From Lacrimispora amygdalina (GTDB lineage: Bacteria; Bacillota; Clostridia; Lachnospirales; Lachnospiraceae), in assembly GCF_003432035.1 (NCBI RefSeq), contig NZ_QOHO01000034.1, positions 1 through 58,105 on the forward strand: 58,105 nucleotides of DNA. The letters are read 5' to 3'. The translations under genes were made by a program, and so were the position numbers. This document shows positions 1-58,105 of the stretch, piece by piece (within the stretch, counting starts at the first letter, position 1; every line of letters starts with the position of its first letter). Under the pieces are notes generated by a model that did no database searches, was not told where the DNA came from, and saw only the letters and a list, made by a program, of their open reading frames with translations.

Positions 1-1
1 C

Positions 2-2092
2 GGTTACCAGGGCAACAGACCTCAGGGCCAGGGCGGCTATCAGGGATACGGTAGACCCCAGGGCGGCTTTCAGAATGACAAGGACAGCGATATCACCCGT
101 GGCGGAAGACCTCAGGGAGCACGTACCGGCAGAGACGGAGCACCAAAAACCGGATCTTTTGATACCCCGATTCAGGCAAAGCCAACCAGTAACAGAGCTG
201 CGAAAAATAACTATAAGAACGACAGGTTTGATAAGAGAGAGAAAGAAGACGTCAGCAAGGGAAGAACAGCAGCCAAGGGCCAGAAAGCAGCAAAGGCTCC
301 GATTCTGCCTCCGGTTCATGTAGAGCCCAAGGTTGAGGAAATCAAGACTATTATCGTACCTGAGATTTTAACCATAAAAGAACTGGCAGAAAAGATGAAA
401 CTCCAGCCTTCTGCCATTGTAAAGAAGCTGTTTTTAAAGGGTAAGATCGTTACCCTCAACACAGAAATTGATTTTGAACAGGCAGAAGAAATCGCAATGG
501 AATACGAAGTTCTCTGCGAGAAAGAAGTGAAGATTGATGTCATTGAAGAACTTCTGAAGGAAGAAGAAGAGGATGTGGCAGATATGGTATCCAGACCGCC
601 GGTTGTCTGCGTAATGGGCCATGTAGACCACGGTAAAACTTCTCTTCTTGATGCAATCCGTCAGACCAATGTCACTTCCAGAGAGGCAGGCGGTATTACC
701 CAGCACATCGGTGCCTACACGGTAGAAATCAGCGGTCAGAAAATTACATTCCTCGATACACCAGGCCATGAAGCATTTACAGCCATGCGTATGAGAGGAG
801 CCCAGTCTACCGATATCGCTATCTTAGTTGTAGCAGCTGACGATGGTGTAATGCCTCAGACAATTGAAGCGATCAACCATGCAAAAGCAGCCGAGGTTGA
901 GATCATTGTTGCCATTAATAAGATTGATAAGCCAAGTGCAAACATTGACAAGGTGAAACAGGAGTTATCTGAGTACGAACTGATTCCGGAAGATTGGGGC
1001 GGAAGTACTATATTTGTTCCTGTATCTGCACATACTAAAGAAGGAATCAAGGAACTGCTGGAGATGATTCTTCTTACTGCAGAAGTGAAGGAATTAAAAG
1101 CCAATGCAAACCGCCGTGCAAGAGGTCTCATCATTGAGGCAGAGCTTGATAAGGGCAAGGGACCGGTTGCTACCGTTCTGGTACAGAAGGGAACCCTTCA
1201 TGTAGGAGATACCGTTACTGCAGGCTCCTGCTATGGAAAAGTCCGCGCCATGATGGATGATAAGGGACGGAGAGTAAAAGAAGCCGGTCCATCCACTCCG
1301 GTAGAGATTCTGGGCTTAAATGATGTTCCAGGTGCAGGTGATGTCCTGATCGGTACAGAGAATGAGAAAGAAGCAAGAAACTTTGCGGAAACATTTATCT
1401 CCGAAGGAAAGAACCGGCTGCTGGAAGATACAAAAGCGAAGCTGTCACTGGATGATTTGTTCACCCAGATTAAGGCTGGTAATATAAAAGAACTTCCTAT
1501 TATTGTAAAAGCAGATGTTCAGGGTTCTGTAGAAGCAGTAAAACAGAGTCTTGTGAAGCTGTCCAATGATGAAGTTATGGTTAAGGTGATTCATGGCGGT
1601 GTTGGTGCCATCAATGAATCCGACGTTTCCCTGGCTTCTGCATCCAATGCCATTATCATCGGTTTCAATGTCAGACCTGATGTGACCGCAAAATCCATTG
1701 CAGACAGGGAAAAAGTAGATTTAAGACTTTACAAGGTAATTTATCAGGCCATTGAAGATGTGGAATCCGCCATGAAGGGCATGTTAGATCCGATCTTTGA
1801 AGAGAAGATCATCGGTCATGCCGTTGTGCGCCAGACCTTCAAGGCATCCGGCGTCGGTACCATCGCAGGTTCCTATGTAATGGACGGTAAATTCCAGAGA
1901 GGCTGCAGCGTCCGCATCACCCGTCAGGGAGAGAAAATCTATGATGGACCTCTTGCATCCTTAAAGAGATTTAAGGATGATGTAAAAGAAGTTGCAACTG
2001 GTTACGAGTGCGGCCTTGTATTTGAGAAATTTAATGATATTATGGAAGATGACATGATTGAAGCATATGCCATGGTGGAGGTTCCCCGCTAG
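2..2092 (+). CDS. infB: Translation initiation factor IF-2, 5' end missing
   Basis: IF-2 is the GTPase that brings initiator fMet-tRNA to the 30S subunit and promotes subunit joining. The reading frame is open from base 2, so the gene starts before the window and 696 codons are visible. The visible N-terminal part (about residues 1-95) is Gly/Gln/Arg/Lys-rich and low complexity, as in the variable IF-2 N-terminus. An IF2_N-like segment ([11 protein letters not shown]) follows, then the G domain with GHVDHGKT (G1), DTPGHE (G3) and NKID (G4), and the beta-barrel and C-terminal domains. An internal ATG at 395 is not the start, because the frame is clearly IF-2-like upstream of it. rbfA follows, as in many Firmicutes. 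Confidence 0.97.
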
Positions 2093-2110
2093 GAACCCTC
2101 CCCTTGAACG

Positions 2111-2151
2111 TTCAAAAGATGAGCCCGTTATACCGGGCTGGTCTTTTTGAA
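2111..2151 (+). terminator. Strong hairpin between infB and rbfA
   Basis: AGCCCG (2122-2127) pairs with CGGGCT (2134-2139), and the stem extends outward through TTCAAAAGA (2111-2119) and TCTTTTTGAA (2142-2151). The right arm contains five T residues, so it resembles an intrinsic terminator or a partial terminator/processing site within the operon. Confidence 0.6.
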
Positions 2152-2179
2152 TATGCGGGCAGACAGCGAAAGGAATAAG

Positions 2180-2542
2180 ATGCGTAAAAACAGTATAAAG
2201 AATACCAGAATTAATATGGAAGTACAGAAGGAATTAAGCCAGATCATCCGTCTGGAAATCAAAGACCCCAGAATTCATCCAATGACAACCGTGGTTGCGG
2301 TTGAGGTGACTCCAGATCTGAAATTCTGTAAGGCCTATATCAGCATTCTGGGCGACGAAGAAGCAGGAAAAGCAACAATCGAAGGACTGAAAAGTGCAGA
2401 AGGCTACATTCGTCGGGAACTTGCCCGGAGAGTGAATCTGCGTAATACACCCGAAATTAAGTTTATACTGGACCAGTCCATTGAATATGGAGTGAATATG
2501 TCCAGACTCATTGACGAGGTTACGAAAGACATCAAAGAGTAA
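2180..2542 (+). CDS. rbfA: 30S ribosome-binding factor A
   Basis: RbfA is a small KH-fold protein that binds immature 30S subunits and helps 16S rRNA 5'-end maturation. The product is 120 aa from the ATG at 2180, preceded by AAGGAA. An in-frame ATG further upstream would add 11 residues unlike the family. Family features visible are the N-terminal RINMEVQKELSQII segment, the KDPRI motif, the VTPDLKFCKAYIS strand region and the C-terminal R-L-N-R-T-P-E-I-type segment (NLRNTPEIKFILD). It sits between infB and the DHH phosphoesterase, the usual order in Firmicutes. Confidence 0.95.
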   Translation: MRKNSIKNTRINMEVQKELSQIIRLEIKDPRIHPMTTVVAVEVTPDLKFCKAYISILGDEEAGKATIEGLKSAEGYIRRELARRVNLRNTPEIKFILDQSIEYGVNMSRLIDEVTKDIKE

Positions 2543-2554
2543 GGAGGTGCCATT

Positions 2555-3505
2555 GTGAGTTTCCTTGAAGCAATTCTCAAAGATGTGAAAGACGTGGCTA
2601 TACTTGGCCACGTGAGGCCGGATGGGGACTGTATCGGTTCCTGTCTGGCAGTTTATAATTATCTGGATGAAAATTATCCGGATATTCATGCAGTGGTCTA
2701 TCTGGAAGAACCATCTGTAAAATTTGCATATTTAAAAAATATTGACCGCATTGTCAGCGATTTCAGCAAAGATCAGAGTTATGATCTTTGTATCTGCTTA
2801 GACAGCAGCGACACGCTTCGTTTCGGCGAAGCGGTCAGGTACTTAAACGCAGCGAAAAAAAGTCTGTGTGTGGACCACCATATAACAAATATGGGATACG
2901 GAACGGAAAATGTAGTCAGAGGAGATGCAAGCTCCACCTGCGAGGTTTTATATGGTCTGCTTGATGAGAGTAAGATAAGCAAAGCAGTGGCAGAATGCAT
3001 CTATACCGGAATTATCCATGATACCGGTGTATTCAAATATGACTGTACATCTGCAAAAACCATGGAGATTGCAGGAAAGATGATGGAAAAGGGAATTAAT
3101 TACTCCAGAATCATCGATGACAGCTTTTACCGGAAAACCTATATACAGAACCAGATTTTAGGAAGAGCGTTATTAGAAAGCATCACCTTTCATGACGGCA
3201 AATGTATTTTCAGTGCCATCAGCAAGAAAGATATGGATTTTTACGGAGTCGGCAGTGCCGATATGGATGGAATAATTGACCAGTTACGAATTACAGAAGG
3301 CGTGGAGTGTGCGATTTTCATATATGAAACTGCATGCAGGGAATACAAGGTAAGCCTGCGTTCCACCACAGAGCTTGATGTAAGTAAAATTGCCGTTTAT
3401 TTCGGCGGGGGCGGACATAAGAAAGCGGCCGGCTGTACCATGACAGGAAGTGTTCACGATGTGATCAACAATCTGTCGGATCAGATAACGAAGCAGCTTA
3501 ATTAG
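2555..3505 (+). CDS. nrnA: DHH/DHHA1 phosphoesterase, NrnA-like (oligoribonuclease / pAp phosphatase)
   Basis: A 316-aa DHH-family protein. Relatives degrade short RNA oligonucleotides and dephosphorylate 3'-phosphoadenosine 5'-phosphate. Metal-binding motifs are visible: GHVRPDGDCIGS near residue 20, CLDSSD, and VDHH near residue 107. The C-terminal DHHA1 domain carries the glycine-rich GGGGHKKAAG near residue 290. The start is GTG at 2555, after AGGAGGTG with good spacing. It begins 12 bases after the rbfA stop and ends 12 bases before truB, so cotranscription is likely. Confidence 0.92.
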   Translation: MSFLEAILKDVKDVAILGHVRPDGDCIGSCLAVYNYLDENYPDIHAVVYLEEPSVKFAYLKNIDRIVSDFSKDQSYDLCICLDSSDTLRFGEAVRYLNAAKKSLCVDHHITNMGYGTENVVRGDASSTCEVLYGLLDESKISKAVAECIYTGIIHDTGVFKYDCTSAKTMEIAGKMMEKGINYSRIIDDSFYRKTYIQNQILGRALLESITFHDGKCIFSAISKKDMDFYGVGSADMDGIIDQLRITEGVECAIFIYETACREYKVSLRSTTELDVSKIAVYFGGGGHKKAAGCTMTGSVHDVINNLSDQITKQLN

Positions 3506-3517
3506 GAGATACATGCT

Positions 3518-4423
3518 ATGGCAGACGGTATTATCAATGTGTATAAAGAAAAAGGCTTTACCTCTCATGACGTCGTGGCGAAAATGAGAGGTATTTTAAA
3601 ACAGAAAAAAATAGGTCATACAGGCACGCTTGATCCGGACGCGGAAGGAGTGCTTCCTGTCTGTCTGGGGAAGGCAACCAAACTGTGTGACATGTTGACA
3701 GATAAAACAAAAACCTATGAGGCAGTGCTGCTTCTTGGAATGGAGACCGATACCCAGGATACCTCAGGAACCGTCTTAAACCGCTTTCCGGTAGAGGCAG
3801 GAGAAGAAGACGTAAGAACTGCGGTCATGAGCTTTCTGGGGCATTACGACCAGGTTCCGCCCATGTATTCGGCATTGAAGGTGGATGGAAAGAAGCTTTA
3901 TGAACTGGCAAGAGCGGGCAAAGAAGTAGAACGGAAGGCCAGACCTGTGGAAATCTACGAAATCCGTATAGAGAAGATCCAACTTCCCAGGGTCACCATC
4001 ACAGTCAGCTGTTCCAAAGGTACCTATATCCGCACACTCTGCTATGATATCGGCAGAAAGCTGGGATGCGGCGGATGCATGGAATCCCTCTTAAGAACAC
4101 GGGTGTCGGATTTTTATTTAAAGGACAGCCTTACACTTACAAGAATTGAACAGTTACGAGATGATGGTACTTTGGGAGAACATATCCTTCCGGTGGACAA
4201 GGTGTTTTCTTCCTGTCCCCAATTGGTGATGAAAGAGGAGTTTGACAAACTGGTCCATAACGGCAATCCATTTCAGCGAAACCAGGCTGTGGGAGAATAC
4301 GGTATGTCTGATGGTCCTGTCCGAGTTTACGACAGCACCATGGAGTTTATCGGAATCTATGAGCCAATCGGAGGCAGCAGCCTTTTAAAGCCTCAGAAGG
4401 TTTTTCTGGGAGGTAGCAGATAA
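3518..4423 (+). CDS. truB: tRNA pseudouridine(55) synthase
   Basis: TruB makes pseudouridine 55 in the T-arm of tRNAs. The 301-aa product has the N-terminal GIINVYKEKGFTSHDVV segment and the catalytic region HTGTLDPDAEGVLPVCLG with the conserved Asp. It also has the YEAVLLLGMETDTQDTSG segment and a KGTYIRTLCYDIG motif. The stop codon overlaps the ribF start (TAATG at 4421-4425), which indicates translational coupling. Confidence 0.96.
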   Translation: MADGIINVYKEKGFTSHDVVAKMRGILKQKKIGHTGTLDPDAEGVLPVCLGKATKLCDMLTDKTKTYEAVLLLGMETDTQDTSGTVLNRFPVEAGEEDVRTAVMSFLGHYDQVPPMYSALKVDGKKLYELARAGKEVERKARPVEIYEIRIEKIQLPRVTITVSCSKGTYIRTLCYDIGRKLGCGGCMESLLRTRVSDFYLKDSLTLTRIEQLRDDGTLGEHILPVDKVFSSCPQLVMKEEFDKLVHNGNPFQRNQAVGEYGMSDGPVRVYDSTMEFIGIYEPIGGSSLLKPQKVFLGGSR

Positions 4424-5379
4424 TGGAATATATCACCGGAACCAGAGTATTTCACATAGAAGAGCCTGCTGTGGTGACCCTTGGAAAATTTGACGGCCGT
4501 CACAGAGGCCACAAAAAGCTGCTGCAGCGAATGCTGGAAATCAGGAAAGAAACTGGATATAAGACAGCAGTATTTACATTTGACATGTCTCCGGGCGCTC
4601 TAGTAAGCGGAACTCCCCAGACGGTGATCACCACCAATCTGGAGCGCAAGAATAATCTGGAGAGGGCAGGAATCGACTATCTGGTGGAGTACCCCTTTAC
4701 GGAGGAAACGGCCAGAATGGAGCCTGAGGAGTTTGTAAGGCGTATTCTGTCCGGACAGATGAATGCCAGAACCATTGTGGTGGGTACAGACTGTTCCTTT
4801 GGATATAAGGGAGCCGGAAATGCGGATCTTCTGGAGAAACTCAAAAGCCGGTATGGCTATGAACTGATTGTCATCCCCAAGGAGCAGGACGAACAGCGGG
4901 ATATCAGCAGCACCTACATCAGAGAGCAGCTGGATCTTGGAAATATGGAAAAAGCCAATGAACTTCTGGGTGAACCTTATGCCATCCATGGTGAGGTGGT
5001 ACACGGCAATCATATCGGCGGAGCCATACTTGGATTTCCAACCGCCAATATCCTTCCGCCCCCGGAAAAGCATCTGCCTGTATTCGGTGTTTACGTGTCC
5101 CGTGTTTATGTAGACGGCATCTATTACGGCGGAATTACCAATATTGGAAGAAAGCCCACAGTAGAAGGGATTTCTCCAGTTGGAGCAGAAACTTACATTT
5201 TTGGTATAAATGAGGATATTTATGGAAAGACTATAGAGGTACAGCTTTTGCACTTCATCCGTCCGGAGCGGAAATTCGAGGGGCTTGAGCAGTTAAAAGA
5301 TCAGATAGGAAGAGACAGGGAACTGGGATTAGAATATTTGAAGAACCTGCCTGGAAAAGAAATCACTCAGTTGCAGTAG
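4423..5379 (+). CDS. ribF: Bifunctional riboflavin kinase / FAD synthetase
   Basis: RibF phosphorylates riboflavin to FMN and adenylylates it to FAD. The 318-aa protein has an N-terminal nucleotidyltransferase domain with LGKFDGRHRGH near residue 21 (family pattern GxFDGxHxGH) and an ISSTYIRE segment near residue 162. The C-terminal riboflavin kinase domain has GFPTANI, the NIGRKPTV motif and YGKTIEVQLLHFIRPE. The start overlaps the truB stop by one base, so the two genes are translated as a coupled pair. Confidence 0.96.
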   Translation: MEYITGTRVFHIEEPAVVTLGKFDGRHRGHKKLLQRMLEIRKETGYKTAVFTFDMSPGALVSGTPQTVITTNLERKNNLERAGIDYLVEYPFTEETARMEPEEFVRRILSGQMNARTIVVGTDCSFGYKGAGNADLLEKLKSRYGYELIVIPKEQDEQRDISSTYIREQLDLGNMEKANELLGEPYAIHGEVVHGNHIGGAILGFPTANILPPPEKHLPVFGVYVSRVYVDGIYYGGITNIGRKPTVEGISPVGAETYIFGINEDIYGKTIEVQLLHFIRPERKFEGLEQLKDQIGRDRELGLEYLKNLPGKEITQLQ

Positions 5380-5436
5380 GAAAGGGGCGTTTTTACTGCC
5401 CGTTTCACAATTAAAAACTTGCGAAGGAAAGTGCAT

Positions 5437-6480
5437 ATGACTGACAAAGCATGGAAAGTACTTGGCTTTGCCATCGCCTGCGGTTGTACCGTATGGATGG
5501 GAACAGCAGATGTACAGGCCGCAAGAACAGAGACTGCCGTTAAGACCGGAACGCCTGTAGCAGGCATGGAGGTCTACATGGATCAGTATCAGCAATCCAG
5601 AAAACGGGAGTCGACGGAAAATTCGGCCGGTCTTACGCAGGAAAAAGTGAGGTATGGAACCTTCAATACTATTTTTGACAACCTTGGGGTAGCAGTTGTG
5701 GAGGATTCCTTAAACATCAGGAAAGAACCAAAGAACGATGCGGAAGTCGTAGGGAAATTAAGAAGCCATGCAGGCAGCAGTGTGCTGTCTGAAGAGAATG
5801 GCTGGTATAAAATAAAATCAGGGCAGGTAACCGGTTATGTATACGGGAAATACTTAGCCACTGGGCAGGAGGCCAGAGCAATCGCTTATTATGATATGAA
5901 GCTGATGCTCCGGGTAGACATCGAGACCCTTCGTGTCCGCAGACAGCCTGATACGAATTCAGAAATAGTGGGAAGAATTCATGAAGGCGAAACGTACCGT
6001 TACATTTCCCGTAACGGGGGCTGGGCAAAAATTGAATACAACGGACAGACGGCGTATACCTATGCACCGGAGAATGCCACCATTGCCTATACCATTCCGG
6101 AGGCAGAGAAAAATGGTGATCTGCGCTACCGTGTGGTAAGCTATGCGGTGAAATTCGTTGGAAATCCATACCGCTGGGGCGGAACAAACCCCAATACAGG
6201 TGCTGACTGTTCCGGCTTCATTCAATACGTGATGGAGCATGCGGCAGGGGTCCAGCTGGACCGCACCTCCAGAGAACAGGCTGCTGAGGGGGAGGCGATT
6301 CCGTCTTCCATTATGGAGCCAGGCGATCTCTTATTTTATTCCAGCGGCAGGGAAATCGATCACGTTGCCATGTATATCGGGCAGGGAAAGATTGTTCATG
6401 CAGCCAACCGCAGAAGCGGGATTAAAATTTCCTCCTGGAATTACAGAAGACCGGTTACCATACGACGGGTGATCGAGTAA
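5437..6480 (+). CDS. Secreted SH3-domain NlpC/P60 peptidoglycan hydrolase
   Basis: A 347-aa exported cell-wall hydrolase. ATG 5437 is preferred over an upstream TTG because GAAGGAAA lies 7-8 bases before it. The N-terminus has a short charged segment, a hydrophobic stretch (VLGFAIACGCTVWMG) and VQA-AR as a possible signal peptidase site. Two bacterial SH3 repeats follow (about residues 80-135 and 155-210, each with R-x-x-P and a G-W-Y/W-A-K-I pattern). The C-terminal NlpC/P60 domain has GADCSGFIQYVM (nucleophile Cys), DHVAMYIG (His) and HAAN. Such enzymes usually cleave the D-gamma-Glu-mDAP bond. A terminator follows directly. Confidence 0.93.
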   Translation: MTDKAWKVLGFAIACGCTVWMGTADVQAARTETAVKTGTPVAGMEVYMDQYQQSRKRESTENSAGLTQEKVRYGTFNTIFDNLGVAVVEDSLNIRKEPKNDAEVVGKLRSHAGSSVLSEENGWYKIKSGQVTGYVYGKYLATGQEARAIAYYDMKLMLRVDIETLRVRRQPDTNSEIVGRIHEGETYRYISRNGGWAKIEYNGQTAYTYAPENATIAYTIPEAEKNGDLRYRVVSYAVKFVGNPYRWGGTNPNTGADCSGFIQYVMEHAAGVQLDRTSREQAAEGEAIPSSIMEPGDLLFYSSGREIDHVAMYIGQGKIVHAANRRSGIKISSWNYRRPVTIRRVIE

Positions 6481-6488
6481 ATAAAAAT

Positions 6489-6534
6489 GCAGACAGATGC
6501 GTGCCTGGTGAGGCGAACATCTGTCTGCGTTTTT
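6489..6534 (+). terminator. Intrinsic terminator after the NlpC/P60 gene
   Basis: GCAGACAGATG (6489-6499) pairs perfectly with CATCTGTCTGC (6518-6528) and is followed by GTTTTTT. It lies between two convergent genes; the left-side A-rich bases could also let it act on the livF transcript. Confidence 0.9.
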
Positions 6535-6536
6535 TA

Positions 6537-7247
6537 TTAATCTTTCTTTTTTCCAAGATAGGCAGCTTTTACTGATTCATCTGCGAGAAGCTCTTTTCCA
6601 GGTCCTGACATGGTGATCCGTCCGGTTTCCAGCACGTATCCTACATCAGCCGTATGAAGAGCCATATTGGCATTCTGCTCGATTAAGAGGACTGTCACGC
6701 CCTTTTTGTTAATCTCTTTAATAATTGAGAAGATATCCTTTACAATTAAGGGAGCAAGCCCAAGGGACGGCTCATCCATCATGAGGATTCTGGGGTGGCT
6801 CATGAGTGCTCTGGCAACCGCCAGCATCTGCTGTTCGCCTCCGGAGAGTGTTCCGGAAAGCTGCCAGCTTCGTTCTTTAAGCCGTGGGAATAAGTCATAG
6901 ACCCAGTTGATATCCTCATCCAGATTATCATTTCTTAAATAAGCCCCGATTTTAATATTTTCAATGACTGTCATATCAGGAAATACCCGGCGTCCTTCCG
7001 GAACCAGCGCGATTCCCTTGGATACAATGTCAGGAGTATCCATTCCGATTAATTCCTGACCGTCCAGAGTGATGCTGCTTCCGGCAGAGGGCTTTGCAAG
7101 GCCCACGATGGAGCGGAGAGTCGTACTCTTACCAGCACCGTTTGCGCCGATTAAGGTCACAATGCTTTTATCCGGTACTTCAAAGGAGATTCCCTTTACA
7201 GCTTCAATTCCGCCGTAGTTTACTCTTAAGTTATCAATCTTCAGCAT
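6537..7247 (-). CDS. livF: Branched-chain amino acid ABC transporter ATPase LivF
   Basis: A 236-aa cytoplasmic ATPase subunit of a high-affinity branched-chain amino acid importer. It has Walker A GANGAGKST near residue 34, signature LSGGEQQMLAVARAL, Walker B ILMMDEPSLGLAP and a switch His in the IEQNAN region. The short length and the MLKIDNLRVNYGGIEAVKG opening are typical of LivF rather than LivG. It overlaps livG by 14 bases and is the last gene of the leftward livJHMGF cluster. Confidence 0.94.
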   Translation of the reverse strand: MLKIDNLRVNYGGIEAVKGISFEVPDKSIVTLIGANGAGKSTTLRSIVGLAKPSAGSSITLDGQELIGMDTPDIVSKGIALVPEGRRVFPDMTVIENIKIGAYLRNDNLDEDINWVYDLFPRLKERSWQLSGTLSGGEQQMLAVARALMSHPRILMMDEPSLGLAPLIVKDIFSIIKEINKKGVTVLLIEQNANMALHTADVGYVLETGRITMSGPGKELLADESVKAAYLGKKKD

Positions 7248-8100
7248 CGTCGCTCACCCCCAGATATGCTTCAATTACCCGTTCATTGTTCTGGATCTCC
7301 TCCGGCGTACCCTGTGCAATCAGTTTGCCGAAATCCAGAACGTAGATGCGGTCGGAGATCTGCATAACCAGATCCATATGGTGTTCAATCATTAATACAG
7401 TCAGGTGGTAGGAATCCCGGATCTGCTTAATAAAATCCGTAAGCTCCTGGGTCTCCTGAGGATTCATTCCTGCAGCCGGTTCATCGAGAAGTAAGAATTT
7501 CGGCTCTGTAGCAAGGGCTCTTGCAATTTCCAGCCGCCTCTGCAGGCCGTAGGGGAGAGAAGAAGCAATTTCATCTTTTAAATGGAGCAGATTCTGCTCT
7601 TTTAAAAGAGCGGAGGTCTCTTCCCGCATTCTGGCTTCTTCTTTGCTGTTTAAGCGCAGTGTGGCAGAGAATACATTCTGTTTTGCCCGCATATGTTTTG
7701 CGATCAGTACGTTGTCAAAAACAGTCAGCTGTCCAAACAGCCTGATATTCTGAAAGGTACGTGCAATTCCCTTTTTTGTTATGATATCCGGTGTATTGCG
7801 TACAATGGAGAGAGGTCTGGGTTTTACTTCTCCCAGATACATTTTCTGCATCTTTCCCTTTGGTGTGTTGGAAAGTATGGTCTCGCCCATAAAGTCCACC
7901 TGTCCAAAGGTGGGTTCGTAGATACCGGTTACGCAGTTAAATGCAGTGGTTTTTCCAGCACCATTGGGACCGATTAAGGCAACGATTTCACCTTCATTTA
8001 CGTCGAGAGTCAAACCGTTTACCGCCACAACACCGCCGAACTGCATGGTTACGTCCTGCATATGAAGTACATTTGCACTGGTTTTTGCTGTAGCTGACAT
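7234..8100 (-). CDS. livG: Branched-chain amino acid ABC transporter ATPase LivG
   Basis: A 288-aa ATPase subunit that pairs with LivF. It has Walker A GPNGAGKTT near residue 43, the LivG-type ARTFQNIRLF segment, a signature region LPYGLQRRLEIARAL (the family's variant lacking a perfect LSGGQ), and Walker B LLLDEPAAGMNP. The start codon lies directly at the livM stop (base 8100 shared), and its end overlaps livF, so the genes are translationally coupled. An insert around residues 70-95, with a PRPLSIVRNTPDIITKKG segment, is somewhat longer than in enterobacterial LivG. Confidence 0.94.
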   Translation of the reverse strand: MSATAKTSANVLHMQDVTMQFGGVVAVNGLTLDVNEGEIVALIGPNGAGKTTAFNCVTGIYEPTFGQVDFMGETILSNTPKGKMQKMYLGEVKPRPLSIVRNTPDIITKKGIARTFQNIRLFGQLTVFDNVLIAKHMRAKQNVFSATLRLNSKEEARMREETSALLKEQNLLHLKDEIASSLPYGLQRRLEIARALATEPKFLLLDEPAAGMNPQETQELTDFIKQIRDSYHLTVLMIEHHMDLVMQISDRIYVLDFGKLIAQGTPEEIQNNERVIEAYLGVSDDAED

Positions 8101-9203
8101 TATGCGTTTTCTCCCTTCTGTGCTTTATTTTTCTTTTTCAGTTTGTTTGGGATTCTCTTGATCAGCCGGAACAGCCCAGCCCAGGAGAATTCGTTGCTTC
8201 CCATGATACCTCTGCGGTAGAAGAGCACCACTGCCATAAGGAGGATGGAGAAGATTACCATACGAAAGCCGGAACGGAACAGAGGAATCTGAACGCCTGC
8301 AATATAAAGCGGATTGTCAAAGAATCTCAGCCATTCTCTGCCTGCAGTTACCAGGAAGGAACCGATAACGCTGCCGGTGATGCTTCCGATACCCCCTAAA
8401 ACCACAATCAGCAGGATATCATAGGTAAGGTTGATGGAAAAGGTCTTGGATTCAATGGAACGCATGAAGATAGCCAGAAGACCTCCGCCCACACCGGTGA
8501 AAAAGGAGGAAATGATAAATGCCAGCTCCTTGTAACGGAACAGATTCAGTCCCATGGCCTGTGCGGCCACTTCATCTTCACGGAGAGCTTTAAATGCACG
8601 GCCGTAAGAGGAGTTGATCAAAAGTACCATTAAAAGGATACAGAGGGCACAAAGTCCGAATGCAACATAAAGGTTAGGAAAACCTGGAATGCTCTTTAAT
8701 CCATAGGAACCGTTTGTCACCTTATTTAACTGGGGTGCAGCGATGACTGCACGGATAATTTCAGAAAATCCCAGAGTAGCAATTGCCAGGTAATCACTTT
8801 TTAAGCGGAGAACCGGAATACCGATGAGAGCGGCAACTCCTGCAGCAAACAATCCTGCAATGATCAGAGCCAGCCAGTAAGGGCACTGAAGATTTGCCAG
8901 AAACGGAGCGATACCGTCTACATAGTAAACACTGGCTCTGGTTTCCACAGGGATGGTAAGAATGGCCACTGTATAGGCTCCGATTGCCATAAAACCAGCC
9001 TGGCCAAGGGAGAACAGACCGGTAAAGCCAGTCAGTAAGTTCATGGAAACGGCTACCACTGCATAAATGGCGCTTCGTTCCAGTATGGAGATCTGATAGC
9101 TGTACTGGGCACTGTTAGCCTGTAAAAAGCCCAGAATGCCGATGATGAACAATAAGGCAATCAGGGTATATAGTTTGTTTTTGGATAATACTTTCTTTTT
9201 CAT
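8100..9203 (-). CDS. livM: Branched-chain amino acid ABC transporter permease LivM
   Basis: A 367-aa integral membrane permease with about 8-10 hydrophobic segments. The start is set at ATG 9203 (MKKKVLSKNKLY), which has AGGTG six bases upstream. A longer frame reaching 9242 would run into livH. Family motifs visible are NLLTGFTGLFSLGQAGFMAIGAY, GIPVLRLKSDYLAIATLGFSE and the EAA-like loop GRAFKALREDEVAAQAMG. The C-terminus is highly basic (NKLKKKNKAQKGE), placing it in the cytoplasm. Confidence 0.93.
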   Translation of the reverse strand: MKKKVLSKNKLYTLIALLFIIGILGFLQANSAQYSYQISILERSAIYAVVAVSMNLLTGFTGLFSLGQAGFMAIGAYTVAILTIPVETRASVYYVDGIAPFLANLQCPYWLALIIAGLFAAGVAALIGIPVLRLKSDYLAIATLGFSEIIRAVIAAPQLNKVTNGSYGLKSIPGFPNLYVAFGLCALCILLMVLLINSSYGRAFKALREDEVAAQAMGLNLFRYKELAFIISSFFTGVGGGLLAIFMRSIESKTFSINLTYDILLIVVLGGIGSITGSVIGSFLVTAGREWLRFFDNPLYIAGVQIPLFRSGFRMVIFSILLMAVVLFYRRGIMGSNEFSWAGLFRLIKRIPNKLKKKNKAQKGENA

Positions 9204-9213
9204 AGATGACACC

Positions 9214-10095
9214 TCACACTTTATCGGTTGTCTTCTCACCAAACAGGCCGGTTGGCTTGATCAGGAGAATGATGATTAACAGAACAAAGGTAAATGCGTC
9301 GCTGAATGTGGAGTAACCCATGGCGACCAGAGCTGTTTCCCCAAGTCCCAGGATAAATCCGCCGATTACAGCGCCGGGAATGCTTCCGATACCTCCGAAT
9401 ACTGCTGCTACGAAACATTTCAGGCCAGGTAAGGAGCCGGAGAATGGAAAAACGGTCATACGGTCTGTAAAATACAGAATCGAGCCTACAGCAGCCAGAA
9501 GAGAGCCGATGGCAAATGTAAAGGTGATAACACGGTTGATTTTGATACCCATTAAGGAAGCAGTATCGTAATCTTTGGAAACAGCACGCATAGCCATGCC
9601 GATTTTAGTCTTATTAATGAGAACAATCAGGGCGTATACAATGATTAAAGTAAGTACTGGTGTGAGAAATGTAACAAATGATGCGGAAAGGCCGCCGATT
9701 TTGAAAATCTTCTTTAAAAATGGAATTTCCGGATATCCTTTTGGCAGTGCCGTAAATAAGTAAGTAGCCAGGTTCTGCAGCAGGTAGGAAACACCGATTG
9801 CAGAAATCATAACAGACATTCTTGGTGCGGTACGTAAAGGACGGTATGCCACCCGCTCAATGGAAACACCTAAAAAGACGGTGATGAGTAAGACGATGGG
9901 AATGGCGATATACCATGGAAAAGTTGCCATTGCAAAAATCATAAAATAGCCTGCCATCATAAAGATGTCACCGTGTGCGAAATTGATGAGCCGCAGGATG
10001 CCGTAAACCAGTGTGTAACCAATGGCAATGAGTGCGTAAGCACCGCCTAAGGAAATACCGGTCAGGCACTGCTGTAAAAAGGTTGAAAGACTCAT
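9214..10095 (-). CDS. livH: Branched-chain amino acid ABC transporter permease LivH
   Basis: A 293-aa integral membrane permease partnering LivM. It opens with LQQCLTGISLGGAYALIAIG and YGILRLINFAHGDIFMM, hallmarks of LivH. The cytoplasmic coupling loop (GMAMRAVSKDYDTASLMGI) and the late GGIGSIPGAVIGGFILG segment are also present. It lies between livM and the stem-loop that separates it from livJ. Confidence 0.95.
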   Translation of the reverse strand: MSLSTFLQQCLTGISLGGAYALIAIGYTLVYGILRLINFAHGDIFMMAGYFMIFAMATFPWYIAIPIVLLITVFLGVSIERVAYRPLRTAPRMSVMISAIGVSYLLQNLATYLFTALPKGYPEIPFLKKIFKIGGLSASFVTFLTPVLTLIIVYALIVLINKTKIGMAMRAVSKDYDTASLMGIKINRVITFTFAIGSLLAAVGSILYFTDRMTVFPFSGSLPGLKCFVAAVFGGIGSIPGAVIGGFILGLGETALVAMGYSTFSDAFTFVLLIIILLIKPTGLFGEKTTDKV

Positions 10096-10158
10096 GTGGC
10101 AAAATGCCTCCTATCTGTTTAGTATGGAATATGCATAAAATCAGCCTGCAAATGGAAC

Positions 10159-10186
10159 GAGTGGGGAAAGAAAAACGTCCCCACTC
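10159..10186 (-). other. Stem-loop between livJ and livH
   Basis: GAGTGGGGA (10159-10167) pairs with TCCCCACTC (10178-10186). Read leftward there is no T run after it, so it is less likely a full terminator than an mRNA-stabilising or partial-termination element. Such an element could keep the binding protein in excess over the permeases. Confidence 0.6.
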
Positions 10187-10221
10187 ATCCGTTTGTGACT
10201 GCTTTGTCGCGGTATGTGCGT

Positions 10222-11400
10222 TTATTTTACTGTAGTTGTTGTTAAGAATTTGAACTTGCCGTCTTCAACGGTCTTGATAAATGCCATATCTTTCTTTGCA
10301 TCGCCGTTTTCGTCAAAGGAGATGCTTCCTGTAACGCCGTCAATGGAAACGCCCTTTAATGCATCGCGGATTGCTGCGCCGTCTGTGGAGCCTGCCGTTT
10401 CAATTGCTTTCAGAGCACTTAAGTAAGCGTCATATCCAAGAGCTGATACGGCAGGAATGATTTCGTCCTGTTTCTGTTCCTTTAAGTATGTCTTGAATCC
10501 GGAGATGAAGGAAGCTGCTTCATCGTTAGCCGGTTCTGCCTCATCAAAGAACGTGGAGAGTACAATGCCGTTGGCAGAGTCACCTGCATTTTCAATGATG
10601 GTTGAGTTCTCCCAGGTATCACCTGCAGCGATGGTAGCCGTAATTCCAAGTTCGCGGGCCTGCTTGATAATAAGAGGAGCCGTTGTAATGGAAGAAGGTG
10701 CGAAGATGATGTCAGGGTTCTGTGCCTTGATGTTGGTTAAGATTGCCTTGAAATCTGTCTGGTTGGTCTGGAACTGCTCTTCGCTTACGATGGTTCCGCC
10801 AAGTCCTGTAAATGCTGTCTTAAAGAAAGAACCAAGTCCGGAAGAATAGTCGTCGCCAAGCTGGGTGATAATGGCGGCTTTCTTTGCTCCGTTGTCATTG
10901 GCGTAGTTTGCCATAACAGTACCCTGGAACGGATCTAAGAAGCATACACGGAAATAGAAATCATTGCCCTGGGTAACCTGTGGATTGGTACAGGAAGCTC
11001 CGATTGCAGGGATCTTTGCATCTGCGAAGATCTGTCCGGCCGCAATGGATACACCGGAACCATAGCTGCCCAGTACTACGGAAACTTTTTCACTGACAAG
11101 CTTCTGCGCTGCGTTTACGGCTTCTGTCTTATCTGATTTATTATCAACTTCCACTAATTTAACCTGATAATCTTCTCCGCCGATCTTCACAGTTGGATGA
11201 GTCTGGTTGGCATAACGGATACCTAATACTTCCTGCATTCCGCCGCCGCCGTTCTCTCCGGTGGTTGGTTCAAAAACTCCGATCTTAATTACCTTCTCAC
11301 CGTTATCCTTTGCAGTCTGGGGACTGGAACTGCATCCGGCGATTACACTGGCGCTTAAGCATGCCGCCATAGTCAGTGCAAATACTTTTTTCAATTTCAT
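10222..11400 (-). CDS. livJ: Branched-chain amino acid ABC transporter substrate-binding lipoprotein
   Basis: A 392-aa periplasmic-binding-type lipoprotein that captures leucine, isoleucine or valine outside the membrane. The start is placed at ATG 11400, which has AAAGGAGGAT at good spacing. A longer frame to 11460 would put 20 hydrophilic residues before the signal peptide. The signal is MKLKKVFALTMAACL with lipobox VIAGC. The mature protein has the type-1 binding fold segments IKIGVFEPTTGENGG, VSVVLGSYGSG and ADAKIPAIGASCTNPQVT. It is the first gene of the leftward liv operon. Confidence 0.95.
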   Translation of the reverse strand: MKLKKVFALTMAACLSASVIAGCSSSPQTAKDNGEKVIKIGVFEPTTGENGGGGMQEVLGIRYANQTHPTVKIGGEDYQVKLVEVDNKSDKTEAVNAAQKLVSEKVSVVLGSYGSGVSIAAGQIFADAKIPAIGASCTNPQVTQGNDFYFRVCFLDPFQGTVMANYANDNGAKKAAIITQLGDDYSSGLGSFFKTAFTGLGGTIVSEEQFQTNQTDFKAILTNIKAQNPDIIFAPSSITTAPLIIKQARELGITATIAAGDTWENSTIIENAGDSANGIVLSTFFDEAEPANDEAASFISGFKTYLKEQKQDEIIPAVSALGYDAYLSALKAIETAGSTDGAAIRDALKGVSIDGVTGSISFDENGDAKKDMAFIKTVEDGKFKFLTTTTVK

Positions 11401-11470
11401 AATTTTATCCTCCTTTTTGTGTGTCTCATGCAAGAACAAGTGTCCTCCGTGTAGACACACGTTGCATTAT

Positions 11471-11498
11471 ATTATAGCAGAAGATGAGAAAAGTGCAA
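11471..11498 (-). promoter_or_regulatory. Promoter of the liv operon
   Basis: On the minus strand TTGCAC (11498-11493) and TATAAT (11476-11471) are separated by 16 bases, about 70 bases upstream of the livJ start. The leader between them and livJ can form a stem of GTGTGTC/GACACAC (11419-11425 with 11454-11460). Confidence 0.7.
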
Positions 11499-11759
11499 GA
11501 AAAAAATGAAAGAAAATAATAATATAAAGTAAATTTTTATTTTCAGAATAAAAATGAAGCCTGATCACTGGAAGCAGGTTCCGTCTTCTGGTAACTTTCT
11601 GGAAACAATGGAGTTTACTGGTGTTTCGGGGGCGGATTTAGAATAAGTTGAGGATACCTGTTATCTGTGTTATGATTAAATCATTTGAGGGCGGTACACG
11701 GAAGTGTTTTGCCTGCAACTGAATGATGAATTGTATTATGCATTTAGAGAGGTGAATAT
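11499..11759. other. Intergenic region between livJ and the TraX-like gene
   Basis: About 260 bases of A+T-rich DNA with no credible ORF. A weak promoter-like pair for the rightward gene may exist (TTGAGG near 11648, TATGAT near 11671). No riboswitch or terminator is recognisable. Confidence 0.4.
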
Positions 11760-12602
11760 TTGACTACATTTAGTTTGAAGATATTGGCTTTAGCCTTCAT
11801 GGTGATAGATCACATTGGTCTGTTTTTTCCATATGCTCCAATCTGGTTTCGGTATATTGGAAGAATGTCTGCCCCTATATTCGTTTTTTGCATGGTAACA
11901 GGGTTTTCCTATACAAGGAATAAAAAACTCTATTTGATACGAATGTATCTGTTTGGTCTGGGCATGGGAATCCTGGATTACATATTAAACTGTTTCGCTG
12001 ATGGTGATCTGGTAAGCAATAATATATTTGTGACTTTATTTTGTATTGGAGTAATAATAAGGTTGATTGAATATAAACGTGATAATCATCCTAAGTTCCT
12101 GACTTACTTATTGTGTTATTGTATTTGGCAGGTGGTTGGACTATTTATTTGTTATTATGTTGACATATACTCTGAAAATATCATTTATCTATTCGTAGGT
12201 TTTATGGGAAATATGTTCTTTAACGAAGGGGGATTTGTTTTTGTATCCCTGGGAGTACTTCTTTATTTAATAAAAGATAATAAAAAATATATAGCAATCT
12301 GTTATTCTCTTTTTTGCTTCCTATTCTCCTTCATTACGATGGCTGGAATAGTTCCCAGAATCATTTCAAGATTAGACTATTATGATTATGATGCTCTTTA
12401 TTATACATTAAGAGTTGTCTTTCCTCTTCTGGGATTTAATGTGATCTGGATAGACCGATATTCAATCCAATGGATGATGATAGGGGCTCTGCCATTTATT
12501 TTATTCTACAACGGGAAAAAAGGGAAAAGCATGAAATATTTTTTTTATATTTTTTATCCCGCCCATATCTTAATATTCTTTATTCTAAGCAGAGTGCTTT
12601 GA
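11760..12602 (+). CDS. TraX-like integral membrane protein
   Basis: A 280-aa polytopic membrane protein with about 8 hydrophobic segments. The opening LKILALAFMVIDHIGLFFP and the GRMSAPIFVFCMVTGFSYTRN segment match the TraX family, named for F-pilin N-acetylation. Chromosomal homologues in Firmicutes occur without conjugation genes and have no settled role; an acyl-transfer function is only an inference. The start is TTG 11760 with AGAGAGGTG six to seven bases upstream; no ATG fits as well. It stands alone between two leftward operons. Confidence 0.8.
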   Translation: MTTFSLKILALAFMVIDHIGLFFPYAPIWFRYIGRMSAPIFVFCMVTGFSYTRNKKLYLIRMYLFGLGMGILDYILNCFADGDLVSNNIFVTLFCIGVIIRLIEYKRDNHPKFLTYLLCYCIWQVVGLFICYYVDIYSENIIYLFVGFMGNMFFNEGGFVFVSLGVLLYLIKDNKKYIAICYSLFCFLFSFITMAGIVPRIISRLDYYDYDALYYTLRVVFPLLGFNVIWIDRYSIQWMMIGALPFILFYNGKKGKSMKYFFYIFYPAHILIFFILSRVL

Positions 12603-12631
12603 AAATCAGCTAAAATCTAGCTTATGAGAAA

Positions 12632-12672
12632 ATAAAAAGGAGCCCGCCTCCTTGTAAAAGAGTGCGGGCTCC
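12632..12672 (-). terminator. Intrinsic terminator of pyrG
   Basis: GGAGCCCGC (12639-12647) pairs with GCGGGCTCC (12664-12672). Read leftward the hairpin is followed by TTTTTATTTT, the expected U tract for pyrG. Confidence 0.88.
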
Positions 12673-12698
12673 ATAATTCTGCAAAAAATCAATACATT

Positions 12699-14300
12699 CT
12701 ACTGATGCTTCACAGCAGCGCGGATGAATTCCCGAAACAGAGGGTGGGGTCTGTTTGGTCTGGACTTCAGTTCCGGGTGTCCCTGAGTTGCGATAAACCA
12801 GGGGTGTTCCGGAATTTCTATCATTTCCACGATACGTCCATCCGGTGAGATACCGGACAACTTCATACCGGCTTTGATTAAATCTTCGCGGTAATCGTTG
12901 TTTACCTCATATCTGTGTCTGTGACGTTCATGAATCAGTTCCTCCCCGTAAACTTCAAAGGACCTGGAGGACTTGTCCAGAACGCAGGGATAAGAACCGA
13001 GACGAAGAGTTCCGCCGATATCCTCGATGCCGTTCTGGTCAGGCATTAAATGGATTACCGGATGGGTGGTGGTTTCATCAAGCTCTACGGAATGGGCGTC
13101 ACTGAAACCGACTACGTGGCGGGCGAACTCCACGATTGCCATCTGCATACCGAGACAAAGTCCGAGGAAAGGAATGTTGTTTTCTCTTGCATAACGGATT
13201 GTGGATATCTTGCCTTCGATTCCGCGGCTTCCAAAACCTCCGGGAACCAGAATTCCGTCTACATCACCGAAGAATTCGGAAGCGTTCTCGTCGGTAACAA
13301 GCTCTGAATCCACCCACTTGATATGAACTTCGGCGCGGCTAACAACTCCGCCGTGCTTTAAAGCTTCCACTACGGAAATATAAGCGTCGTGGAGCTGGAT
13401 GTATTTTCCTACAAGAGCGACGGTTACTTCATGCTCCGGATGTTTCCAGTTATCGATCATTGCGGCCCAATCCTTTAAATCAGGTTCCGGGCAGGGTAAA
13501 TGTAAGCTCTCGCATGCAACCTGAGCCAAATGTTCCTCTTCCATTACAAGAGGCAGTTCATATAATACTTCCACGTCCAGGTTTTGTATTACGTGTGTCT
13601 TGGGAACATTACAGAATTGTGCGATTTTGCTTCGGATTCCGTCATCAAGGGGCAGTTCGGAACGGCATACGATGATGTCGGGCTGGATACCCATTCCCTG
13701 TAAATCTTTTACACTGGCCTGGGTTGGTTTTGTTTTCAGTTCGCCGGAAACTTTCAGATATGGAACCAGGGTCACGTGGATTAAAATCGCATTTTCGTGG
13801 CCTACTTCGTGTTGGAATTGTCGGATCGCCTCTAAGAAAGGCTGGCTTTCGATGTCGCCTACCGTTCCGCCTACTTCTATAATAGCTATCTCAGTATCGG
13901 AGGAATTGTGGTTGCGGTGAAAACGGCTCTTTATTTCGTCGGTAATGTGAGGGATAACCTGTACGGTGCCTCCCCCGAAATCCCCGCGCCGTTCACGGGT
14001 CAGTACGTTCCAATAAACTTTACCAGTGGTAACATTGGAATTCTTTGTTAAGCTTTCGTCGATAAACCGCTCATAATGACCAAGATCAAGGTCTGTTTCT
14101 GCGCCGTCCTCTGTGACGAAGACTTCTCCATGCTGAACCGGATTCATAGTACCTGGATCAATGTTGATATAAGGATCGAATTTTTGCATTGTTACTTTGT
14201 AGCCTCTGGCTTTCAACAATCGTCCAAGCGATGCTGCGGTAATACCTTTGCCAAGTCCGGATACAACGCCTCCGGTGACAAATACGTATTTCACTGACAT
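12699..14300 (-). CDS. pyrG: CTP synthase
   Basis: PyrG converts UTP to CTP using glutamine nitrogen and ATP. The 533-aa protein has the N-terminal synthetase domain ([40 protein letters not shown]). The C-terminal class I glutamine amidotransferase has nucleophile Cys in GLCLGMQ and the His/Glu pair in [10 protein letters not shown]. The start ATG 14300 is preceded on its strand by GAAGGAGGT. Full length for the family. Confidence 0.97.
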
Positions 14301-14350
14301 AACAGTGTAACCTCCTTCTGTGATGGTATGGGGATATTTTCAAAAAAAAT

Positions 14351-14379
14351 ATTATACGTCTTTTTTGATAAAAAATCTA
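14351..14379 (-). promoter_or_regulatory. Probable pyrG promoter
   Basis: On the minus strand TATAAT (14356-14351) lies 17 bases after TAGATT (14379-14374). The -35 match is poor. The transcript start region is T-rich and lacks the GGGC run used in reiterative-transcription control of some Firmicute pyrG genes. Confidence 0.4.
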
Positions 14380-14503
14380 GTGGTAAATTAAAAAAACTAA
14401 GATAATTAAGCGGAAACATTTGCTATGAATATTATGTCCTGGAATGGTCAAAGAAATCAGAGCAGAGACTAATAAAAATTTGTCCAGATATTAATGTTCC
14501 TTA

Positions 14504-14531
14504 TTGACAAGAGGAAAAATAATGATATACT
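14504..14531 (+). promoter_or_regulatory. Promoter of the BMP/nucleoside ABC operon
   Basis: Consensus TTGACA (14504-14509), 16-base spacer, TATACT (14526-14531). It is followed by a leader of about 105 bases containing a terminator hairpin before the first gene. Confidence 0.75.
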
Positions 14532-14570
14532 AATAAATGTATTTTTACATTAAATAAGGGTATGACAATT

Positions 14571-14607
14571 ACGTCAGGTGAGCCATAGGCCCTTCCTGAC
14601 GTTTTTT
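14571..14607 (+). terminator. Leader terminator (possible attenuator) before the BMP lipoprotein gene
   Basis: ACGTCAGG (14571-14578) pairs perfectly with CCTGACGT (14595-14602), followed by a six-T run. AAGGG (14556-14560) upstream could pair with CCCTT (14590-14594) in the loop. A terminator between promoter and gene suggests conditional readthrough, but no known riboswitch core, including the purine class, is recognisable. Confidence 0.65.
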
Positions 14608-14642
14608 CATGGTCCCAGCCGATGTATAAGGAGGAAAAGTCT

Positions 14643-15917
14643 ATGAAATTGAGGAAAATGGTCGGCCTTGCACTTGCAGGTGTGATGGCACTGTCCCTGT
14701 CAGCATGCGGAGGTTCTGCTCCAAAAGCTACTACCGCAGCAGAAAAAACAGAGACGCAGGCTTCGGATTCTGCCAAGACAGAGTCAAAAGCGGAAACCAC
14801 AGAAGCTGCCAAAGGCGGCATTGCCAAAGAAGATTTAAAAGTTGGATTTATCTATGTTGGTGATGAAAACGAAGGCTATACGGCAGCTCATTACAAGGGA
14901 GCCATGGAAATGAAAAAGGCTCTTGGTTTATCTGACGATCAGATCATTATTAAATGGAATGTACCGGAAGACGAAACCTGTAAGGATGCAGCAATGGATC
15001 TGGCGGATCAGGGCTGCAACATCATTTTTGCCAACAGTTTCGGACATGAATCCTACATGCTGGAAGCTGCAAAAGAATATCCGGATGTACAGTTCTGCCA
15101 CGCAACCGGCTTTCAGGCTGCAACAAGCGGACTGAGCAACATGCACAACTATTTTACAAACGTTTATGAATCACGTTATGTATCCGGTGTTGTAGCCGGT
15201 CTTAAGTTAAACAAGATGGTGGAAGACGGCAAAGTAAGTAAGGATGCAGTAAAAGTTGGTTACGTAGGCGCTTATCCTTACGCAGAGGTAATCAGCGGTT
15301 ATACTTCTTTCTTCTTAGGTGTGCGTTCCGTATGTCCGGAAGCAACCATGGAAGTGAAGTATACAAACAGCTGGGCAAGCTTCGATCTTGAGAAGGAAGC
15401 GGCAGATGCGCTGATTTCCGACGGCTGTGTATTAATCAGCCAGCATGCTGATACAACCGGTGCTCCTACTGCATGCGAGGCAGCAGGCGTTCCAATCGTT
15501 GGATATAACATTTCCATGATTGCAACAGCTCCGAAGACAGCACTTACTTCTGCATCCATCGACTGGGGCCCATATGTAACCTACGCAGTAAAGAGTGTCA
15601 TGGACGGCAAGGCCATTGATACAGACTGGTGCCAGGGTTACAAAGAGGGAGCAAACTCCATTACAGAACTGAACAAAGATGCTGTAGCTCCCGGAACAGA
15701 GGAGAAGGTAAAAGAAGTGGAAGATGCCATCAAGGCAGGAACTCTTCATGTATTTGATACTTCTACCTTTACCGTAGGCGGCAAAAAACTGGAGACCTAT
15801 AAAAAAGACGGAAGCGATGTGGAGTATATTGAAAATGGTTATTTCCATGAATCTGAGCACGGTTCCGCACCGGCATTTGATATTTTAATTGATGGCATTA
15901 CTACCATCGATAACTAA
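14643..15917 (+). CDS. BMP-family substrate-binding lipoprotein (nucleoside-type ABC importer)
   Basis: A 424-aa lipoprotein of the BMP/PnrA-like family, whose studied members bind nucleosides. The start is ATG 14643, after TAAGGAGGAAAAG; an ATG at 14622 lies before the ribosome binding site. The signal peptide ends in lipobox LSACG, followed by a Thr/Ala/Glu-rich linker (to about residue 58). The BMP domain then begins with LKVGFIYVGDENEGYTAAH. Downstream ATPase and permeases complete the importer, in the same order as B. subtilis nupNOPQ. A partial terminator separates it from the ATPase gene. Confidence 0.92.
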   Translation: MKLRKMVGLALAGVMALSLSACGGSAPKATTAAEKTETQASDSAKTESKAETTEAAKGGIAKEDLKVGFIYVGDENEGYTAAHYKGAMEMKKALGLSDDQIIIKWNVPEDETCKDAAMDLADQGCNIIFANSFGHESYMLEAAKEYPDVQFCHATGFQAATSGLSNMHNYFTNVYESRYVSGVVAGLKLNKMVEDGKVSKDAVKVGYVGAYPYAEVISGYTSFFLGVRSVCPEATMEVKYTNSWASFDLEKEAADALISDGCVLISQHADTTGAPTACEAAGVPIVGYNISMIATAPKTALTSASIDWGPYVTYAVKSVMDGKAIDTDWCQGYKEGANSITELNKDAVAPGTEEKVKEVEDAIKAGTLHVFDTSTFTVGGKKLETYKKDGSDVEYIENGYFHESEHGSAPAFDILIDGITTIDN

Positions 15918-15940
15918 GATTTCGCCGGAAATGAACAGAA

Positions 15941-15970
15941 AGCGGCGCCAGATTATCTGGCCCGCTTTTT
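15941..15970 (+). terminator. Hairpin terminator between lipoprotein and ATPase genes
   Basis: AGCGG-c-GCCAG pairs with CTGGC-CCGCT and is followed by TTTTT. Its position inside the operon suggests partial termination that keeps the binding protein in excess. Confidence 0.75.
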
Positions 15971-16025
15971 GCGGTTGTATGAGACAATGGAAAAATGAGG
16001 AAAAAATGAAACGGAGGTTAGCCGG

Positions 16026-17555
16026 GTGAACGAAAATAATGCCATTGAACTAAAACATATCACAAAACGGTTTGGCCAGGTAGTTGCCAATGACAAAGTC
16101 TGCCTTTCTTTAAAAAAGGGAGAGATTCTCTCCATTCTGGGTGAGAATGGAAGCGGAAAGACCACTCTTATGAATATGATTTCAGGTATTTACTATCCGG
16201 ATGAGGGACAGATATTGATTCATGGGAAAGAGGTCACCATACGGTCGCCCAAAGACTCGTTTGATCTGGGAATCGGTATGATTCATCAGCATTTCAAGCT
16301 GGTGGATGTTCTCACTGCAGCAGAGAACATCATTCTGGGACTGCCTGGAAAAGAGATTCTGGACCGGAAAGCAGTGAATGATAAGATCAATGAACTGACC
16401 GGTAAATATGGATTTGACTTGGATCCTGACCAGAAAATCTACCGGATGTCCGTATCCCAGAAGCAGACAGTTGAAATAGTGAAAATGCTGTACCGCGGCG
16501 TTGATATTTTAATTCTTGACGAGCCTACCGCCGTTTTAACCCCTCAGGAAGCAGACCGCCTGTTCGCCGTTTTGCGCAATATGAAAAAGGCCGGTCACTC
16601 CATTATCATTATTACACATAAACTCAATGAGGTTCTTTCCCTTTCTGACCGGGTGGCTGTTTTGAGAAAAGGACAGTACATCGGCACCATTGATACAAAA
16701 GACGCCACGGAAGAGTCCTTAACGGAAATGATGGTCGGGAAAAAGGTGAGCTTAAACATCGAACGTCCGGACCCGGTATCTCCCAAGGAACGTCTCAATG
16801 TAAAGGGACTGACCTGCATCAGCAGAGAAGGCGTAACGACCTTAAACAATGCATCCTTTACAGCCAACAGCGGTGAAATCCTTGGAATCGCGGGCGTGGC
16901 AGGAAGCGGACAGAGGGAGCTTTTAGAAGCAATTGCAGGCCTCATTCCGTCTGCGGAAGGCTCCATTTCCTATTATCCGCCGGAAGGAGGGGAAAAGGAA
17001 CTGACTTCCATGACTGCTGCAGAGATCGCCAGAATCGGAGTCCGTTTATCCTTTGTTCCGGAGGACCGTCTGGGAATGGGACTTGTGGGAGCCATGGATA
17101 TGACGGATAACATGATGCTTCGAAGCTACCGCAAGGGCAGATCCTTTTTTGCCGACAGGAAAGCGCCAAAGGGCCTTGCAGAGCGTCTGATTGAAGAACT
17201 TGAGATCGCCACTCCGGGAACGGCTGTCCCGGTACGGAAGCTTTCCGGAGGCAATGTCCAGAAGGTTTTAGTTGGAAGAGAGATTTCACTGGCACCTGCA
17301 GTTATGCTGGTTGCTTATCCGGTACGGGGACTTGATATTCACTCCTCTTACACCATTTACCATCTTCTCAATGAACAGAAGAAGCAGGGAACTGCGGTTG
17401 TCTGCGTAGGGGAGGATCTTGACGTATTGATGGAGCTTTGTGACAGAATTCTTGTAATGTGCGGCGGAGAGATCAGCGGAATTGTAGACGGAAGGACCGC
17501 CACAAAAGAAGAAATCGGAAAACTGATGATGAAGACAGGAGGAACACAAGGATGA
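16026..17555 (+). CDS. ABC transporter ATPase, nucleoside/sugar type (NupO-like), two ATPase domains
   Basis: A 509-aa protein with two fused ATPase domains, as in ribose/nucleoside importers. Domain 1 has Walker A GENGSGKTT and a degenerate signature (MSVSQKQTVEIVKML) with Walker B LILDEPTAVLTP. Domain 2 has a degenerate Walker A (GVAGSGQRELL) and signature LSGGNVQKVLVGREI. Its Walker B region reads VMLVAYPVRGLD, with the usual acidic pair replaced, so only site 1 probably hydrolyses ATP. The start is GTG 16026, eight bases after GGAGG. It overlaps the next gene by four bases. Confidence 0.92.
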   Translation: MNENNAIELKHITKRFGQVVANDKVCLSLKKGEILSILGENGSGKTTLMNMISGIYYPDEGQILIHGKEVTIRSPKDSFDLGIGMIHQHFKLVDVLTAAENIILGLPGKEILDRKAVNDKINELTGKYGFDLDPDQKIYRMSVSQKQTVEIVKMLYRGVDILILDEPTAVLTPQEADRLFAVLRNMKKAGHSIIIITHKLNEVLSLSDRVAVLRKGQYIGTIDTKDATEESLTEMMVGKKVSLNIERPDPVSPKERLNVKGLTCISREGVTTLNNASFTANSGEILGIAGVAGSGQRELLEAIAGLIPSAEGSISYYPPEGGEKELTSMTAAEIARIGVRLSFVPEDRLGMGLVGAMDMTDNMMLRSYRKGRSFFADRKAPKGLAERLIEELEIATPGTAVPVRKLSGGNVQKVLVGREISLAPAVMLVAYPVRGLDIHSSYTIYHLLNEQKKQGTAVVCVGEDLDVLMELCDRILVMCGGEISGIVDGRTATKEEIGKLMMKTGGTQG

Positions 17556-18655
17556 GTAAGGGAAAGGAACCGGTTTTTCAGATGACAAAGCGGGAAGCCA
17601 TAGAGCCCTGGAAGGCGTGGCTGATCCGTCTGATTGCTGTGGCACTGTCTCTGGTTGTCTGCGCAGGTGTCATTATCGCTCTTACGGGGTTAAATCCGGT
17701 AGAGGTTTATAAAGGGATTTTTGAAGGAGCAGTGGGAACAAAGCGCCGTGCATGGATGACCATCCGGGATACGCTGGTACTCCTTTGCATCGCAGTCGGT
17801 ATCACACCTGCATTTAAAATGAGGTTCTGGAATATCGGAGCGGAAGGACAGGTGCTCATCGGAGGTGTAACCTCTGCAGCCATGATGATTTATTTGGGAA
17901 ACACACTTCCTCCTGTGATTTTATTCCCCTTAATGTTTGCAGGAAGTGCTCTGGCAGCTATGGTATGGGGCGTCATTCCCGCATTTTTCAAGGCTTACTG
18001 GAATACCAACGAAACACTTTTCACACTGATGATGAATTACGTTGCCATGCAGGTTGTCACCTTTGGAATCATTTTCTGGGAAAATCCCAAAGGCTCCAAC
18101 TCAGTCGGTACCATTAATTCCGCCACAAAAGGAGGCTGGCTTCCCAAGCTGTTCGGACTGGAATACGGCTGGAATCTGGTGATTGTACTGGCTCTGACCA
18201 TTGCCATGTTTATCTATTTAAGATACAGCAAGCAGGGGTATGAAATCGCGGTTGTGGGCGAAAGCGGCAACACGGCCAGATATGCAGGAATCAATGTAAA
18301 AAAAGTAATTTTAAGAACCATGGCTATTTCCGGTGCAGTATGCGGAATTGCAGGCTTTATCATTGTAAGCGGAGCAAGCCACACCATTTCCACCAGCACT
18401 GCCGGAGGAAGAGGATTTACAGCGATTATCGTATCATGGATGAGTAAGTTTAATACCTTCGCCATGATTTTGGTATCGTTTTTCCTTGTTTTCATGCAGA
18501 AAGGTGCAGGTCAGATTGCATCCCAGTTCAATTTAAATGAAAATGCGGCAGATGTAATCACCGGCATTATTCTGTTCTTCATCCTGGGCTGTGAATTTTT
18601 TATTGATTATAAAATCAGAATACGAAGCACAAAACAGGCTGCGGCAGAAGAATAG
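17552..18655 (+). CDS. ABC transporter permease, nucleoside type (NupP-like)
   Basis: A 367-aa membrane permease. ATG 17552 overlaps the upstream stop (ATGA) and has AGGAGG nine bases before it, so a much longer upstream frame is not used. Hydrophobic segments start near residue 24. The family segments FWNIGAEGQVLIG, NTNETLFTLMMNYVA and the coupling loop VVGESGNTARYAGINV are visible. It partners the next gene as the second half of the transmembrane channel. Confidence 0.92.
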   Translation: MSKGKEPVFQMTKREAIEPWKAWLIRLIAVALSLVVCAGVIIALTGLNPVEVYKGIFEGAVGTKRRAWMTIRDTLVLLCIAVGITPAFKMRFWNIGAEGQVLIGGVTSAAMMIYLGNTLPPVILFPLMFAGSALAAMVWGVIPAFFKAYWNTNETLFTLMMNYVAMQVVTFGIIFWENPKGSNSVGTINSATKGGWLPKLFGLEYGWNLVIVLALTIAMFIYLRYSKQGYEIAVVGESGNTARYAGINVKKVILRTMAISGAVCGIAGFIIVSGASHTISTSTAGGRGFTAIIVSWMSKFNTFAMILVSFFLVFMQKGAGQIASQFNLNENAADVITGIILFFILGCEFFIDYKIRIRSTKQAAAEE

Positions 18656-18670
18656 GAAGGAGAAACGATC

Positions 18671-19651
18671 ATGGGATTTCTGGTAATATTTATTCAAAAA
18701 GTCATTGGTCAGGGAATCGGAATCCTTTATGGAGCCCTGGGAGAAATTCTGACGGAAAAATCCGGCAACTTAAATCTTGGAATTCCGGGTATGATGTATA
18801 TGGGAGGAATTGCCGGACTGATCGGCGCGTTCCTTTATGAGAACTCCGCTGCACAGCCAAACGGTCTGGTGGGCGTTATTATTTCATTTTTATGCGCGTT
18901 TTTGTGTGCGGCACTGGGCGGTCTGGTTTACAGTATTTTAACAATCACCCTTCGTGCAAACCAGAACGTAACCGGTCTTGCGCTGACTACGTTTGGCGTG
19001 GGCTTCGGTAACTTTTTCGGCGGTTCCTTATCAAAGCTAGCAGGCGGAGTAGGACAGATTTCCGTTGCAGTGACCGGCGCGGCTTTTAAGACGCCGGTAC
19101 CGGGGCTTTCAAAGCTGGGAGCCATCGGACAGGCATTTTTCTCTTATGGCTTTTTAACCTATCTTGCCATCATTTTAGCAATTTTACTTTCCTTTTTCTT
19201 AAACAAAACCAGAAAAGGACTGAATTTAAGAGCAGTAGGCGAAAGCCCATCCACTGCAGATGCAGCCGGAATTCATGTGACTGCTTACCGGTATCTGGCT
19301 ACCTGTATCGGAGGCGGATTAAGCGGACTTGGCGGACTTTACTTTGTCATGGAGTATTCCGGCGGAACCTGGACTAACAACGGTTTCGGCGACAGAGGCT
19401 GGCTTGCCATCGCCCTGGTTATCTTCGCTCTCTGGAAACCGGTAAACGCCATCTGGGGTTCCCTGCTTTTCGGAGGACTTTACATCCTTTATTTATACAT
19501 TCCGGGACTCAGCCGCAGCACACAGGAAATCTTTAAGGCACTGCCTTATATCGTGACCATTGTGGTGTTAATTATAACCAGCTTAAGAAAGGAAAGAGAG
19601 CATCAGCCGCCGGCCAGTCTGGGGCGGGCTTATTTCCGGGAAGAGCGTTAA
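18671..19651 (+). CDS. ABC transporter permease, nucleoside type (NupQ-like)
   Basis: A 326-aa membrane permease, the second transmembrane subunit. The segments YGALGEILTEKSGNLNLGIPG, RANQNVTGLALTTFGVGFGN and the coupling loop LRAVGESPSTADAAGIHV match the BMP-associated permease family. It starts 16 bases after the previous gene with GGAAGGAG as ribosome binding site and closes the operon. Confidence 0.92.
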   Translation: MGFLVIFIQKVIGQGIGILYGALGEILTEKSGNLNLGIPGMMYMGGIAGLIGAFLYENSAAQPNGLVGVIISFLCAFLCAALGGLVYSILTITLRANQNVTGLALTTFGVGFGNFFGGSLSKLAGGVGQISVAVTGAAFKTPVPGLSKLGAIGQAFFSYGFLTYLAIILAILLSFFLNKTRKGLNLRAVGESPSTADAAGIHVTAYRYLATCIGGGLSGLGGLYFVMEYSGGTWTNNGFGDRGWLAIALVIFALWKPVNAIWGSLLFGGLYILYLYIPGLSRSTQEIFKALPYIVTIVVLIITSLRKEREHQPPASLGRAYFREER

Positions 19652-19712
19652 AAAATTTAATTTGTGAATTTCATCCAGTCCCCGTGTTTATAAGTATTTT
19701 ATAATTCTTTTC

Positions 19713-19741
19713 TTGATTTATGGGGAGACTGACACTATAAT
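19713..19741 (+). promoter_or_regulatory. Promoter of ftsH
   Basis: TTGATT (19713-19718), 17-base spacer, TATAAT (19736-19741), about 50 bases upstream of the ftsH start. Confidence 0.7.
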
Positions 19742-19792
19742 GATAGAGGTATAGAATGGGTAGAAACTATCCGGATTGGAGAATTTACACAG

Positions 19793-21778
19793 ATGGATAA
19801 CAAGAATCAGAATAATAAAATGCCTAAGAATGCCCAGGTCATCGTTATCTGGGTAACAGCGTTTCTGATTGCGGTAGCAGGTATCTCATATCTGCATAAT
19901 GCCATAACGACGAGGACGAATAAAGAATTAAGCTATGATACCTTTATGAATATGGTAGATGAGAAGCAGGTGGAATCGGTTATTGTTGAGGATACCAGGA
20001 TTACCATTACTCCAAAGAAGACCTGGGCGGAATATAAGCCGGGTGTCAGCTATTATACGGTAAGAATGGACAACGATTTAAACCTGGCTGAGCGTCTTCG
20101 TACTGCTGGTGTGGAAACCGTAAGAACACGCCGGGATGGAAACTTTTTCATTCAGACCATTGTCAGCTATCTTCTTTTATTTGCAGCAATGGGCTTCTTA
20201 CTGAACTTTATGATGCGCCGTGTAGGCGGCGGCGGGCTGATGGGCGTTGGAAAGAGCAATGCCAAGGTCTACGTTCAGAAAGAGACAGGAATTACATTTA
20301 AAGATGTAGCCGGTGAAGATGAAGCCAAGGAATCCTTAACAGAAATCGTGGATTTCCTTCATAACCCCGGAAAATATACAAAGATTGGTGCCAAGCTTCC
20401 CAAAGGAGCCCTTTTAGTGGGACCTCCCGGAACAGGAAAGACGCTTCTTGCCAAGGCAGTTGCAGGTGAGGCCCATGTTCCGTTCTATTCCCTTTCCGGT
20501 TCTGATTTTGTAGAGATGTTTGTGGGCGTCGGTGCTTCCCGTGTCCGTGACCTTTTTAAGCAGGCACAGGAATCCGCTCCCTGTATCATATTTATTGATG
20601 AGGTAGATGCCATCGGTAAGAGCCGTGATTCCAGATTCGGCGGCGGCAACGATGAGAGAGAGCAGACATTAAACCAGCTGCTTTCCGAGATGGACGGCTT
20701 TGATTCATCCAAGGGCCTTCTGGTTCTGGCAGCTACCAACCGCCCGGAGATCCTGGATCCCGCCCTTCTTCGTCCCGGACGTTTCGACCGCCGGATTATC
20801 GTGGATAAGCCGGACTTAAAGGGCCGTGTGGATATCTTAAAGGTTCATGCAAGAGACGTACTTCTTGATGATACCGTAGATCTGGATGCAATTGCTCTTG
20901 CAACCTCAGGAGTCGTTGGTTCCGATCTTGCCAACATGATTAATGAAGCTGCCATTCTGGCAGTCAAGAACGGACGTCATGCAGTATCCCAGAAGGATCT
21001 GTTTGAAGCGGTAGAAGTAGTCCTGGTAGGTAAGGAAAAGAAAGACAGGGTTCTTAATAAGGAAGAGAGACGAATCGTATCTTATCATGAAGTTGGCCAT
21101 GCCCTGGTCAGCGCACTTCAAAAGGATGCAGAACCGGTGCAGAAGATCACCATTGTTCCAAGAACCATGGGAGCGCTGGGATATGTAATGCATGTGCCGG
21201 AGGAAGAGAAGTTCTTAAACTCCAAGAAAGAGCTCCACGCCATGCTGGTTGGTTATTTAGCGGGACGTGCTGCGGAAGAGATCGTTTTCGATTCCATTAC
21301 CACTGGTGCAGCCAATGATATTGAGCAGGCCACCAAGGTTGCCCGTGCCATGATTACACAGTACGGTATGTCGGATAAATTCGGACTGATCGGTCTTGCT
21401 GCAAAGGAAGATCAGTATTTAAGCGGAAGATTGGTTATGAACTGTGCAGAAGCAACCTCCTCCCAGATCGATGAAGAAGTCATGAAGATGTTAAAAGAGG
21501 CTTATGAAGAAGCCAAGAATCTTCTGATGGAAAACCGGGATATTATGGATAAGATTGCGGAATTCTTAATCGAGAGAGAAACCATTACCGGCAAGGAATT
21601 TATGAAGATCTTCCGGGAAGCAAAAGGAATTCCGGAACCGGTTAAAACTGATGACGGGTCCGGAAAAGACGAAGCATCTGAGGAGCCGAAAGACGGACTG
21701 ACGGACTGGGTGAAAGAGGAAGTACAGGCTAAAAAAGAAGAATTCCATACGGAATCAGAGGATAGAACGGAGTTATGA
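19793..21778 (+). CDS. ftsH: ATP-dependent zinc metalloprotease FtsH
   Basis: A membrane-anchored AAA+ protease that extracts and degrades membrane and short-lived cytosolic proteins. The 661-aa protein has an N-terminal membrane helix ([19 protein letters not shown]), a short external domain, and a second helix near residue 125. The AAA module has Walker A GPPGTGKT near residue 210, Walker [12 protein letters not shown] and the arginine-finger/sensor region RPGRFDRRI. The protease site is YHEVGH (HExxH) near residue 430. The C-terminal tail is acidic and variable. It has its own promoter. Confidence 0.97.
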
Positions 21779-21801
21779 TATTTAACCGTTTCACAAACTG
21801 A

Positions 21802-21830
21802 TTGTAACACATGGAGATTTTTGGTATAAT
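21802..21830 (+). promoter_or_regulatory. Promoter upstream of the jetABC-like operon
   Basis: TTGTAA (21802-21807), 17-base spacer, TATAAT (21825-21830). Transcripts from here would cross the hairpin at 21876-21906 before reaching the first gene. Confidence 0.6.
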
Positions 21831-21875
21831 AAAAGGCAATGGCCTTGGATCAGATACAATAAGGAACGAAGAATC

Positions 21876-21912
21876 AAACGGCTGTCATGTAGGATGATAG
21901 CCGTTTCTTTCT
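21876..21912 (+). terminator. Terminator-like hairpin in the jetA leader
   Basis: AAACGGCT (21876-21883) pairs with AGCCGTTT (21899-21906); the stem continues partly inward (GTCAT with ATGAT), and CTTTCTG follows. It may end ftsH transcripts or attenuate the downstream operon. Confidence 0.6.
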
Positions 21913-21962
21913 GTCTGTTTTTATAGGGATAACGAAGCGATGGGAGAGGAATCAAAACAACC

Positions 21963-23324
21963 ATGATACTGATGAATGAGATACCGGACCGGTTCTGGGG
22001 ACTGTTCCGTTCCATAAACCGGTCCACCTACATAGAAGCGCTTTTAAGAATCAACGAAGAATATGAATACAGCAACTATTTTTTAAGCCGTGAGGTGTGC
22101 CTGCAGGTTTTAGAGGAGTATTTTGTCCAGAAACGGCTGGTAATCTGGCAGGATGAGCTGGAAGATGAGGCGGATGAGCTGCTGCCCCCCGCTTCCAGAG
22201 TATTAAACTGGCTTTTGAGGGCAGGCTGGCTTCGCAAGGTGGACGATTATGCCTCCATGACGGTGAATATCGTAATTCCTGATTATGCCGCTGTCATGAT
22301 TGAGGCATTTTTTAAGCTTTCCAGCGACGAAGAGGATGAGACGCAGATCTATATTCAGAACATTTACGCCATTCTCTTCTCTTTGAAAAACGATCCCAGG
22401 GCAGGAATCAGCCTTTTAAATACGGCTTATGTTAATACGAAACGGCTCAATAAGTCTTTGCAGGACATGCTTCACAACATGGATAAGTTCTTTGCAAGCC
22501 TTTTGGAGCAGAAGGCGTACGGAGAACTGTTAAAAGAGCACCTGGAAGGATATGTGGAGGAGATTGTAAAAAAGAAATACCACATTTTAAAGACGTCGGA
22601 TAATTTTTATCTTTATAAAAATGATATCAAACGGTGGATCGGCGGTCTGCGTGAGGATGTGGCGTGGATGGAGGAAATGAGCCGGCGAAGCGCCAACCGG
22701 GTGACGGCTGCCGATGTGGCAGAAAAACTGGATCAGATTGAGAGGGGCTTTGATGACATCGAACACCGGATTTCCAATATGGACAAGGAGCACTCCCGCT
22801 ATATCCGGGCCACTGTAACAAGGCTTAACTATCTTCTCAATCAGGAGGATAACATGAAAGGTCTTGTGATCCGGTTATTAAACCATCTTTCTCTTGTGGA
22901 AGATCCGGAGGAGGCCATTGAACAGGCGGGGAACTGCATGAACTTATCCCAGATGGCAATTCTTTCTGAAAAATCCATTTACAAAAAGAGAAAGAGCAGA
23001 ACGGAGTTTAAGGAAACGCTGGTGCCGGATGAGGAACCGGCTGAACTGACAGCGGAAGAGATTTTGAATTTAAACCGGGTGAAGAACCGTTACAGCCGCA
23101 GGGAAATTGAGAGCTATATTGAGTCCCGCATGGTACAGGGGCGTATGGAGGTCAGGGAGGATACGGTCCGTACACCGGAGGAATTTGAAAAACTGATTCT
23201 GGCCTATGATTATTCCATAAGGAGAAAAAGCCTTTATCAGGTGGAAGATATGGAACCGGAGCTGATCGATAACGGAAGGTACCGTTATCCCCGGCTGGTA
23301 TTTGTAAGGAGGAATGAAGTATGA
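21963..23324 (+). CDS. JetA/MksF-like kleisin subunit of an SMC-like complex
   Basis: A 453-aa protein resembling the JetA (DUF5716) family, the kleisin-like subunit of Wadjet/Mks condensin complexes. Recognisable parts are the N-terminal IPDRFWGLFRSINRSTYIEAL winged-helix-like segment, a long mostly helical middle, and a charged C-terminus. It overlaps jetB by four bases (ATGA), and jetB overlaps jetC, the tight A-B-C order of type I Wadjet operons. ATG 21963 is taken as start, though its spacing from GGGAGAGGA (12 bases) is long. Family assignment rests on sequence character plus context. Confidence 0.82.
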   Translation: MILMNEIPDRFWGLFRSINRSTYIEALLRINEEYEYSNYFLSREVCLQVLEEYFVQKRLVIWQDELEDEADELLPPASRVLNWLLRAGWLRKVDDYASMTVNIVIPDYAAVMIEAFFKLSSDEEDETQIYIQNIYAILFSLKNDPRAGISLLNTAYVNTKRLNKSLQDMLHNMDKFFASLLEQKAYGELLKEHLEGYVEEIVKKKYHILKTSDNFYLYKNDIKRWIGGLREDVAWMEEMSRRSANRVTAADVAEKLDQIERGFDDIEHRISNMDKEHSRYIRATVTRLNYLLNQEDNMKGLVIRLLNHLSLVEDPEEAIEQAGNCMNLSQMAILSEKSIYKKRKSRTEFKETLVPDEEPAELTAEEILNLNRVKNRYSRREIESYIESRMVQGRMEVREDTVRTPEEFEKLILAYDYSIRRKSLYQVEDMEPELIDNGRYRYPRLVFVRRNEV

Positions 23325-23971
23325 CAAATGAAGAATATGCTGGCCCAATCAGCCAGATTCCATATTATGACGGGCTTTTGCAGGGAGAAAAGGCGGAGTT
23401 AAGAGATGCTATCCGGCTGCTGTTAAAACAGACCTTTATTCTGGAGCATAAATTTGAAAAGCGTTCCAACCGTTTTCTTTATAACCAGGAATTTAAAGTC
23501 TGCAACAAGCATCTGGAATTTATCCGGGCTTATTTAGCAGTCTGCGGTATCAATGTGCTGGAAAACAGCCAGCTGGGGCTGATCTACATACAGGGAGAGG
23601 ACACCATGGGAGAAAAGCTGCCAAAGCTTGCGACCCTTTACTTACTGGTGCTGAAGCTGATCTATGATGAACAGATGGCGGCAGTCTCCACCAGCGTCAA
23701 TGTTTATACCACCATAAGCGAGATTCATGATAAGCTGGGCAATTACCGGCTTTTTAAAAAGCAGCCGTCTGTCACGGAGATCCGCCGTGCCATCGCTCTG
23801 CTGAAAAAATATCAGATTCTGGAGCCGCTTGATGTTCTGGAAGATTTAGACGGGGATAACCGAATGATCATCTATCCAAGCATCAATGTGGTCTTATTCG
23901 GCGATGACGTAAGATCCCTGCTGGAATCATTTGAAGAAGGAGAAGACAGCGATGACGAATCAGAATTTTGA
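23321..23971 (+). CDS. JetB/MksE-like subunit (DUF4194-like)
   Basis: A 216-aa protein resembling the DUF4194/JetB (MksE/MukE-like) family of tandem winged-helix subunits that bridge kleisin and SMC heads. It has the helical opening, LPKLATLYLLVLKLIYDE in the middle, and a winged-helix-like C-terminal half (TISEIHDKLGNYRLFKKQPS, then ALLKKYQILEPLD). The C-terminus is acidic (EEGEDSDDESEF). It starts within the last codons of jetA and overlaps the start of jetC by 20 bases. Confidence 0.82.
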   Translation: MTNEEYAGPISQIPYYDGLLQGEKAELRDAIRLLLKQTFILEHKFEKRSNRFLYNQEFKVCNKHLEFIRAYLAVCGINVLENSQLGLIYIQGEDTMGEKLPKLATLYLLVLKLIYDEQMAAVSTSVNVYTTISEIHDKLGNYRLFKKQPSVTEIRRAIALLKKYQILEPLDVLEDLDGDNRMIIYPSINVVLFGDDVRSLLESFEEGEDSDDESEF

Positions 23972-26900
23972 AGCTCTGTCCAGAATACTTTTAAATAACT
24001 GGCATTACATCAGCCGTAAGACTTTGTCTTTCCATGAAGAGATCAATTTCTTTACCGGCCATTCCGGCAGCGGAAAATCCACGGTCATTGATGCCATGCA
24101 GATCCTGCTTTATGCCAATACCGACGGAAGAGGATTCTTTAACAAGGCGGCTGCCGATGATTCCGACAGGAACCTGATTGAATATCTGAGAGGAATGGTC
24201 AACATCGGGGAGAACAATGAATTTGCCTATTTGCGGAATCAGAATTTCTCCACCACCATTGCGCTGGAATTAAAGCGCACAGATAATGGGGAATGCCAGT
24301 GTGTGGGAATCATCTTTGATGTGGAAACGGCCACAAATGAGATATCAAGAAAGTTTTTCTGGCACAAAGGCCCGTTGTGGGAAAATGAATACCGGACCGG
24401 AACAAGAACCATGACAATCGAAGAAGTGACTTCTTATCTTCAGGTTCATTATGAGAAAGATGAGTATTTTACCACCTCCCATAATGAAAGGTTCCGCAGA
24501 CAGCTGTACGATGTCTATCTGGGCGGACTGGATTCGGAGAAGTTTCCTCTGCTCTTTAAGCGTGCAATTCCTTTCCGCATGAATATCCGGCTGGAGGATT
24601 TTGTAAAGGAATATATCTGCATGGAACAGGATATACATATCGAGGACATGCAGGAAAGCGTCATGCAGTATGGGCGGATGAGAAAGAAGATCGAAGATAC
24701 CTTTGTGGAGATTGGCTATTTAAAGGAGATGAGATCGCTTTACGATTCTGTTATGGAAAAGGATGAGGAGATCCGGTCAAACACTTATTATTTCCGCAAA
24801 ATGGAGATTCTGGACTATCAGACGAAAATCCAGGCTCTGAAGGATAAAATCTGCCTTTCGGGTGAGGAGTATACCCGTCAGGAAGAGCGGAAAGAGGGGC
24901 TGGATGTCCAGATTAATGATCTGACAAAGCAGGGAGAGGAGCTTCTCCGTCAGATTTCATCTACCGGATATGAAGATCTGAAGAATCAGCTGGATTCAGC
25001 CAGGGAGCTGGTGAATCATTTAAATAAAAGTGTAATGAAATGGCAGCAGACGGCAGACCGCCTGAATGCGTGGATTGATGAAGAATCCACCTCCAACCAG
25101 ACCATATGGGACATTGAGGAATTTGAGAAAAATACCATTGATGAGGAAAAGCTTACCAGATTAAAGAAATCCATCGCCCAGATGCAGTCGGAGACAGAGG
25201 ATACGAAAAAAGAGGCGGAAAGCCTTTTAAGGGATATTAAGAAACGGGAGCGTCAGACCAGTGAGGAACTTACCCAGTTAAAAGCAGGAAGCAAAGCTTA
25301 TCCAAAGCATGTTGAGCGGGCAAAAACATTTCTCCAGCAGCGTCTTCTTCAAAAGACCGGCAAGGCAGTAGAGGTTCACGTTCTTGCGGATCTTTTGGAT
25401 ATCCGGGATGAGAAATGGAGAAATGCGGCAGAGGGATATTTAGGCAATTATAAGCTGTCTTTGGTGGTTGCTCCAGCCTATGCAAAAGCAGCCATGGAGG
25501 TCTATGAGGAACTGGACCAGAGTGAAGCCTTTCATGTGGCTGTTCTGGATACAGAGAGGGCAGGAGAGAGCACCCATGAGGTTCTTAACAATTCACTTGT
25601 GGAAGAATTGATTGTAAGAGAGTCTTATTTGCAGCCTTATCTGGATTTGCTTCTTGGAAAAGTGATCAAATGCGAAAGCCTGGAAGAACTCCGCAGCTGC
25701 CGCATCGGTATTACGCCGGAATGTATGCTGTACCACACTTTCCGCTTACAGCACATAAATCCCGATCATTACACCAGATTTGCCTATATCGGCAAGGACA
25801 GTGTACGCCGCAGAATTCGTCTGCTGGAAAAGAATCTGGAGGCCATGGAGGCGGAGAAGAAGCCACAGGAACTGATTATAGGGGAATGCAGCCGCATTCT
25901 TTCTCTGGAAGCTTTAACTGAGGGAACAGAGGTCTATGCAGAGTGGCAGCAGGAAATCGCTTCGTTCAAGGAAAAAGAGAAAGAAATCAGAAAACTGGAG
26001 CAGAAACTGGAAAAGATGAAAGCCCAGAATGTGGAGGAATGGGAAAAGGAGCGGGAAGCTATTTTAGGTCTTTGCGAGGGAAAACGTGCCGAGTTAAGAG
26101 CGTTAGACCGTCTCATGGGAGACCTTCAGAGAAAGGCAGAAGAGTTCCAGCGTGAAGCGGTACAGTTGGAAGAAGAACTGGTGTCGAAGGAACGGGCACT
26201 GGAAGCTGACCAAGAGTTGGAGGGAGTATTAAAAACATCTATGGAGGGCAATGAAACTCCCCGCTATGACCGTTTGAAGGACCGCTACTTCGCTCTTTTA
26301 AAGAGAGCGGAGGAAGCCAGGGAAGAGGCGTACCGCCTTCTTGTCTCTGCAAGAGGCGAATATGTGCGTAAGTATCCCAACCGAAACTTTTCTCTGACCG
26401 CAGAAGATAATCAGGAATATGACCGCCTTCTTGAGACTATGGAATGCGCAAATCTGGAAGAATATAAAAACATGGCAGCAGAACAGGCGAAGTCCGCAGT
26501 CCTTCATTTTAAAGACGACTTTATGTTTAAGATCCGAAGCGCCATTCGGGATGCGCTGCAAAGAAGGGATGAGCTGAACCGGATTATCAACAGACTGGAT
26601 TTCGGAAAGGACAAGTATCAGTTTGTTATTGGAAAGAACAAGGGACCGGATGGCAGGTACTATGACATGTTCATGGATGACTCTCTGGAAATCAACCCTT
26701 CCCAGCTGACGGATTCCCTGGATAATCAGATGAATCTTTTCACTATGGAACATGAAAATCAGTACGGTGAATTAATTAATGATCTGATTAATATTTTCAT
26801 TCCCCCGGAAAATGCAACCCCGGAGCAAATGGAAGAAGCAAAGCGGAATATGGATAAATATGCGGATTATCGAACCTATCTGACCTTTGACATGCAGCAG

Positions 26901-27341
26901 CTGATTCAGAATGAGGATGAGGTCATTAAGATCCGTTTAAGCAAGATGATTAAGAAGAATTCCGGCGGAGAGGGGCAGAATCCCCTTTACGTGGCGCTTC
27001 TTGCCAGCTTTGCACAGGCATATAGGATCAATGTGCCTCAAAAGATTCAGAGAAACCCAACGATCCGTCTTGTAGTTCTTGATGAGGCATTTTCCAAGAT
27101 GGATGGGGAAAAGGTGGCAAGCTGTATCGAGCTGATCCGCGGTCTTGGTTTCCAGGCCATCATCAGCGCTACCAATGATAAGATCCAGAACTATGTGGAA
27201 AATGTAGACAAGACCTTTGTCTTCGCCAATCCCAACAAAAAGTCCATCTCCATACAGGAATTTGAGCGGGAGAGTTTTCCCCAGCTGATGAGGGAACTTG
27301 ATGAGGAAGATGATGAGACGGGTGGCGTCACAGGAGAATAA
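23952..27341 (+). CDS. JetC/MksB-like SMC-family ATPase
   Basis: A 1129-aa SMC-like ATPase of the Wadjet/Mks type. Walker A is GHSGSGKST near residue 32. Two long heptad-rich coiled-coil stretches (about 220-450 and 600-780) flank a central hinge-like part. The C-terminal head has signature NSGGEGQNPLYVALL and Walker B VVLDEAFSKMD with catalytic Glu. The start is ATG 23952 after AAGGAGAAG; an upstream TTG at 23931 lies before the ribosome binding site. No JetD (TOPRIM-type nuclease, DUF3322/DUF2220) follows: a bidirectional terminator and an opposite-strand lipoprotein gene come next. Confidence 0.88.
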   Translation: MTNQNFEALSRILLNNWHYISRKTLSFHEEINFFTGHSGSGKSTVIDAMQILLYANTDGRGFFNKAAADDSDRNLIEYLRGMVNIGENNEFAYLRNQNFSTTIALELKRTDNGECQCVGIIFDVETATNEISRKFFWHKGPLWENEYRTGTRTMTIEEVTSYLQVHYEKDEYFTTSHNERFRRQLYDVYLGGLDSEKFPLLFKRAIPFRMNIRLEDFVKEYICMEQDIHIEDMQESVMQYGRMRKKIEDTFVEIGYLKEMRSLYDSVMEKDEEIRSNTYYFRKMEILDYQTKIQALKDKICLSGEEYTRQEERKEGLDVQINDLTKQGEELLRQISSTGYEDLKNQLDSARELVNHLNKSVMKWQQTADRLNAWIDEESTSNQTIWDIEEFEKNTIDEEKLTRLKKSIAQMQSETEDTKKEAESLLRDIKKRERQTSEELTQLKAGSKAYPKHVERAKTFLQQRLLQKTGKAVEVHVLADLLDIRDEKWRNAAEGYLGNYKLSLVVAPAYAKAAMEVYEELDQSEAFHVAVLDTERAGESTHEVLNNSLVEELIVRESYLQPYLDLLLGKVIKCESLEELRSCRIGITPECMLYHTFRLQHINPDHYTRFAYIGKDSVRRRIRLLEKNLEAMEAEKKPQELIIGECSRILSLEALTEGTEVYAEWQQEIASFKEKEKEIRKLEQKLEKMKAQNVEEWEKEREAILGLCEGKRAELRALDRLMGDLQRKAEEFQREAVQLEEELVSKERALEADQELEGVLKTSMEGNETPRYDRLKDRYFALLKRAEEAREEAYRLLVSARGEYVRKYPNRNFSLTAEDNQEYDRLLETMECANLEEYKNMAAEQAKSAVLHFKDDFMFKIRSAIRDALQRRDELNRIINRLDFGKDKYQFVIGKNKGPDGRYYDMFMDDSLEINPSQLTDSLDNQMNLFTMEHENQYGELINDLINIFIPPENATPEQMEEAKRNMDKYADYRTYLTFDMQQLIQNEDEVIKIRLSKMIKKNSGGEGQNPLYVALLASFAQAYRINVPQKIQRNPTIRLVVLDEAFSKMDGEKVASCIELIRGLGFQAIISATNDKIQNYVENVDKTFVFANPNKKSISIQEFERESFPQLMRELDEEDDETGGVTGE

Positions 27342-27363
27342 TCATTTCCTGATTGCATAACGT

Positions 27364-27410
27364 AAAAAATCACCTTGCCAGGCTTTTTGCCAAGGCAAGG
27401 TGATTTTTTT
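27364..27410. terminator. Bidirectional terminator between jetC and the YARHG lipoprotein gene
   Basis: AAAAAATCACCTTGCC (27364-27379) pairs with GGCAAGGTGATTTTTTT (27394-27410). A and T runs on both sides allow it to serve both convergent genes. Confidence 0.92.
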
Positions 27411-29370
27411 ATCCCCAGGCAGGAACTGCCAGGTAATATGCTGTATCAGGATCTGAATCCCAGGCTGATTCCTTTACCCATCCCCAGGCTCCGGCCTCGT
27501 TCATAACCAGTATATAGGAGTGTCCGTCCTTTACCGCCCAGCCGATGGGGCAGACTGTTTCTCCAGGACTGACAGAGAAAGCAGGGGTATCTCCTTCCAT
27601 AGCGGCTGTAACAGGAAACGTATGTGACACTACATAATAATTTTCCGGATTCTGATGAAGAAACGCGTTGGTGATCATATTATAATTCTTATTGTAATAC
27701 ACCTTCTGCGGTACTTCCTTTAATTTACCGTCTTCATAGGACCAAAACAGATCTGTGAAGTAACACCCAAACTGGAGAGTAGATCCCGAAAATGGTGTAT
27801 CTGCAGTTACTTTTAAAATTCCGTCTCCCTCCGATGTTAATCCATACTTACGGAAAAGTGATCCATTTCCGTCGCATACGGGGCCTGTCAGATCTCTAAT
27901 CAATTCCAGACTGCCGTTTTGGTAACGATAGAAGCTGTATGAGAAAAGGGTATCGGAATCCTGGGATATATCCAGGTGAAGTTCAATTTGCTGATCTTTT
28001 TTATTAAGGTCCAATGCCGTGAGTCTGATGGTGCCCCTTATATTTTCCGGAATTGAGGTCTGTTTTTTGCCATTAATCGAAAGTTTAAGGCTTTTCTCAT
28101 CATAATCTTTCGGGTCTTCGGTGCTGCTCCAGCGAATGGTTTCGCAGACACCATCACCATCAAGATCCAATAAATAATCTATGTCTGCTTTCAAGGTAAC
28201 ACCTTCATCAGTGATTTCTTTGTCAGGCAGTTGATTTTCCGCTATCTTAATCAGACCCAGATTTTTCTTTTCAATATCGTTAAGAACGTCCTCTTTAAAA
28301 TCAGCGGGAGCCATCTCAGCGTGATACCATGATTTACTGTTGAAATATTCCTGCAGATCCGCTGCATCAAATTTTCTTCCATGGCGGGCATAGATTTCGT
28401 TTCTTGCAAGTCTCAGCGCAGATGGATCAGCTTCCAGCAGATCGCCTCCTGTGAGACAGCTTGTGCTGCTCTCCGGAAAGATATAATCTGGTTGTGTCAT
28501 GGCATTCACAGCTTCATCTTCTGTTTTTTGCGCAGATACCATGAGCTGTTTCCCATAATCATTGAGTTTATCACCGATCTCTCCATAAGGGATCAGTGTT
28601 TCCTGTCCGGCAGAAGAGTCGGTTTTTCCTCCATTCCACTGAGAGGATAATAAAATTCCTTCCTTTAAAAGCGCAAATTGACTGGGGTCGGAAGACATGA
28701 TCTGGGTCAGAAGGGACGCGTTGGAACTGCCGCCGGCAGCTGCCTTGGCAAGTGCCAGCTTTAATCCTTCCGGATCATCGGAAAGAGCAGAAAGAGTGAT
28801 CCTCTTTCCATTTTCTACATCATAGGAACTTAAAAAGGTAAATGTATCATTGCGGTTATTTCCCCTGATATCGGTATAGTTCTGCTTCAGACTTAATAGT
28901 CTTCCGTCATTTCTCAGAACCTGATAATCAAAGGTATAAAGGTAATTTTTCTGTGGATCTCCGGCTGCTGATGAGGGTGGGATTTCCATCGAATCACTGA
29001 TGAATTCGTACCAACTGGTGTTCTGGTCGTTCTCTCTTAAACTTCGGTTTATGAGATACTGGGAATCGGGTTTATCAGGAATAATGACTTCCGGCACCCG
29101 GCTGTTCCACCGGTAGACCAGGGTACCCCGGTCACTATATTTCTCATTATGATCTGCAGACCAGGTTCTTACTGTTACCGGACTAATGTTGGTTTCTGTG
29201 CTTGATGATCCTTTTTCAGTACTGCGTTGCTCCTGTTCGGCGGGGGTCTGTTCCGTAAGGGATTCTGCGGGCGAAGAAGGGGTCTCCTCCACCCGGGAAT
29301 TCATCTTACACCCGGACGCGGTTAAGGAAAGAGCAAGCAGTACAACTGGCAGCAATGGATGTGGTTTCAT
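27409..29370 (-). CDS. YARHG-domain lipoprotein
   Basis: A 653-aa surface lipoprotein of unknown role. The N-terminal signal (LLPVVLLALSLTASGC) ends in a lipobox and is followed by a Ser/Thr/Glu-rich linker. A YARHG domain lies at about residues 315-380, with LARNEIYARHGRKF and a following YFNSKSWYH segment. It is flanked upstream by a DUF3298-like region (DYQVLRNDGRLLSLKQNYTDIRG) and downstream by an acidic repeat-like region (DYLLDLDGDGVCETIRW). The C-terminus is SH3-like (AGAWGWVKESAWD). Cell-envelope binding is an inference. Confidence 0.82.
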   Translation of the reverse strand: MKPHPLLPVVLLALSLTASGCKMNSRVEETPSSPAESLTEQTPAEQEQRSTEKGSSSTETNISPVTVRTWSADHNEKYSDRGTLVYRWNSRVPEVIIPDKPDSQYLINRSLRENDQNTSWYEFISDSMEIPPSSAAGDPQKNYLYTFDYQVLRNDGRLLSLKQNYTDIRGNNRNDTFTFLSSYDVENGKRITLSALSDDPEGLKLALAKAAAGGSSNASLLTQIMSSDPSQFALLKEGILLSSQWNGGKTDSSAGQETLIPYGEIGDKLNDYGKQLMVSAQKTEDEAVNAMTQPDYIFPESSTSCLTGGDLLEADPSALRLARNEIYARHGRKFDAADLQEYFNSKSWYHAEMAPADFKEDVLNDIEKKNLGLIKIAENQLPDKEITDEGVTLKADIDYLLDLDGDGVCETIRWSSTEDPKDYDEKSLKLSINGKKQTSIPENIRGTIRLTALDLNKKDQQIELHLDISQDSDTLFSYSFYRYQNGSLELIRDLTGPVCDGNGSLFRKYGLTSEGDGILKVTADTPFSGSTLQFGCYFTDLFWSYEDGKLKEVPQKVYYNKNYNMITNAFLHQNPENYYVVSHTFPVTAAMEGDTPAFSVSPGETVCPIGWAVKDGHSYILVMNEAGAWGWVKESAWDSDPDTAYYLAVPAWG

Positions 29371-29507
29371 ATTTTCTCATTCCTCTTTCTTGGTTTATAA
29401 TGATTATACCATGCTTTTTTTTCGAAAGACAGTTTTAACATAAATTTCTGCCGGAAGAGGAGTGCATGATGGATTCTAAGAAAAGCAGTCATTATTAAAA
29501 TATTTAT

Positions 29508-29521
29508 CGAACAAATGTTTG
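29508..29521 (+). promoter_or_regulatory. LexA (SOS) box upstream of uvrA
   Basis: CGAACAAATGTTTG fits the Gram-positive SOS consensus CGAACRNRYGTTYC except for the last base. It overlaps the start of the -35 element of the uvrA promoter, a position where LexA would repress. uvrA is a known SOS gene in Firmicutes. Confidence 0.7.
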
Positions 29522-29547
29522 CAATACGGTTAATGATGTGCTATAAT
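29519..29547 (+). promoter_or_regulatory. uvrA promoter
   Basis: TTGCAA (29519-29524), 17-base spacer, TATAAT (29542-29547). The transcript leader forms a hairpin TGCGGACTT (29579-29587) with AAGTCCGCA (29594-29602), about 50 bases before the gene. Confidence 0.75.
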
Positions 29548-29651
29548 GGGAAAAACCGGTTGCTGAGTAACTACGGGTGCGGACTTCATATCATAAGTCC
29601 GCATTCGATTGTTGTGAGATTGAGAATTTCAGGATATAACAGGAGTACAGT

Positions 29652-32480
29652 ATGGCGAAACAGTATATTAAGATAAGAGGTGCCAATGAGCACAACCTAA
29701 AGAACGTGAGTCTGGACATCCCCAGGAATGAGCTGGTTGTATTAACCGGTCTCAGCGGTTCCGGGAAGTCTTCCCTGGCCTTTGATACCATTTATGCTGA
29801 AGGTCAGAGGCGGTATATGGAGTCTCTTTCCTCCTATGCGCGGCAGTTCCTTGGCCAGATGGAGAAGCCGGATGTGGAGAGCATTGAAGGTCTGTCACCG
29901 GCTATTTCCATTGACCAGAAGTCGACCAACCGAAACCCCCGTTCCACGGTAGGTACCGTTACGGAAATTTATGATTATATGAGGCTTCTTTATGCCAGAA
30001 TCGGTATCCCCCATTGTCCCAAGTGCGGAAGAGAGATCCGCAAACAGACCATTGACCAGATGGTGGATCAGATTATGGAGCTTCCGGAGCGGACCAAAAT
30101 CCAGCTGCTGGCTCCGGTTGTGCGCGGGCGGAAGGGAGAACACGCCAAGGTTCTGGAGAGTGCCCGTAAGAGCGGATACGTAAGAGTCCGGGTTGACGGC
30201 AGTCTCTACGAACTTTCAGAAGAAATCAAGCTGGATAAGAACATCAAGCACAGCATCGATGTGGTTGTGGACCGTCTGGCGATCCGTGAGGGAATTGCAA
30301 AGCGCCTCACAGATTCCATCGAGACAGTGATGGAGCTGGCAGGCGGACTGATGACCGTTGATGTCATTGACGGAGAGCCCATCCATTTCAGCCAGAGCTT
30401 TTCCTGTCCGGACTGCGGAATCAGCATTGAGGAAGTGGAGCCAAGAAGCTTCTCCTTTAATAACCCCTTTGGCGCCTGTCCGGACTGCTTCGGTCTGGGA
30501 TACAAGATGGAGTTTGACGAGGACCTGATGATTCCTGATAAGAGCTTAAGTATCGATCAGGGAGCCATCACGGTAATGGGCTGGCAGTCCTGTACCGATA
30601 AGGGAAGCTATACCAGGGCTGTTTTGGATGCCCTTGCAAGAGAATATGATTTCAGTCTTGACACTCCATTTGAGGACTATCCCCAGAAGGTTCATGATAT
30701 TCTTATTCATGGAACCAATGGAAAAGAAGTCAAGGTTTACTATAAGGGACAGCGTGGAGAAGGAGTCTACGATGTAGCATTTGAAGGATTGCTCCAGAAT
30801 GTTGCCAGAAGATACCGGGAGACCTATTCCGAGTCCTCCAAGGCAGAGTATGAGACATTTATGAGAATCACTCCCTGTCCTTCCTGCGGCGGCAAGCGAT
30901 TAAAGAAGGAATCCCTGGCTGTCACAGTAGGGGATCAGAATATATATGATGCAACCAACATGTCCATTGTCCGTTTCCGTAATTTTATGGACGAGCTGCA
31001 GCTGACTGATATGCAGCATGCCATTGGTGACCAGATTTTAAAAGAGATCCGTGCGAGAATTTCCTTCCTCATCGATGTAGGTCTGGATTACCTGACCCTG
31101 ACCCGCGCCACAGGAACTCTATCCGGCGGAGAGGCCCAGAGAATCCGTCTGGCAACTCAGATCGGTTCCGGTCTGGTGGGTGTGGCGTACATTTTAGATG
31201 AGCCCAGTATCGGGCTTCATCAAAGGGACAATGACAAGCTGTTAAAGACGCTTCTCCATCTGCGTGATCTGGGCAACAGTGTAATCGTGGTGGAACACGA
31301 CGAGGATACCATGATGGCAGCTGACTGTATCGTGGATATCGGTCCCGGAGCGGGAGAGCATGGCGGCAATGTAGTTGCGGTTGGTAATGCAAAGCAGATT
31401 ATGAAGAATAAGGACTCCATTACCGGCGCTTATTTAAGCGGAAGAATTAAAATTCCCGTTCCTGAGGAGAGAAGGCAGCCGACCGGCTATCTCACGGTAA
31501 AGGGGGCCAGAGAGAACAATTTAAAGGGTATTGATGTGACATTTCCTCTGGGAGTGATGACCTGCGTAACCGGTGTTTCCGGTTCCGGAAAGAGTTCTCT
31601 TGTCAATGAGATCCTTTATAAGGCATTAGCGAAGAAGTTGAACCGTGCCAGAACTATTCCCGGAAAACATAAGGAGATTATAGGAACGGAACAGCTGGAC
31701 AAGATTATTGCAATTGACCAGTCGCCCATCGGAAGAACCCCGCGGTCTAATCCTGCTACTTATACCGGTGTGTTTGATCTGATCCGTGATTTGTTTGCTT
31801 CCACGGCAGATTCCAAGGCAAAGGGGTATTCCAAAGGAAGATTCAGCTTTAACGTGAAGGGCGGACGATGCGAAGCCTGCAGCGGTGACGGTATTATCAA
31901 GATCGAGATGCATTTCCTTCCTGATGTGTATGTGCCCTGTGAGGTCTGCGGAGGCAAGCGGTATAACCGCGAGACGTTAGATGTGAAGTATAAGGGAAAG
32001 AGCATTTATGATGTTCTTAATATGACGGTAGAAGAGGCGCTGAAGTTTTTTGAGAATGTTCCAACGATAGCGAGGAAGATCTCCACGCTTAATGACGTGG
32101 GATTATCCTATATCCGGCTTGGACAGCCATCGACGGAGTTGTCAGGTGGTGAGGCACAGAGAATCAAGCTGGCTACGGAGCTGAGTAAGCGGGGAACCGG
32201 CAAGACTATTTATATTCTGGACGAGCCGACGACTGGACTTCACTTTGCAGATGTGCATAAGCTGATTGAGATTCTGAGGAAGCTGTCTGAGGGCGGTAAT
32301 ACGGTAGTAGTTATCGAGCATAACCTAGATGTTATAAAGACAGCCGATTACCTCATTGATATCGGTCCGGAAGGCGGAGACAAGGGCGGAACAGTCATTG
32401 CCCAGGGAACGCCGGAAGAGGTAGTGAAGTGTCCGCAGTCTTATACCGGTTATTATGTGAAGAAGTATTTAGAGCAGTAG
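29652..32480 (+). CDS. uvrA: Excinuclease ABC subunit A
   Basis: UvrA is the damage-sensing ATPase of nucleotide excision repair. The 942-aa protein has two ABC-type ATPase halves: Walker [10 protein letters not shown] near residue 32 and GVSGSGKSS near residue 640, signatures [12 protein letters not shown] and [12 protein letters not shown]. Zinc-binding cysteine pairs are present in CPKCG, CPDCG...CPDCFGLG and CEACSGDG...[13 protein letters not shown] 29652 follows AGGAG. A LexA-like box at the promoter suggests SOS induction. Confidence 0.97.
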
Positions 32481-32494
32481 TTGAATATTTATAA

Positions 32495-32608
32495 ACGGAA
32501 GATCCCGGAGATTTTCCTGCCAGGATTCTCTTGCTGCCGCCTGTGTGTGAAGATGCATATGCAGAGGGCAGCAGAGGGAAAAAGGTTTTCCGGGATTTTC
32601 CGTTTTTT
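32495..32608 (+). terminator. uvrA terminator with long stem and loop
   Basis: ACGGAAGATCCCGGAGA (32495-32511) pairs, with one or two mismatches, with the strand reading TTTTCCGGGATTTTCCGT (about 32586-32602), then TTTTTC. The enclosed loop is roughly 75 bases, long for a simple terminator. Confidence 0.7.
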
Positions 32609-32691
32609 CTGTCTGATTGGTGAGAAAAAGAAGCTGACAGGAACCTTTGGTTGTAAGATTCGACATCTTTTTTTTGAAATGTAGAAAATGC

Positions 32692-32720
32692 TTGTCAAGC
32701 CATTGGAAGTAGAATATAAT
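32692..32720 (+). promoter_or_regulatory. guaA promoter
   Basis: TTGTCA (32692-32697), 17-base spacer, TATAAT (32715-32720). The leader to the GTG start is only about 40 bases, leaving no room for a purine riboswitch. Confidence 0.75.
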
Positions 32721-32767
32721 GTTATCCAAAGTGCTATTTGTTGAAGCTTAAATTAGGAGGAATACCC

Positions 32768-34309
32768 GTGAAGAGAGAAATGATTATCGTTCTGGATTTC
32801 GGCGGACAGTACAATCAGCTGATTGCCAGAAGAGTCAGAGAATGCAACGTTTACTGTGAGGTCCATCCCCACACACTGCCCCTGGACAAGATTAAAGAGA
32901 TGAATCCCAAAGGAATCATTTTCACAGGCGGTCCAAACAGTGCTTACAAGGAAGAATCCCCTCGCTGTGAGAAAGAAATCTTTGAAATGGGAATCCCGAT
33001 CCTGGGAATCTGCTATGGCTCCCAGTTAATGGCTCATATGCTTGGCGGCAAGGTTGCCACAGCTCCTGTCAGCGAATACGGCAAGACAGAGGTTAACACA
33101 GTAGCCGGCAGCAAAATATTAGAGAGTGTAAGTCCTAAGACCATCTGCTGGATGAGTCATACGGATTATATAGAGACAGCACCGGAAGGCTTTACTGTTA
33201 CCGCTCATACCCCGGTATGCCCGGTTGCAGGAATGGAATGTGAAGAGAAAGGGCTTTACGCCGTTCAGTTCCACCCGGAGGTTATGCACACACAGGAAGG
33301 AATCAAGATGCTTTCCAACTTCGTTTACAATGTGTGTAAATGTGCTGGTGACTGGAAGATGGATTCTTTTGTGGAGACTTCTATTCAGGCCATCAGGGAG
33401 AAGGTTGGAGATGGTAAGGTTCTTTGTGCGCTGTCAGGTGGTGTAGATTCTTCTGTGGCAGCGGTTATGCTGGCGAAGGCGGTTGGTAAGCAGCTTACCT
33501 GCGTATTTGTTGATCACGGTCTGCTTCGTAAGAATGAAGGGGACGAGGTTGAGGCAGTATTCGGACCTGCTGGCCCATATGATTTAAACTTTATCAGGGT
33601 AAATGCTCAGGAACGTTTCTATGAGAAACTGAATGAAGTGGAAGATCCGGAGACTAAGCGCAAAATTATTGGTGAAGAATTTATCCGTGTTTTTGAGGAT
33701 GAAGCGAAGAAGATTGGTACAGTGGATTACTTTGTGCAGGGAACGATTTATCCTGATGTGATTGAGTCAGGTCTTGGAAAGTCAGCCGTGATTAAGTCTC
33801 ATCATAATGTGGGCGGACTTCCTGAGCATGTGGATTTCAAGGAGATCATTGAGCCGCTTCGCCTTTTATTTAAGGACGAGGTTCGTAAAGCTGGTCTGGA
33901 GCTTGGGATTCCGGAATATCTGGTTTATCGTCAGCCATTCCCGGGTCCGGGGCTTGGCGTAAGGATTATTGGTGCAGTTACACCGGAAAAGGTGAGGATT
34001 GTACAGGAGGCAGATGCGATTTATAGGGATGAGATTGCAAAGGCAGGCGTGGATAAGGGACTGGGACAGTACTTTGCTGCACTTACTAATATGCGTTCCG
34101 TTGGATGCATGGGCGATGAGAGAACCTATGATTATGCAATTGCTTTGAGAGCAGTGCTGACTTCTGATTTCATGACTGCGGAATCTGCAGAGCTTCCTTG
34201 GGAGGTTCTGGGGGTTGTGACTAGAAGGATTGTGAATGAAGTGAAGGGCGTGAACCGGGTGTTGTATGATTGTACGGGGAAACCGCCGGCTACGATTGAG
34301 TTTGAATAG
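32768..34309 (+). CDS. guaA: GMP synthase (glutamine-hydrolysing)
   Basis: GuaA converts XMP to GMP. The 513-aa protein has an N-terminal class I glutamine amidotransferase ([10 protein letters not shown] with nucleophile Cys; FHPEV), a PP-loop ATP pyrophosphatase (ALSGGVDSS) and the C-terminal dimerisation domain. The start is GTG 32768, seven bases after AGGAGG; an upstream ATG frame at 32738 contains the ribosome binding site. The protein ends IEFE where most GuaA proteins end IEWE. These last codons are the attachment core of the mobile element that follows. Confidence 0.96.
34298..34308 (+). other. attL core (direct repeat GAGTTTGAATA)
   Basis: The 11 bases form the last codons of guaA and most of its TAG stop. 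An identical copy is at 57792-57802. Insertion regenerates an intact guaA end. Confidence 0.82.
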
Positions 34310-34313
34310 AGAA

Positions 34314-34360
34314 CAAAGCCCCAAGAATGGCGTATTTACGCGGTTCTTGGGGCTTTTCTT
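34314..34360. terminator. Terminator just inside the left end
   Basis: AAGCCCCAAGAA (34316-34327) pairs with TTCTTGGGGCTT (34345-34356), then TTCTT. It ends guaA transcription after insertion and may also serve the leftward gene that ends at 34452. Confidence 0.85.
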
Positions 34361-34367
34361 TGGGGTG

Positions 34368-34385
34368 TGATACCTTTTTGATACC
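34368..34385 (+). repeat. Left arm-type repeat pair TGATACC-N4-TGATACC
   Basis: Two TGATACC heptamers (34368-34374, 34379-34385) 11 bases apart, one helical turn, 60 bases inside attL. The same pair in the same orientation is at 57671-57688. Arm-binding sites for the integrase N-terminal domain are the likely explanation. Confidence 0.7.
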
Positions 34386-34451
34386 TGAATATTATTTACG
34401 AGCTGTAATAATGCTGTAAGGGTATTATATACTATTGGTATGACATATGAA

Positions 34452-35915
34452 TCACAATTCGTTGTTCATAAGCAATAGTGCAGCTAAAGCACGTTCCTCA
34501 ATTATTGCGATAGGCCAATGCATTTTATCCTTTAATTTTTTTATTTGATTCATTAAATTTTCACTACATTTTTTTGCAGTTACAAATACAACTACGCACT
34601 GATTAAATTCTGTGAAAGGTCTGACTATTTGATAAGCTACATTAACGGGAACTGTTTTTTCTGAGATTTCTACTCCCGTTTTAAAAGGTAGGCAAAGATG
34701 AATTTGATGACCTTTATAATTTATAGGAACTTCCATATCAGATATTTCAAAACTTCCATGTGGTTTTGAAGATTCTCTAGCAATTATTTCTGGACGGATT
34801 CCATGCATGCAGTTGCCAACTGATTTCCTAAGAGTGTTATCTTTTAGTGATTGTAGTGATTGAAGATGATTGTCTGTTACTATATCTATATTTATTTTAT
34901 CAAGATAGAAAACTTGGTCTAATATATCATCAATATTTATAGTATTCATAATCTCATATATATCAAGTTCAAAATCTGGTTTAAAGTTTAGATTTTTTGA
35001 GTAAATGGATAAGATCTGTAGTAGAAGTGCCTTATCTGAAATAGAGCTCCAATTAGAAAAATTATCTATTAATTTTGGATATACTTCTTCAAAAAGGGAC
35101 TGAAATTGTACAGTGTCATATGCGGAAATAGTAATTAATGATCTTAATAAACTAGTAGGACGTGTGATAGAAGAGATATTGATATCACAGACTTGAAAAT
35201 CTATTTTTTCTGTAGAAATTGTATTGTAGTGTTCAACTTGATCAAAGATAAAGTAACTTAATGACATATTATTGTTTATTATATTGCAAGCTTCATCTTT
35301 AGAAAAAAAACTTAACAAGGTTTGTATAATTTGTTGAATACTCGTAATTGAACTCTGATAGTATTGACTTTGTACATTGGCTGTACAAAGGAATAATGTT
35401 TGAAGCAAATTACACATACAATAAAGAGCTGGTGCATATAATTCTTCTTTTGAATTATTAATTATAAATTGAAATGCCCAATTGCAGCGTTCGACTCTAT
35501 TGAAAAAACAATTATCTTCTGAGGAATCAAAATCTTCTTTAGCATTCAGCTTATTAACAACATTTAATCGCATAGCAGTAATATCGAGATTCATCTTTTG
35601 AAAATGTTTTTGAATTTCTGGCTCATCACTGTCCTTAATAGTACGATATGCATAATAAAAGCTTGAAAAATAAAATAAATTTGATCCAAACCAAATTGTA
35701 TCACTTATCTTATGGCAGTCTCTTAGTAAAATTACTTTTTCATGAGCTGGAAGGTTGCTGTGAACTGACAATGAATCTAAAGAGAAATAACAGTCAGATA
35801 GTTTTTGTAATGAATCATAAGATAAATTCTTTGTTGAATGTAACAAGGCAGTTGTATAACTATGAATTTCTTGAGCAATTAGTTTTATATCGTTTTCAAG
35901 ATATTTTGTTTCCAT
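34452..35915 (-). CDS. Unrecognised 487-aa protein, partner of a nucleotidyltransferase
   Basis: I do not recognise this family. Residues 1-380 look mainly alpha-helical with several Cys and hydrophobic helices but no signal peptide. The last 100 residues look alpha/beta: a strand-rich start (YKGHQIHLCLPFKTG), a VEISEK segment, then VVVFVTAKK and WPIAIIEERALAAL, reminiscent of restriction-nuclease-like or Rossmann-like cores. A complete PD-(D/E)XK motif is not visible. Its start overlaps the nucleotidyltransferase gene by 20 bases, indicating coupled translation and probably a joint function. An R-x5-H sequence near residue 380 resembles a HEPN motif, but this is weak. Confidence 0.75.
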   Translation of the reverse strand: METKYLENDIKLIAQEIHSYTTALLHSTKNLSYDSLQKLSDCYFSLDSLSVHSNLPAHEKVILLRDCHKISDTIWFGSNLFYFSSFYYAYRTIKDSDEPEIQKHFQKMNLDITAMRLNVVNKLNAKEDFDSSEDNCFFNRVERCNWAFQFIINNSKEELYAPALYCMCNLLQTLFLCTANVQSQYYQSSITSIQQIIQTLLSFFSKDEACNIINNNMSLSYFIFDQVEHYNTISTEKIDFQVCDINISSITRPTSLLRSLITISAYDTVQFQSLFEEVYPKLIDNFSNWSSISDKALLLQILSIYSKNLNFKPDFELDIYEIMNTINIDDILDQVFYLDKINIDIVTDNHLQSLQSLKDNTLRKSVGNCMHGIRPEIIARESSKPHGSFEISDMEVPINYKGHQIHLCLPFKTGVEISEKTVPVNVAYQIVRPFTEFNQCVVVFVTAKKCSENLMNQIKKLKDKMHWPIAIIEERALAALLLMNNEL

Positions 35916-36213
35916 AAATTAATGTTCCTTTCTTAAGTATATTTAAATAAAAGGGATTTTGTTTTTCTATATAATCCGCTAATTCTGTTGGAGTAAGACA
36001 TATAGGATCAATTTTTTTTGCGGTGGAGAGGATTGATCGTACTAAAGCAGCTCTTTTGAAAATAAAGATCGATGAAAAATTTTCGGAAATAATCAGTAAA
36101 TCAATATCCTTAGAAGAAACTGATGTGTTTCCAAATAAAATTATGCATTTTATATTAAAATATAAATTTAATAATTCAACTGAATTGGATAAGGAAATGT
36201 TAGTAATCGTCAA
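35896..36213 (-). CDS. Small polymerase-beta-type nucleotidyltransferase (MNT-like)
   Basis: A 105-aa protein with the minimal nucleotidyltransferase core: IILFGNTSVSSKDIDLLII near residues 23-41 carries the D-x-D metal site. Glycine is followed by Asn where the family has Ser (GS motif), so activity may be altered. MNT proteins act as antitoxins, AMP-transferring to HEPN toxins, or in defence pairs. The gene starts three bases after the Xre stop and overlaps the 487-aa gene, forming a three-gene leftward operon. Confidence 0.72.
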   Translation of the reverse strand: MTITNISLSNSVELLNLYFNIKCIILFGNTSVSSKDIDLLIISENFSSIFIFKRAALVRSILSTAKKIDPICLTPTELADYIEKQNPFYLNILKKGTLIYGNKIS

Positions 36214-36216
36214 TAT

Positions 36217-36768
36217 TTACTTCCATCCCTTCTTTGCTTCGAACTTCCCACAATCATCACAAGTATCCGGCCAATTCAGTTTCCATTCCAAATACTCATT
36301 TTCAGTAATCTCTTTATTAGCCAGATCCTGCTTTCGAATCATCCATTCCCTCATGAATTCATCAACCAACCCATAATTAAACCACATACCAACTGGCGGT
36401 TCATCTGGCCAGTAATCATCATTGTCATCATATTGGGCTACTGCCTTTGTGGTGGCTTTTTCTTTTTTATTACTTCGGATAAGAGAGAAAAGATTGATTG
36501 CGCCACGGTTATCTTCGTCCAGCCAGAAAAAAGTCTGCATAATATCTTCTGCGCTTCCTGGAACTTCGCTGACAAAGTTTAGTGGGTTAATATCCATAGC
36601 CTTTGCCATATCTATAAGCATGTCTTTTTGAGGAACTCTGTAATCGCATTCGTATTGTGCAATACGATTTGCAGCTCCTTTTTCTTCTAAACCAACAGCA
36701 ACTCCAAGTTCTTGCTGGGTCATTTTTCTGAGTTTTCGTACAAATTTTATTTTTTTACCAATGGTCAT
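36217..36768 (-). CDS. Xre-family transcriptional regulator
   Basis: A 183-aa regulator with an N-terminal Cro/CI-type HTH (residues 4-65: IKFVRKLRKMTQQELGVAVG and an IAQYECDYRVP recognition region). The C-terminal part is acidic, with a Cys pair (CDDCGKF). It starts after AAAGGAGG and heads the operon with the nucleotidyltransferase. It diverges from the xis-int side across a region holding three ATTCGC palindromes, the probable operators. A role as element repressor is inferred from position. Confidence 0.85.
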   Translation of the reverse strand: MTIGKKIKFVRKLRKMTQQELGVAVGLEEKGAANRIAQYECDYRVPQKDMLIDMAKAMDINPLNFVSEVPGSAEDIMQTFFWLDEDNRGAINLFSLIRSNKKEKATTKAVAQYDDNDDYWPDEPPVGMWFNYGLVDEFMREWMIRKQDLANKEITENEYLEWKLNWPDTCDDCGKFEAKKGWK

Positions 36769-36819
36769 AGTCTGCCTCCTTTACTGGAAATTAAATAAAA
36801 ATGAAACCTTATAGGACTT

Positions 36820-36847
36820 ATTATATCTGATAAATGAGATACAGTAA
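36820..36847 (-). promoter_or_regulatory. Leftward promoter of the xre operon
   Basis: On the minus strand TTACTG (36847-36842), 16-base spacer, TATAAT (36825-36820). The palindrome at 36857-36872 lies just upstream of its -35. Confidence 0.6.
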
Positions 36848-36855
36848 ATAAAAAT

Positions 36856-36943
36856 ATTCGCCTAGAGGCGAAAATGATATTGACATTCGCTATAATGCGA
36901 ATTATAATGGGTATCACAATAAAACATTCGCCATGAAGCGAAT
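36856..36943. promoter_or_regulatory. Three palindromic operator-like sites
   Basis: TTCGCC-TAGA-GGCGAA (36857-36872), ATTCGC-TATAAT-GCGAAT (36885-36902) and ATTCGC-CATGAA-GCGAAT (36926-36943), with a half site at 36983-36988. The second sits exactly in the spacer of the rightward promoter and the third is downstream of its -10. This is a classic repressor layout. Confidence 0.75.
36880..36908 (+). promoter_or_regulatory. Consensus rightward promoter toward xis-int
   Basis: Perfect TTGACA (36880-36885), 17-base spacer, perfect TATAAT (36903-36908). The spacer is filled by the palindrome ATTCGC-N6-GCGAAT, so the promoter would be strong when not repressed. Confidence 0.85.
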
Positions 36944-36971
36944 ACTAAAACAACTGAATGAGCGGTACCAT

Positions 36972-37100
36972 ATGTTAACAGACATTCGCCAAGACCTTCT
37001 GATAAGGAAGCGAGCGATGATGACACTCCCAGAACTGGCGGGAATATCTCACACAAGAGCAGTCCCGGGGCGCATAGCCGAGGTTGATTTACGCGAGTAG
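36972..37100 (+). CDS. Possible small protein, 42 aa
   Basis: ATG frame of 42 codons, opening MLTDIRQDLLIRKRAMMTLP and ending RIAEVDLRE. The ELAGIS segment resembles part of an HTH protein. There is no good ribosome binding site, so it may be a remnant or chance frame within the structured leader. Confidence 0.25.
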   Translation: MLTDIRQDLLIRKRAMMTLPELAGISHTRAVPGRIAEVDLRE

Positions 37101-37102
37101 CG

Positions 37103-37258
37103 ATGAGAATACTATGCTTGCATAAGTATTCGAGGAGCACCGCGAGAGTGTTAGAAAGAATTTCTAACACCGAAACATCAACAGCATATGAATACACAGA
37201 ACGCCAACGATTTTCCAAACAGGAAAACCGTAGTTATAACGTGAGTTATAGCACCTGA
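37103..37258 (+). CDS. Possible small protein, 51 aa
   Basis: ATG frame of 51 codons in a different frame from the preceding one, starting two bases after its stop. It is Ser/Thr/Arg/Tyr-rich (EYTERQRFSKQENRSYN). No Shine-Dalgarno sequence is visible and three hairpins lie inside it, so it is as likely to be RNA as protein. Confidence 0.22.
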   Translation: MRILCLHKYSRSTARVLERISNTETSTAYEYTERQRFSKQENRSYNVSYST

Positions 37259-37353
37259 TCTTGCTGCAATAGTCCAAACAAAGCCCGGCGGCCGGGGTGG
37301 TTCCCCAGGTCCCTAGTTAGATTATGAAATTTTTACACAAAGGAGGTGGACGG

Positions 37354-37542
37354 ATGGAAGGAGCAATTTATACTACAGCAGCTGAGATGGCAGAAATGCT
37401 TGGCATTTCAAAACCGTATGCGTATAAACTCATCAAACAGATGAATGAAGAGCTTGACGCAAAAGGTTTTATTACCATTCCTGGCAAAGTAGCAACTAAG
37501 TATTTTGAAGAGAAGTTTTACGGAGTAAAAGTAACAGCATAA
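37354..37542 (+). CDS. Excisionase-like small HTH protein
   Basis: A 62-aa protein with a MerR/Xis-type winged helix: TTAAEMAEMLGISKPYAYKL is the HTH. ATG 37354 follows AGGAGGTGG; an upstream ATG at 37324 lies before the ribosome binding site. Position directly upstream of the integrase suggests it directs excision or regulates int. Confidence 0.75.
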   Translation: MEGAIYTTAAEMAEMLGISKPYAYKLIKQMNEELDAKGFITIPGKVATKYFEEKFYGVKVTA

Positions 37543-37557
37543 CGAAAGGAGAAATTG

Positions 37558-38652
37558 ATGGCAGCATATAAAGATGAGGAGCGAGGCACATGGTATGTCT
37601 CGTTCCATTATTATGATTGGACTGGCAAGAACAAGCGCAAGTTGAAGCGTGGTTTCAAGACCAGGAGAGAAGCATTAGAGTGGGAGCAGCATTTTCGTAT
37701 GAAAGAAGAAGCTAATTTGGAAATGACTTTTGATGACTTTGTAGAAGCCTATACAAGAGATATGAAACCCAAATTAAAGGAAAATACTTGGAATACGAAA
37801 GAAGCGGTTATTAACAGCAAGATACTCCCTTATTTTAAGGACAAGAAAATGAAGGATATCAAACCGACAGATATTATTCAATGGCAGAATCAGATGATTA
37901 AGCTTAAGAATCCGCAGGGAGCATTATTTAAACCAACGTATCTGAAAACCATTCAATCTGAGCTGAGTGCATTATTTAATCATGCAGTACGATTTTATGA
38001 ATTGAAAGAGAATCCAGTGGTGAAGGCGGGGCCATTGGGAAAAGGAAAAGCAGACGAAATGCTCTTTTGGACAAAGGAAGAGTATTTGAAATTTATCGAG
38101 CAGGTTAAGGACAAACCAGTTTCCTATTATGCGTTTCAAATTCTCTATTGGTGTGGTCTTCGAATGGGAGAATTACTGGCATTAACACCAGCAGATATTG
38201 ATATTCCAAAGAGCATGATTCATATTACAAAATCTTATCAACGAATTAGGGGGAAGGATGTTATTACAGATCCTAAGACTCCAAAGAGTAAGCGCGATGT
38301 TGTGATTCCTGATTTCTTACGTAATGAACTACAGGATTATATGAGTCGATTATATGGAATTACCAAGAAAGATAGATTATTTCATATTACAAAAACATAT
38401 TTGCATCATGAGATGGATCGGGGTGCTAAGAAGGCAGGAGTCCAAAGAATTAGAATCCATGACCTTCGCCACAGCCACGTATCACTATTAATCAACATGG
38501 GATTTACAGCAGTAGCCATTGGTTCAAGAGTTGGTCATGAAAGTTCGGATATAACTTTCCGTTATGCACATATGTTTCCAAGTGAGCAGAAGCAGATGGC
38601 AACCATGCTAAATGATGCATTTGTGATTACAGATAAGGAAGGTGATGAATAA
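37558..38652 (+). CDS. int: Tyrosine recombinase / integrase of the element
   Basis: A 364-aa Tn916/phage-type integrase. An N-terminal AP2-like arm-binding domain (GTWYVSFHYYDWTGKNKRK, residues 8-50) is followed by a SAM-like core-binding domain. The catalytic domain has Arg in CGLRMGELLAL, a Lys-bearing beta-hairpin (TPKSKRDV), HDLRHSH, GHESSD and nucleophile Tyr in TFRYAHM. ATG 37558 has AAAGGAG at suitable spacing. The target is inferred to be the 3' end of guaA, where the element sits. Its stop overlaps the next start (TAATG). Confidence 0.95.
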   Translation: MAAYKDEERGTWYVSFHYYDWTGKNKRKLKRGFKTRREALEWEQHFRMKEEANLEMTFDDFVEAYTRDMKPKLKENTWNTKEAVINSKILPYFKDKKMKDIKPTDIIQWQNQMIKLKNPQGALFKPTYLKTIQSELSALFNHAVRFYELKENPVVKAGPLGKGKADEMLFWTKEEYLKFIEQVKDKPVSYYAFQILYWCGLRMGELLALTPADIDIPKSMIHITKSYQRIRGKDVITDPKTPKSKRDVVIPDFLRNELQDYMSRLYGITKKDRLFHITKTYLHHEMDRGAKKAGVQRIRIHDLRHSHVSLLINMGFTAVAIGSRVGHESSDITFRYAHMFPSEQKQMATMLNDAFVITDKEGDE

Positions 38653-39047
38653 TGCCTGGAGTTCATAAGAATCCAACGATTAGTTTTCGTATCTCGGATT
38701 ACGAGAGAAGAGAAATTGAAGCAAAGATTAAGGCAAGTGGAATGAGGAAGAAAGATTATTTTATTCGTTCCTGTATTTATAATCGTGTCTGTGTTGTTGG
38801 TAAGAAGGAGACTGTATATATGCTGGTGGAGGAATTGCAGAAAATGCAAGAGTATCTTCATCAGTTGCATGAACAGATTCTAGCAGAAGATATTCAGATA
38901 ACTAGCGCAGAAATACAGGAATTACAGCTAGACTACGAATATATGCTAAAAGCTATTCTGTGGATGCTTGAAGGGGCACGATATTTGTGGGAAGGAAAAA
39001 GTACAGCTGGGAAGGAGGGTGATAATTGTGGAGGAAACAAAAGTTGA
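38652..39047 (+). CDS. MobC-like / ribbon-helix-helix mobilization protein
   Basis: A 131-aa protein with an N-terminal ribbon-helix-helix motif (ISFRISDYERREIEAKI, MRKKDYFIRSCI), similar to MobC-type accessory proteins. A helical acidic middle follows. It is translationally coupled to int by TAATG, and its end overlaps the next gene by 20 bases. A second, more typical MobC lies at 42404. Confidence 0.65.
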   Translation: MPGVHKNPTISFRISDYERREIEAKIKASGMRKKDYFIRSCIYNRVCVVGKKETVYMLVEELQKMQEYLHQLHEQILAEDIQITSAEIQELQLDYEYMLKAILWMLEGARYLWEGKSTAGKEGDNCGGNKS

Positions 39048-40014
39048 ACTAAAGATGATTAATATGGCAGATGTTCAGGCGAGTTCCATTGATTGGCTTT
39101 GGTATCCATTTATTCCATATGGAAAACTTACCATCATTCAGGGTGACCCTGGAGATGGTAAAAGTACTTTGGTGTTGAACATAGCTGCCAGGTTATCAAA
39201 GGGAGAAGGTCTTGATGAAGAAATGAAGCCTATGGAACCAACAAATGTAATTTATCAAACGGCTGAAGATGGTTTGGCTGACACGGTAAAGCCTAGACTG
39301 GAACTTGCAGGAGCAGATTGTAGTCGAATTTCTATAATAGATGAAAGTGAAAAATCAGTATCTATGGTAGATGAGCGATTAGAGGAAGCGATAATGAAGC
39401 AACAAGCAAAACTGCTTATTTTAGATCCGATTCAGGCATACCTTGGTGGTGGTACGGATATGAATCGTGCCAATGAAGCTCGTGATATGACAAAGAAGCT
39501 TGGAGCATTAGCAGAGAAAACGGGATGTGCTATTGTTCTTATCGGTCATATGAATAAAGGTGGTGGAGCAAAAGCGGCATATCGTGGTATGGGTTCTATA
39601 GATTTCTTTGCAGTTGCAAGAAGCGTAATTCTAGTTGGGCGAATCGAAGGGCAGGAACAAATGAGGGCAGTGATTCAGATTAAGAATAATTTAGCTGCCT
39701 TTGGACATGCCAAAGCATTTGCCCTTGAGGAAGAAGGTTTTTGCTGGGTAGGTGATTATGATATTACTGCGGATGAAGTACTTGGTGGGATTGTTCCAAA
39801 AGCGAATAAATTGGAGCAGGCAAAGCTGTTATTGAAAGATTTGTGTGCAGACAAGACCATGATGCCGAGTAGTGAGATTATGGATATTGCCTCAGGTGAA
39901 GGGATTTCCAAGAGGACGTTGGAAAGTGCCAAGAAGGAATTAGGAATTAAAGCAAAGCGAGTCAACAATATTTGGTACTGGGATTTGAAGCAAGATGATA
40001 TGAATGAGATTTGA
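39028..40014 (+). CDS. RepA-like AAA ATPase / replicative helicase-type protein
   Basis: A 328-aa RecA-fold ATPase related to plasmid RepA helicases. Walker A is GDPGDGKST near residue 34 and Walker B is LLILDPIQAYLG. A GHMNKGGGAKAAYRGMGSID segment corresponds to the family's DNA-binding/hexamer loops. The C-terminus (SEIMDIASGEGISKRTLES) is winged-helix-like. GTG 39028 follows GGAGGG; longer frames begin within the upstream gene. It probably supports replication of the excised circle. Confidence 0.82.
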   Translation: MEETKVELKMINMADVQASSIDWLWYPFIPYGKLTIIQGDPGDGKSTLVLNIAARLSKGEGLDEEMKPMEPTNVIYQTAEDGLADTVKPRLELAGADCSRISIIDESEKSVSMVDERLEEAIMKQQAKLLILDPIQAYLGGGTDMNRANEARDMTKKLGALAEKTGCAIVLIGHMNKGGGAKAAYRGMGSIDFFAVARSVILVGRIEGQEQMRAVIQIKNNLAAFGHAKAFALEEEGFCWVGDYDITADEVLGGIVPKANKLEQAKLLLKDLCADKTMMPSSEIMDIASGEGISKRTLESAKKELGIKAKRVNNIWYWDLKQDDMNEI

Positions 40015-40020
40015 TAGTAA

Positions 40021-40121
40021 GACCGCAACATTGCAAAGTATCAGATTTTACGGTCTTAAATTTGCGGTGTTACACATGATTGCAAGGTTGCAAACACCAT
40101 AGGCTTTGCGGTGTTGCGGTC
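40021..40121. repeat. Inverted and direct repeats after the RepA-like gene (candidate origin or terminator)
   Basis: GACCGCAACA (40021-40030) is the exact inverse of TGTTGCGGTC (40112-40121). Inside are two direct copies of TTTGCGGTGTT (40061-40071, 40105-40115) and several TTGCAA words. No T run follows, so iterons of a replication origin are as plausible as a terminator. Confidence 0.5.
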
Positions 40122-40153
40122 TTGCATATTAAAAAAGAAAGGACGTATGTATC

Positions 40154-40534
40154 ATGAAGGAAGAAACAATATTTGAGAAGTTGGGGATAGAGTATCAGGA
40201 GGTTGACGGAATTTTTTATCCTATTTTATCTGTTCCAACGGAGGATAATCAGTGCCTGAACGTTGGGAAATATGGTCGTATGTGGATTGAGCATATTAAG
40301 ATAACTTACCCACAGCGATATCGTAGTCTATTGCGCTTTGGAGAATTAAAGGAGCGAGCGGAAATGGTTAATGAAACAGCATACGAACTGTTAGAAGACA
40401 TTGAAGTCAGATGGCTGAATAAGCATAGACCAAAGAATACGAATTCCTTTATAGAACAGTTGCACCTTCGCAACCAGGCACGAATGATGGCAGAGGAAGT
40501 TGTGCTTCATGATGTAGTCAGACAGTTTCACTAA
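40154..40534 (+). CDS. TnpV-like protein
   Basis: A 126-aa protein matching the TnpV family of clostridial mobile elements (YPILSVPTEDNQCLNVGKYG, WIEHIKITYPQRYRSLL). The role of TnpV is unknown. AAGAAAGGACG lies upstream. It sits between the RepA-like and ParM-like genes. Confidence 0.82.
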   Translation: MKEETIFEKLGIEYQEVDGIFYPILSVPTEDNQCLNVGKYGRMWIEHIKITYPQRYRSLLRFGELKERAEMVNETAYELLEDIEVRWLNKHRPKNTNSFIEQLHLRNQARMMAEEVVLHDVVRQFH

Positions 40535-40565
40535 ATAAACAAACACAAGAAAGAGAGGATTTTTT

Positions 40566-41495
40566 ATGAATCAATATAGAGTAGATGGGAGCCTGATTAT
40601 TGCTGTAGATCACGGTTTCGGAAATATGAAAACAGCAAATATAGTATTTAGCAATGGAATGGCGGTATATGACACAGAGCCCATTATGAGCAGAGATTAT
40701 TTATTCTTCGAAGGAAAGTATTATGTACTGAATCAGGGGCATAAGCCATATGCTTCTGAAAAAATTAACGATGATGATTTTTATATCCTTACCATTGCAG
40801 CGATTGCAAAGGAACTTCGACTAAGAGGAATTACAAGAGAGCAAGTTCACCTTGCAGTAGGGTTACCACTAAAGTGGAGGGACGTACAGCAGGAGGAATT
40901 CAAGAGATATTTACTTCGAAATAAGCATGTGGAATTTACCTATTGTGGAAGCAAATATTTTGTAGACATTACCGGGTGCAGTGTAATGCCACAATGTTAT
41001 GCTGCTGTGGCAGAAAAGTTAGGTTCTTATCATGGACTTAATATGTTGGCTGATATTGGAAATGGAACCATGAATGTTATGTATCTTCAGGATGGTAGAA
41101 CCATTGAGAAAAAGATGTGGACGGAAATCCTTGGGGTGAAACAATGCGCCTTGTTGATTCACGATGCGGTGCTCAATAAGTTTCAGGTGGAATTGGATGA
41201 AAGCCTGTTAAATTCCTATCTTATGAAGGGAAGAGCCGATGTGGATGAAGAATATCTGATGTTCATGGAAGAGACAGCAAAAACCTATGTGCAAAGTATT
41301 TTCTTGAAATTAAAGGAGCTTGGCTATAATTCCAAACTGATGAAACTGCATTTCATGGGTGGTGGAGCAAAATTGGTAGAGCTTTTTGGAGGATATGAAG
41401 CGACAAGGGTATCTTTCAATCATGACATTTGTGCCAATGCCAAAGGCTTCGAGTATTTCTGCTATCTCGCAATGCGTAAACACAGACGTGCTTAA
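40566..41495 (+). CDS. ParM/StbA-like actin-type segregation ATPase
   Basis: A 309-aa actin-fold ATPase. Phosphate-1 loop VDHGFGNMKTAN near residue 14, phosphate-2 loop ADIGNGTMNVMYL near residue 158 and the adenosine motif LHFMGGGAKL are visible. Such proteins form filaments that push plasmid copies apart. With the next gene and the adjoining repeats it makes a type II partition cassette, unusual baggage for a purely integrated element. Confidence 0.85.
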   Translation: MNQYRVDGSLIIAVDHGFGNMKTANIVFSNGMAVYDTEPIMSRDYLFFEGKYYVLNQGHKPYASEKINDDDFYILTIAAIAKELRLRGITREQVHLAVGLPLKWRDVQQEEFKRYLLRNKHVEFTYCGSKYFVDITGCSVMPQCYAAVAEKLGSYHGLNMLADIGNGTMNVMYLQDGRTIEKKMWTEILGVKQCALLIHDAVLNKFQVELDESLLNSYLMKGRADVDEEYLMFMEETAKTYVQSIFLKLKELGYNSKLMKLHFMGGGAKLVELFGGYEATRVSFNHDICANAKGFEYFCYLAMRKHRRA

Positions 41496-41512
41496 GAAGG
41501 GAGCTGGGGCAA

Positions 41513-41992
41513 ATGAAGGATACAGAGCAAAAGACAGTTCGCTTCTATGCCAATAATCCTAAGCATAAGGAAGCATGGGAGTATCTTCATCAACTGGATA
41601 AGGATATTTGTTCATCACAGCAGGATTTTATAGTCGATGCAATTAATAGCTATTATCACAAGATGGCAGAGTTGAAAGATGATCCATATCTGGAGACACG
41701 AGAGCGTGAAGAAGAATTTATCAAGCGGATTACACATGGTGTGATGGAGCAATTAACAGCAGACCTTCCAAAGGTGGTTGGTGGATTTTTAATAGGTTTG
41801 TTGGCAGGAGAAACAGATGGTGTGTCTTCTATTGGGAGGGCACTTGCAGAGAAGTATACAAGTGGTGCTGTTGATGAGAAGGCTGTTTGTACTTCACCTA
41901 ATGCCGAGGTAAAACAAGCTGAAATCAAAGTTGATATCAGTGAAGCGGAAGTTGCTGATAATGAGTACTTGGATTTGGATAATATTTTCTAA
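41513..41992 (+). CDS. ParR-like adaptor protein (probable)
   Basis: A 159-aa protein 18 bases after the ParM-like gene. Residues 1-50 fit a ribbon-helix-helix DNA-binding region (KTVRFYANNPKHKEAWEYL, SSQQDFIVDAINSYY). The acidic tail ending EYLDLDNIF could be the ParM-binding end. Assigned by position and architecture. Confidence 0.6.
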   Translation: MKDTEQKTVRFYANNPKHKEAWEYLHQLDKDICSSQQDFIVDAINSYYHKMAELKDDPYLETREREEEFIKRITHGVMEQLTADLPKVVGGFLIGLLAGETDGVSSIGRALAEKYTSGAVDEKAVCTSPNAEVKQAEIKVDISEAEVADNEYLDLDNIF

Positions 41993-41997
41993 AAGAA

Positions 41998-42133
41998 ATC
42001 AGAAATGAAATCATTTGTGAAAAGATGACATCAAGAATAAGCCAGTCTGACATCAGAAATTGCTGATGAAATGACTGGTGTCAGATGTCTTGCTTTTTGC
42101 AATCAGAAGAAGCTGATAGATTTCATTTCTGAT
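41998..42133. repeat. Nested inverted repeats after parMR (candidate centromere or terminator)
   Basis: ATCAGAAATGAAAT (41998-42011) pairs exactly with ATTTCATTTCTGAT (42120-42133). Nested inside are CCAGT/ACTGG (42042-42046, 42074-42078) and CATCAG/CTGATG (42051-42056, 42063-42068), with repeated TGACATC words. A TATTTTTATG run follows. Confidence 0.5.
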
Positions 42134-42185
42134 ATTTTTATGCTTTTGGTGAATATCATAGTGTAATTTTATTGTATATTATATC

Positions 42186-42340
42186 GCCCACTGTGGTGGG
42201 CTAAATATTGGGTGCAGGTGCTCCTGCCAAGACGTCCGCAGTTGCGGATGGGAAAAGTGCTACCTTTTCCGTATCTTGCAAACCCTGTGAACCGTACTCA
42301 GAGAATTACCTAGGCATTAGCCAGGGAAGAAAGGAGATAA
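42186..42340 (+). other. Candidate origin of transfer (oriT) with hairpin array
   Basis: Four consecutive hairpins precede the mobC-relaxase genes: GCCCAC/GTGGGC (42186-42201), GCAGG/CCTGC (42214-42227), TCCGCA/TGCGGA (42235-42248) and GGAAAAG/CTTTTCC (about 42251-42271). After them comes a non-palindromic stretch with AAACCCTGTG. Location and layout fit a MOBP-type oriT. Confidence 0.55.
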
Positions 42341-42345
42341 AAACA

Positions 42346-42438
42346 ATGGCACAGATAAGAGAGATTTGTACCAAAACACACTTGAGAATTGGAGGATTTT
42401 TATATGACAAATGGAAAACGAAAATACCTATCCTGTAA
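42346..42438 (+). CDS. Possible 30-aa leader peptide before mobC
   Basis: ATG 42346 has a very good ribosome binding site (AAAGGAGATAAAAACA). The 30-codon frame (opening MAQIREICTKTHLRIG) ends inside mobC, whose start at 42404 it overlaps. Translational coupling is plausible. Confidence 0.4.
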   Translation: MAQIREICTKTHLRIGGFLYDKWKTKIPIL

Positions 42439-42772
42439 GAAGGATTGTCACGTTTCTTTGAAATTATCAGAGGAAGATTTTATGAAACTGGAGTCAGATG
42501 CGAAATCAGCAGGAATGGATCGAAGTAAATATTTGCGAGCTTTGATTCAGAATGTAAAAGGAATTGATCCAACATTTATGGCAGATAGGGCACAGTTAAT
42601 CAGAAAAGTTTCTGGAGTATCAAACAATGTGAATCAGATGGCACATCTTGCAAATGCGCAAGGGCAGATATATTTTTCTGCAATAGAAGAGGCGCGTCAG
42701 GAAGTGGTAAAGCTTCAGGATATTTTGAAGGAGGTACTAGACGTATGGCAATTACGAAAATCATGCACATGA
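42404..42772 (+). CDS. mobC: MobC-family relaxosome protein
   Basis: A 122-aa MobC-type accessory protein that helps open oriT for the relaxase. An N-terminal ribbon-helix-helix (VSLKLSEEDFMKLESDAKSAG) is followed by the family segment RKVSGVSNNVNQMAHLANAQG. ATG 42404 follows GGAGG at eight bases. Its 3' end overlaps the relaxase start by 28 bases. Confidence 0.85.
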   Translation: MTNGKRKYLSCKKDCHVSLKLSEEDFMKLESDAKSAGMDRSKYLRALIQNVKGIDPTFMADRAQLIRKVSGVSNNVNQMAHLANAQGQIYFSAIEEARQEVVKLQDILKEVLDVWQLRKSCT

Positions 42773-44796
42773 ATTCGGAGAAAAACCGTAATCCGGCACA
42801 ACATCTTCAAAACGCACTAGAGTATATTCAAAATCCAGACAAAACTGAGAAATTATTTTTGGTGGGCAGTGTAAACTGTTTGCCAGAAACAGCCTTTGAA
42901 CAGATGATGGATACAAAGAAGCTATTTCAGAAGACGAATAAGAGGCAGGGATATCATATCGTACTGTCTTTGAAGCCAGGAGAGGGAACACCAGAAATTG
43001 CATTTGATATGGCACGAAGATTCACGGAGGAATTTCTTGGTGACAGATATGAAGCTGTTTATGCCGTTCATATTGATAAAGATCATATTCATAGTCACAT
43101 CGTTTGGAATAGTGTGAGTCTTCTTGATGGAAGAAAGTATGATTATAAGAAGGGTGACTGGAAGCACATAATTCAACCCATTACCAACAAGCTTTGCAAA
43201 GAATATGGTCTGTCCATTGTCGAAGCAGAGTATGTGAAGAATTCGCAGAATCTTTCCAGAAAAGAATGGCAATATGAACAGACATTTAAAGAAATGATTC
43301 ATCGAGACGCAATGTTTTGTGCTTCCTACGCTGGGAGCATGGAACATTTTTTGTTTTTAATGCAGCGATTGGGGTATGAATTCAAGTCGAAAGAATATCT
43401 TACAGTGAAGATGCCAGGGCGTAAGTTGTATCATCGATTGGATAAGATGGATGAATATTTTGCAGAGGAAAGATTCAAATATTGCTTTGAATACACCAGT
43501 ATGAATATACCCTACTTTCATGCTACAAATCCAACTTGGATAAAGCGCAGTAATATGTCACCCTATCAAAAGCAATTTTATGGAAAGATGTATCGTTTGC
43601 GAATGATTGAGCAGAAACGCTTTTATGTGAAATCAGCCAAGTATGCCAAGGATTTGATGCTATTTCATAAGTTGCAGGAAGAGTATCTGTTTCTTGCAAA
43701 TAATAATATTCGTACCATTGAGGGTTTACTTGATATTAGAGAAAGTAATCTGGAGCGTATTGATGAAATCACAAAGATTCAGGACTCTATTTATAAGCAG
43801 AATTCTAGTAAGAAAAGAGCTTGTAATTCTGATGGGGATTGGAGAGCGTATCAGCAATGGCGCATTGATGAATATAGCAAGCTGGATCAGCTGAAGGTCG
43901 AGAAAAAAGAAGCCAAGAATATGGTTGCAATGGCAGAGCGATGTTTGGCTGAAAAGATAGATACAGCAATGGATGTGATATCAGAGTTTGAAGAAATTAG
44001 TTCTACGAATAAGATTGAAATTCCTGAGTTTGTTGAGGAGAGAGTGGTGGAGACGAAAGCTGAAGTTATAAGGGGAGATTCTTATTTTGAGGATGAACAG
44101 GCATTTACGGATCAGAAATCAATAGAGAGGCCAACGGTATTTTATGAGGAGAAGCCTAAATGGGATGAAGCGTTGCAAGAACACCAAGAGATAGTGGAGC
44201 ATATAGGGCAGTCGCAATATAAGGATGTTCCGTTACGAGTGGAGCCACTGGCAAGTGAGGAAAATTTACAAAGTTTTGTGCTAAATCAAGTAGAAGCAAA
44301 ACCGGAATTAGTGGCTTATACAGAGCCACTTCCTGCTAGGTTTTCGGAGTATTCTCTTTTATCTGTAGAAGAAAAAGTGAAGCGTTATAAGATGACGGGT
44401 AAGGAAGATGTTTATGCTATGGTAGAAGCTTATTTTAAGCGCATTGGTCATCCAATTTATTTTGGAGAAGTGTATGATGAGGCTCAGGAATTGGAAAAAG
44501 CTTATAAATCCAGTTTGATAGCGGAACAATCGGAATTAATAGCTGTGGAGATGCTTGTAGATGGAATTACTCCGGAATCATATTCTCTTTTATCTGTTGG
44601 TTCTAAGGCAAAGTATATTGTATTTGATATGACCGATAATAACTATAATTTGAACTTATATAAAGAAGTTATGAGGAAGATGAATCAAAAGATGTCCAGC
44701 TCTGAATTGTTTGAAGGATATCAGGAGATTTATGAGGCGAAGATGATGAATCGGGTCGATACAAATCAAGAGAAGAAATGGGACAGAAGTAGGTAG
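42745..44796 (+). CDS. MOBP-type relaxase (MobA/VirD2-like)
   Basis: A 683-aa relaxase that nicks oriT and carries the strand into the recipient. The N-terminal 200 residues hold the relaxase domain: a candidate catalytic Tyr in ALEYIQNP (about residue 27), and the metal-binding histidines in GYHIVLSLKPGE and HIDKDHIHSHIVWN. The rest is charged, with helical linker regions. A related segment occurs twice in the C-terminal part (YSLLSVEEKVKRYKM and YSLLSVGSKAKYIVF). A strong terminator follows. Confidence 0.92.
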   Translation: MAITKIMHMNSEKNRNPAQHLQNALEYIQNPDKTEKLFLVGSVNCLPETAFEQMMDTKKLFQKTNKRQGYHIVLSLKPGEGTPEIAFDMARRFTEEFLGDRYEAVYAVHIDKDHIHSHIVWNSVSLLDGRKYDYKKGDWKHIIQPITNKLCKEYGLSIVEAEYVKNSQNLSRKEWQYEQTFKEMIHRDAMFCASYAGSMEHFLFLMQRLGYEFKSKEYLTVKMPGRKLYHRLDKMDEYFAEERFKYCFEYTSMNIPYFHATNPTWIKRSNMSPYQKQFYGKMYRLRMIEQKRFYVKSAKYAKDLMLFHKLQEEYLFLANNNIRTIEGLLDIRESNLERIDEITKIQDSIYKQNSSKKRACNSDGDWRAYQQWRIDEYSKLDQLKVEKKEAKNMVAMAERCLAEKIDTAMDVISEFEEISSTNKIEIPEFVEERVVETKAEVIRGDSYFEDEQAFTDQKSIERPTVFYEEKPKWDEALQEHQEIVEHIGQSQYKDVPLRVEPLASEENLQSFVLNQVEAKPELVAYTEPLPARFSEYSLLSVEEKVKRYKMTGKEDVYAMVEAYFKRIGHPIYFGEVYDEAQELEKAYKSSLIAEQSELIAVEMLVDGITPESYSLLSVGSKAKYIVFDMTDNNYNLNLYKEVMRKMNQKMSSSELFEGYQEIYEAKMMNRVDTNQEKKWDRSR

Positions 44797-44805
44797 TTTA
44801 GGGGC

Positions 44806-44846
44806 GTGTTGCTATTGGGTAGATATTATCAGTAGCAACACTTTTT
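44806..44846 (+). terminator. Terminator after the relaxase gene
   Basis: GTGTTGCTA (44806-44814) pairs with TAGCAACAC (44833-44841), then TTTTT. It separates the mobility genes from the restriction-type cargo. Confidence 0.85.
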
Positions 44847-44884
44847 CATTACAATAATTGTTAGTATAAAACTTCAAAAATCAT

Positions 44885-44933
44885 TTGTTTTGCAGAAGTG
44901 GTTATGGTAAAATGGTTTTAAAATTAAACCATT
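44885..44933 (+). promoter_or_regulatory. Promoter and palindromic operator of the helicase/RM operon
   Basis: TTGTTT (44885-44890), 17-base spacer, TAAAAT (44908-44913). The palindrome AATGGTTT-N7-AAACCATT (44911-44933) covers the -10 edge and start region, a good site for autorepression by the wHTH protein encoded next. Confidence 0.65.
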
Positions 44934-44966
44934 AAGAAATGATTTTTAGAGAATGAGGATTAGAAT

Positions 44967-45230
44967 ATGAATGAAATACTTGGCTTTGTAAATGAAAAAA
45001 CAAAGGTATTAGTAATTCTAAAGGAAAATCAGTTACAAATCGATGGGAAGAGCATCTGCCCATTGAATCAGCAAGAAATAGCTAACCTGGTGCCCTGTGG
45101 GAAGCTTAAGGTAAATCAGATATTGAAGGAATTGATTGACGATGGGTACGTTGAAATGCTTCATACGAAGGGGCGATATATTGTTACGGCTAAGGCATAT
45201 GAAGTGTTGAAAAAGTTATCACTTAAGTAG
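44967..45230 (+). CDS. Small winged-helix regulator
   Basis: An 87-aa protein with a winged-helix pattern: NQQEIANLVPCGKLKVNQILKELIDDGYVEML then the wing GRYIVTAKAYEVL. It is the first gene of the helicase-methylase operon and is preceded by a palindromic operator, so autoregulation is likely. Confidence 0.65.
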   Translation: MNEILGFVNEKTKVLVILKENQLQIDGKSICPLNQQEIANLVPCGKLKVNQILKELIDDGYVEMLHTKGRYIVTAKAYEVLKKLSLK

Positions 45231-45327
45231 TGTAAGTCCTGAAAAAGGGACAGGTATATGTGGTAGACTTTAGAGAAAAAGATAATGAAGTTACATATAA
45301 AATATACATTTATATAGGGAGATGACT

Positions 45328-48216
45328 ATGAGTTTTGATTATGGGGAGGCAAATAAAGAGCAGAGATTTGCAATAGAAACTACAGATGGTCCACTTTTAA
45401 TTATTGCAGGACCAGGAACAGGAAAAACATATACACTGGTAAAACGAGTTGTTTATTTGATTACAGAATGTAGTGTAAATCCAGAAGAAATTATGATAGC
45501 TACATTTACTGAAAAGGCTGCAAAGGAATTAATTACGCGTATCACCAATGAATTATTGAATATCGGAATATCTATAAACATAAATGAAATGTATATAGGT
45601 ACGTTTCATTCTATTTGCTTAAGAATACTAAAGGAGCATTTGGAATATACGCGAATTAAAAAGAACTATCGAATGCTGGATAATTTTGACCAGCAATATA
45701 TGGTTTTTCAGAAGATAAATGAATTTCGTAAAGTAGAATATTTCGATACTTTATTTCCCAATGCTACGGGAGCGTGGAGACAAGCAGGAACTATTGTAAA
45801 ATATGTAAATAATTTATCGGAAGAGTTAGTAAATATTGAAGCAATGCAGATGGATTCTGATGAAAGCGTTGTTGCAATAGCAAATATAATGGATACATAC
45901 TATTTTATTCTGGAGCAAGATAACCTAATTGATTTTGCAAGCATTCAGACGGAAACACATAGACTGTTGTTAAATCATCCCGAAATACTTGAAGAAATTA
46001 GAGAAAAAATTAAGTATGTAATGGTTGATGAATATCAGGATACCAACTATATACAGGAATTACTAGTATTCTTAATAGCTGGAGAAAATGTAAATATCTG
46101 TGTAGTTGGTGACGATGATCAAGGCCTTTATCGTTTTAGAGGAGCCACCATTCGGAACATTCTGGAATTTCCTGGACATTTCGAAGAAGGAATATGTAAA
46201 CAGGTAAAACTTGTTACAAATTATCGTTCTGAGAAGCAAATTATTGATTTTTATAATGAATGGATGAAAACGACAGATGGCAGGGCGTATGATTTCTTAT
46301 GGAAAAATTTTCGATTCGATAAGAAAATTGTTCCAGGAAAAAAGAATTACAGTGAAAAGACAGCTGTTTTGAAATGTTCTGGAAAAGAAATTCCAGAAGA
46401 TTGGTATGAACAGGTATTAAACTTTATTTTGAATTTAAAAAAGAAAGGCATTCTTACAGATTATAATCAGATAGCTTTTTTGTGTCGTTCAGTAAAAAAT
46501 GATAAAGTTATCGATTTGATAGAGTATTTGGAAGATCATGATATTAAAGTATATTCTCCGCGTTCTGAAATGTTCTTTAAACGAAAAGAAATTAAAGAGG
46601 CATTGGGTTGCTTATTGTTGTGTTTTCCAGAATACATATCTAAACTTAGGGATCGAGACTTTAAATTTGACTTTAGAGAACTATATGATTATTACGGGAA
46701 TGAATGCATAAAAGCTGCGAAGGAACTGATTCAAAATAATAAGGATACAATAGGAAAATGGATTACTGAAAAAATGAAAAAGCATAGTAATCTAAGTAGG
46801 GATAATGCAGACTATGCTTTTACAGGTTTACTATATCAATTATTTCAATTTGAACCATTCAGTGAGTATCTTGGTATAGAAATGAAAACTGGTGTAGTGG
46901 ATGAGAGACCTGCCAGAAACTTGTCGATTCTAACATCTATTCTTGGAAAGTATGAATATTTACATCGAATTGATGTATTTACAGAATCTAACATTGAGCA
47001 AGCAGTAGAACGATTTTTTAACATGTATCTGAGATTTTTAATTGATGGTGGAATCACAGAATATGAAGATGATACGGAGTATGCACCGAGTGGATGTATT
47101 TCGTTTATGACGATTCACCAATCGAAAGGAATGGAATTTCCGGTAGTAATGGTTGATTCGTTGAATGCAGCACCTAGAATTAACTCAACTGCAGTTATTG
47201 AAGATATAGAGAATAAATATTTTCATCGAAGCGTATTTGAAAGTCGAGAGGATATTAAGTACTTTGATTTCTGGAGACTATATTATACGGCATTTTCAAG
47301 GGCACAGAATCTGTTGGTATTATCTTGCTGTGAAAAGAATGGAAGAGGTGCAACACCAAGTAAATATTTTGAAGAATTTTATAATAAGCTACCAGATTAT
47401 GAAGATGTGAATTTGGAAGACATAATTTTAGAAAAAGTAAAACCTGTTAATATCAAAGATACATTTTCTTTTACTTCTCATATAGCACTATTCGAAAATT
47501 GCGCTTTGCAATATAAGTTTTTCAAAGAATTAGGCTTTACGCAAGTGAGAGTTGGGGCAACTTTATTTGGAACATTGGTACATGAGACAATTGAAGATGT
47601 TCATAGAGCTGCTATGCGAAAAGAAGAGAGTACGATTATTCCTGAAAATATAAGGGATTGGTTTGACACAAATTACACAACTCTTTCTAAGAGTGAGCAT
47701 TCCTATTTAGGGCAAGCACAGATTGAAGCCGCCTATAAGCAGGTAATGAGATATGTAGAACGCACTAAGAAGGATTGGAGCATAATTCAAGATGCAGAAG
47801 TTGAAGTAAGCCTTGTGAAATCGGATTATATATTAATGGGAAAAGTTGATTTGATACGTGGAGAAGGCGATACTGTAGAAATTGTTGATTTTAAATCTGA
47901 GAAGAAACCAAATGTATTAATTGAAACTGAGGAAATGAAACGATATCGAAGACAACTAGAGGCTTATGCACACTTAATCGAAGAAAAAACAGGTAAGTCA
48001 GTAAGTAAAATGCATCTCTATTATACGGGTGAAGAAAATGGTGTTCCAACAATAAGTTTTGACAAATCAAATACTTCAATAGGTGCTACCATTCAAGAGT
48101 TTGATAAAGTTGTAGAGAAAATTCAGAAAAAAGATTTTTCAGGTAGGGCAAAAGATAAAAATCTATGCGCCAACTGTGATATGAGACACTATTGTAAACG
48201 AAAGGAAGCAAAATAA
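45328..48216 (+). CDS. UvrD/Rep-type helicase fused to AddB/Cas4-like Fe-S nuclease
   Basis: A 962-aa superfamily 1 helicase-nuclease. Helicase motifs: AGPGTGKTYT near residue 30, TFTEKAAKEL, GTFHSICLRIL, VDEYQDTN, GDDDQGLYRFRGA, TNYRS, MTIHQSKGMEFP and YTAFSRA. The C-terminal 270 residues carry a PD-(D/E)XK nuclease: GTLVHETIE, MGKVDLIRG...EIVDFKSEKK, and RRQLEAYAHLI. Cysteines for a 4Fe-4S cluster are present (FENC early; LCANCDMRHYC at the end). ATG 45328 fits GGGAG better than ATG 45322. It overlaps the methylase start by one base, so it belongs to this RM-like operon. Confidence 0.88.
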   Translation: MSFDYGEANKEQRFAIETTDGPLLIIAGPGTGKTYTLVKRVVYLITECSVNPEEIMIATFTEKAAKELITRITNELLNIGISININEMYIGTFHSICLRILKEHLEYTRIKKNYRMLDNFDQQYMVFQKINEFRKVEYFDTLFPNATGAWRQAGTIVKYVNNLSEELVNIEAMQMDSDESVVAIANIMDTYYFILEQDNLIDFASIQTETHRLLLNHPEILEEIREKIKYVMVDEYQDTNYIQELLVFLIAGENVNICVVGDDDQGLYRFRGATIRNILEFPGHFEEGICKQVKLVTNYRSEKQIIDFYNEWMKTTDGRAYDFLWKNFRFDKKIVPGKKNYSEKTAVLKCSGKEIPEDWYEQVLNFILNLKKKGILTDYNQIAFLCRSVKNDKVIDLIEYLEDHDIKVYSPRSEMFFKRKEIKEALGCLLLCFPEYISKLRDRDFKFDFRELYDYYGNECIKAAKELIQNNKDTIGKWITEKMKKHSNLSRDNADYAFTGLLYQLFQFEPFSEYLGIEMKTGVVDERPARNLSILTSILGKYEYLHRIDVFTESNIEQAVERFFNMYLRFLIDGGITEYEDDTEYAPSGCISFMTIHQSKGMEFPVVMVDSLNAAPRINSTAVIEDIENKYFHRSVFESREDIKYFDFWRLYYTAFSRAQNLLVLSCCEKNGRGATPSKYFEEFYNKLPDYEDVNLEDIILEKVKPVNIKDTFSFTSHIALFENCALQYKFFKELGFTQVRVGATLFGTLVHETIEDVHRAAMRKEESTIIPENIRDWFDTNYTTLSKSEHSYLGQAQIEAAYKQVMRYVERTKKDWSIIQDAEVEVSLVKSDYILMGKVDLIRGEGDTVEIVDFKSEKKPNVLIETEEMKRYRRQLEAYAHLIEEKTGKSVSKMHLYYTGEENGVPTISFDKSNTSIGATIQEFDKVVEKIQKKDFSGRAKDKNLCANCDMRHYCKRKEAK

Positions 48217-50081
48217 TGAACGACCAGATATCATTTGAATTTGAACAAAGAAAACCAATAAAGGGATACCCGGAATTACACTGGACAGGAAAAAGACCAT
48301 ATACATCAACACAGTATTATCCAGCACAGCTCAAGGAATCTTATGGAGAGCCTAAAGATGGATGGATGAATAAAATTTTCTGGGGCGATAATTTGCAGGT
48401 TATGAGCCATTTATTGAAGGAATATCGTGGAAAGGTTGATCTTATTTATATTGATCCACCGTTTGATAGCAAGGCAGATTATAAAAAGCAAATTAAATTA
48501 AAAAGATCTTCAATACAAGGGGATATGTCTTCGTTTGAAGAAAAGCAGTATGGAGATATTTGGGTTAATGATGAATATTTACAATTTATGTATGAACGAT
48601 TAATAATAATGAAAGAGTTATTATCAGATAGTGGATCAATATTTTTACATTGTGATTGGCATAAAAGTGCATATTTGAAAATAATTATGGATGAGATTTT
48701 TGGAAATGGAGGAGATGCAGCTAACGGACCAGGATACAAGAATGAAATTATTTGGCAGCGAACAGGTGCTCATAATGATGCTGGGAAATACGGAGTAATC
48801 CATGATACTATTTACTGGTATACCAAAAGTTCAAATTACAAATTTGAAATGGAAATGATTGAGCTAACTGAAGAACATAAAAATAGTAGATTTAAAACGA
48901 TAGAACAAGAAACTGGAAGACGTTTTTACCCTGGACCAATAACTGCTCCGGGAGATGGTCCGTCGCGTTTGTTTAGAGGCAAAGAATTACTTCCACCAGC
49001 AGGAAGGCATTGGAGTTATTCACAAGAAAATATAGATAAACTTGAGAAAGAAAATAGAATCTATTATTCTTCGACAGGAATTCCCTATTTAAAAGAATAT
49101 GAAGATGAATATACTCAACAAGGAAGGCGACTTCAAAGTATTTGGACAGATATCCTTCCGTCAAAAACAGGTAAAGAGATTGTGGGATATCCTACACAAA
49201 AACCGGAAAAATTGTTGGAAAGGATTATTAATGCGACAACAAAAGAAAGTGACGTGGTATTTGATTGTTTTATGGGATCAGGGACAACTGCTGTAGTTGC
49301 TCAAAAAAAGAATAGAAGATTTATAGGAGCAGATATTAATTTAGCTGCTGTTCAAATTACAACAAAGAGATTATTAGAGAATGAATCTATCACGGGATTT
49401 GAATTATATAACGTAAATAACTACGATTTCTTCCGTAACCCTGTAGAAGCAAAAGGATTAATTATTGATGCACTTGGGATTCAGAAATATGATTCCTCAA
49501 CAGTGTATGATGGAGAATTAGATGGTTATATGGTTAAAATTATGCCTACAAATCGAATTGCGACTAAGGCCGACCTTGAAGAATTGAAGGCAAATTTACC
49601 ATACAAGACATTCGAAAAAAGAAAAGAAGAAAATCCCGGGGCTGTAGTTGAGAGAATAAAAATTGTGTGTATGGGGCATGAAGCTGATTTGAAGGCTTCA
49701 CTGGAACAGGAGTTATCAGCGTACAAGCTTGATATAGAAATAGTAGATATTCTAAGAGATAAATCAGATTTGCAGTTTAAAAGGGAAGCGGATGCAAATG
49801 TTGTAAAAGAAAATAGTACTTTGACAGTGAAAGAATTCTATCCTATGAATCTTTTGCAAAAATTAAGCATGCAAAAAGAATCTGTAGAAGACTGGAGACA
49901 GTTAGTTGAATCAATCTTTGTAGATTGGAATTATGATGGAGAGACAATGAGACCAGAAGTGTGTGATATTCCGGGAAAAGATGATTTAGTGGCAGGAGTA
50001 TATGAAATACCAGACAGTGCAGGCCGAATAAAAATAAAAATTACGGATTTGCTTTCGGAATCACTTGAAATGGAGGTATAA
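48216..50081 (+). CDS. Type III-like DNA methyltransferase (Mod)
   Basis: A 621-aa beta-class DNA aminomethyltransferase. Motif IV is IYIDPPFD near residue 85 (DPPF/Y), and the AdoMet-binding motif I, FDCFMGSGTT, comes later, near residue 345, the type III Mod order. A target-recognition region lies between them. N6-adenine methylation is the usual product. It directly precedes the Res gene by two bases. Confidence 0.88.
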   Translation: MNDQISFEFEQRKPIKGYPELHWTGKRPYTSTQYYPAQLKESYGEPKDGWMNKIFWGDNLQVMSHLLKEYRGKVDLIYIDPPFDSKADYKKQIKLKRSSIQGDMSSFEEKQYGDIWVNDEYLQFMYERLIIMKELLSDSGSIFLHCDWHKSAYLKIIMDEIFGNGGDAANGPGYKNEIIWQRTGAHNDAGKYGVIHDTIYWYTKSSNYKFEMEMIELTEEHKNSRFKTIEQETGRRFYPGPITAPGDGPSRLFRGKELLPPAGRHWSYSQENIDKLEKENRIYYSSTGIPYLKEYEDEYTQQGRRLQSIWTDILPSKTGKEIVGYPTQKPEKLLERIINATTKESDVVFDCFMGSGTTAVVAQKKNRRFIGADINLAAVQITTKRLLENESITGFELYNVNNYDFFRNPVEAKGLIIDALGIQKYDSSTVYDGELDGYMVKIMPTNRIATKADLEELKANLPYKTFEKRKEENPGAVVERIKIVCMGHEADLKASLEQELSAYKLDIEIVDILRDKSDLQFKREADANVVKENSTLTVKEFYPMNLLQKLSMQKESVEDWRQLVESIFVDWNYDGETMRPEVCDIPGKDDLVAGVYEIPDSAGRIKIKITDLLSESLEMEV

Positions 50082-50083
50082 AG

Positions 50084-52678
50084 ATGGCAAAAGAAGCAGG
50101 AATGGAATTTGCCTTTTTTGAGTTCCTTCATTCTTTTTACAAGGAAAGCAAAGGTAGAATTCGTAATAATTATAAGGCGGTGACAAAAAAATATTTAGAT
50201 TATAATGATAAGGAAAAGAATCCAGATGCATTTTTAAGAAAACCGCAGTTTGAAGCACTTGAAATGTATGTTTTTATTAAAGAGTTTATGGACAATGCTC
50301 AAATGTATCAGATTTTTGATGATTGGTCTAAACGAAATGGAATCTTTGCAAATAGATACTATTATGATGAACAAGGACAGCAGACTTTATTTGATGTTTA
50401 TTCTCCAAAACAGTATCATGATTATTTTTTACAGATAAAAAAATATGCTGAAAATTATCCGAATTATATTTATGCTTTAACGATGGGATTGGGAAAAACA
50501 ATATTAATGGCAACATGCATTTTTTATGAGTTTTTACTGTCATCGAAATTTCCAACAGATGATAGGTATTGTCATAACGCTCTTGTGTTTGCGCCAGACA
50601 AAACAGTATTACAGTCTTTAAAAGAGATAGTGACATTTGACAAGAGTAAAGTAGTTCCACCAGAATATATTGGCGTTTTAGATGCAAATATAAAAGTGCA
50701 TTTTTTGGAGGATACAGGAACAACTTTGAATACTCTGGATGGATCAAAGTATAATATTATTGTATCAAATACACAGAAAATTATATTGAAAAGACAGCGT
50801 AAAGAGAAATCAGCGGTTGATAAACTTTTTAGTGGTGATATTCCGGGACAATCAGTATTAGATGATGTATTAGGAATGCTACAGGAAATTAGTGACGATG
50901 CTAGTCTTATGTCAAATCAGAGATTTGAGAAGTTGATAAGATTAAAACAGATGGGTATTTTTGTAGACGAAGCACATCATATGTTTGGTGCAGACTTAGA
51001 GAAAGCACTTCATAAGGGTGGTTCAGCCACTAGTTTAAGAACAACAATCAATGAATTAGCCACAGAACTGGAAAGTCAAGGAAGTAGAGTTGTGGCGTGT
51101 TACAATTTTACAGGAACGCCATATGTTGATAACAAAATTCTTCCAGAAGTAGTTTATGCATATGGTCTCCAAGCTGCGATTCAAAATCATTTTCTAAAAG
51201 AGACCAGCGTTATCGGATATAGCAATGTTAAGAGCAAAGAATTTCTGAAAGTAATTATAAAGGATTTCTGGGGAAAATATGGAGACAAGGAATATGAAGG
51301 TTTAGTTCCAAAGATGGCTATTTTTGGAGCCGAGATTGCTGAGGTCGAAAAAGAAATCCGTCCAGTTGTAGAGGAAGTGCTATCTGAATTAGGAATTTCA
51401 TTAGATAGGATTCTTGTTAATGTTGGAGATGATAAGCTAACAAAATCAGAAGATATCAGAGATTTCAATAACCTTGATATTGCTGGAACACAAGGTAGCA
51501 AGAAACAGTTTATATTACTTGTTAATAAAGGTCGTGAGGGATGGAATTGTCGTTCATTATTTAGTGTTGCATTATTTAGGAGCCCTAAATCTAAGGTGTT
51601 TGTTCTTCAGGCTACAATGAGATGTTTGAGAAAGATTACAGAAGAACAACAGACAGCAACAGTGTATTTATCTAAAGAAAATATGGATATTCTTGATGAT
51701 GAATTAAGAAAGAATTTCCGTACTAGTATTGAAGAACTTAAAAATAAGAGCAATACAAACAGAAAGAAAGTTCCGGTTAGAGTCGTAGAACCACCAAAGA
51801 CAATTAAAATGCACAGACTTCATTATGAGTATTCTATTGCCGATAAAAATGTATCTGATCAACTCGAATTTGGATTACTTGATTTAGAAACAGAAACATA
51901 TGATGCCACAATGTATGTAAAGGAAGGAATCTCAACTGCATCCGTAGTGCGTGAAAGCACGGTAAATTACATGGTTGAAAAGAAGGAATATTCTGAAATT
52001 ACACTTGTTGCTGAAATCGCCAGATATTTTCCCAATATCCGTTGTACTGATATTGCACGTATGCTTCGGAACTCCAAAGAAGGAATGCCAACAATTCTTG
52101 TTATGGTGAATGAACATAATGAAATAATACATGATAAATTGGTACCTGGTATCTTTGACTCTCTATACGAGGTCAAAAAAGATATTATTAAAGAAAATGT
52201 CGATGTTCAACTACTAAAAAAACCAAAGCAGGGTGGATATTATGAGTTTAGCGGAAATGAGGAATTGATTATTTCAAAAGACTCAAAGGATTCGGTTGTC
52301 GTAAATAATAAAGGTAAGAGCTTCCATGCGGATACTTATGTGTTTGATTCAAAACCAGAACTTCAATTGTTCCTACAATTATTATCAGACAAACGGGTAA
52401 AAGAAACTTATTTTACTGGGATGTTCACCAGCGAACAGACGGATTTCTATGTGCCGTATGTTGATCCTGAATCAAATAGATTGAGAAAGTATTATCCTGA
52501 TTTTCTTGTAGAAATGAATGATGGAACCTACATGATTCTTGAAGTAAAGGGTGATAATATGCTAGACGATCCGATTGTAAAGGCAAAGAAAGCGGCGGCA
52601 GAAGAAGTGGCAGTTGAGAGTGCCATGAAATATGAGATTCTTGCTGGTAGTGAGATTATGAAAGGACATGGAATCTAA
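50084..52678 (+). CDS. Type III-like restriction helicase-nuclease (Res)
   Basis: An 864-aa superfamily 2 helicase. Walker A is TMGLGKTILMAT near residue 136, the DExH box is VDEAHHMFG near residue 297, and motif VI-like NKGREGWNCRSLF and QATMRCLRK follow. The last 100 residues carry an endonuclease motif: YYPDFLVEMNDG then LEVKGDN (PD...ExK). It sits in the same operon as Mod, so the two probably form a type III-like restriction enzyme. Confidence 0.87.
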   Translation: MAKEAGMEFAFFEFLHSFYKESKGRIRNNYKAVTKKYLDYNDKEKNPDAFLRKPQFEALEMYVFIKEFMDNAQMYQIFDDWSKRNGIFANRYYYDEQGQQTLFDVYSPKQYHDYFLQIKKYAENYPNYIYALTMGLGKTILMATCIFYEFLLSSKFPTDDRYCHNALVFAPDKTVLQSLKEIVTFDKSKVVPPEYIGVLDANIKVHFLEDTGTTLNTLDGSKYNIIVSNTQKIILKRQRKEKSAVDKLFSGDIPGQSVLDDVLGMLQEISDDASLMSNQRFEKLIRLKQMGIFVDEAHHMFGADLEKALHKGGSATSLRTTINELATELESQGSRVVACYNFTGTPYVDNKILPEVVYAYGLQAAIQNHFLKETSVIGYSNVKSKEFLKVIIKDFWGKYGDKEYEGLVPKMAIFGAEIAEVEKEIRPVVEEVLSELGISLDRILVNVGDDKLTKSEDIRDFNNLDIAGTQGSKKQFILLVNKGREGWNCRSLFSVALFRSPKSKVFVLQATMRCLRKITEEQQTATVYLSKENMDILDDELRKNFRTSIEELKNKSNTNRKKVPVRVVEPPKTIKMHRLHYEYSIADKNVSDQLEFGLLDLETETYDATMYVKEGISTASVVRESTVNYMVEKKEYSEITLVAEIARYFPNIRCTDIARMLRNSKEGMPTILVMVNEHNEIIHDKLVPGIFDSLYEVKKDIIKENVDVQLLKKPKQGGYYEFSGNEELIISKDSKDSVVVNNKGKSFHADTYVFDSKPELQLFLQLLSDKRVKETYFTGMFTSEQTDFYVPYVDPESNRLRKYYPDFLVEMNDGTYMILEVKGDNMLDDPIVKAKKAAAEEVAVESAMKYEILAGSEIMKGHGI

Positions 52679-52702
52679 TCATATTGAAAGAGGTGATATA
52701 AA

Positions 52703-53731
52703 ATGGCAAAGGATTTAACAACTTCACAAGTTGATAGACAGAACATTTTAAATAATGATTTAGCAGTTCGTGAAGTACAAAATCAAACTGGGTTACAGGG
52801 GATAATTTTTGAAGATAAATTGTGTTTTACAAAATCTATGACTGCAACATATTTTGATGTTGATGTTCGAACGATAGAAAGATATGTCAGCGAAAACACA
52901 GAAGAAATTTCTATTAATGGCTATGAAATCTTAAAAGGCAAAAGATTAAAGACATTTATTGACTGTGTAATCAGCCAAGATGTTCCCGACATAAATGTCG
53001 GGAACATCAGTAATCGCACACCCCAAATTGCAATATTTGGATTTAAAGCGTTTTTAAACATGGCAATGTTACTGACTGAAAGTGAAAATGCAAAAACGCT
53101 ACGTAAAATCATGTTGGATATCGTAATTGATTTTGTCAATCAACGAACAGGTGGCTCAACGAAATATATTAATCAGCGTGATCAAGATTTTATCAGTGCC
53201 TTTCTACAGGAAGAGAATTACAGGAGAGAATTTACGGACGCCCTTCGCGATTATGTTGATATGGGAAATAGTAAATATGCTATTTATACAGATAAGATAT
53301 ATCAAAGTATTTTTAAAGAGAAGGCAACGGAGTACAAAAAGATATTGCGTCTGACAGAAAAAGACAGAATACGAGACACATTATATTCAGAGGTACTAGA
53401 TTTGATTTCGTCATATGAGTGCGGATTAGCTGCAATGATGAAAGAACAATCTGAACAACTGGGACGCAAGCTAAATAACTGGGAAATGACAGATCTCTTT
53501 GCTTCATTTGAAACTCTTCCTCTATGGAAACCATTGATTGTAAGAGCTAGAACAAAAATGGCTAGTCGTGATATGGCATTGCGCGATGCTTTCCATTTTC
53601 AACTTGAGGAATATATTAAACCATTGGAACCAGAAGAATATGAAAGATTTCTTGGTGTTGCTGGGGACGAATTAGAAAAGTTGATGAAGGAGAATCAGGA
53701 TGTGCTTCTTAGGTTAAAGGAGCGTGAATAG
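52703..53731 (+). CDS. DNA-binding, antirepressor-like protein upstream of Doc
   Basis: A 342-aa protein, not firmly classified. Residues 35-75 form an HTH-like part (SMTATYFDVDVRTIERYV). Residues 95-150 resemble Bro-N/RhuM-type antirepressor regions (FKAFLNMAMLLTESENAKTLR). The C-terminal half is helical. Its stop codon is directly followed by the Doc start, so it may be the antitoxin or regulator of that toxin in place of a classical Phd. Confidence 0.65.
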   Translation: MAKDLTTSQVDRQNILNNDLAVREVQNQTGLQGIIFEDKLCFTKSMTATYFDVDVRTIERYVSENTEEISINGYEILKGKRLKTFIDCVISQDVPDINVGNISNRTPQIAIFGFKAFLNMAMLLTESENAKTLRKIMLDIVIDFVNQRTGGSTKYINQRDQDFISAFLQEENYRREFTDALRDYVDMGNSKYAIYTDKIYQSIFKEKATEYKKILRLTEKDRIRDTLYSEVLDLISSYECGLAAMMKEQSEQLGRKLNNWEMTDLFASFETLPLWKPLIVRARTKMASRDMALRDAFHFQLEEYIKPLEPEEYERFLGVAGDELEKLMKENQDVLLRLKERE

Positions 53732-54187
53732 ATGGGGAAAGTCAATTATATTTCTTTAGAAGAAGCATTAGAAATTCATAAGTCAACTATTGAAAACAGT
53801 GGTGGTGGAGACGATGGTGAGCTTGATACTGGAAAGTTAGACAGTGTATTAACACATATACAAAATGATGAGTATTACCCGACATTCTTGGACAAGTTGG
53901 AACATTTATTCTTTTGCGCTTGTAAATTTCATTGCTTTATTGATGGAAATAAAAGAATAGCTATTACATTAACCGCAATGTTTTTGCTGAAAAATGGATA
54001 TATGTCCATTGCTAATATTTATTTCAGAGAAATGGAAAATATCAGCTACCATGTAGCCGCAGGTCATATTGATGAGGAACTGCTTAAAAGAATACTGGAA
54101 GCAATTTTAAATTGTACTTATGATGAGGACGAGTCGTTAAGACTTGAAATATTTAATGCAATTTCGGTTGAGGATGAGTTTTACTAG
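53732..54187 (+). CDS. Fic/Doc-family toxin-like protein
   Basis: A 151-aa Fic-fold protein. The active-site loop HCFIDGNKRIA near residue 70 matches HxFx(D/E)GNKR. Doc proteins phosphorylate EF-Tu; Fic proteins AMPylate targets. No inhibitory helix motif (S/TxxxE[G/N]) is clear, so inhibition may come from the upstream protein. ATG 53732 abuts the preceding TAG, indicating coupled translation. Confidence 0.85.
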   Translation: MGKVNYISLEEALEIHKSTIENSGGGDDGELDTGKLDSVLTHIQNDEYYPTFLDKLEHLFFCACKFHCFIDGNKRIAITLTAMFLLKNGYMSIANIYFREMENISYHVAAGHIDEELLKRILEAILNCTYDEDESLRLEIFNAISVEDEFY

Positions 54188-54242
54188 ATATACAAGTTGA
54201 AAAATAGAATGAAACACTAGAATACATCTGACGCGATCAAGA

Positions 54243-54271
54243 TTGATTTTTAATTTTGTGGCATAGATAAT
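54243..54271 (+). promoter_or_regulatory. Promoter of the TIR gene
   Basis: TTGATT (54243-54248), 17-base spacer, GATAAT (54266-54271), about 45 bases before the gene. Confidence 0.55.
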
Positions 54272-54316
54272 GCCTAGTTAGTAGGAATGGAGAACGAAAA
54301 AGGGGAAGGAATTATT

Positions 54317-55141
54317 ATGTCAATAAGCTCAATAGAAAGTAAGATTCGCTCACTTCAATCAGAAGTTGAACGTTTATCCAGAGAGTTGGAACGTGAAGGT
54401 AATAAGGAAGTAGGATATCTTAAAAATATTCAAAGAATAGAGAAGTCTGTAAATAAAAATACTTCTATAACTCAAATGAAATCGAAACAACGTTCGATTG
54501 ACTCTGATAACGAGAAAATTTTGAAAAGCAGAAAAAATCAAACAGATATTAATGTAAAAATCAATAAAAAAAGAATGGAAATATCTAAAGCCCAAAGTGA
54601 ATTGCAGAAAGAACAAGCTAAACTTTATGATGCTTCTCTCAAAAAACAAAACTCTATTATTGAAGAACAACGACAATTGATTAATGAGATAAAAGTCTCT
54701 ACGTCTACTATAGGAAATGCTAATATTTCAGAAGAAAAGGAATATGATTTTTTTATATCTCATGCATCGGAAGACAAGGAAGCAATTGCTGAACCTTTAG
54801 CTACTTCGCTTATAGATAAAGGCGCAAAAGTATGGTATGACAAATTCACTCTAAGAGTCGGAGACAGTTTAAGGAAGTCAATAGATGATGGACTTGCAAA
54901 TTCTAGATATGGAATTGTTATATTGTCTGAACCATATTTTAAGAAGTTTTGGACGGGAGAAGAATTAAATGGCTTATTTGCTAAGCAAGAAGATGGGAGA
55001 AAAGTGATTTTACCATTGTGGCATAATATTTCCAAAGATGTTGTGAAAAAAAAGAGTCCTATGCTTGCGGATATGCTAGCTTTAAAATCGGCAGACTTCA
55101 CAGCAGAAGAGTTGGCAGAAGAGTTTATACAATTGTTGTAA
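54317..55141 (+). CDS. Coiled-coil TIR-domain protein
   Basis: A 274-aa protein. Residues 1-125 form a heptad-rich coiled coil (IESKIRSLQSEVERLSREL). Residues 140-265 form a TIR domain: YDFFISHASEDKE (box 1), VWYDKFTLRVGDSLRKSID, GIVILSEPYFKKFW, and a candidate catalytic Glu in the TGEELNG segment near residue 215. Bacterial TIR domains often cleave NAD+ during phage defence. ATG 54317 follows GGGGAAGGA; ATG 54287 has no usable spacing. Confidence 0.88.
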   Translation: MSISSIESKIRSLQSEVERLSRELEREGNKEVGYLKNIQRIEKSVNKNTSITQMKSKQRSIDSDNEKILKSRKNQTDINVKINKKRMEISKAQSELQKEQAKLYDASLKKQNSIIEEQRQLINEIKVSTSTIGNANISEEKEYDFFISHASEDKEAIAEPLATSLIDKGAKVWYDKFTLRVGDSLRKSIDDGLANSRYGIVILSEPYFKKFWTGEELNGLFAKQEDGRKVILPLWHNISKDVVKKKSPMLADMLALKSADFTAEELAEEFIQLL

Positions 55142-55194
55142 ATACAATTAAAAAAGAAAACGATTTTCAGACATTATAATTTAGGAGGTCGAAT

Positions 55195-55824
55195 ATGTGT
55201 TTACAAGCAATTGATGATAATATTTCATTTACAGAGTATAAAAAATGGATTGATAAATACATACGTAATAATGATACAAGGGAAATTAATTTTCAAAATG
55301 ATGTTATTAAAAGATTAATTGAAAAATTGTTTCCAAAATATGATGTTGTAAATGTTGGAACAAAAGGATCGGATACTGCTAAACATAATTATTATCATTA
55401 TTCAGGAAAATATATAGATAATCTAGGTCGAGAGAAGCCAACAACTCCGGACATTTTGGTGGCAAACAATTGGAATTGGTATAATATTGAGCACGAAAAT
55501 GAAATTAAGTATATTGCAACCATTGAGGTGAAATCTCCTTATGGAAAAGAGGCAATATATAAAAGTGATTGTTGCAACTGTCCAGCGCAAATTAATAGAC
55601 ATTTAAGTGCTGAGAAGATTGATAAAGTAATTTATACTGATTCATTTGAATGGAGATTTTATACGCAAAATAAATTGGATAACCCGGAAAAATTTAGTTT
55701 TGTTAATAGAATAAGAATCGGAAGAGGTTATACATATGAATGGAAAACAGAGGCTTATGCGCAAGAAGAATTTGATAAACTAATAAAGAAACTGAAAGAT
55801 TTTTTGGTAATTATGAAGGAGTAG
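55195..55824 (+). CDS. PD-(D/E)XK nuclease-like protein
   Basis: A 209-aa protein. It has TTPDILVANN near residue 82 and ATIEVKSPYG near residue 105, the Asp...Glu-x-Lys pattern of restriction nucleases, followed by QINRHL (a Q-x3-type helix). N-terminal helices resemble type I HsdR N-terminal or Mrr-like folds. A strong AGGAGG site precedes the ATG. It lies 53 bases after the TIR gene, probably in one operon. Substrate unknown. Confidence 0.72.
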   Translation: MCLQAIDDNISFTEYKKWIDKYIRNNDTREINFQNDVIKRLIEKLFPKYDVVNVGTKGSDTAKHNYYHYSGKYIDNLGREKPTTPDILVANNWNWYNIEHENEIKYIATIEVKSPYGKEAIYKSDCCNCPAQINRHLSAEKIDKVIYTDSFEWRFYTQNKLDNPEKFSFVNRIRIGRGYTYEWKTEAYAQEEFDKLIKKLKDFLVIMKE

Positions 55825-55846
55825 AATATAATACATATAATAAAAG

Positions 55847-55861
55847 TTCGCAAATAGCGAA
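55847..55861. promoter_or_regulatory. Fourth ATTCGC-type palindrome, at the retron promoter
   Basis: TTCGC-AAATA-GCGAA, a five-base-spacer variant of the element's palindromes, nine bases upstream of the -35 of the retron-like unit. Confidence 0.5.
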
Positions 55862-55869
55862 AAAACATA

Positions 55870-55898
55870 TTGACATTTTGAGATTAATGTCGTAATAT
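55870..55898 (+). promoter_or_regulatory. Promoter of the retron-like unit with overlapping palindrome
   Basis: TTGACA (55870-55875), 17-base spacer, TAATAT (55893-55898). The palindrome GACATT-N8-AATGTC (55872-55891) overlaps the -35 and spacer and could be the operator of the HTH protein downstream. Confidence 0.75.
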
Positions 55899-55900
55899 AA

Positions 55901-56108
55901 GCATACAGCATATCGATATATTTATTATATCGTGGTCTAATCCCATAAATTGGAGTGTATTTGCACTTGAGGAGCATCTTAGTATGCTCTACGGTTAGGG
56001 GCCGGCATGTTACGCAATGACCCGTGGCACGCTGCTAGCACCGCACGCTCTGCCTCGCTCGGGGGAGCTCGGCAGAGCTCAATGGATTAGATAGGTTGTT
56101 CTGTATGC
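55901..56108 (+). ncRNA. Retron-like msr-msd RNA (boundaries approximate)
   Basis: GCATACAG (55901-55908) and CTGTATGC (56101-56108) can pair as retron a1/a2 ends. Inside are hairpins CGATATA/TATATCG (55914-55932) and GAGCAT/ATGCTC (55972-55989). A long-range pair TCTAATCC/GGATTAGA (55936-55943, 56084-56091) and a GC-rich stem CTCTGCC/GGCAGAG (56048-56054, 56071-56077) are also present. GC content jumps here relative to flanks. The predicted transcript start (about 55905) falls inside a1, so the exact 5' end is uncertain. Confidence 0.65.
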
Positions 56109-56170
56109 ACCACACTTCTTGCGGGGTGGAAGCTATAAACTATAAAAGTAGCTTCTAAAGGAGTGATGAT

Positions 56171-56347
56171 ATGAAAAAAATGCTGTTCGTGCAGAATGTT
56201 CAGGTAGCGCCTCAAAAACCTAACAAAAAATCTAGTAAGAAGCGAAAAAAACTTAGAAGCAAAATTTTTAAAATTGGGTTTCGAGGTATTGAAGCATTAT
56301 GGATGCTGTTGCAGATTGTGCAGTATCTCTTGCAGATTTTTAAATAA
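56171..56347 (+). CDS. 58-aa basic/hydrophobic small protein
   Basis: ATG 56171 follows AAAGGAGTGATGAT. The N-terminal half is strongly basic (KPNKKSSKKRKKLRSKIFK). The C-terminal half is hydrophobic or amphipathic (ALWMLLQIVQYLLQIFK), like a membrane-active peptide. It lies between the structured RNA and the HTH gene, where a retron accessory or effector would be. No family is recognised. Confidence 0.65.
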   Translation: MKKMLFVQNVQVAPQKPNKKSSKKRKKLRSKIFKIGFRGIEALWMLLQIVQYLLQIFK

Positions 56348-56434
56348 GAGGAGGGCTATAGAAAAACCTATCTAATTTTGTTTTTTAGTCGTTAGACTTC
56401 ATATACATAGAATATTTTAGAAAGGTGGGTAAAT

Positions 56435-56725
56435 ATGATAGGAGATATTTTAAAGCGAACTAGGACTATATATGGATATAAAGCGTCTGATATGAGCGAA
56501 ATGCTTCAAATATCAAAAAGCTATCTTTCTGAGATTGAGAATAATAAGAAACAGCCATCACTTGAATTGCTAGAGAAGTATTCTGAAATTTATGAAATGA
56601 AATTATCTTCCCTGATATTATTGTCAGAAAACTACGACGATGCAAATAAAAATAATAAGGGTGACAAATTCATTAGAAATATGATGATAAAGCTTATTGA
56701 GAAGATGACACCAGATGTGGAGTAG
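56435..56725 (+). CDS. HTH (Xre-type) protein of the retron-like unit
   Basis: A 96-aa protein with an Xre HTH (ILKRTRTIYGYKASDMSEML, SKSYLSEIENNKKQPSLELL, residues 5-60) and a basic tail. AGAAAGGTGGG precedes the ATG. It ends two bases before the RT start. Small HTH accessory genes occur beside some retron RTs (the class called type VI is one candidate); it may regulate the unit through the GACATT palindrome. Confidence 0.82.
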   Translation: MIGDILKRTRTIYGYKASDMSEMLQISKSYLSEIENNKKQPSLELLEKYSEIYEMKLSSLILLSENYDDANKNNKGDKFIRNMMIKLIEKMTPDVE

Positions 56726-56727
56726 CA

Positions 56728-57663
56728 ATGGAAAATAAATGGAAGAAATATGATATTACACAGTGTGCTTTTTATAAATGTAATAGTCCTAAAAATTTAA
56801 AAAGAATATTACAAATAAAAGATGAAGAGTATAATGATATTTTTTCGATTGTAAAGTATCATGGATTTTCGATTGACAAAAAAGATGGTATCGAAAAGAG
56901 AAATATTACTGCACCTGACAAGAGAATAAAAGCTATACAAGGTCGAATATTACGACTATTTCAAAAAGTTGAAAGGCCTGAATGGCTTATTTCAGGTGAA
57001 AAAGGGAAATGCTATATTGATAATGGAAAACAGCATGTTTTTTCAAATTATTTTTTAACAATAGATATTAAGAAATTTTATGATAATTGTAAGAGAGAAT
57101 ATGTTTTTCGCTTTTTTAAAGATCGAATGCTGATGACAGGAGATTTGGCAGGTTTATGTACCGATATTGTAACTTATGAAGGGGGAATTCCAACTGGGTG
57201 TCCTACAAGTCAGTTAATTGCCTATTATGCATATGAAAATATGTTTAAAGAAATATATGAAGTAGCGACTGAATATAGTTGTATATTTACAGTATATGTT
57301 GATGATATGACTTTTTCCTCAGAAAAAGCTTTTGATGTTAATAAAATGGTGAATAAGGTAGACTGTACTTTAAGAAAGTATGGTCATAAACCAAAATATA
57401 AAAAGGTGAAATATTATTCACAGGGTCAATATGTTCCGATAACAGGAACCATTGTTACAGGAAAACATGAAATTAAGGTTCCAAATCAATTACAAAAGAA
57501 GGTATATGATGAGTTCCAAGAAATTAAAACTCTTAATACAGAAAACTTGACAGATAAAGAACAGAAGAAGATAAATAGTCTCAAAGGAAGAATTCAAGCT
57601 TCGAGAAATATTGAAGATGGAAAATTTCCTGAGATACGGAGGCTTGTTAATAAGATAGGCTGA
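56728..57663 (+). CDS. Retron-type reverse transcriptase
   Basis: A 311-aa RT of retron size. Visible motifs are DNGKQHVF (resembling the retron NAxxH element), motif A LTIDIKKFYDNC near residue 113, motif B GIPTGCPTSQL near residue 155, catalytic YVDDMTFSS near residue 190, and the retron VTG-type segment TGTIVTGKHEIKVPN near residue 240. No maturase or endonuclease domain is present, which argues against a group II intron. It would extend msDNA from the adjoining RNA. Confidence 0.9.
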   Translation: MENKWKKYDITQCAFYKCNSPKNLKRILQIKDEEYNDIFSIVKYHGFSIDKKDGIEKRNITAPDKRIKAIQGRILRLFQKVERPEWLISGEKGKCYIDNGKQHVFSNYFLTIDIKKFYDNCKREYVFRFFKDRMLMTGDLAGLCTDIVTYEGGIPTGCPTSQLIAYYAYENMFKEIYEVATEYSCIFTVYVDDMTFSSEKAFDVNKMVNKVDCTLRKYGHKPKYKKVKYYSQGQYVPITGTIVTGKHEIKVPNQLQKKVYDEFQEIKTLNTENLTDKEQKKINSLKGRIQASRNIEDGKFPEIRRLVNKIG

Positions 57664-57670
57664 ATTTTGG

Positions 57671-57688
57671 TGATACCGTTATGATACC
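57671..57688 (+). repeat. Right arm-type repeat pair TGATACC-N4-TGATACC
   Basis: Same heptamers, spacing and orientation as at the left end (34368-34385), 103 bases inside attR. Only the four spacer bases differ (GTTA versus TTTT). Confidence 0.7.
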
Positions 57689-57766
57689 CAAAGCTTATTA
57701 TACACAAAATAATACATAGAATTCCCGGACTAATTGCAATTAAATAACAGCAAATATATCAAATAA

Positions 57767-57784
57767 ATTCGCTTTAAAGCGAAT
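57767..57784. promoter_or_regulatory. Palindrome beside attR
   Basis: ATTCGC-TTTAAA-GCGAAT, a perfect palindrome of 20 bases with flanking A/T, seven bases before the attR core. It belongs to the same family as the operators at 36856-36943. Confidence 0.7.
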
Positions 57785-57791
57785 TGTTAGG

Positions 57792-57802
57792 GAGTTTGAA
57801 TA
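57792..57802 (+). other. attR core (direct repeat GAGTTTGAATA)
   Basis: Identical to the 11-base guaA end at 34298-34308. Confidence 0.8.
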
Positions 57803-57810
57803 AAATATTT

Positions 57811-57859
57811 AGAGCCAGAAAACCTTGTAAAATCAAGGGAATCTGGCTCTTTTCTTTTT
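57811..57859 (+). terminator. Terminator immediately right of attR
   Basis: AGAGCCAGA (57811-57819) pairs with TCTGGCTCT (57842-57850), with an inner CCTTG/CAAGG stem, then TTTCTTTTT. It is either the ancestral guaA terminator or the end structure of a second element. Confidence 0.85.
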
Positions 57860-57863
57860 GTAT

Positions 57864-57881
57864 TGGAACTAAAATGGAACT
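57864..57881 (+). repeat. TGGAACT-N4-TGGAACT repeat pair
   Basis: Heptamers at 57864-57870 and 57875-57881, 11 bases apart, the same geometry as the TGATACC arms but a different sequence. Candidate integrase arm sites of a neighbouring element. The region from 57882 to 58003 holds no gene I can support. Confidence 0.5.
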
Positions 57882-58003
57882 AGAAACAATCCTGGAGCTT
57901 TTCCGCCACCTCATTACGCTTGTGTGGAAATAGGTGGGAATAGGTGTTTGATAGTGTCAAGATTTTTTCGCAAATTGTATTTCAGCCGTTAGGTAGCCGG
58001 TAG

Positions 58004-58105
58004 TCAGCCGGCTATGATATCAGACTGATTTTGGAGATCCAATTCTTTCAGGTGCTCCATATTCATGTAGCGCTTTGTACCCCATTGGGTTCCAGCTACG
58101 TGTCG
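58004..58105 (-). CDS. C-terminal fragment of an unrecognised protein, cut by the window edge
   Basis: A leftward frame enters at the window edge and gives 33 residues containing GTQWGTKRYMNMEHLKEL and ending DIIAG before TGA at 58004. The gene would continue to the right. A second frame is also open for 27 codons here, so frame choice is uncertain. No family is assigned. Confidence 0.3.
   Translation of the reverse strand, partial: RHVAGTQWGTKRYMNMEHLKELDLQNQSDIIAG

Follow-up and report, generated by a model that had tools for sequence, protein, structure and literature searches.

A complete type VI retron of Lacrimispora amygdalina with a candidate peptide effector and a long-range RNA pairing around its gene

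The retron unit and its relatives

The window analyzed here is a stretch of 58,105 nucleotides from a Lacrimispora amygdalina contig, and the unit under study lies on its forward strand in surroundings that form a defense island. From 5' to 3' the unit comprises a palindrome (55847-55861), a sigma-70-like promoter, TTGACA - TAATAT (55870-55898), a predicted retron ncRNA core of msr and msd (55899-56108), a 58-aa basic peptide (56171-56347), an XRE/SinR-like HTH protein (56435-56725), and a reverse transcriptase (RT; 56728-57663), with a gap of 2 nt between the HTH gene and the RT gene directly downstream. All reading frames are open, and the catalytic YVDD and the RNA stems are retained. The layout claimed in the initial annotation, from promoter and structured RNA through the 58-aa ORF to the HTH and RT genes, was recovered with every element in place. 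Judged by PADLOC profiles and an RT tree, the unit is a complete type VI retron. Type VI retrons are bacterial RT systems that are little understood, and their role in phage defense is supposed.

The RT matched the PADLOC model RT_VI at 303 bits (E = 5.2e-91), with the next model at 132 bits (E = 7.6e-39), and the HTH protein matched HTH_VI (E = 4.4e-31). The retron-type motifs reported at the outset (YVDD, IPTGCPTSQ, and an ITG/VTG segment) were all present in the RT sequence, and its nearest solved sequences were retron RTs. In a tree of 55 rows, the window RT fell into a 34-row branch with 100/100 support, made up of 33 rows labeled VI by author and one other, and two longer, untyped RTs of the same genome fell outside that branch. 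Profiles and tree together bear out the proposal of a retron with an HTH neighbor. Grouping with group II intron or DGR enzymes, which had been named as grounds against it, was not seen as far as this tree reached, which held neither a DGR nor a typed group II reference; the NCBIfam model group_II_RT_mat gave 19 bits at a cut-off of 300.

An RT_VI profile search across the order matched 104 of 295 genomes at E ≤ 0.001. Thirty matches were made into loci, and the peptide together with a strong HTH match was found only at the window's own locus (L012 had a weak HTH match), so many of the order-wide matches are other RTs. Viral contigs gave no RT relatives with a single-sequence query and three with an alignment query. 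In all, 78 loci were compared (the window, 65, and 12 more). The 61-locus set leaves out 13 loci without a detected HTH and four short of upstream sequence (L044, L058, L079, and L109); L042, whose ncRNA was not alignable, was left out of analyses A4 and A6, and L050 was left out as a near-copy of L043. Among the relatives are units of Shewanella phage MuM16-1, Klebsiella phage ST147-VIM1phi7.1, and coliphage P2_2H1, each with the HTH gene directly before the RT gene. The P2_2H1 unit was matched in 99 of 5426 E. coli genomes, 98 of which carried at least 80% of it; the remaining one (L121) held a diverged complete copy. Among the 60 E. coli matches listed, no gene was missing by annotation name, L121 excepted, and frames were read in the fetched copies only.

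The kind of system is itself known. In the accessible part of PMC8541194, which cites Mestre 2020, the type VI layout is an RT, a DNA-binding protein, and a small auxiliary protein, and small proteins of type VI retrons are already in print; the small ORF found in the same slot in relatives of the window unit agrees with that description. The open-licence papers searched gave no assignment of a type VI effector or mechanism. The long-range helix, the hairpin-folded ribosome site of the peptide gene, and the common, operator-like palindrome had no description in the accessible parts of the literature on type VI and are new relative to the literature searched.

The small ORF, the HTH protein, and the palindrome

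The peptide, a candidate effector with a hydrophobic C-terminal helix, belongs to a group of 94 proteins, 81 of which are 55 to 58 aa long, and it has no family in Pfam, NCBIfam, PADLOC, or PHROGs. In 48 of the 61 related loci, against 1.0 expected, an ORF of 40 aa or more with a ribosome site ahead of it lay directly upstream of the HTH gene, and dN/dS values of 0.10 to 0.31 in 10 clade A pairs indicated purifying selection on the peptide. The window peptide matched the clade B profile with an hhalign probability of 99; the clade C and Pseudomonadota peptide profiles did not match that of clade B (probabilities of 0.2 and 13), and three Bacteroidota loci encoded an acidic ORF of 78 to 80 aa in place of the basic peptide. 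Amphipathicity was significant in 7 of 28 peptides, with p = 0.15 for the window peptide. Small ORFs upstream of the RT were also observed, here without a chance control, in four Campylobacterota loci and one Clostridium locus of the same RT branch, in which no convincing HTH was detected; the small ORF may thus be a more constant partner than the HTH protein.

We also considered whether RT and peptide are lost together, which could be the signature of a toxin. A Fontibacillus locus (L055) with both frames interrupted is a clear example, but it stands against four contrary loci (L078, L081, L083, and L084) in which the RT frame is apparently interrupted and the small ORF open. These four are metagenome-derived, and their interruptions may be assembly or start-call errors; the signature was set aside as not decisive.

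Residues of the HTH protein showed good conservation. The palindrome TTCGCAAATAGCGAA, a candidate operator for this protein, is matched exactly just once in the window, where 0.02 matches would be expected. Of the 61 loci, 25 have its pattern, TTCGCN5GCGAA, ahead of the promoter, at -304 to -393 relative to the peptide start, and 36 lack it in that form. Loci bearing it include Pseudomonadota phages and plasmids and one cyanobacterial plasmid; a clade C variant, TATCGCTNNNAGCGATA, occurs in L059 and L060, with close forms in L063 and L064. A TTGAC-N-TA promoter pattern was present upstream in 39 of the 61 loci. Since the palindrome is common to several phyla and the HTH protein is SinR-like, the protein resembles a transcription regulator more than an effector, and we infer that it binds the palindrome. 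A wide regulon is not suggested, because the palindrome pattern (three occurrences) is no commoner than the reversed pattern (five) in 5.9 Mb. On these comparisons of sequence, the peptide is the likelier effector of the two. Neither the palindrome as an operator nor the long-range helix described below was on the initial annotation's list.

RNA structure around the peptide gene

The region upstream of the peptide gene is, as had been proposed, a structured RNA: positions 55893-56165 have a folding energy of -102.8 kcal/mol (z = -5.3), and 0 of 200 shuffles were equally low. For the covariance-model check suggested for it, Rfam had no family at gathering score and returned only five sub-threshold chance matches, so new alignments took the place of that check, and in these the stems covary among homologs, whose lack of a common RNA structure had been named as a possible refutation. 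Taken together, the conserved ncRNA stems were paired in 99.1% of 337 cells, with double changes in 10 of 18 pairs. Pairing reached 98.2% of cells in msr stem-loop 1 (55953-55968, GAGTGT x GCACTT; three of six pairs double-changed), 100% in msr stem-loop 2 (55971-55990, GGAGCAT x ATGCTCT; four of seven), and 98.9% in a 5-bp closing stem, ATCCC (55940-55944) x GGGGT (56123-56127), whose outer pair is CG, AU, GC, or UA in 18 of 19 loci. The msd terminal hairpin of the window fold, CTCTGCC ... GGCAGAG (56048-56077), is paired in the closest 6 of 19 rows, with shifts of register in remoter ones. The matching 8-base ends, GCATACAG (55901-55908) and CTGTATGC (56101-56108), are indeed present and a1/a2-like in the window (p = 0.023 versus shuffles), but over 19 loci including the window their pairing did not exceed chance (Fisher p = 0.23); they are window-specific and not supported as a conserved a1/a2 closing stem, whereas the 5-bp stem is.

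The 3' end of msd (56085-56097) pairs with a segment 17 nt past the peptide stop codon (56365-56377), which would place the peptide ORF inside an RNA clamp. Across 19 loci, 99.2% of 244 cells were paired and 6 of 13 pairs had changed on both sides; covariation was 0.304 versus 0.196 in shuffled alignments (0/500), and slid controls were 24 to 57% paired. Departures from Watson-Crick pairing were all G-U except for two unpaired cells, so an RNA helix fits better than a DNA site. A swap control on whole-region duplex energies (own, -30.0; swapped, -21.5 kcal/mol; own partner first in 5 of 59 loci) was noisy, dominated, we think, by GC content, and was replaced by a helix-only test, for which, as for the a1/a2 end test, stacking energies were entered by hand. 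This test gave p ≤ 0.01 in 13 of 13 A/B loci; among 28 loci at greater distance, 12 reached p < 0.05, with different sequences pairing in the same position, and the other 16, including L105 from the Klebsiella phage (p = 0.75), had no significant complementarity. In predicted folds the helix had a probability of at least 0.79 in 17 of the 19 loci. The fold without the clamp was better by 2.3 kcal/mol in the window (clamp probability, 0.11), by 1.9 kcal/mol in L036 (0.03), and, when all pairs were forced, by 2.4 kcal/mol in L095. The long-range pairing flanks the small ORF, as would be expected of type I toxin-antitoxin-like mRNA control.

The minimum free energy fold also encloses the peptide ribosome site in a hairpin (56113-56165) of CACTTCTT (56113-56120) with AAGGAGTG (56158-56165) and an inner stem (56129-56136 x 56148-56155); the closing stem extends into its loop and ties msr to it. 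Eighteen of 19 loci yielded an anti-SD x SD helix free of gaps, a count without a shuffle control and with a wrong script anchor in L043, and the predicted unpaired probability of the SD was at most 0.22 in 15 of 19. When the clamp was forced rather than forbidden, the predicted accessibility of the ribosome site moved by over 0.1 in four of the 19 loci, upward in the window (0.02 to 0.16), L043, and L045 and downward in L049; the other 15 were unchanged. The idea of the clamp as opener of the ribosome site is accordingly weak.

Possible mechanism and comparison with known systems

Compared across loci, the operator-like palindrome, promoter, ncRNA, peptide, HTH protein, and RT appear as one operon. 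In our preferred reading, with a probability of about 0.45, the peptide is the effector of this type VI retron, the ncRNA also serves as leader of the peptide mRNA, and the peptide is restrained at the RNA level. The HTH protein would bind the palindrome and thereby control how the entire unit is transcribed. The RT would copy the template from its 3' end, the same strand that forms the clamp, so reverse transcription and clamp would be mutually exclusive. While RT and msDNA are intact, the peptide would be kept low; it would be made once a phage inhibited the RT, broke down msDNA, or changed RNA turnover, and the peptide, probably membrane-seeking, would damage the membrane and stop the infected cell. 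A tentative and rather doubtful proposition is that type VI retrons work as RNA-switch toxin systems, in which template copying opposes the clamp and peptide synthesis directly reports the state of reverse transcription. If the clamp does couple cDNA synthesis to translation, the retron's output would differ from that of characterized types, which accessible accounts describe as guarding a finished protein. With the conserved clamp around its gene, the peptide becomes a candidate for the missing type VI effector that can be tested, and the comparison yields three cheaply testable points: toxicity of the peptide, HTH binding at TCGCTNNNAGCGA-like sites, and clamp formation and its response to reverse transcription.

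Restraint might instead act on the finished peptide, held by RT, ncRNA, msDNA, and perhaps the HTH protein and released by phage attack on msDNA, with the RNA helix serving processing or stability only. Such guarding is the rule in characterized retrons according to the accessible part of PMC12548924, the type IX retron Kva2, as far as its description was available, keeps a HEPN toxin bound in a complex of RT, WH, and msDNA, and a basic peptide could bind nucleic acid; this explanation, which we consider somewhat unlikely, leaves the compensatory changes in the long-range helix and closing stem unaccounted for. The HTH protein could be the effector or main output, for example as a transcription switch for host genes, and the peptide could have an accessory role, for instance as a chaperone or antitoxin. 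The PADLOC type VI models are HTH_VI and RT_VI, and the HTH residues are well conserved, but an operator-like palindrome at the unit's own promoter, the rarity of its pattern genome-wide, and the small ORF in related loci without a detected HTH make this improbable.

Two further explanations concern the segment beyond the peptide gene. It has the sequence with which the cDNA should begin, pairs where synthesis is expected to start, and is followed by a T-rich run in many loci, and the classical a1/a2 ends are not conserved, all of which would suit an RNA primer on the template 3' end that the RT extends instead of, or beside, a 2'-5' branch; this would, however, require an RNA end directly after the segment, and the window RT has ordinary retron motifs, so we think it quite improbable. 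That the complementary segments are two DNA operator copies for the HTH protein, with no RNA helix, might be argued from the HTH gene in the unit and the position of the 3' segment upstream of it. It is hardly credible given mismatches of G-U type in the sense RNA, with 2 of 244 cells unpaired, and a separate palindrome that fits an operator better, and the G-U departures led us to drop it. The weak a1/a2 ends of relatives would also fit a decayed or domesticated remnant that makes no msDNA, a very unlikely state for a unit with its frames, YVDD, and RNA stems all kept.

Among the closest known systems are toxin mRNAs of the hok/sok type (type I toxin-antitoxin), which encode a small membrane-active protein and whose leader pairs with a segment beyond the ORF, shutting the mRNA. 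In the window, too, a leader pairs with a segment past a small ORF, the toxicity of which is a candidate property; unlike in hok/sok, this leader is also the template that the retron RT would copy, and no antisense RNA is known. The type IX retron Kva2 likewise has a DNA-binding protein as partner, but in the accessible description its effector is a HEPN RNase in a protein complex, whereas the window unit has no enzyme-like effector. The MuM16-1, ST147-VIM1phi7.1, and P2_2H1 units share the small-ORF slot (script-found, annotated, and within a longer annotated frame, respectively), but their peptide profile is unrelated to that of clade B, the window's nearest peptide clade, and in the Klebsiella phage copy the long-range pairing is not significant. 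No anatomical feature of the window unit speaks against membership in type VI (Mestre et al. 2020; PADLOC RT_VI and HTH_VI): its RT and HTH protein match the profiles of the type, and it shares the layout of RT, DNA-binding protein, and small auxiliary protein given in the accessible account.

A type VI retron in a putative mobile element

The unit at 55847-57663 is a type VI retron. A palindrome (55847-55861) comes first, followed by a promoter (55870-55898), a structured RNA, a 58-aa ORF (56171-56347), an XRE-type helix-turn-helix (HTH) protein (56435-56725; PADLOC HTH_VI, 4.4e-31) and a reverse transcriptase (RT; 56728-57663; PADLOC RT_VI, 5.2e-91), so that the retron-like order from promoter to RT proposed in the initial annotation is present throughout. 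The nearest solved sequences to the RT are retron RTs, e.g., Ec86. Maximum-likelihood analysis of 55 RTs placed it with 100/100 support inside a branch of 34 sequences (33 that we labelled VI, plus a Clostridium RT with no HTH detected), which bears out the suggested placement among retron RTs with HTH neighbours. Two longer, untyped RTs of the same genome lay outside this branch.

The unit is rare in its family and class. RT matches at 1e-30 were found in 4 of 397 family genomes and 2 of 391 class genomes, the source genome included, and two of the four family genomes (G373 and G531) had stops within the match. The nearest named relative of the RT is from Faecalicatena contorta (Lachnospiraceae). 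Within the 5.9 Mb source assembly, 36217-58105 resembles an integrative mobilisable element, with the retron unit and defence cargo at its right end. It holds an integrase (37555-38652), an actin-like protein (40566-41495), a MobA/VirD2-like relaxase (42745-44796), a UvrD helicase with PD-(D/E)XK (45322-48216), type III restriction-modification-like genes, and the PDC-M59A/B pair (52703-54187), the second of which is a Fic protein. The pair adjoins a TIR protein gene (54287-55141) matching the PADLOC candidate PDC-S66 (3.3e-91). A search for an att site found no exact direct repeat of at least 11 bases shared by 36000-38700 and 57600-58105. A 209-aa protein (55195-55824) had no Pfam match above the cut-off; its IEVK stretch suggests a nuclease-like fold.

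The window contains a single copy of the palindrome, TTCGCN5GCGAA, where 0.02 would be expected; the whole 5.9 Mb genome contains three, compared with five of the reversed pattern. In 25 of 61 related loci, spanning Bacillota, Pseudomonadota phages and a Scytonema plasmid, the palindrome precedes the promoter; loci of clade C, one group of relatives, carry TATCGCTNNNAGCGATA or close forms in its stead. Among solved structures, SinR is closest in sequence to the HTH protein, which we read as a regulator of the unit's own promoter that would bind the palindrome. Similar palindromes with an N6 spacer (TTCGC-N6-GCGAA) lie at 36886-36901 and 57768-57783; one contains TATAAT and is upstream of the integrase, and the other is downstream of the RT.

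A small-ORF slot upstream of the HTH gene

Related loci were collected by RT alignment, 62 from species genomes and three from viral contigs, with 12 more from phages and plasmids; of these, 61 had an HTH gene as well as sufficient upstream sequence and were tested. In 48 of the 61, an ORF of 40 aa or more, starting with ATG and having a Shine-Dalgarno-like site, ended at most 110 nt from the HTH gene, against 1.0 expected from shuffles. The 13 misses were varied: four had an ORF resembling that of their kin that fell short of these criteria (L042, L066, L068 and L071), L083 and L096 had ORFs of 28 and 31 aa, and L072-L074 had a longer frame overlapping the HTH gene. Three Bacteroidota loci (L086, L087 and L093) carried an acidic ORF of 78-80 aa where the peptide would be, which may represent a different partner, and in L055 (Fontibacillus panacisegetis) an early stop interrupted the small ORF, the RT frame also being broken. 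Small ORFs, counted without a chance control, also preceded the RT in Campylobacterota L080, L082, L085 and L089 and in Clostridium L076, all of the same RT branch; no convincing HTH match was found in these five. The Clostridium RT of the 34-sequence branch is retron-like, and its upstream ORF, shared by L076 and L097 (L004), is hydrophobic and 64 aa long, again with no HTH detected.

For the window peptide, 94 proteins were listed from a search of 5.8 billion (weakest E, 3.4e-8); 81 of those listed measure 55-58 aa and none has a Pfam domain. The dN/dS values of 0.10-0.31 in clade A (10 pairs from 5 genes) and 0.10-0.32 in clade C (20 pairs with a defined value) indicate selection on the peptide as a protein. 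Profiles of clades A and B matched (hhalign, 99%), and those of clade C and Pseudomonadota gave no match to clade B; the slot is constant and its sequence is not. The small peptides share a basic stretch and a hydrophobic helix. The window peptide has a net charge of +14. The helix exceeded its own shuffles in amphipathicity (p < 0.05) in 7 of 28 peptides, the window's not among them (p = 0.15).

Covarying RNA stems and a long-range helix

Across an alignment of 19 loci, the other 18 with RTs 48-77% identical to the window's, the noncoding RNA kept two stem-loops and a 5-bp closing stem, as expected if RNA structure were conserved among homologues. Pairing held in 99.1% of 337 cells, 10 of 18 pairs changed on both sides, and covariation was 0.451 against 0.228 shuffled (0 of 500), with slid controls 40-58% paired; these stems were drawn from that alignment's own RNAalifold consensus, which favours them. 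The outer closing pair is variously CG, AU, GC or UA. The matching 8-base ends noted in the initial annotation are paired within the window (p = 0.023); over the 19 loci they do no better than chance (Fisher, 0.23).

The template RNA's 3' end (56085-56097, GATTAGATAGGTT) is complementary to 56365-56377, a segment starting 17 nt beyond the peptide stop codon. This 13-pair helix, termed the clamp herein, was paired in 242 of 244 cells (99.2%) of a further 19-locus alignment; six pairs changed on both sides, covariation was 0.304 against 0.196 shuffled (0 of 500), and slid versions were 24-57% paired. Apart from two unpaired cells, all departures from Watson-Crick pairing were G-U in the sense RNA, which is what an RNA helix would give, rather than two DNA sites. 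Beyond this clade the segments differ in sequence but frequently remain complementary at that position, as in clade C L063 (AAUAGAUUAGUU with AACUAAUCUAUU), Gordonibacter L054 (GAAGGGUCGAGCGGUU with GACCGCUCGGCUUUUU) and Enterococcus plasmid L110 (AAUUAAUCAGGU with GCCUGAUUAAUU). Complementarity reached p < 0.05 in 12 of 28 outside loci (Fisher, 2.7e-13, assuming independence between loci; four of the 12 are close kin) and was not significant in 16, including a Klebsiella phage copy (p = 0.75).

Predicted transcript folds included the clamp at a probability of at least 0.79 in 17 of the 19 loci. In the window its probability was 0.11: the clamp-free fold, with the 8-base ends paired, is 2.3 kcal/mol better, so that little energy separates the two there. 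The peptide's ribosome site is predicted to fold against an upstream pyrimidine-rich stretch, a helix present in 18 of 19 loci (counted without a shuffle control; our script mis-anchored the 19th, L043), with an unpaired probability of at most 0.22 in 15 of 19. Forcing versus forbidding the clamp shifted predicted access by more than 0.1 in four of 19 loci, upward in the window (0.02 to 0.16), L043 and L045 and downward in L049; folding gives no uniform support to opening of the site by the clamp. A hairpin between the peptide and HTH genes (56387-56398, AGTC-GTTA-GACT), flanked by -35-like and -10-like sequences and with stem bases that vary by eye in relatives, may be a second promoter or a terminator-like element.

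Proposed control of the peptide and comparison with known retrons

Retron RTs copy the msd starting at its 3' end. Here that end would be the clamp's 5' strand, so that copying would start on the segment that clamps; clamping would then make the RNA unavailable for copying, and a template that had been copied could not clamp. This exclusion, together with the folded ribosome site, suggests that the peptide is controlled at the RNA level. Our leading reading, to which we give a probability of roughly 0.45, is that the peptide is an effector under such RNA control. That the effector is instead held as a finished protein seems less likely, and each remaining explanation less likely still. The open-licence literature, as far as it was accessible, yielded no effector, long-range helix or operator for type VI retrons. 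Type VI itself is a retron class already described, with Mestre 2020 as its defining paper.
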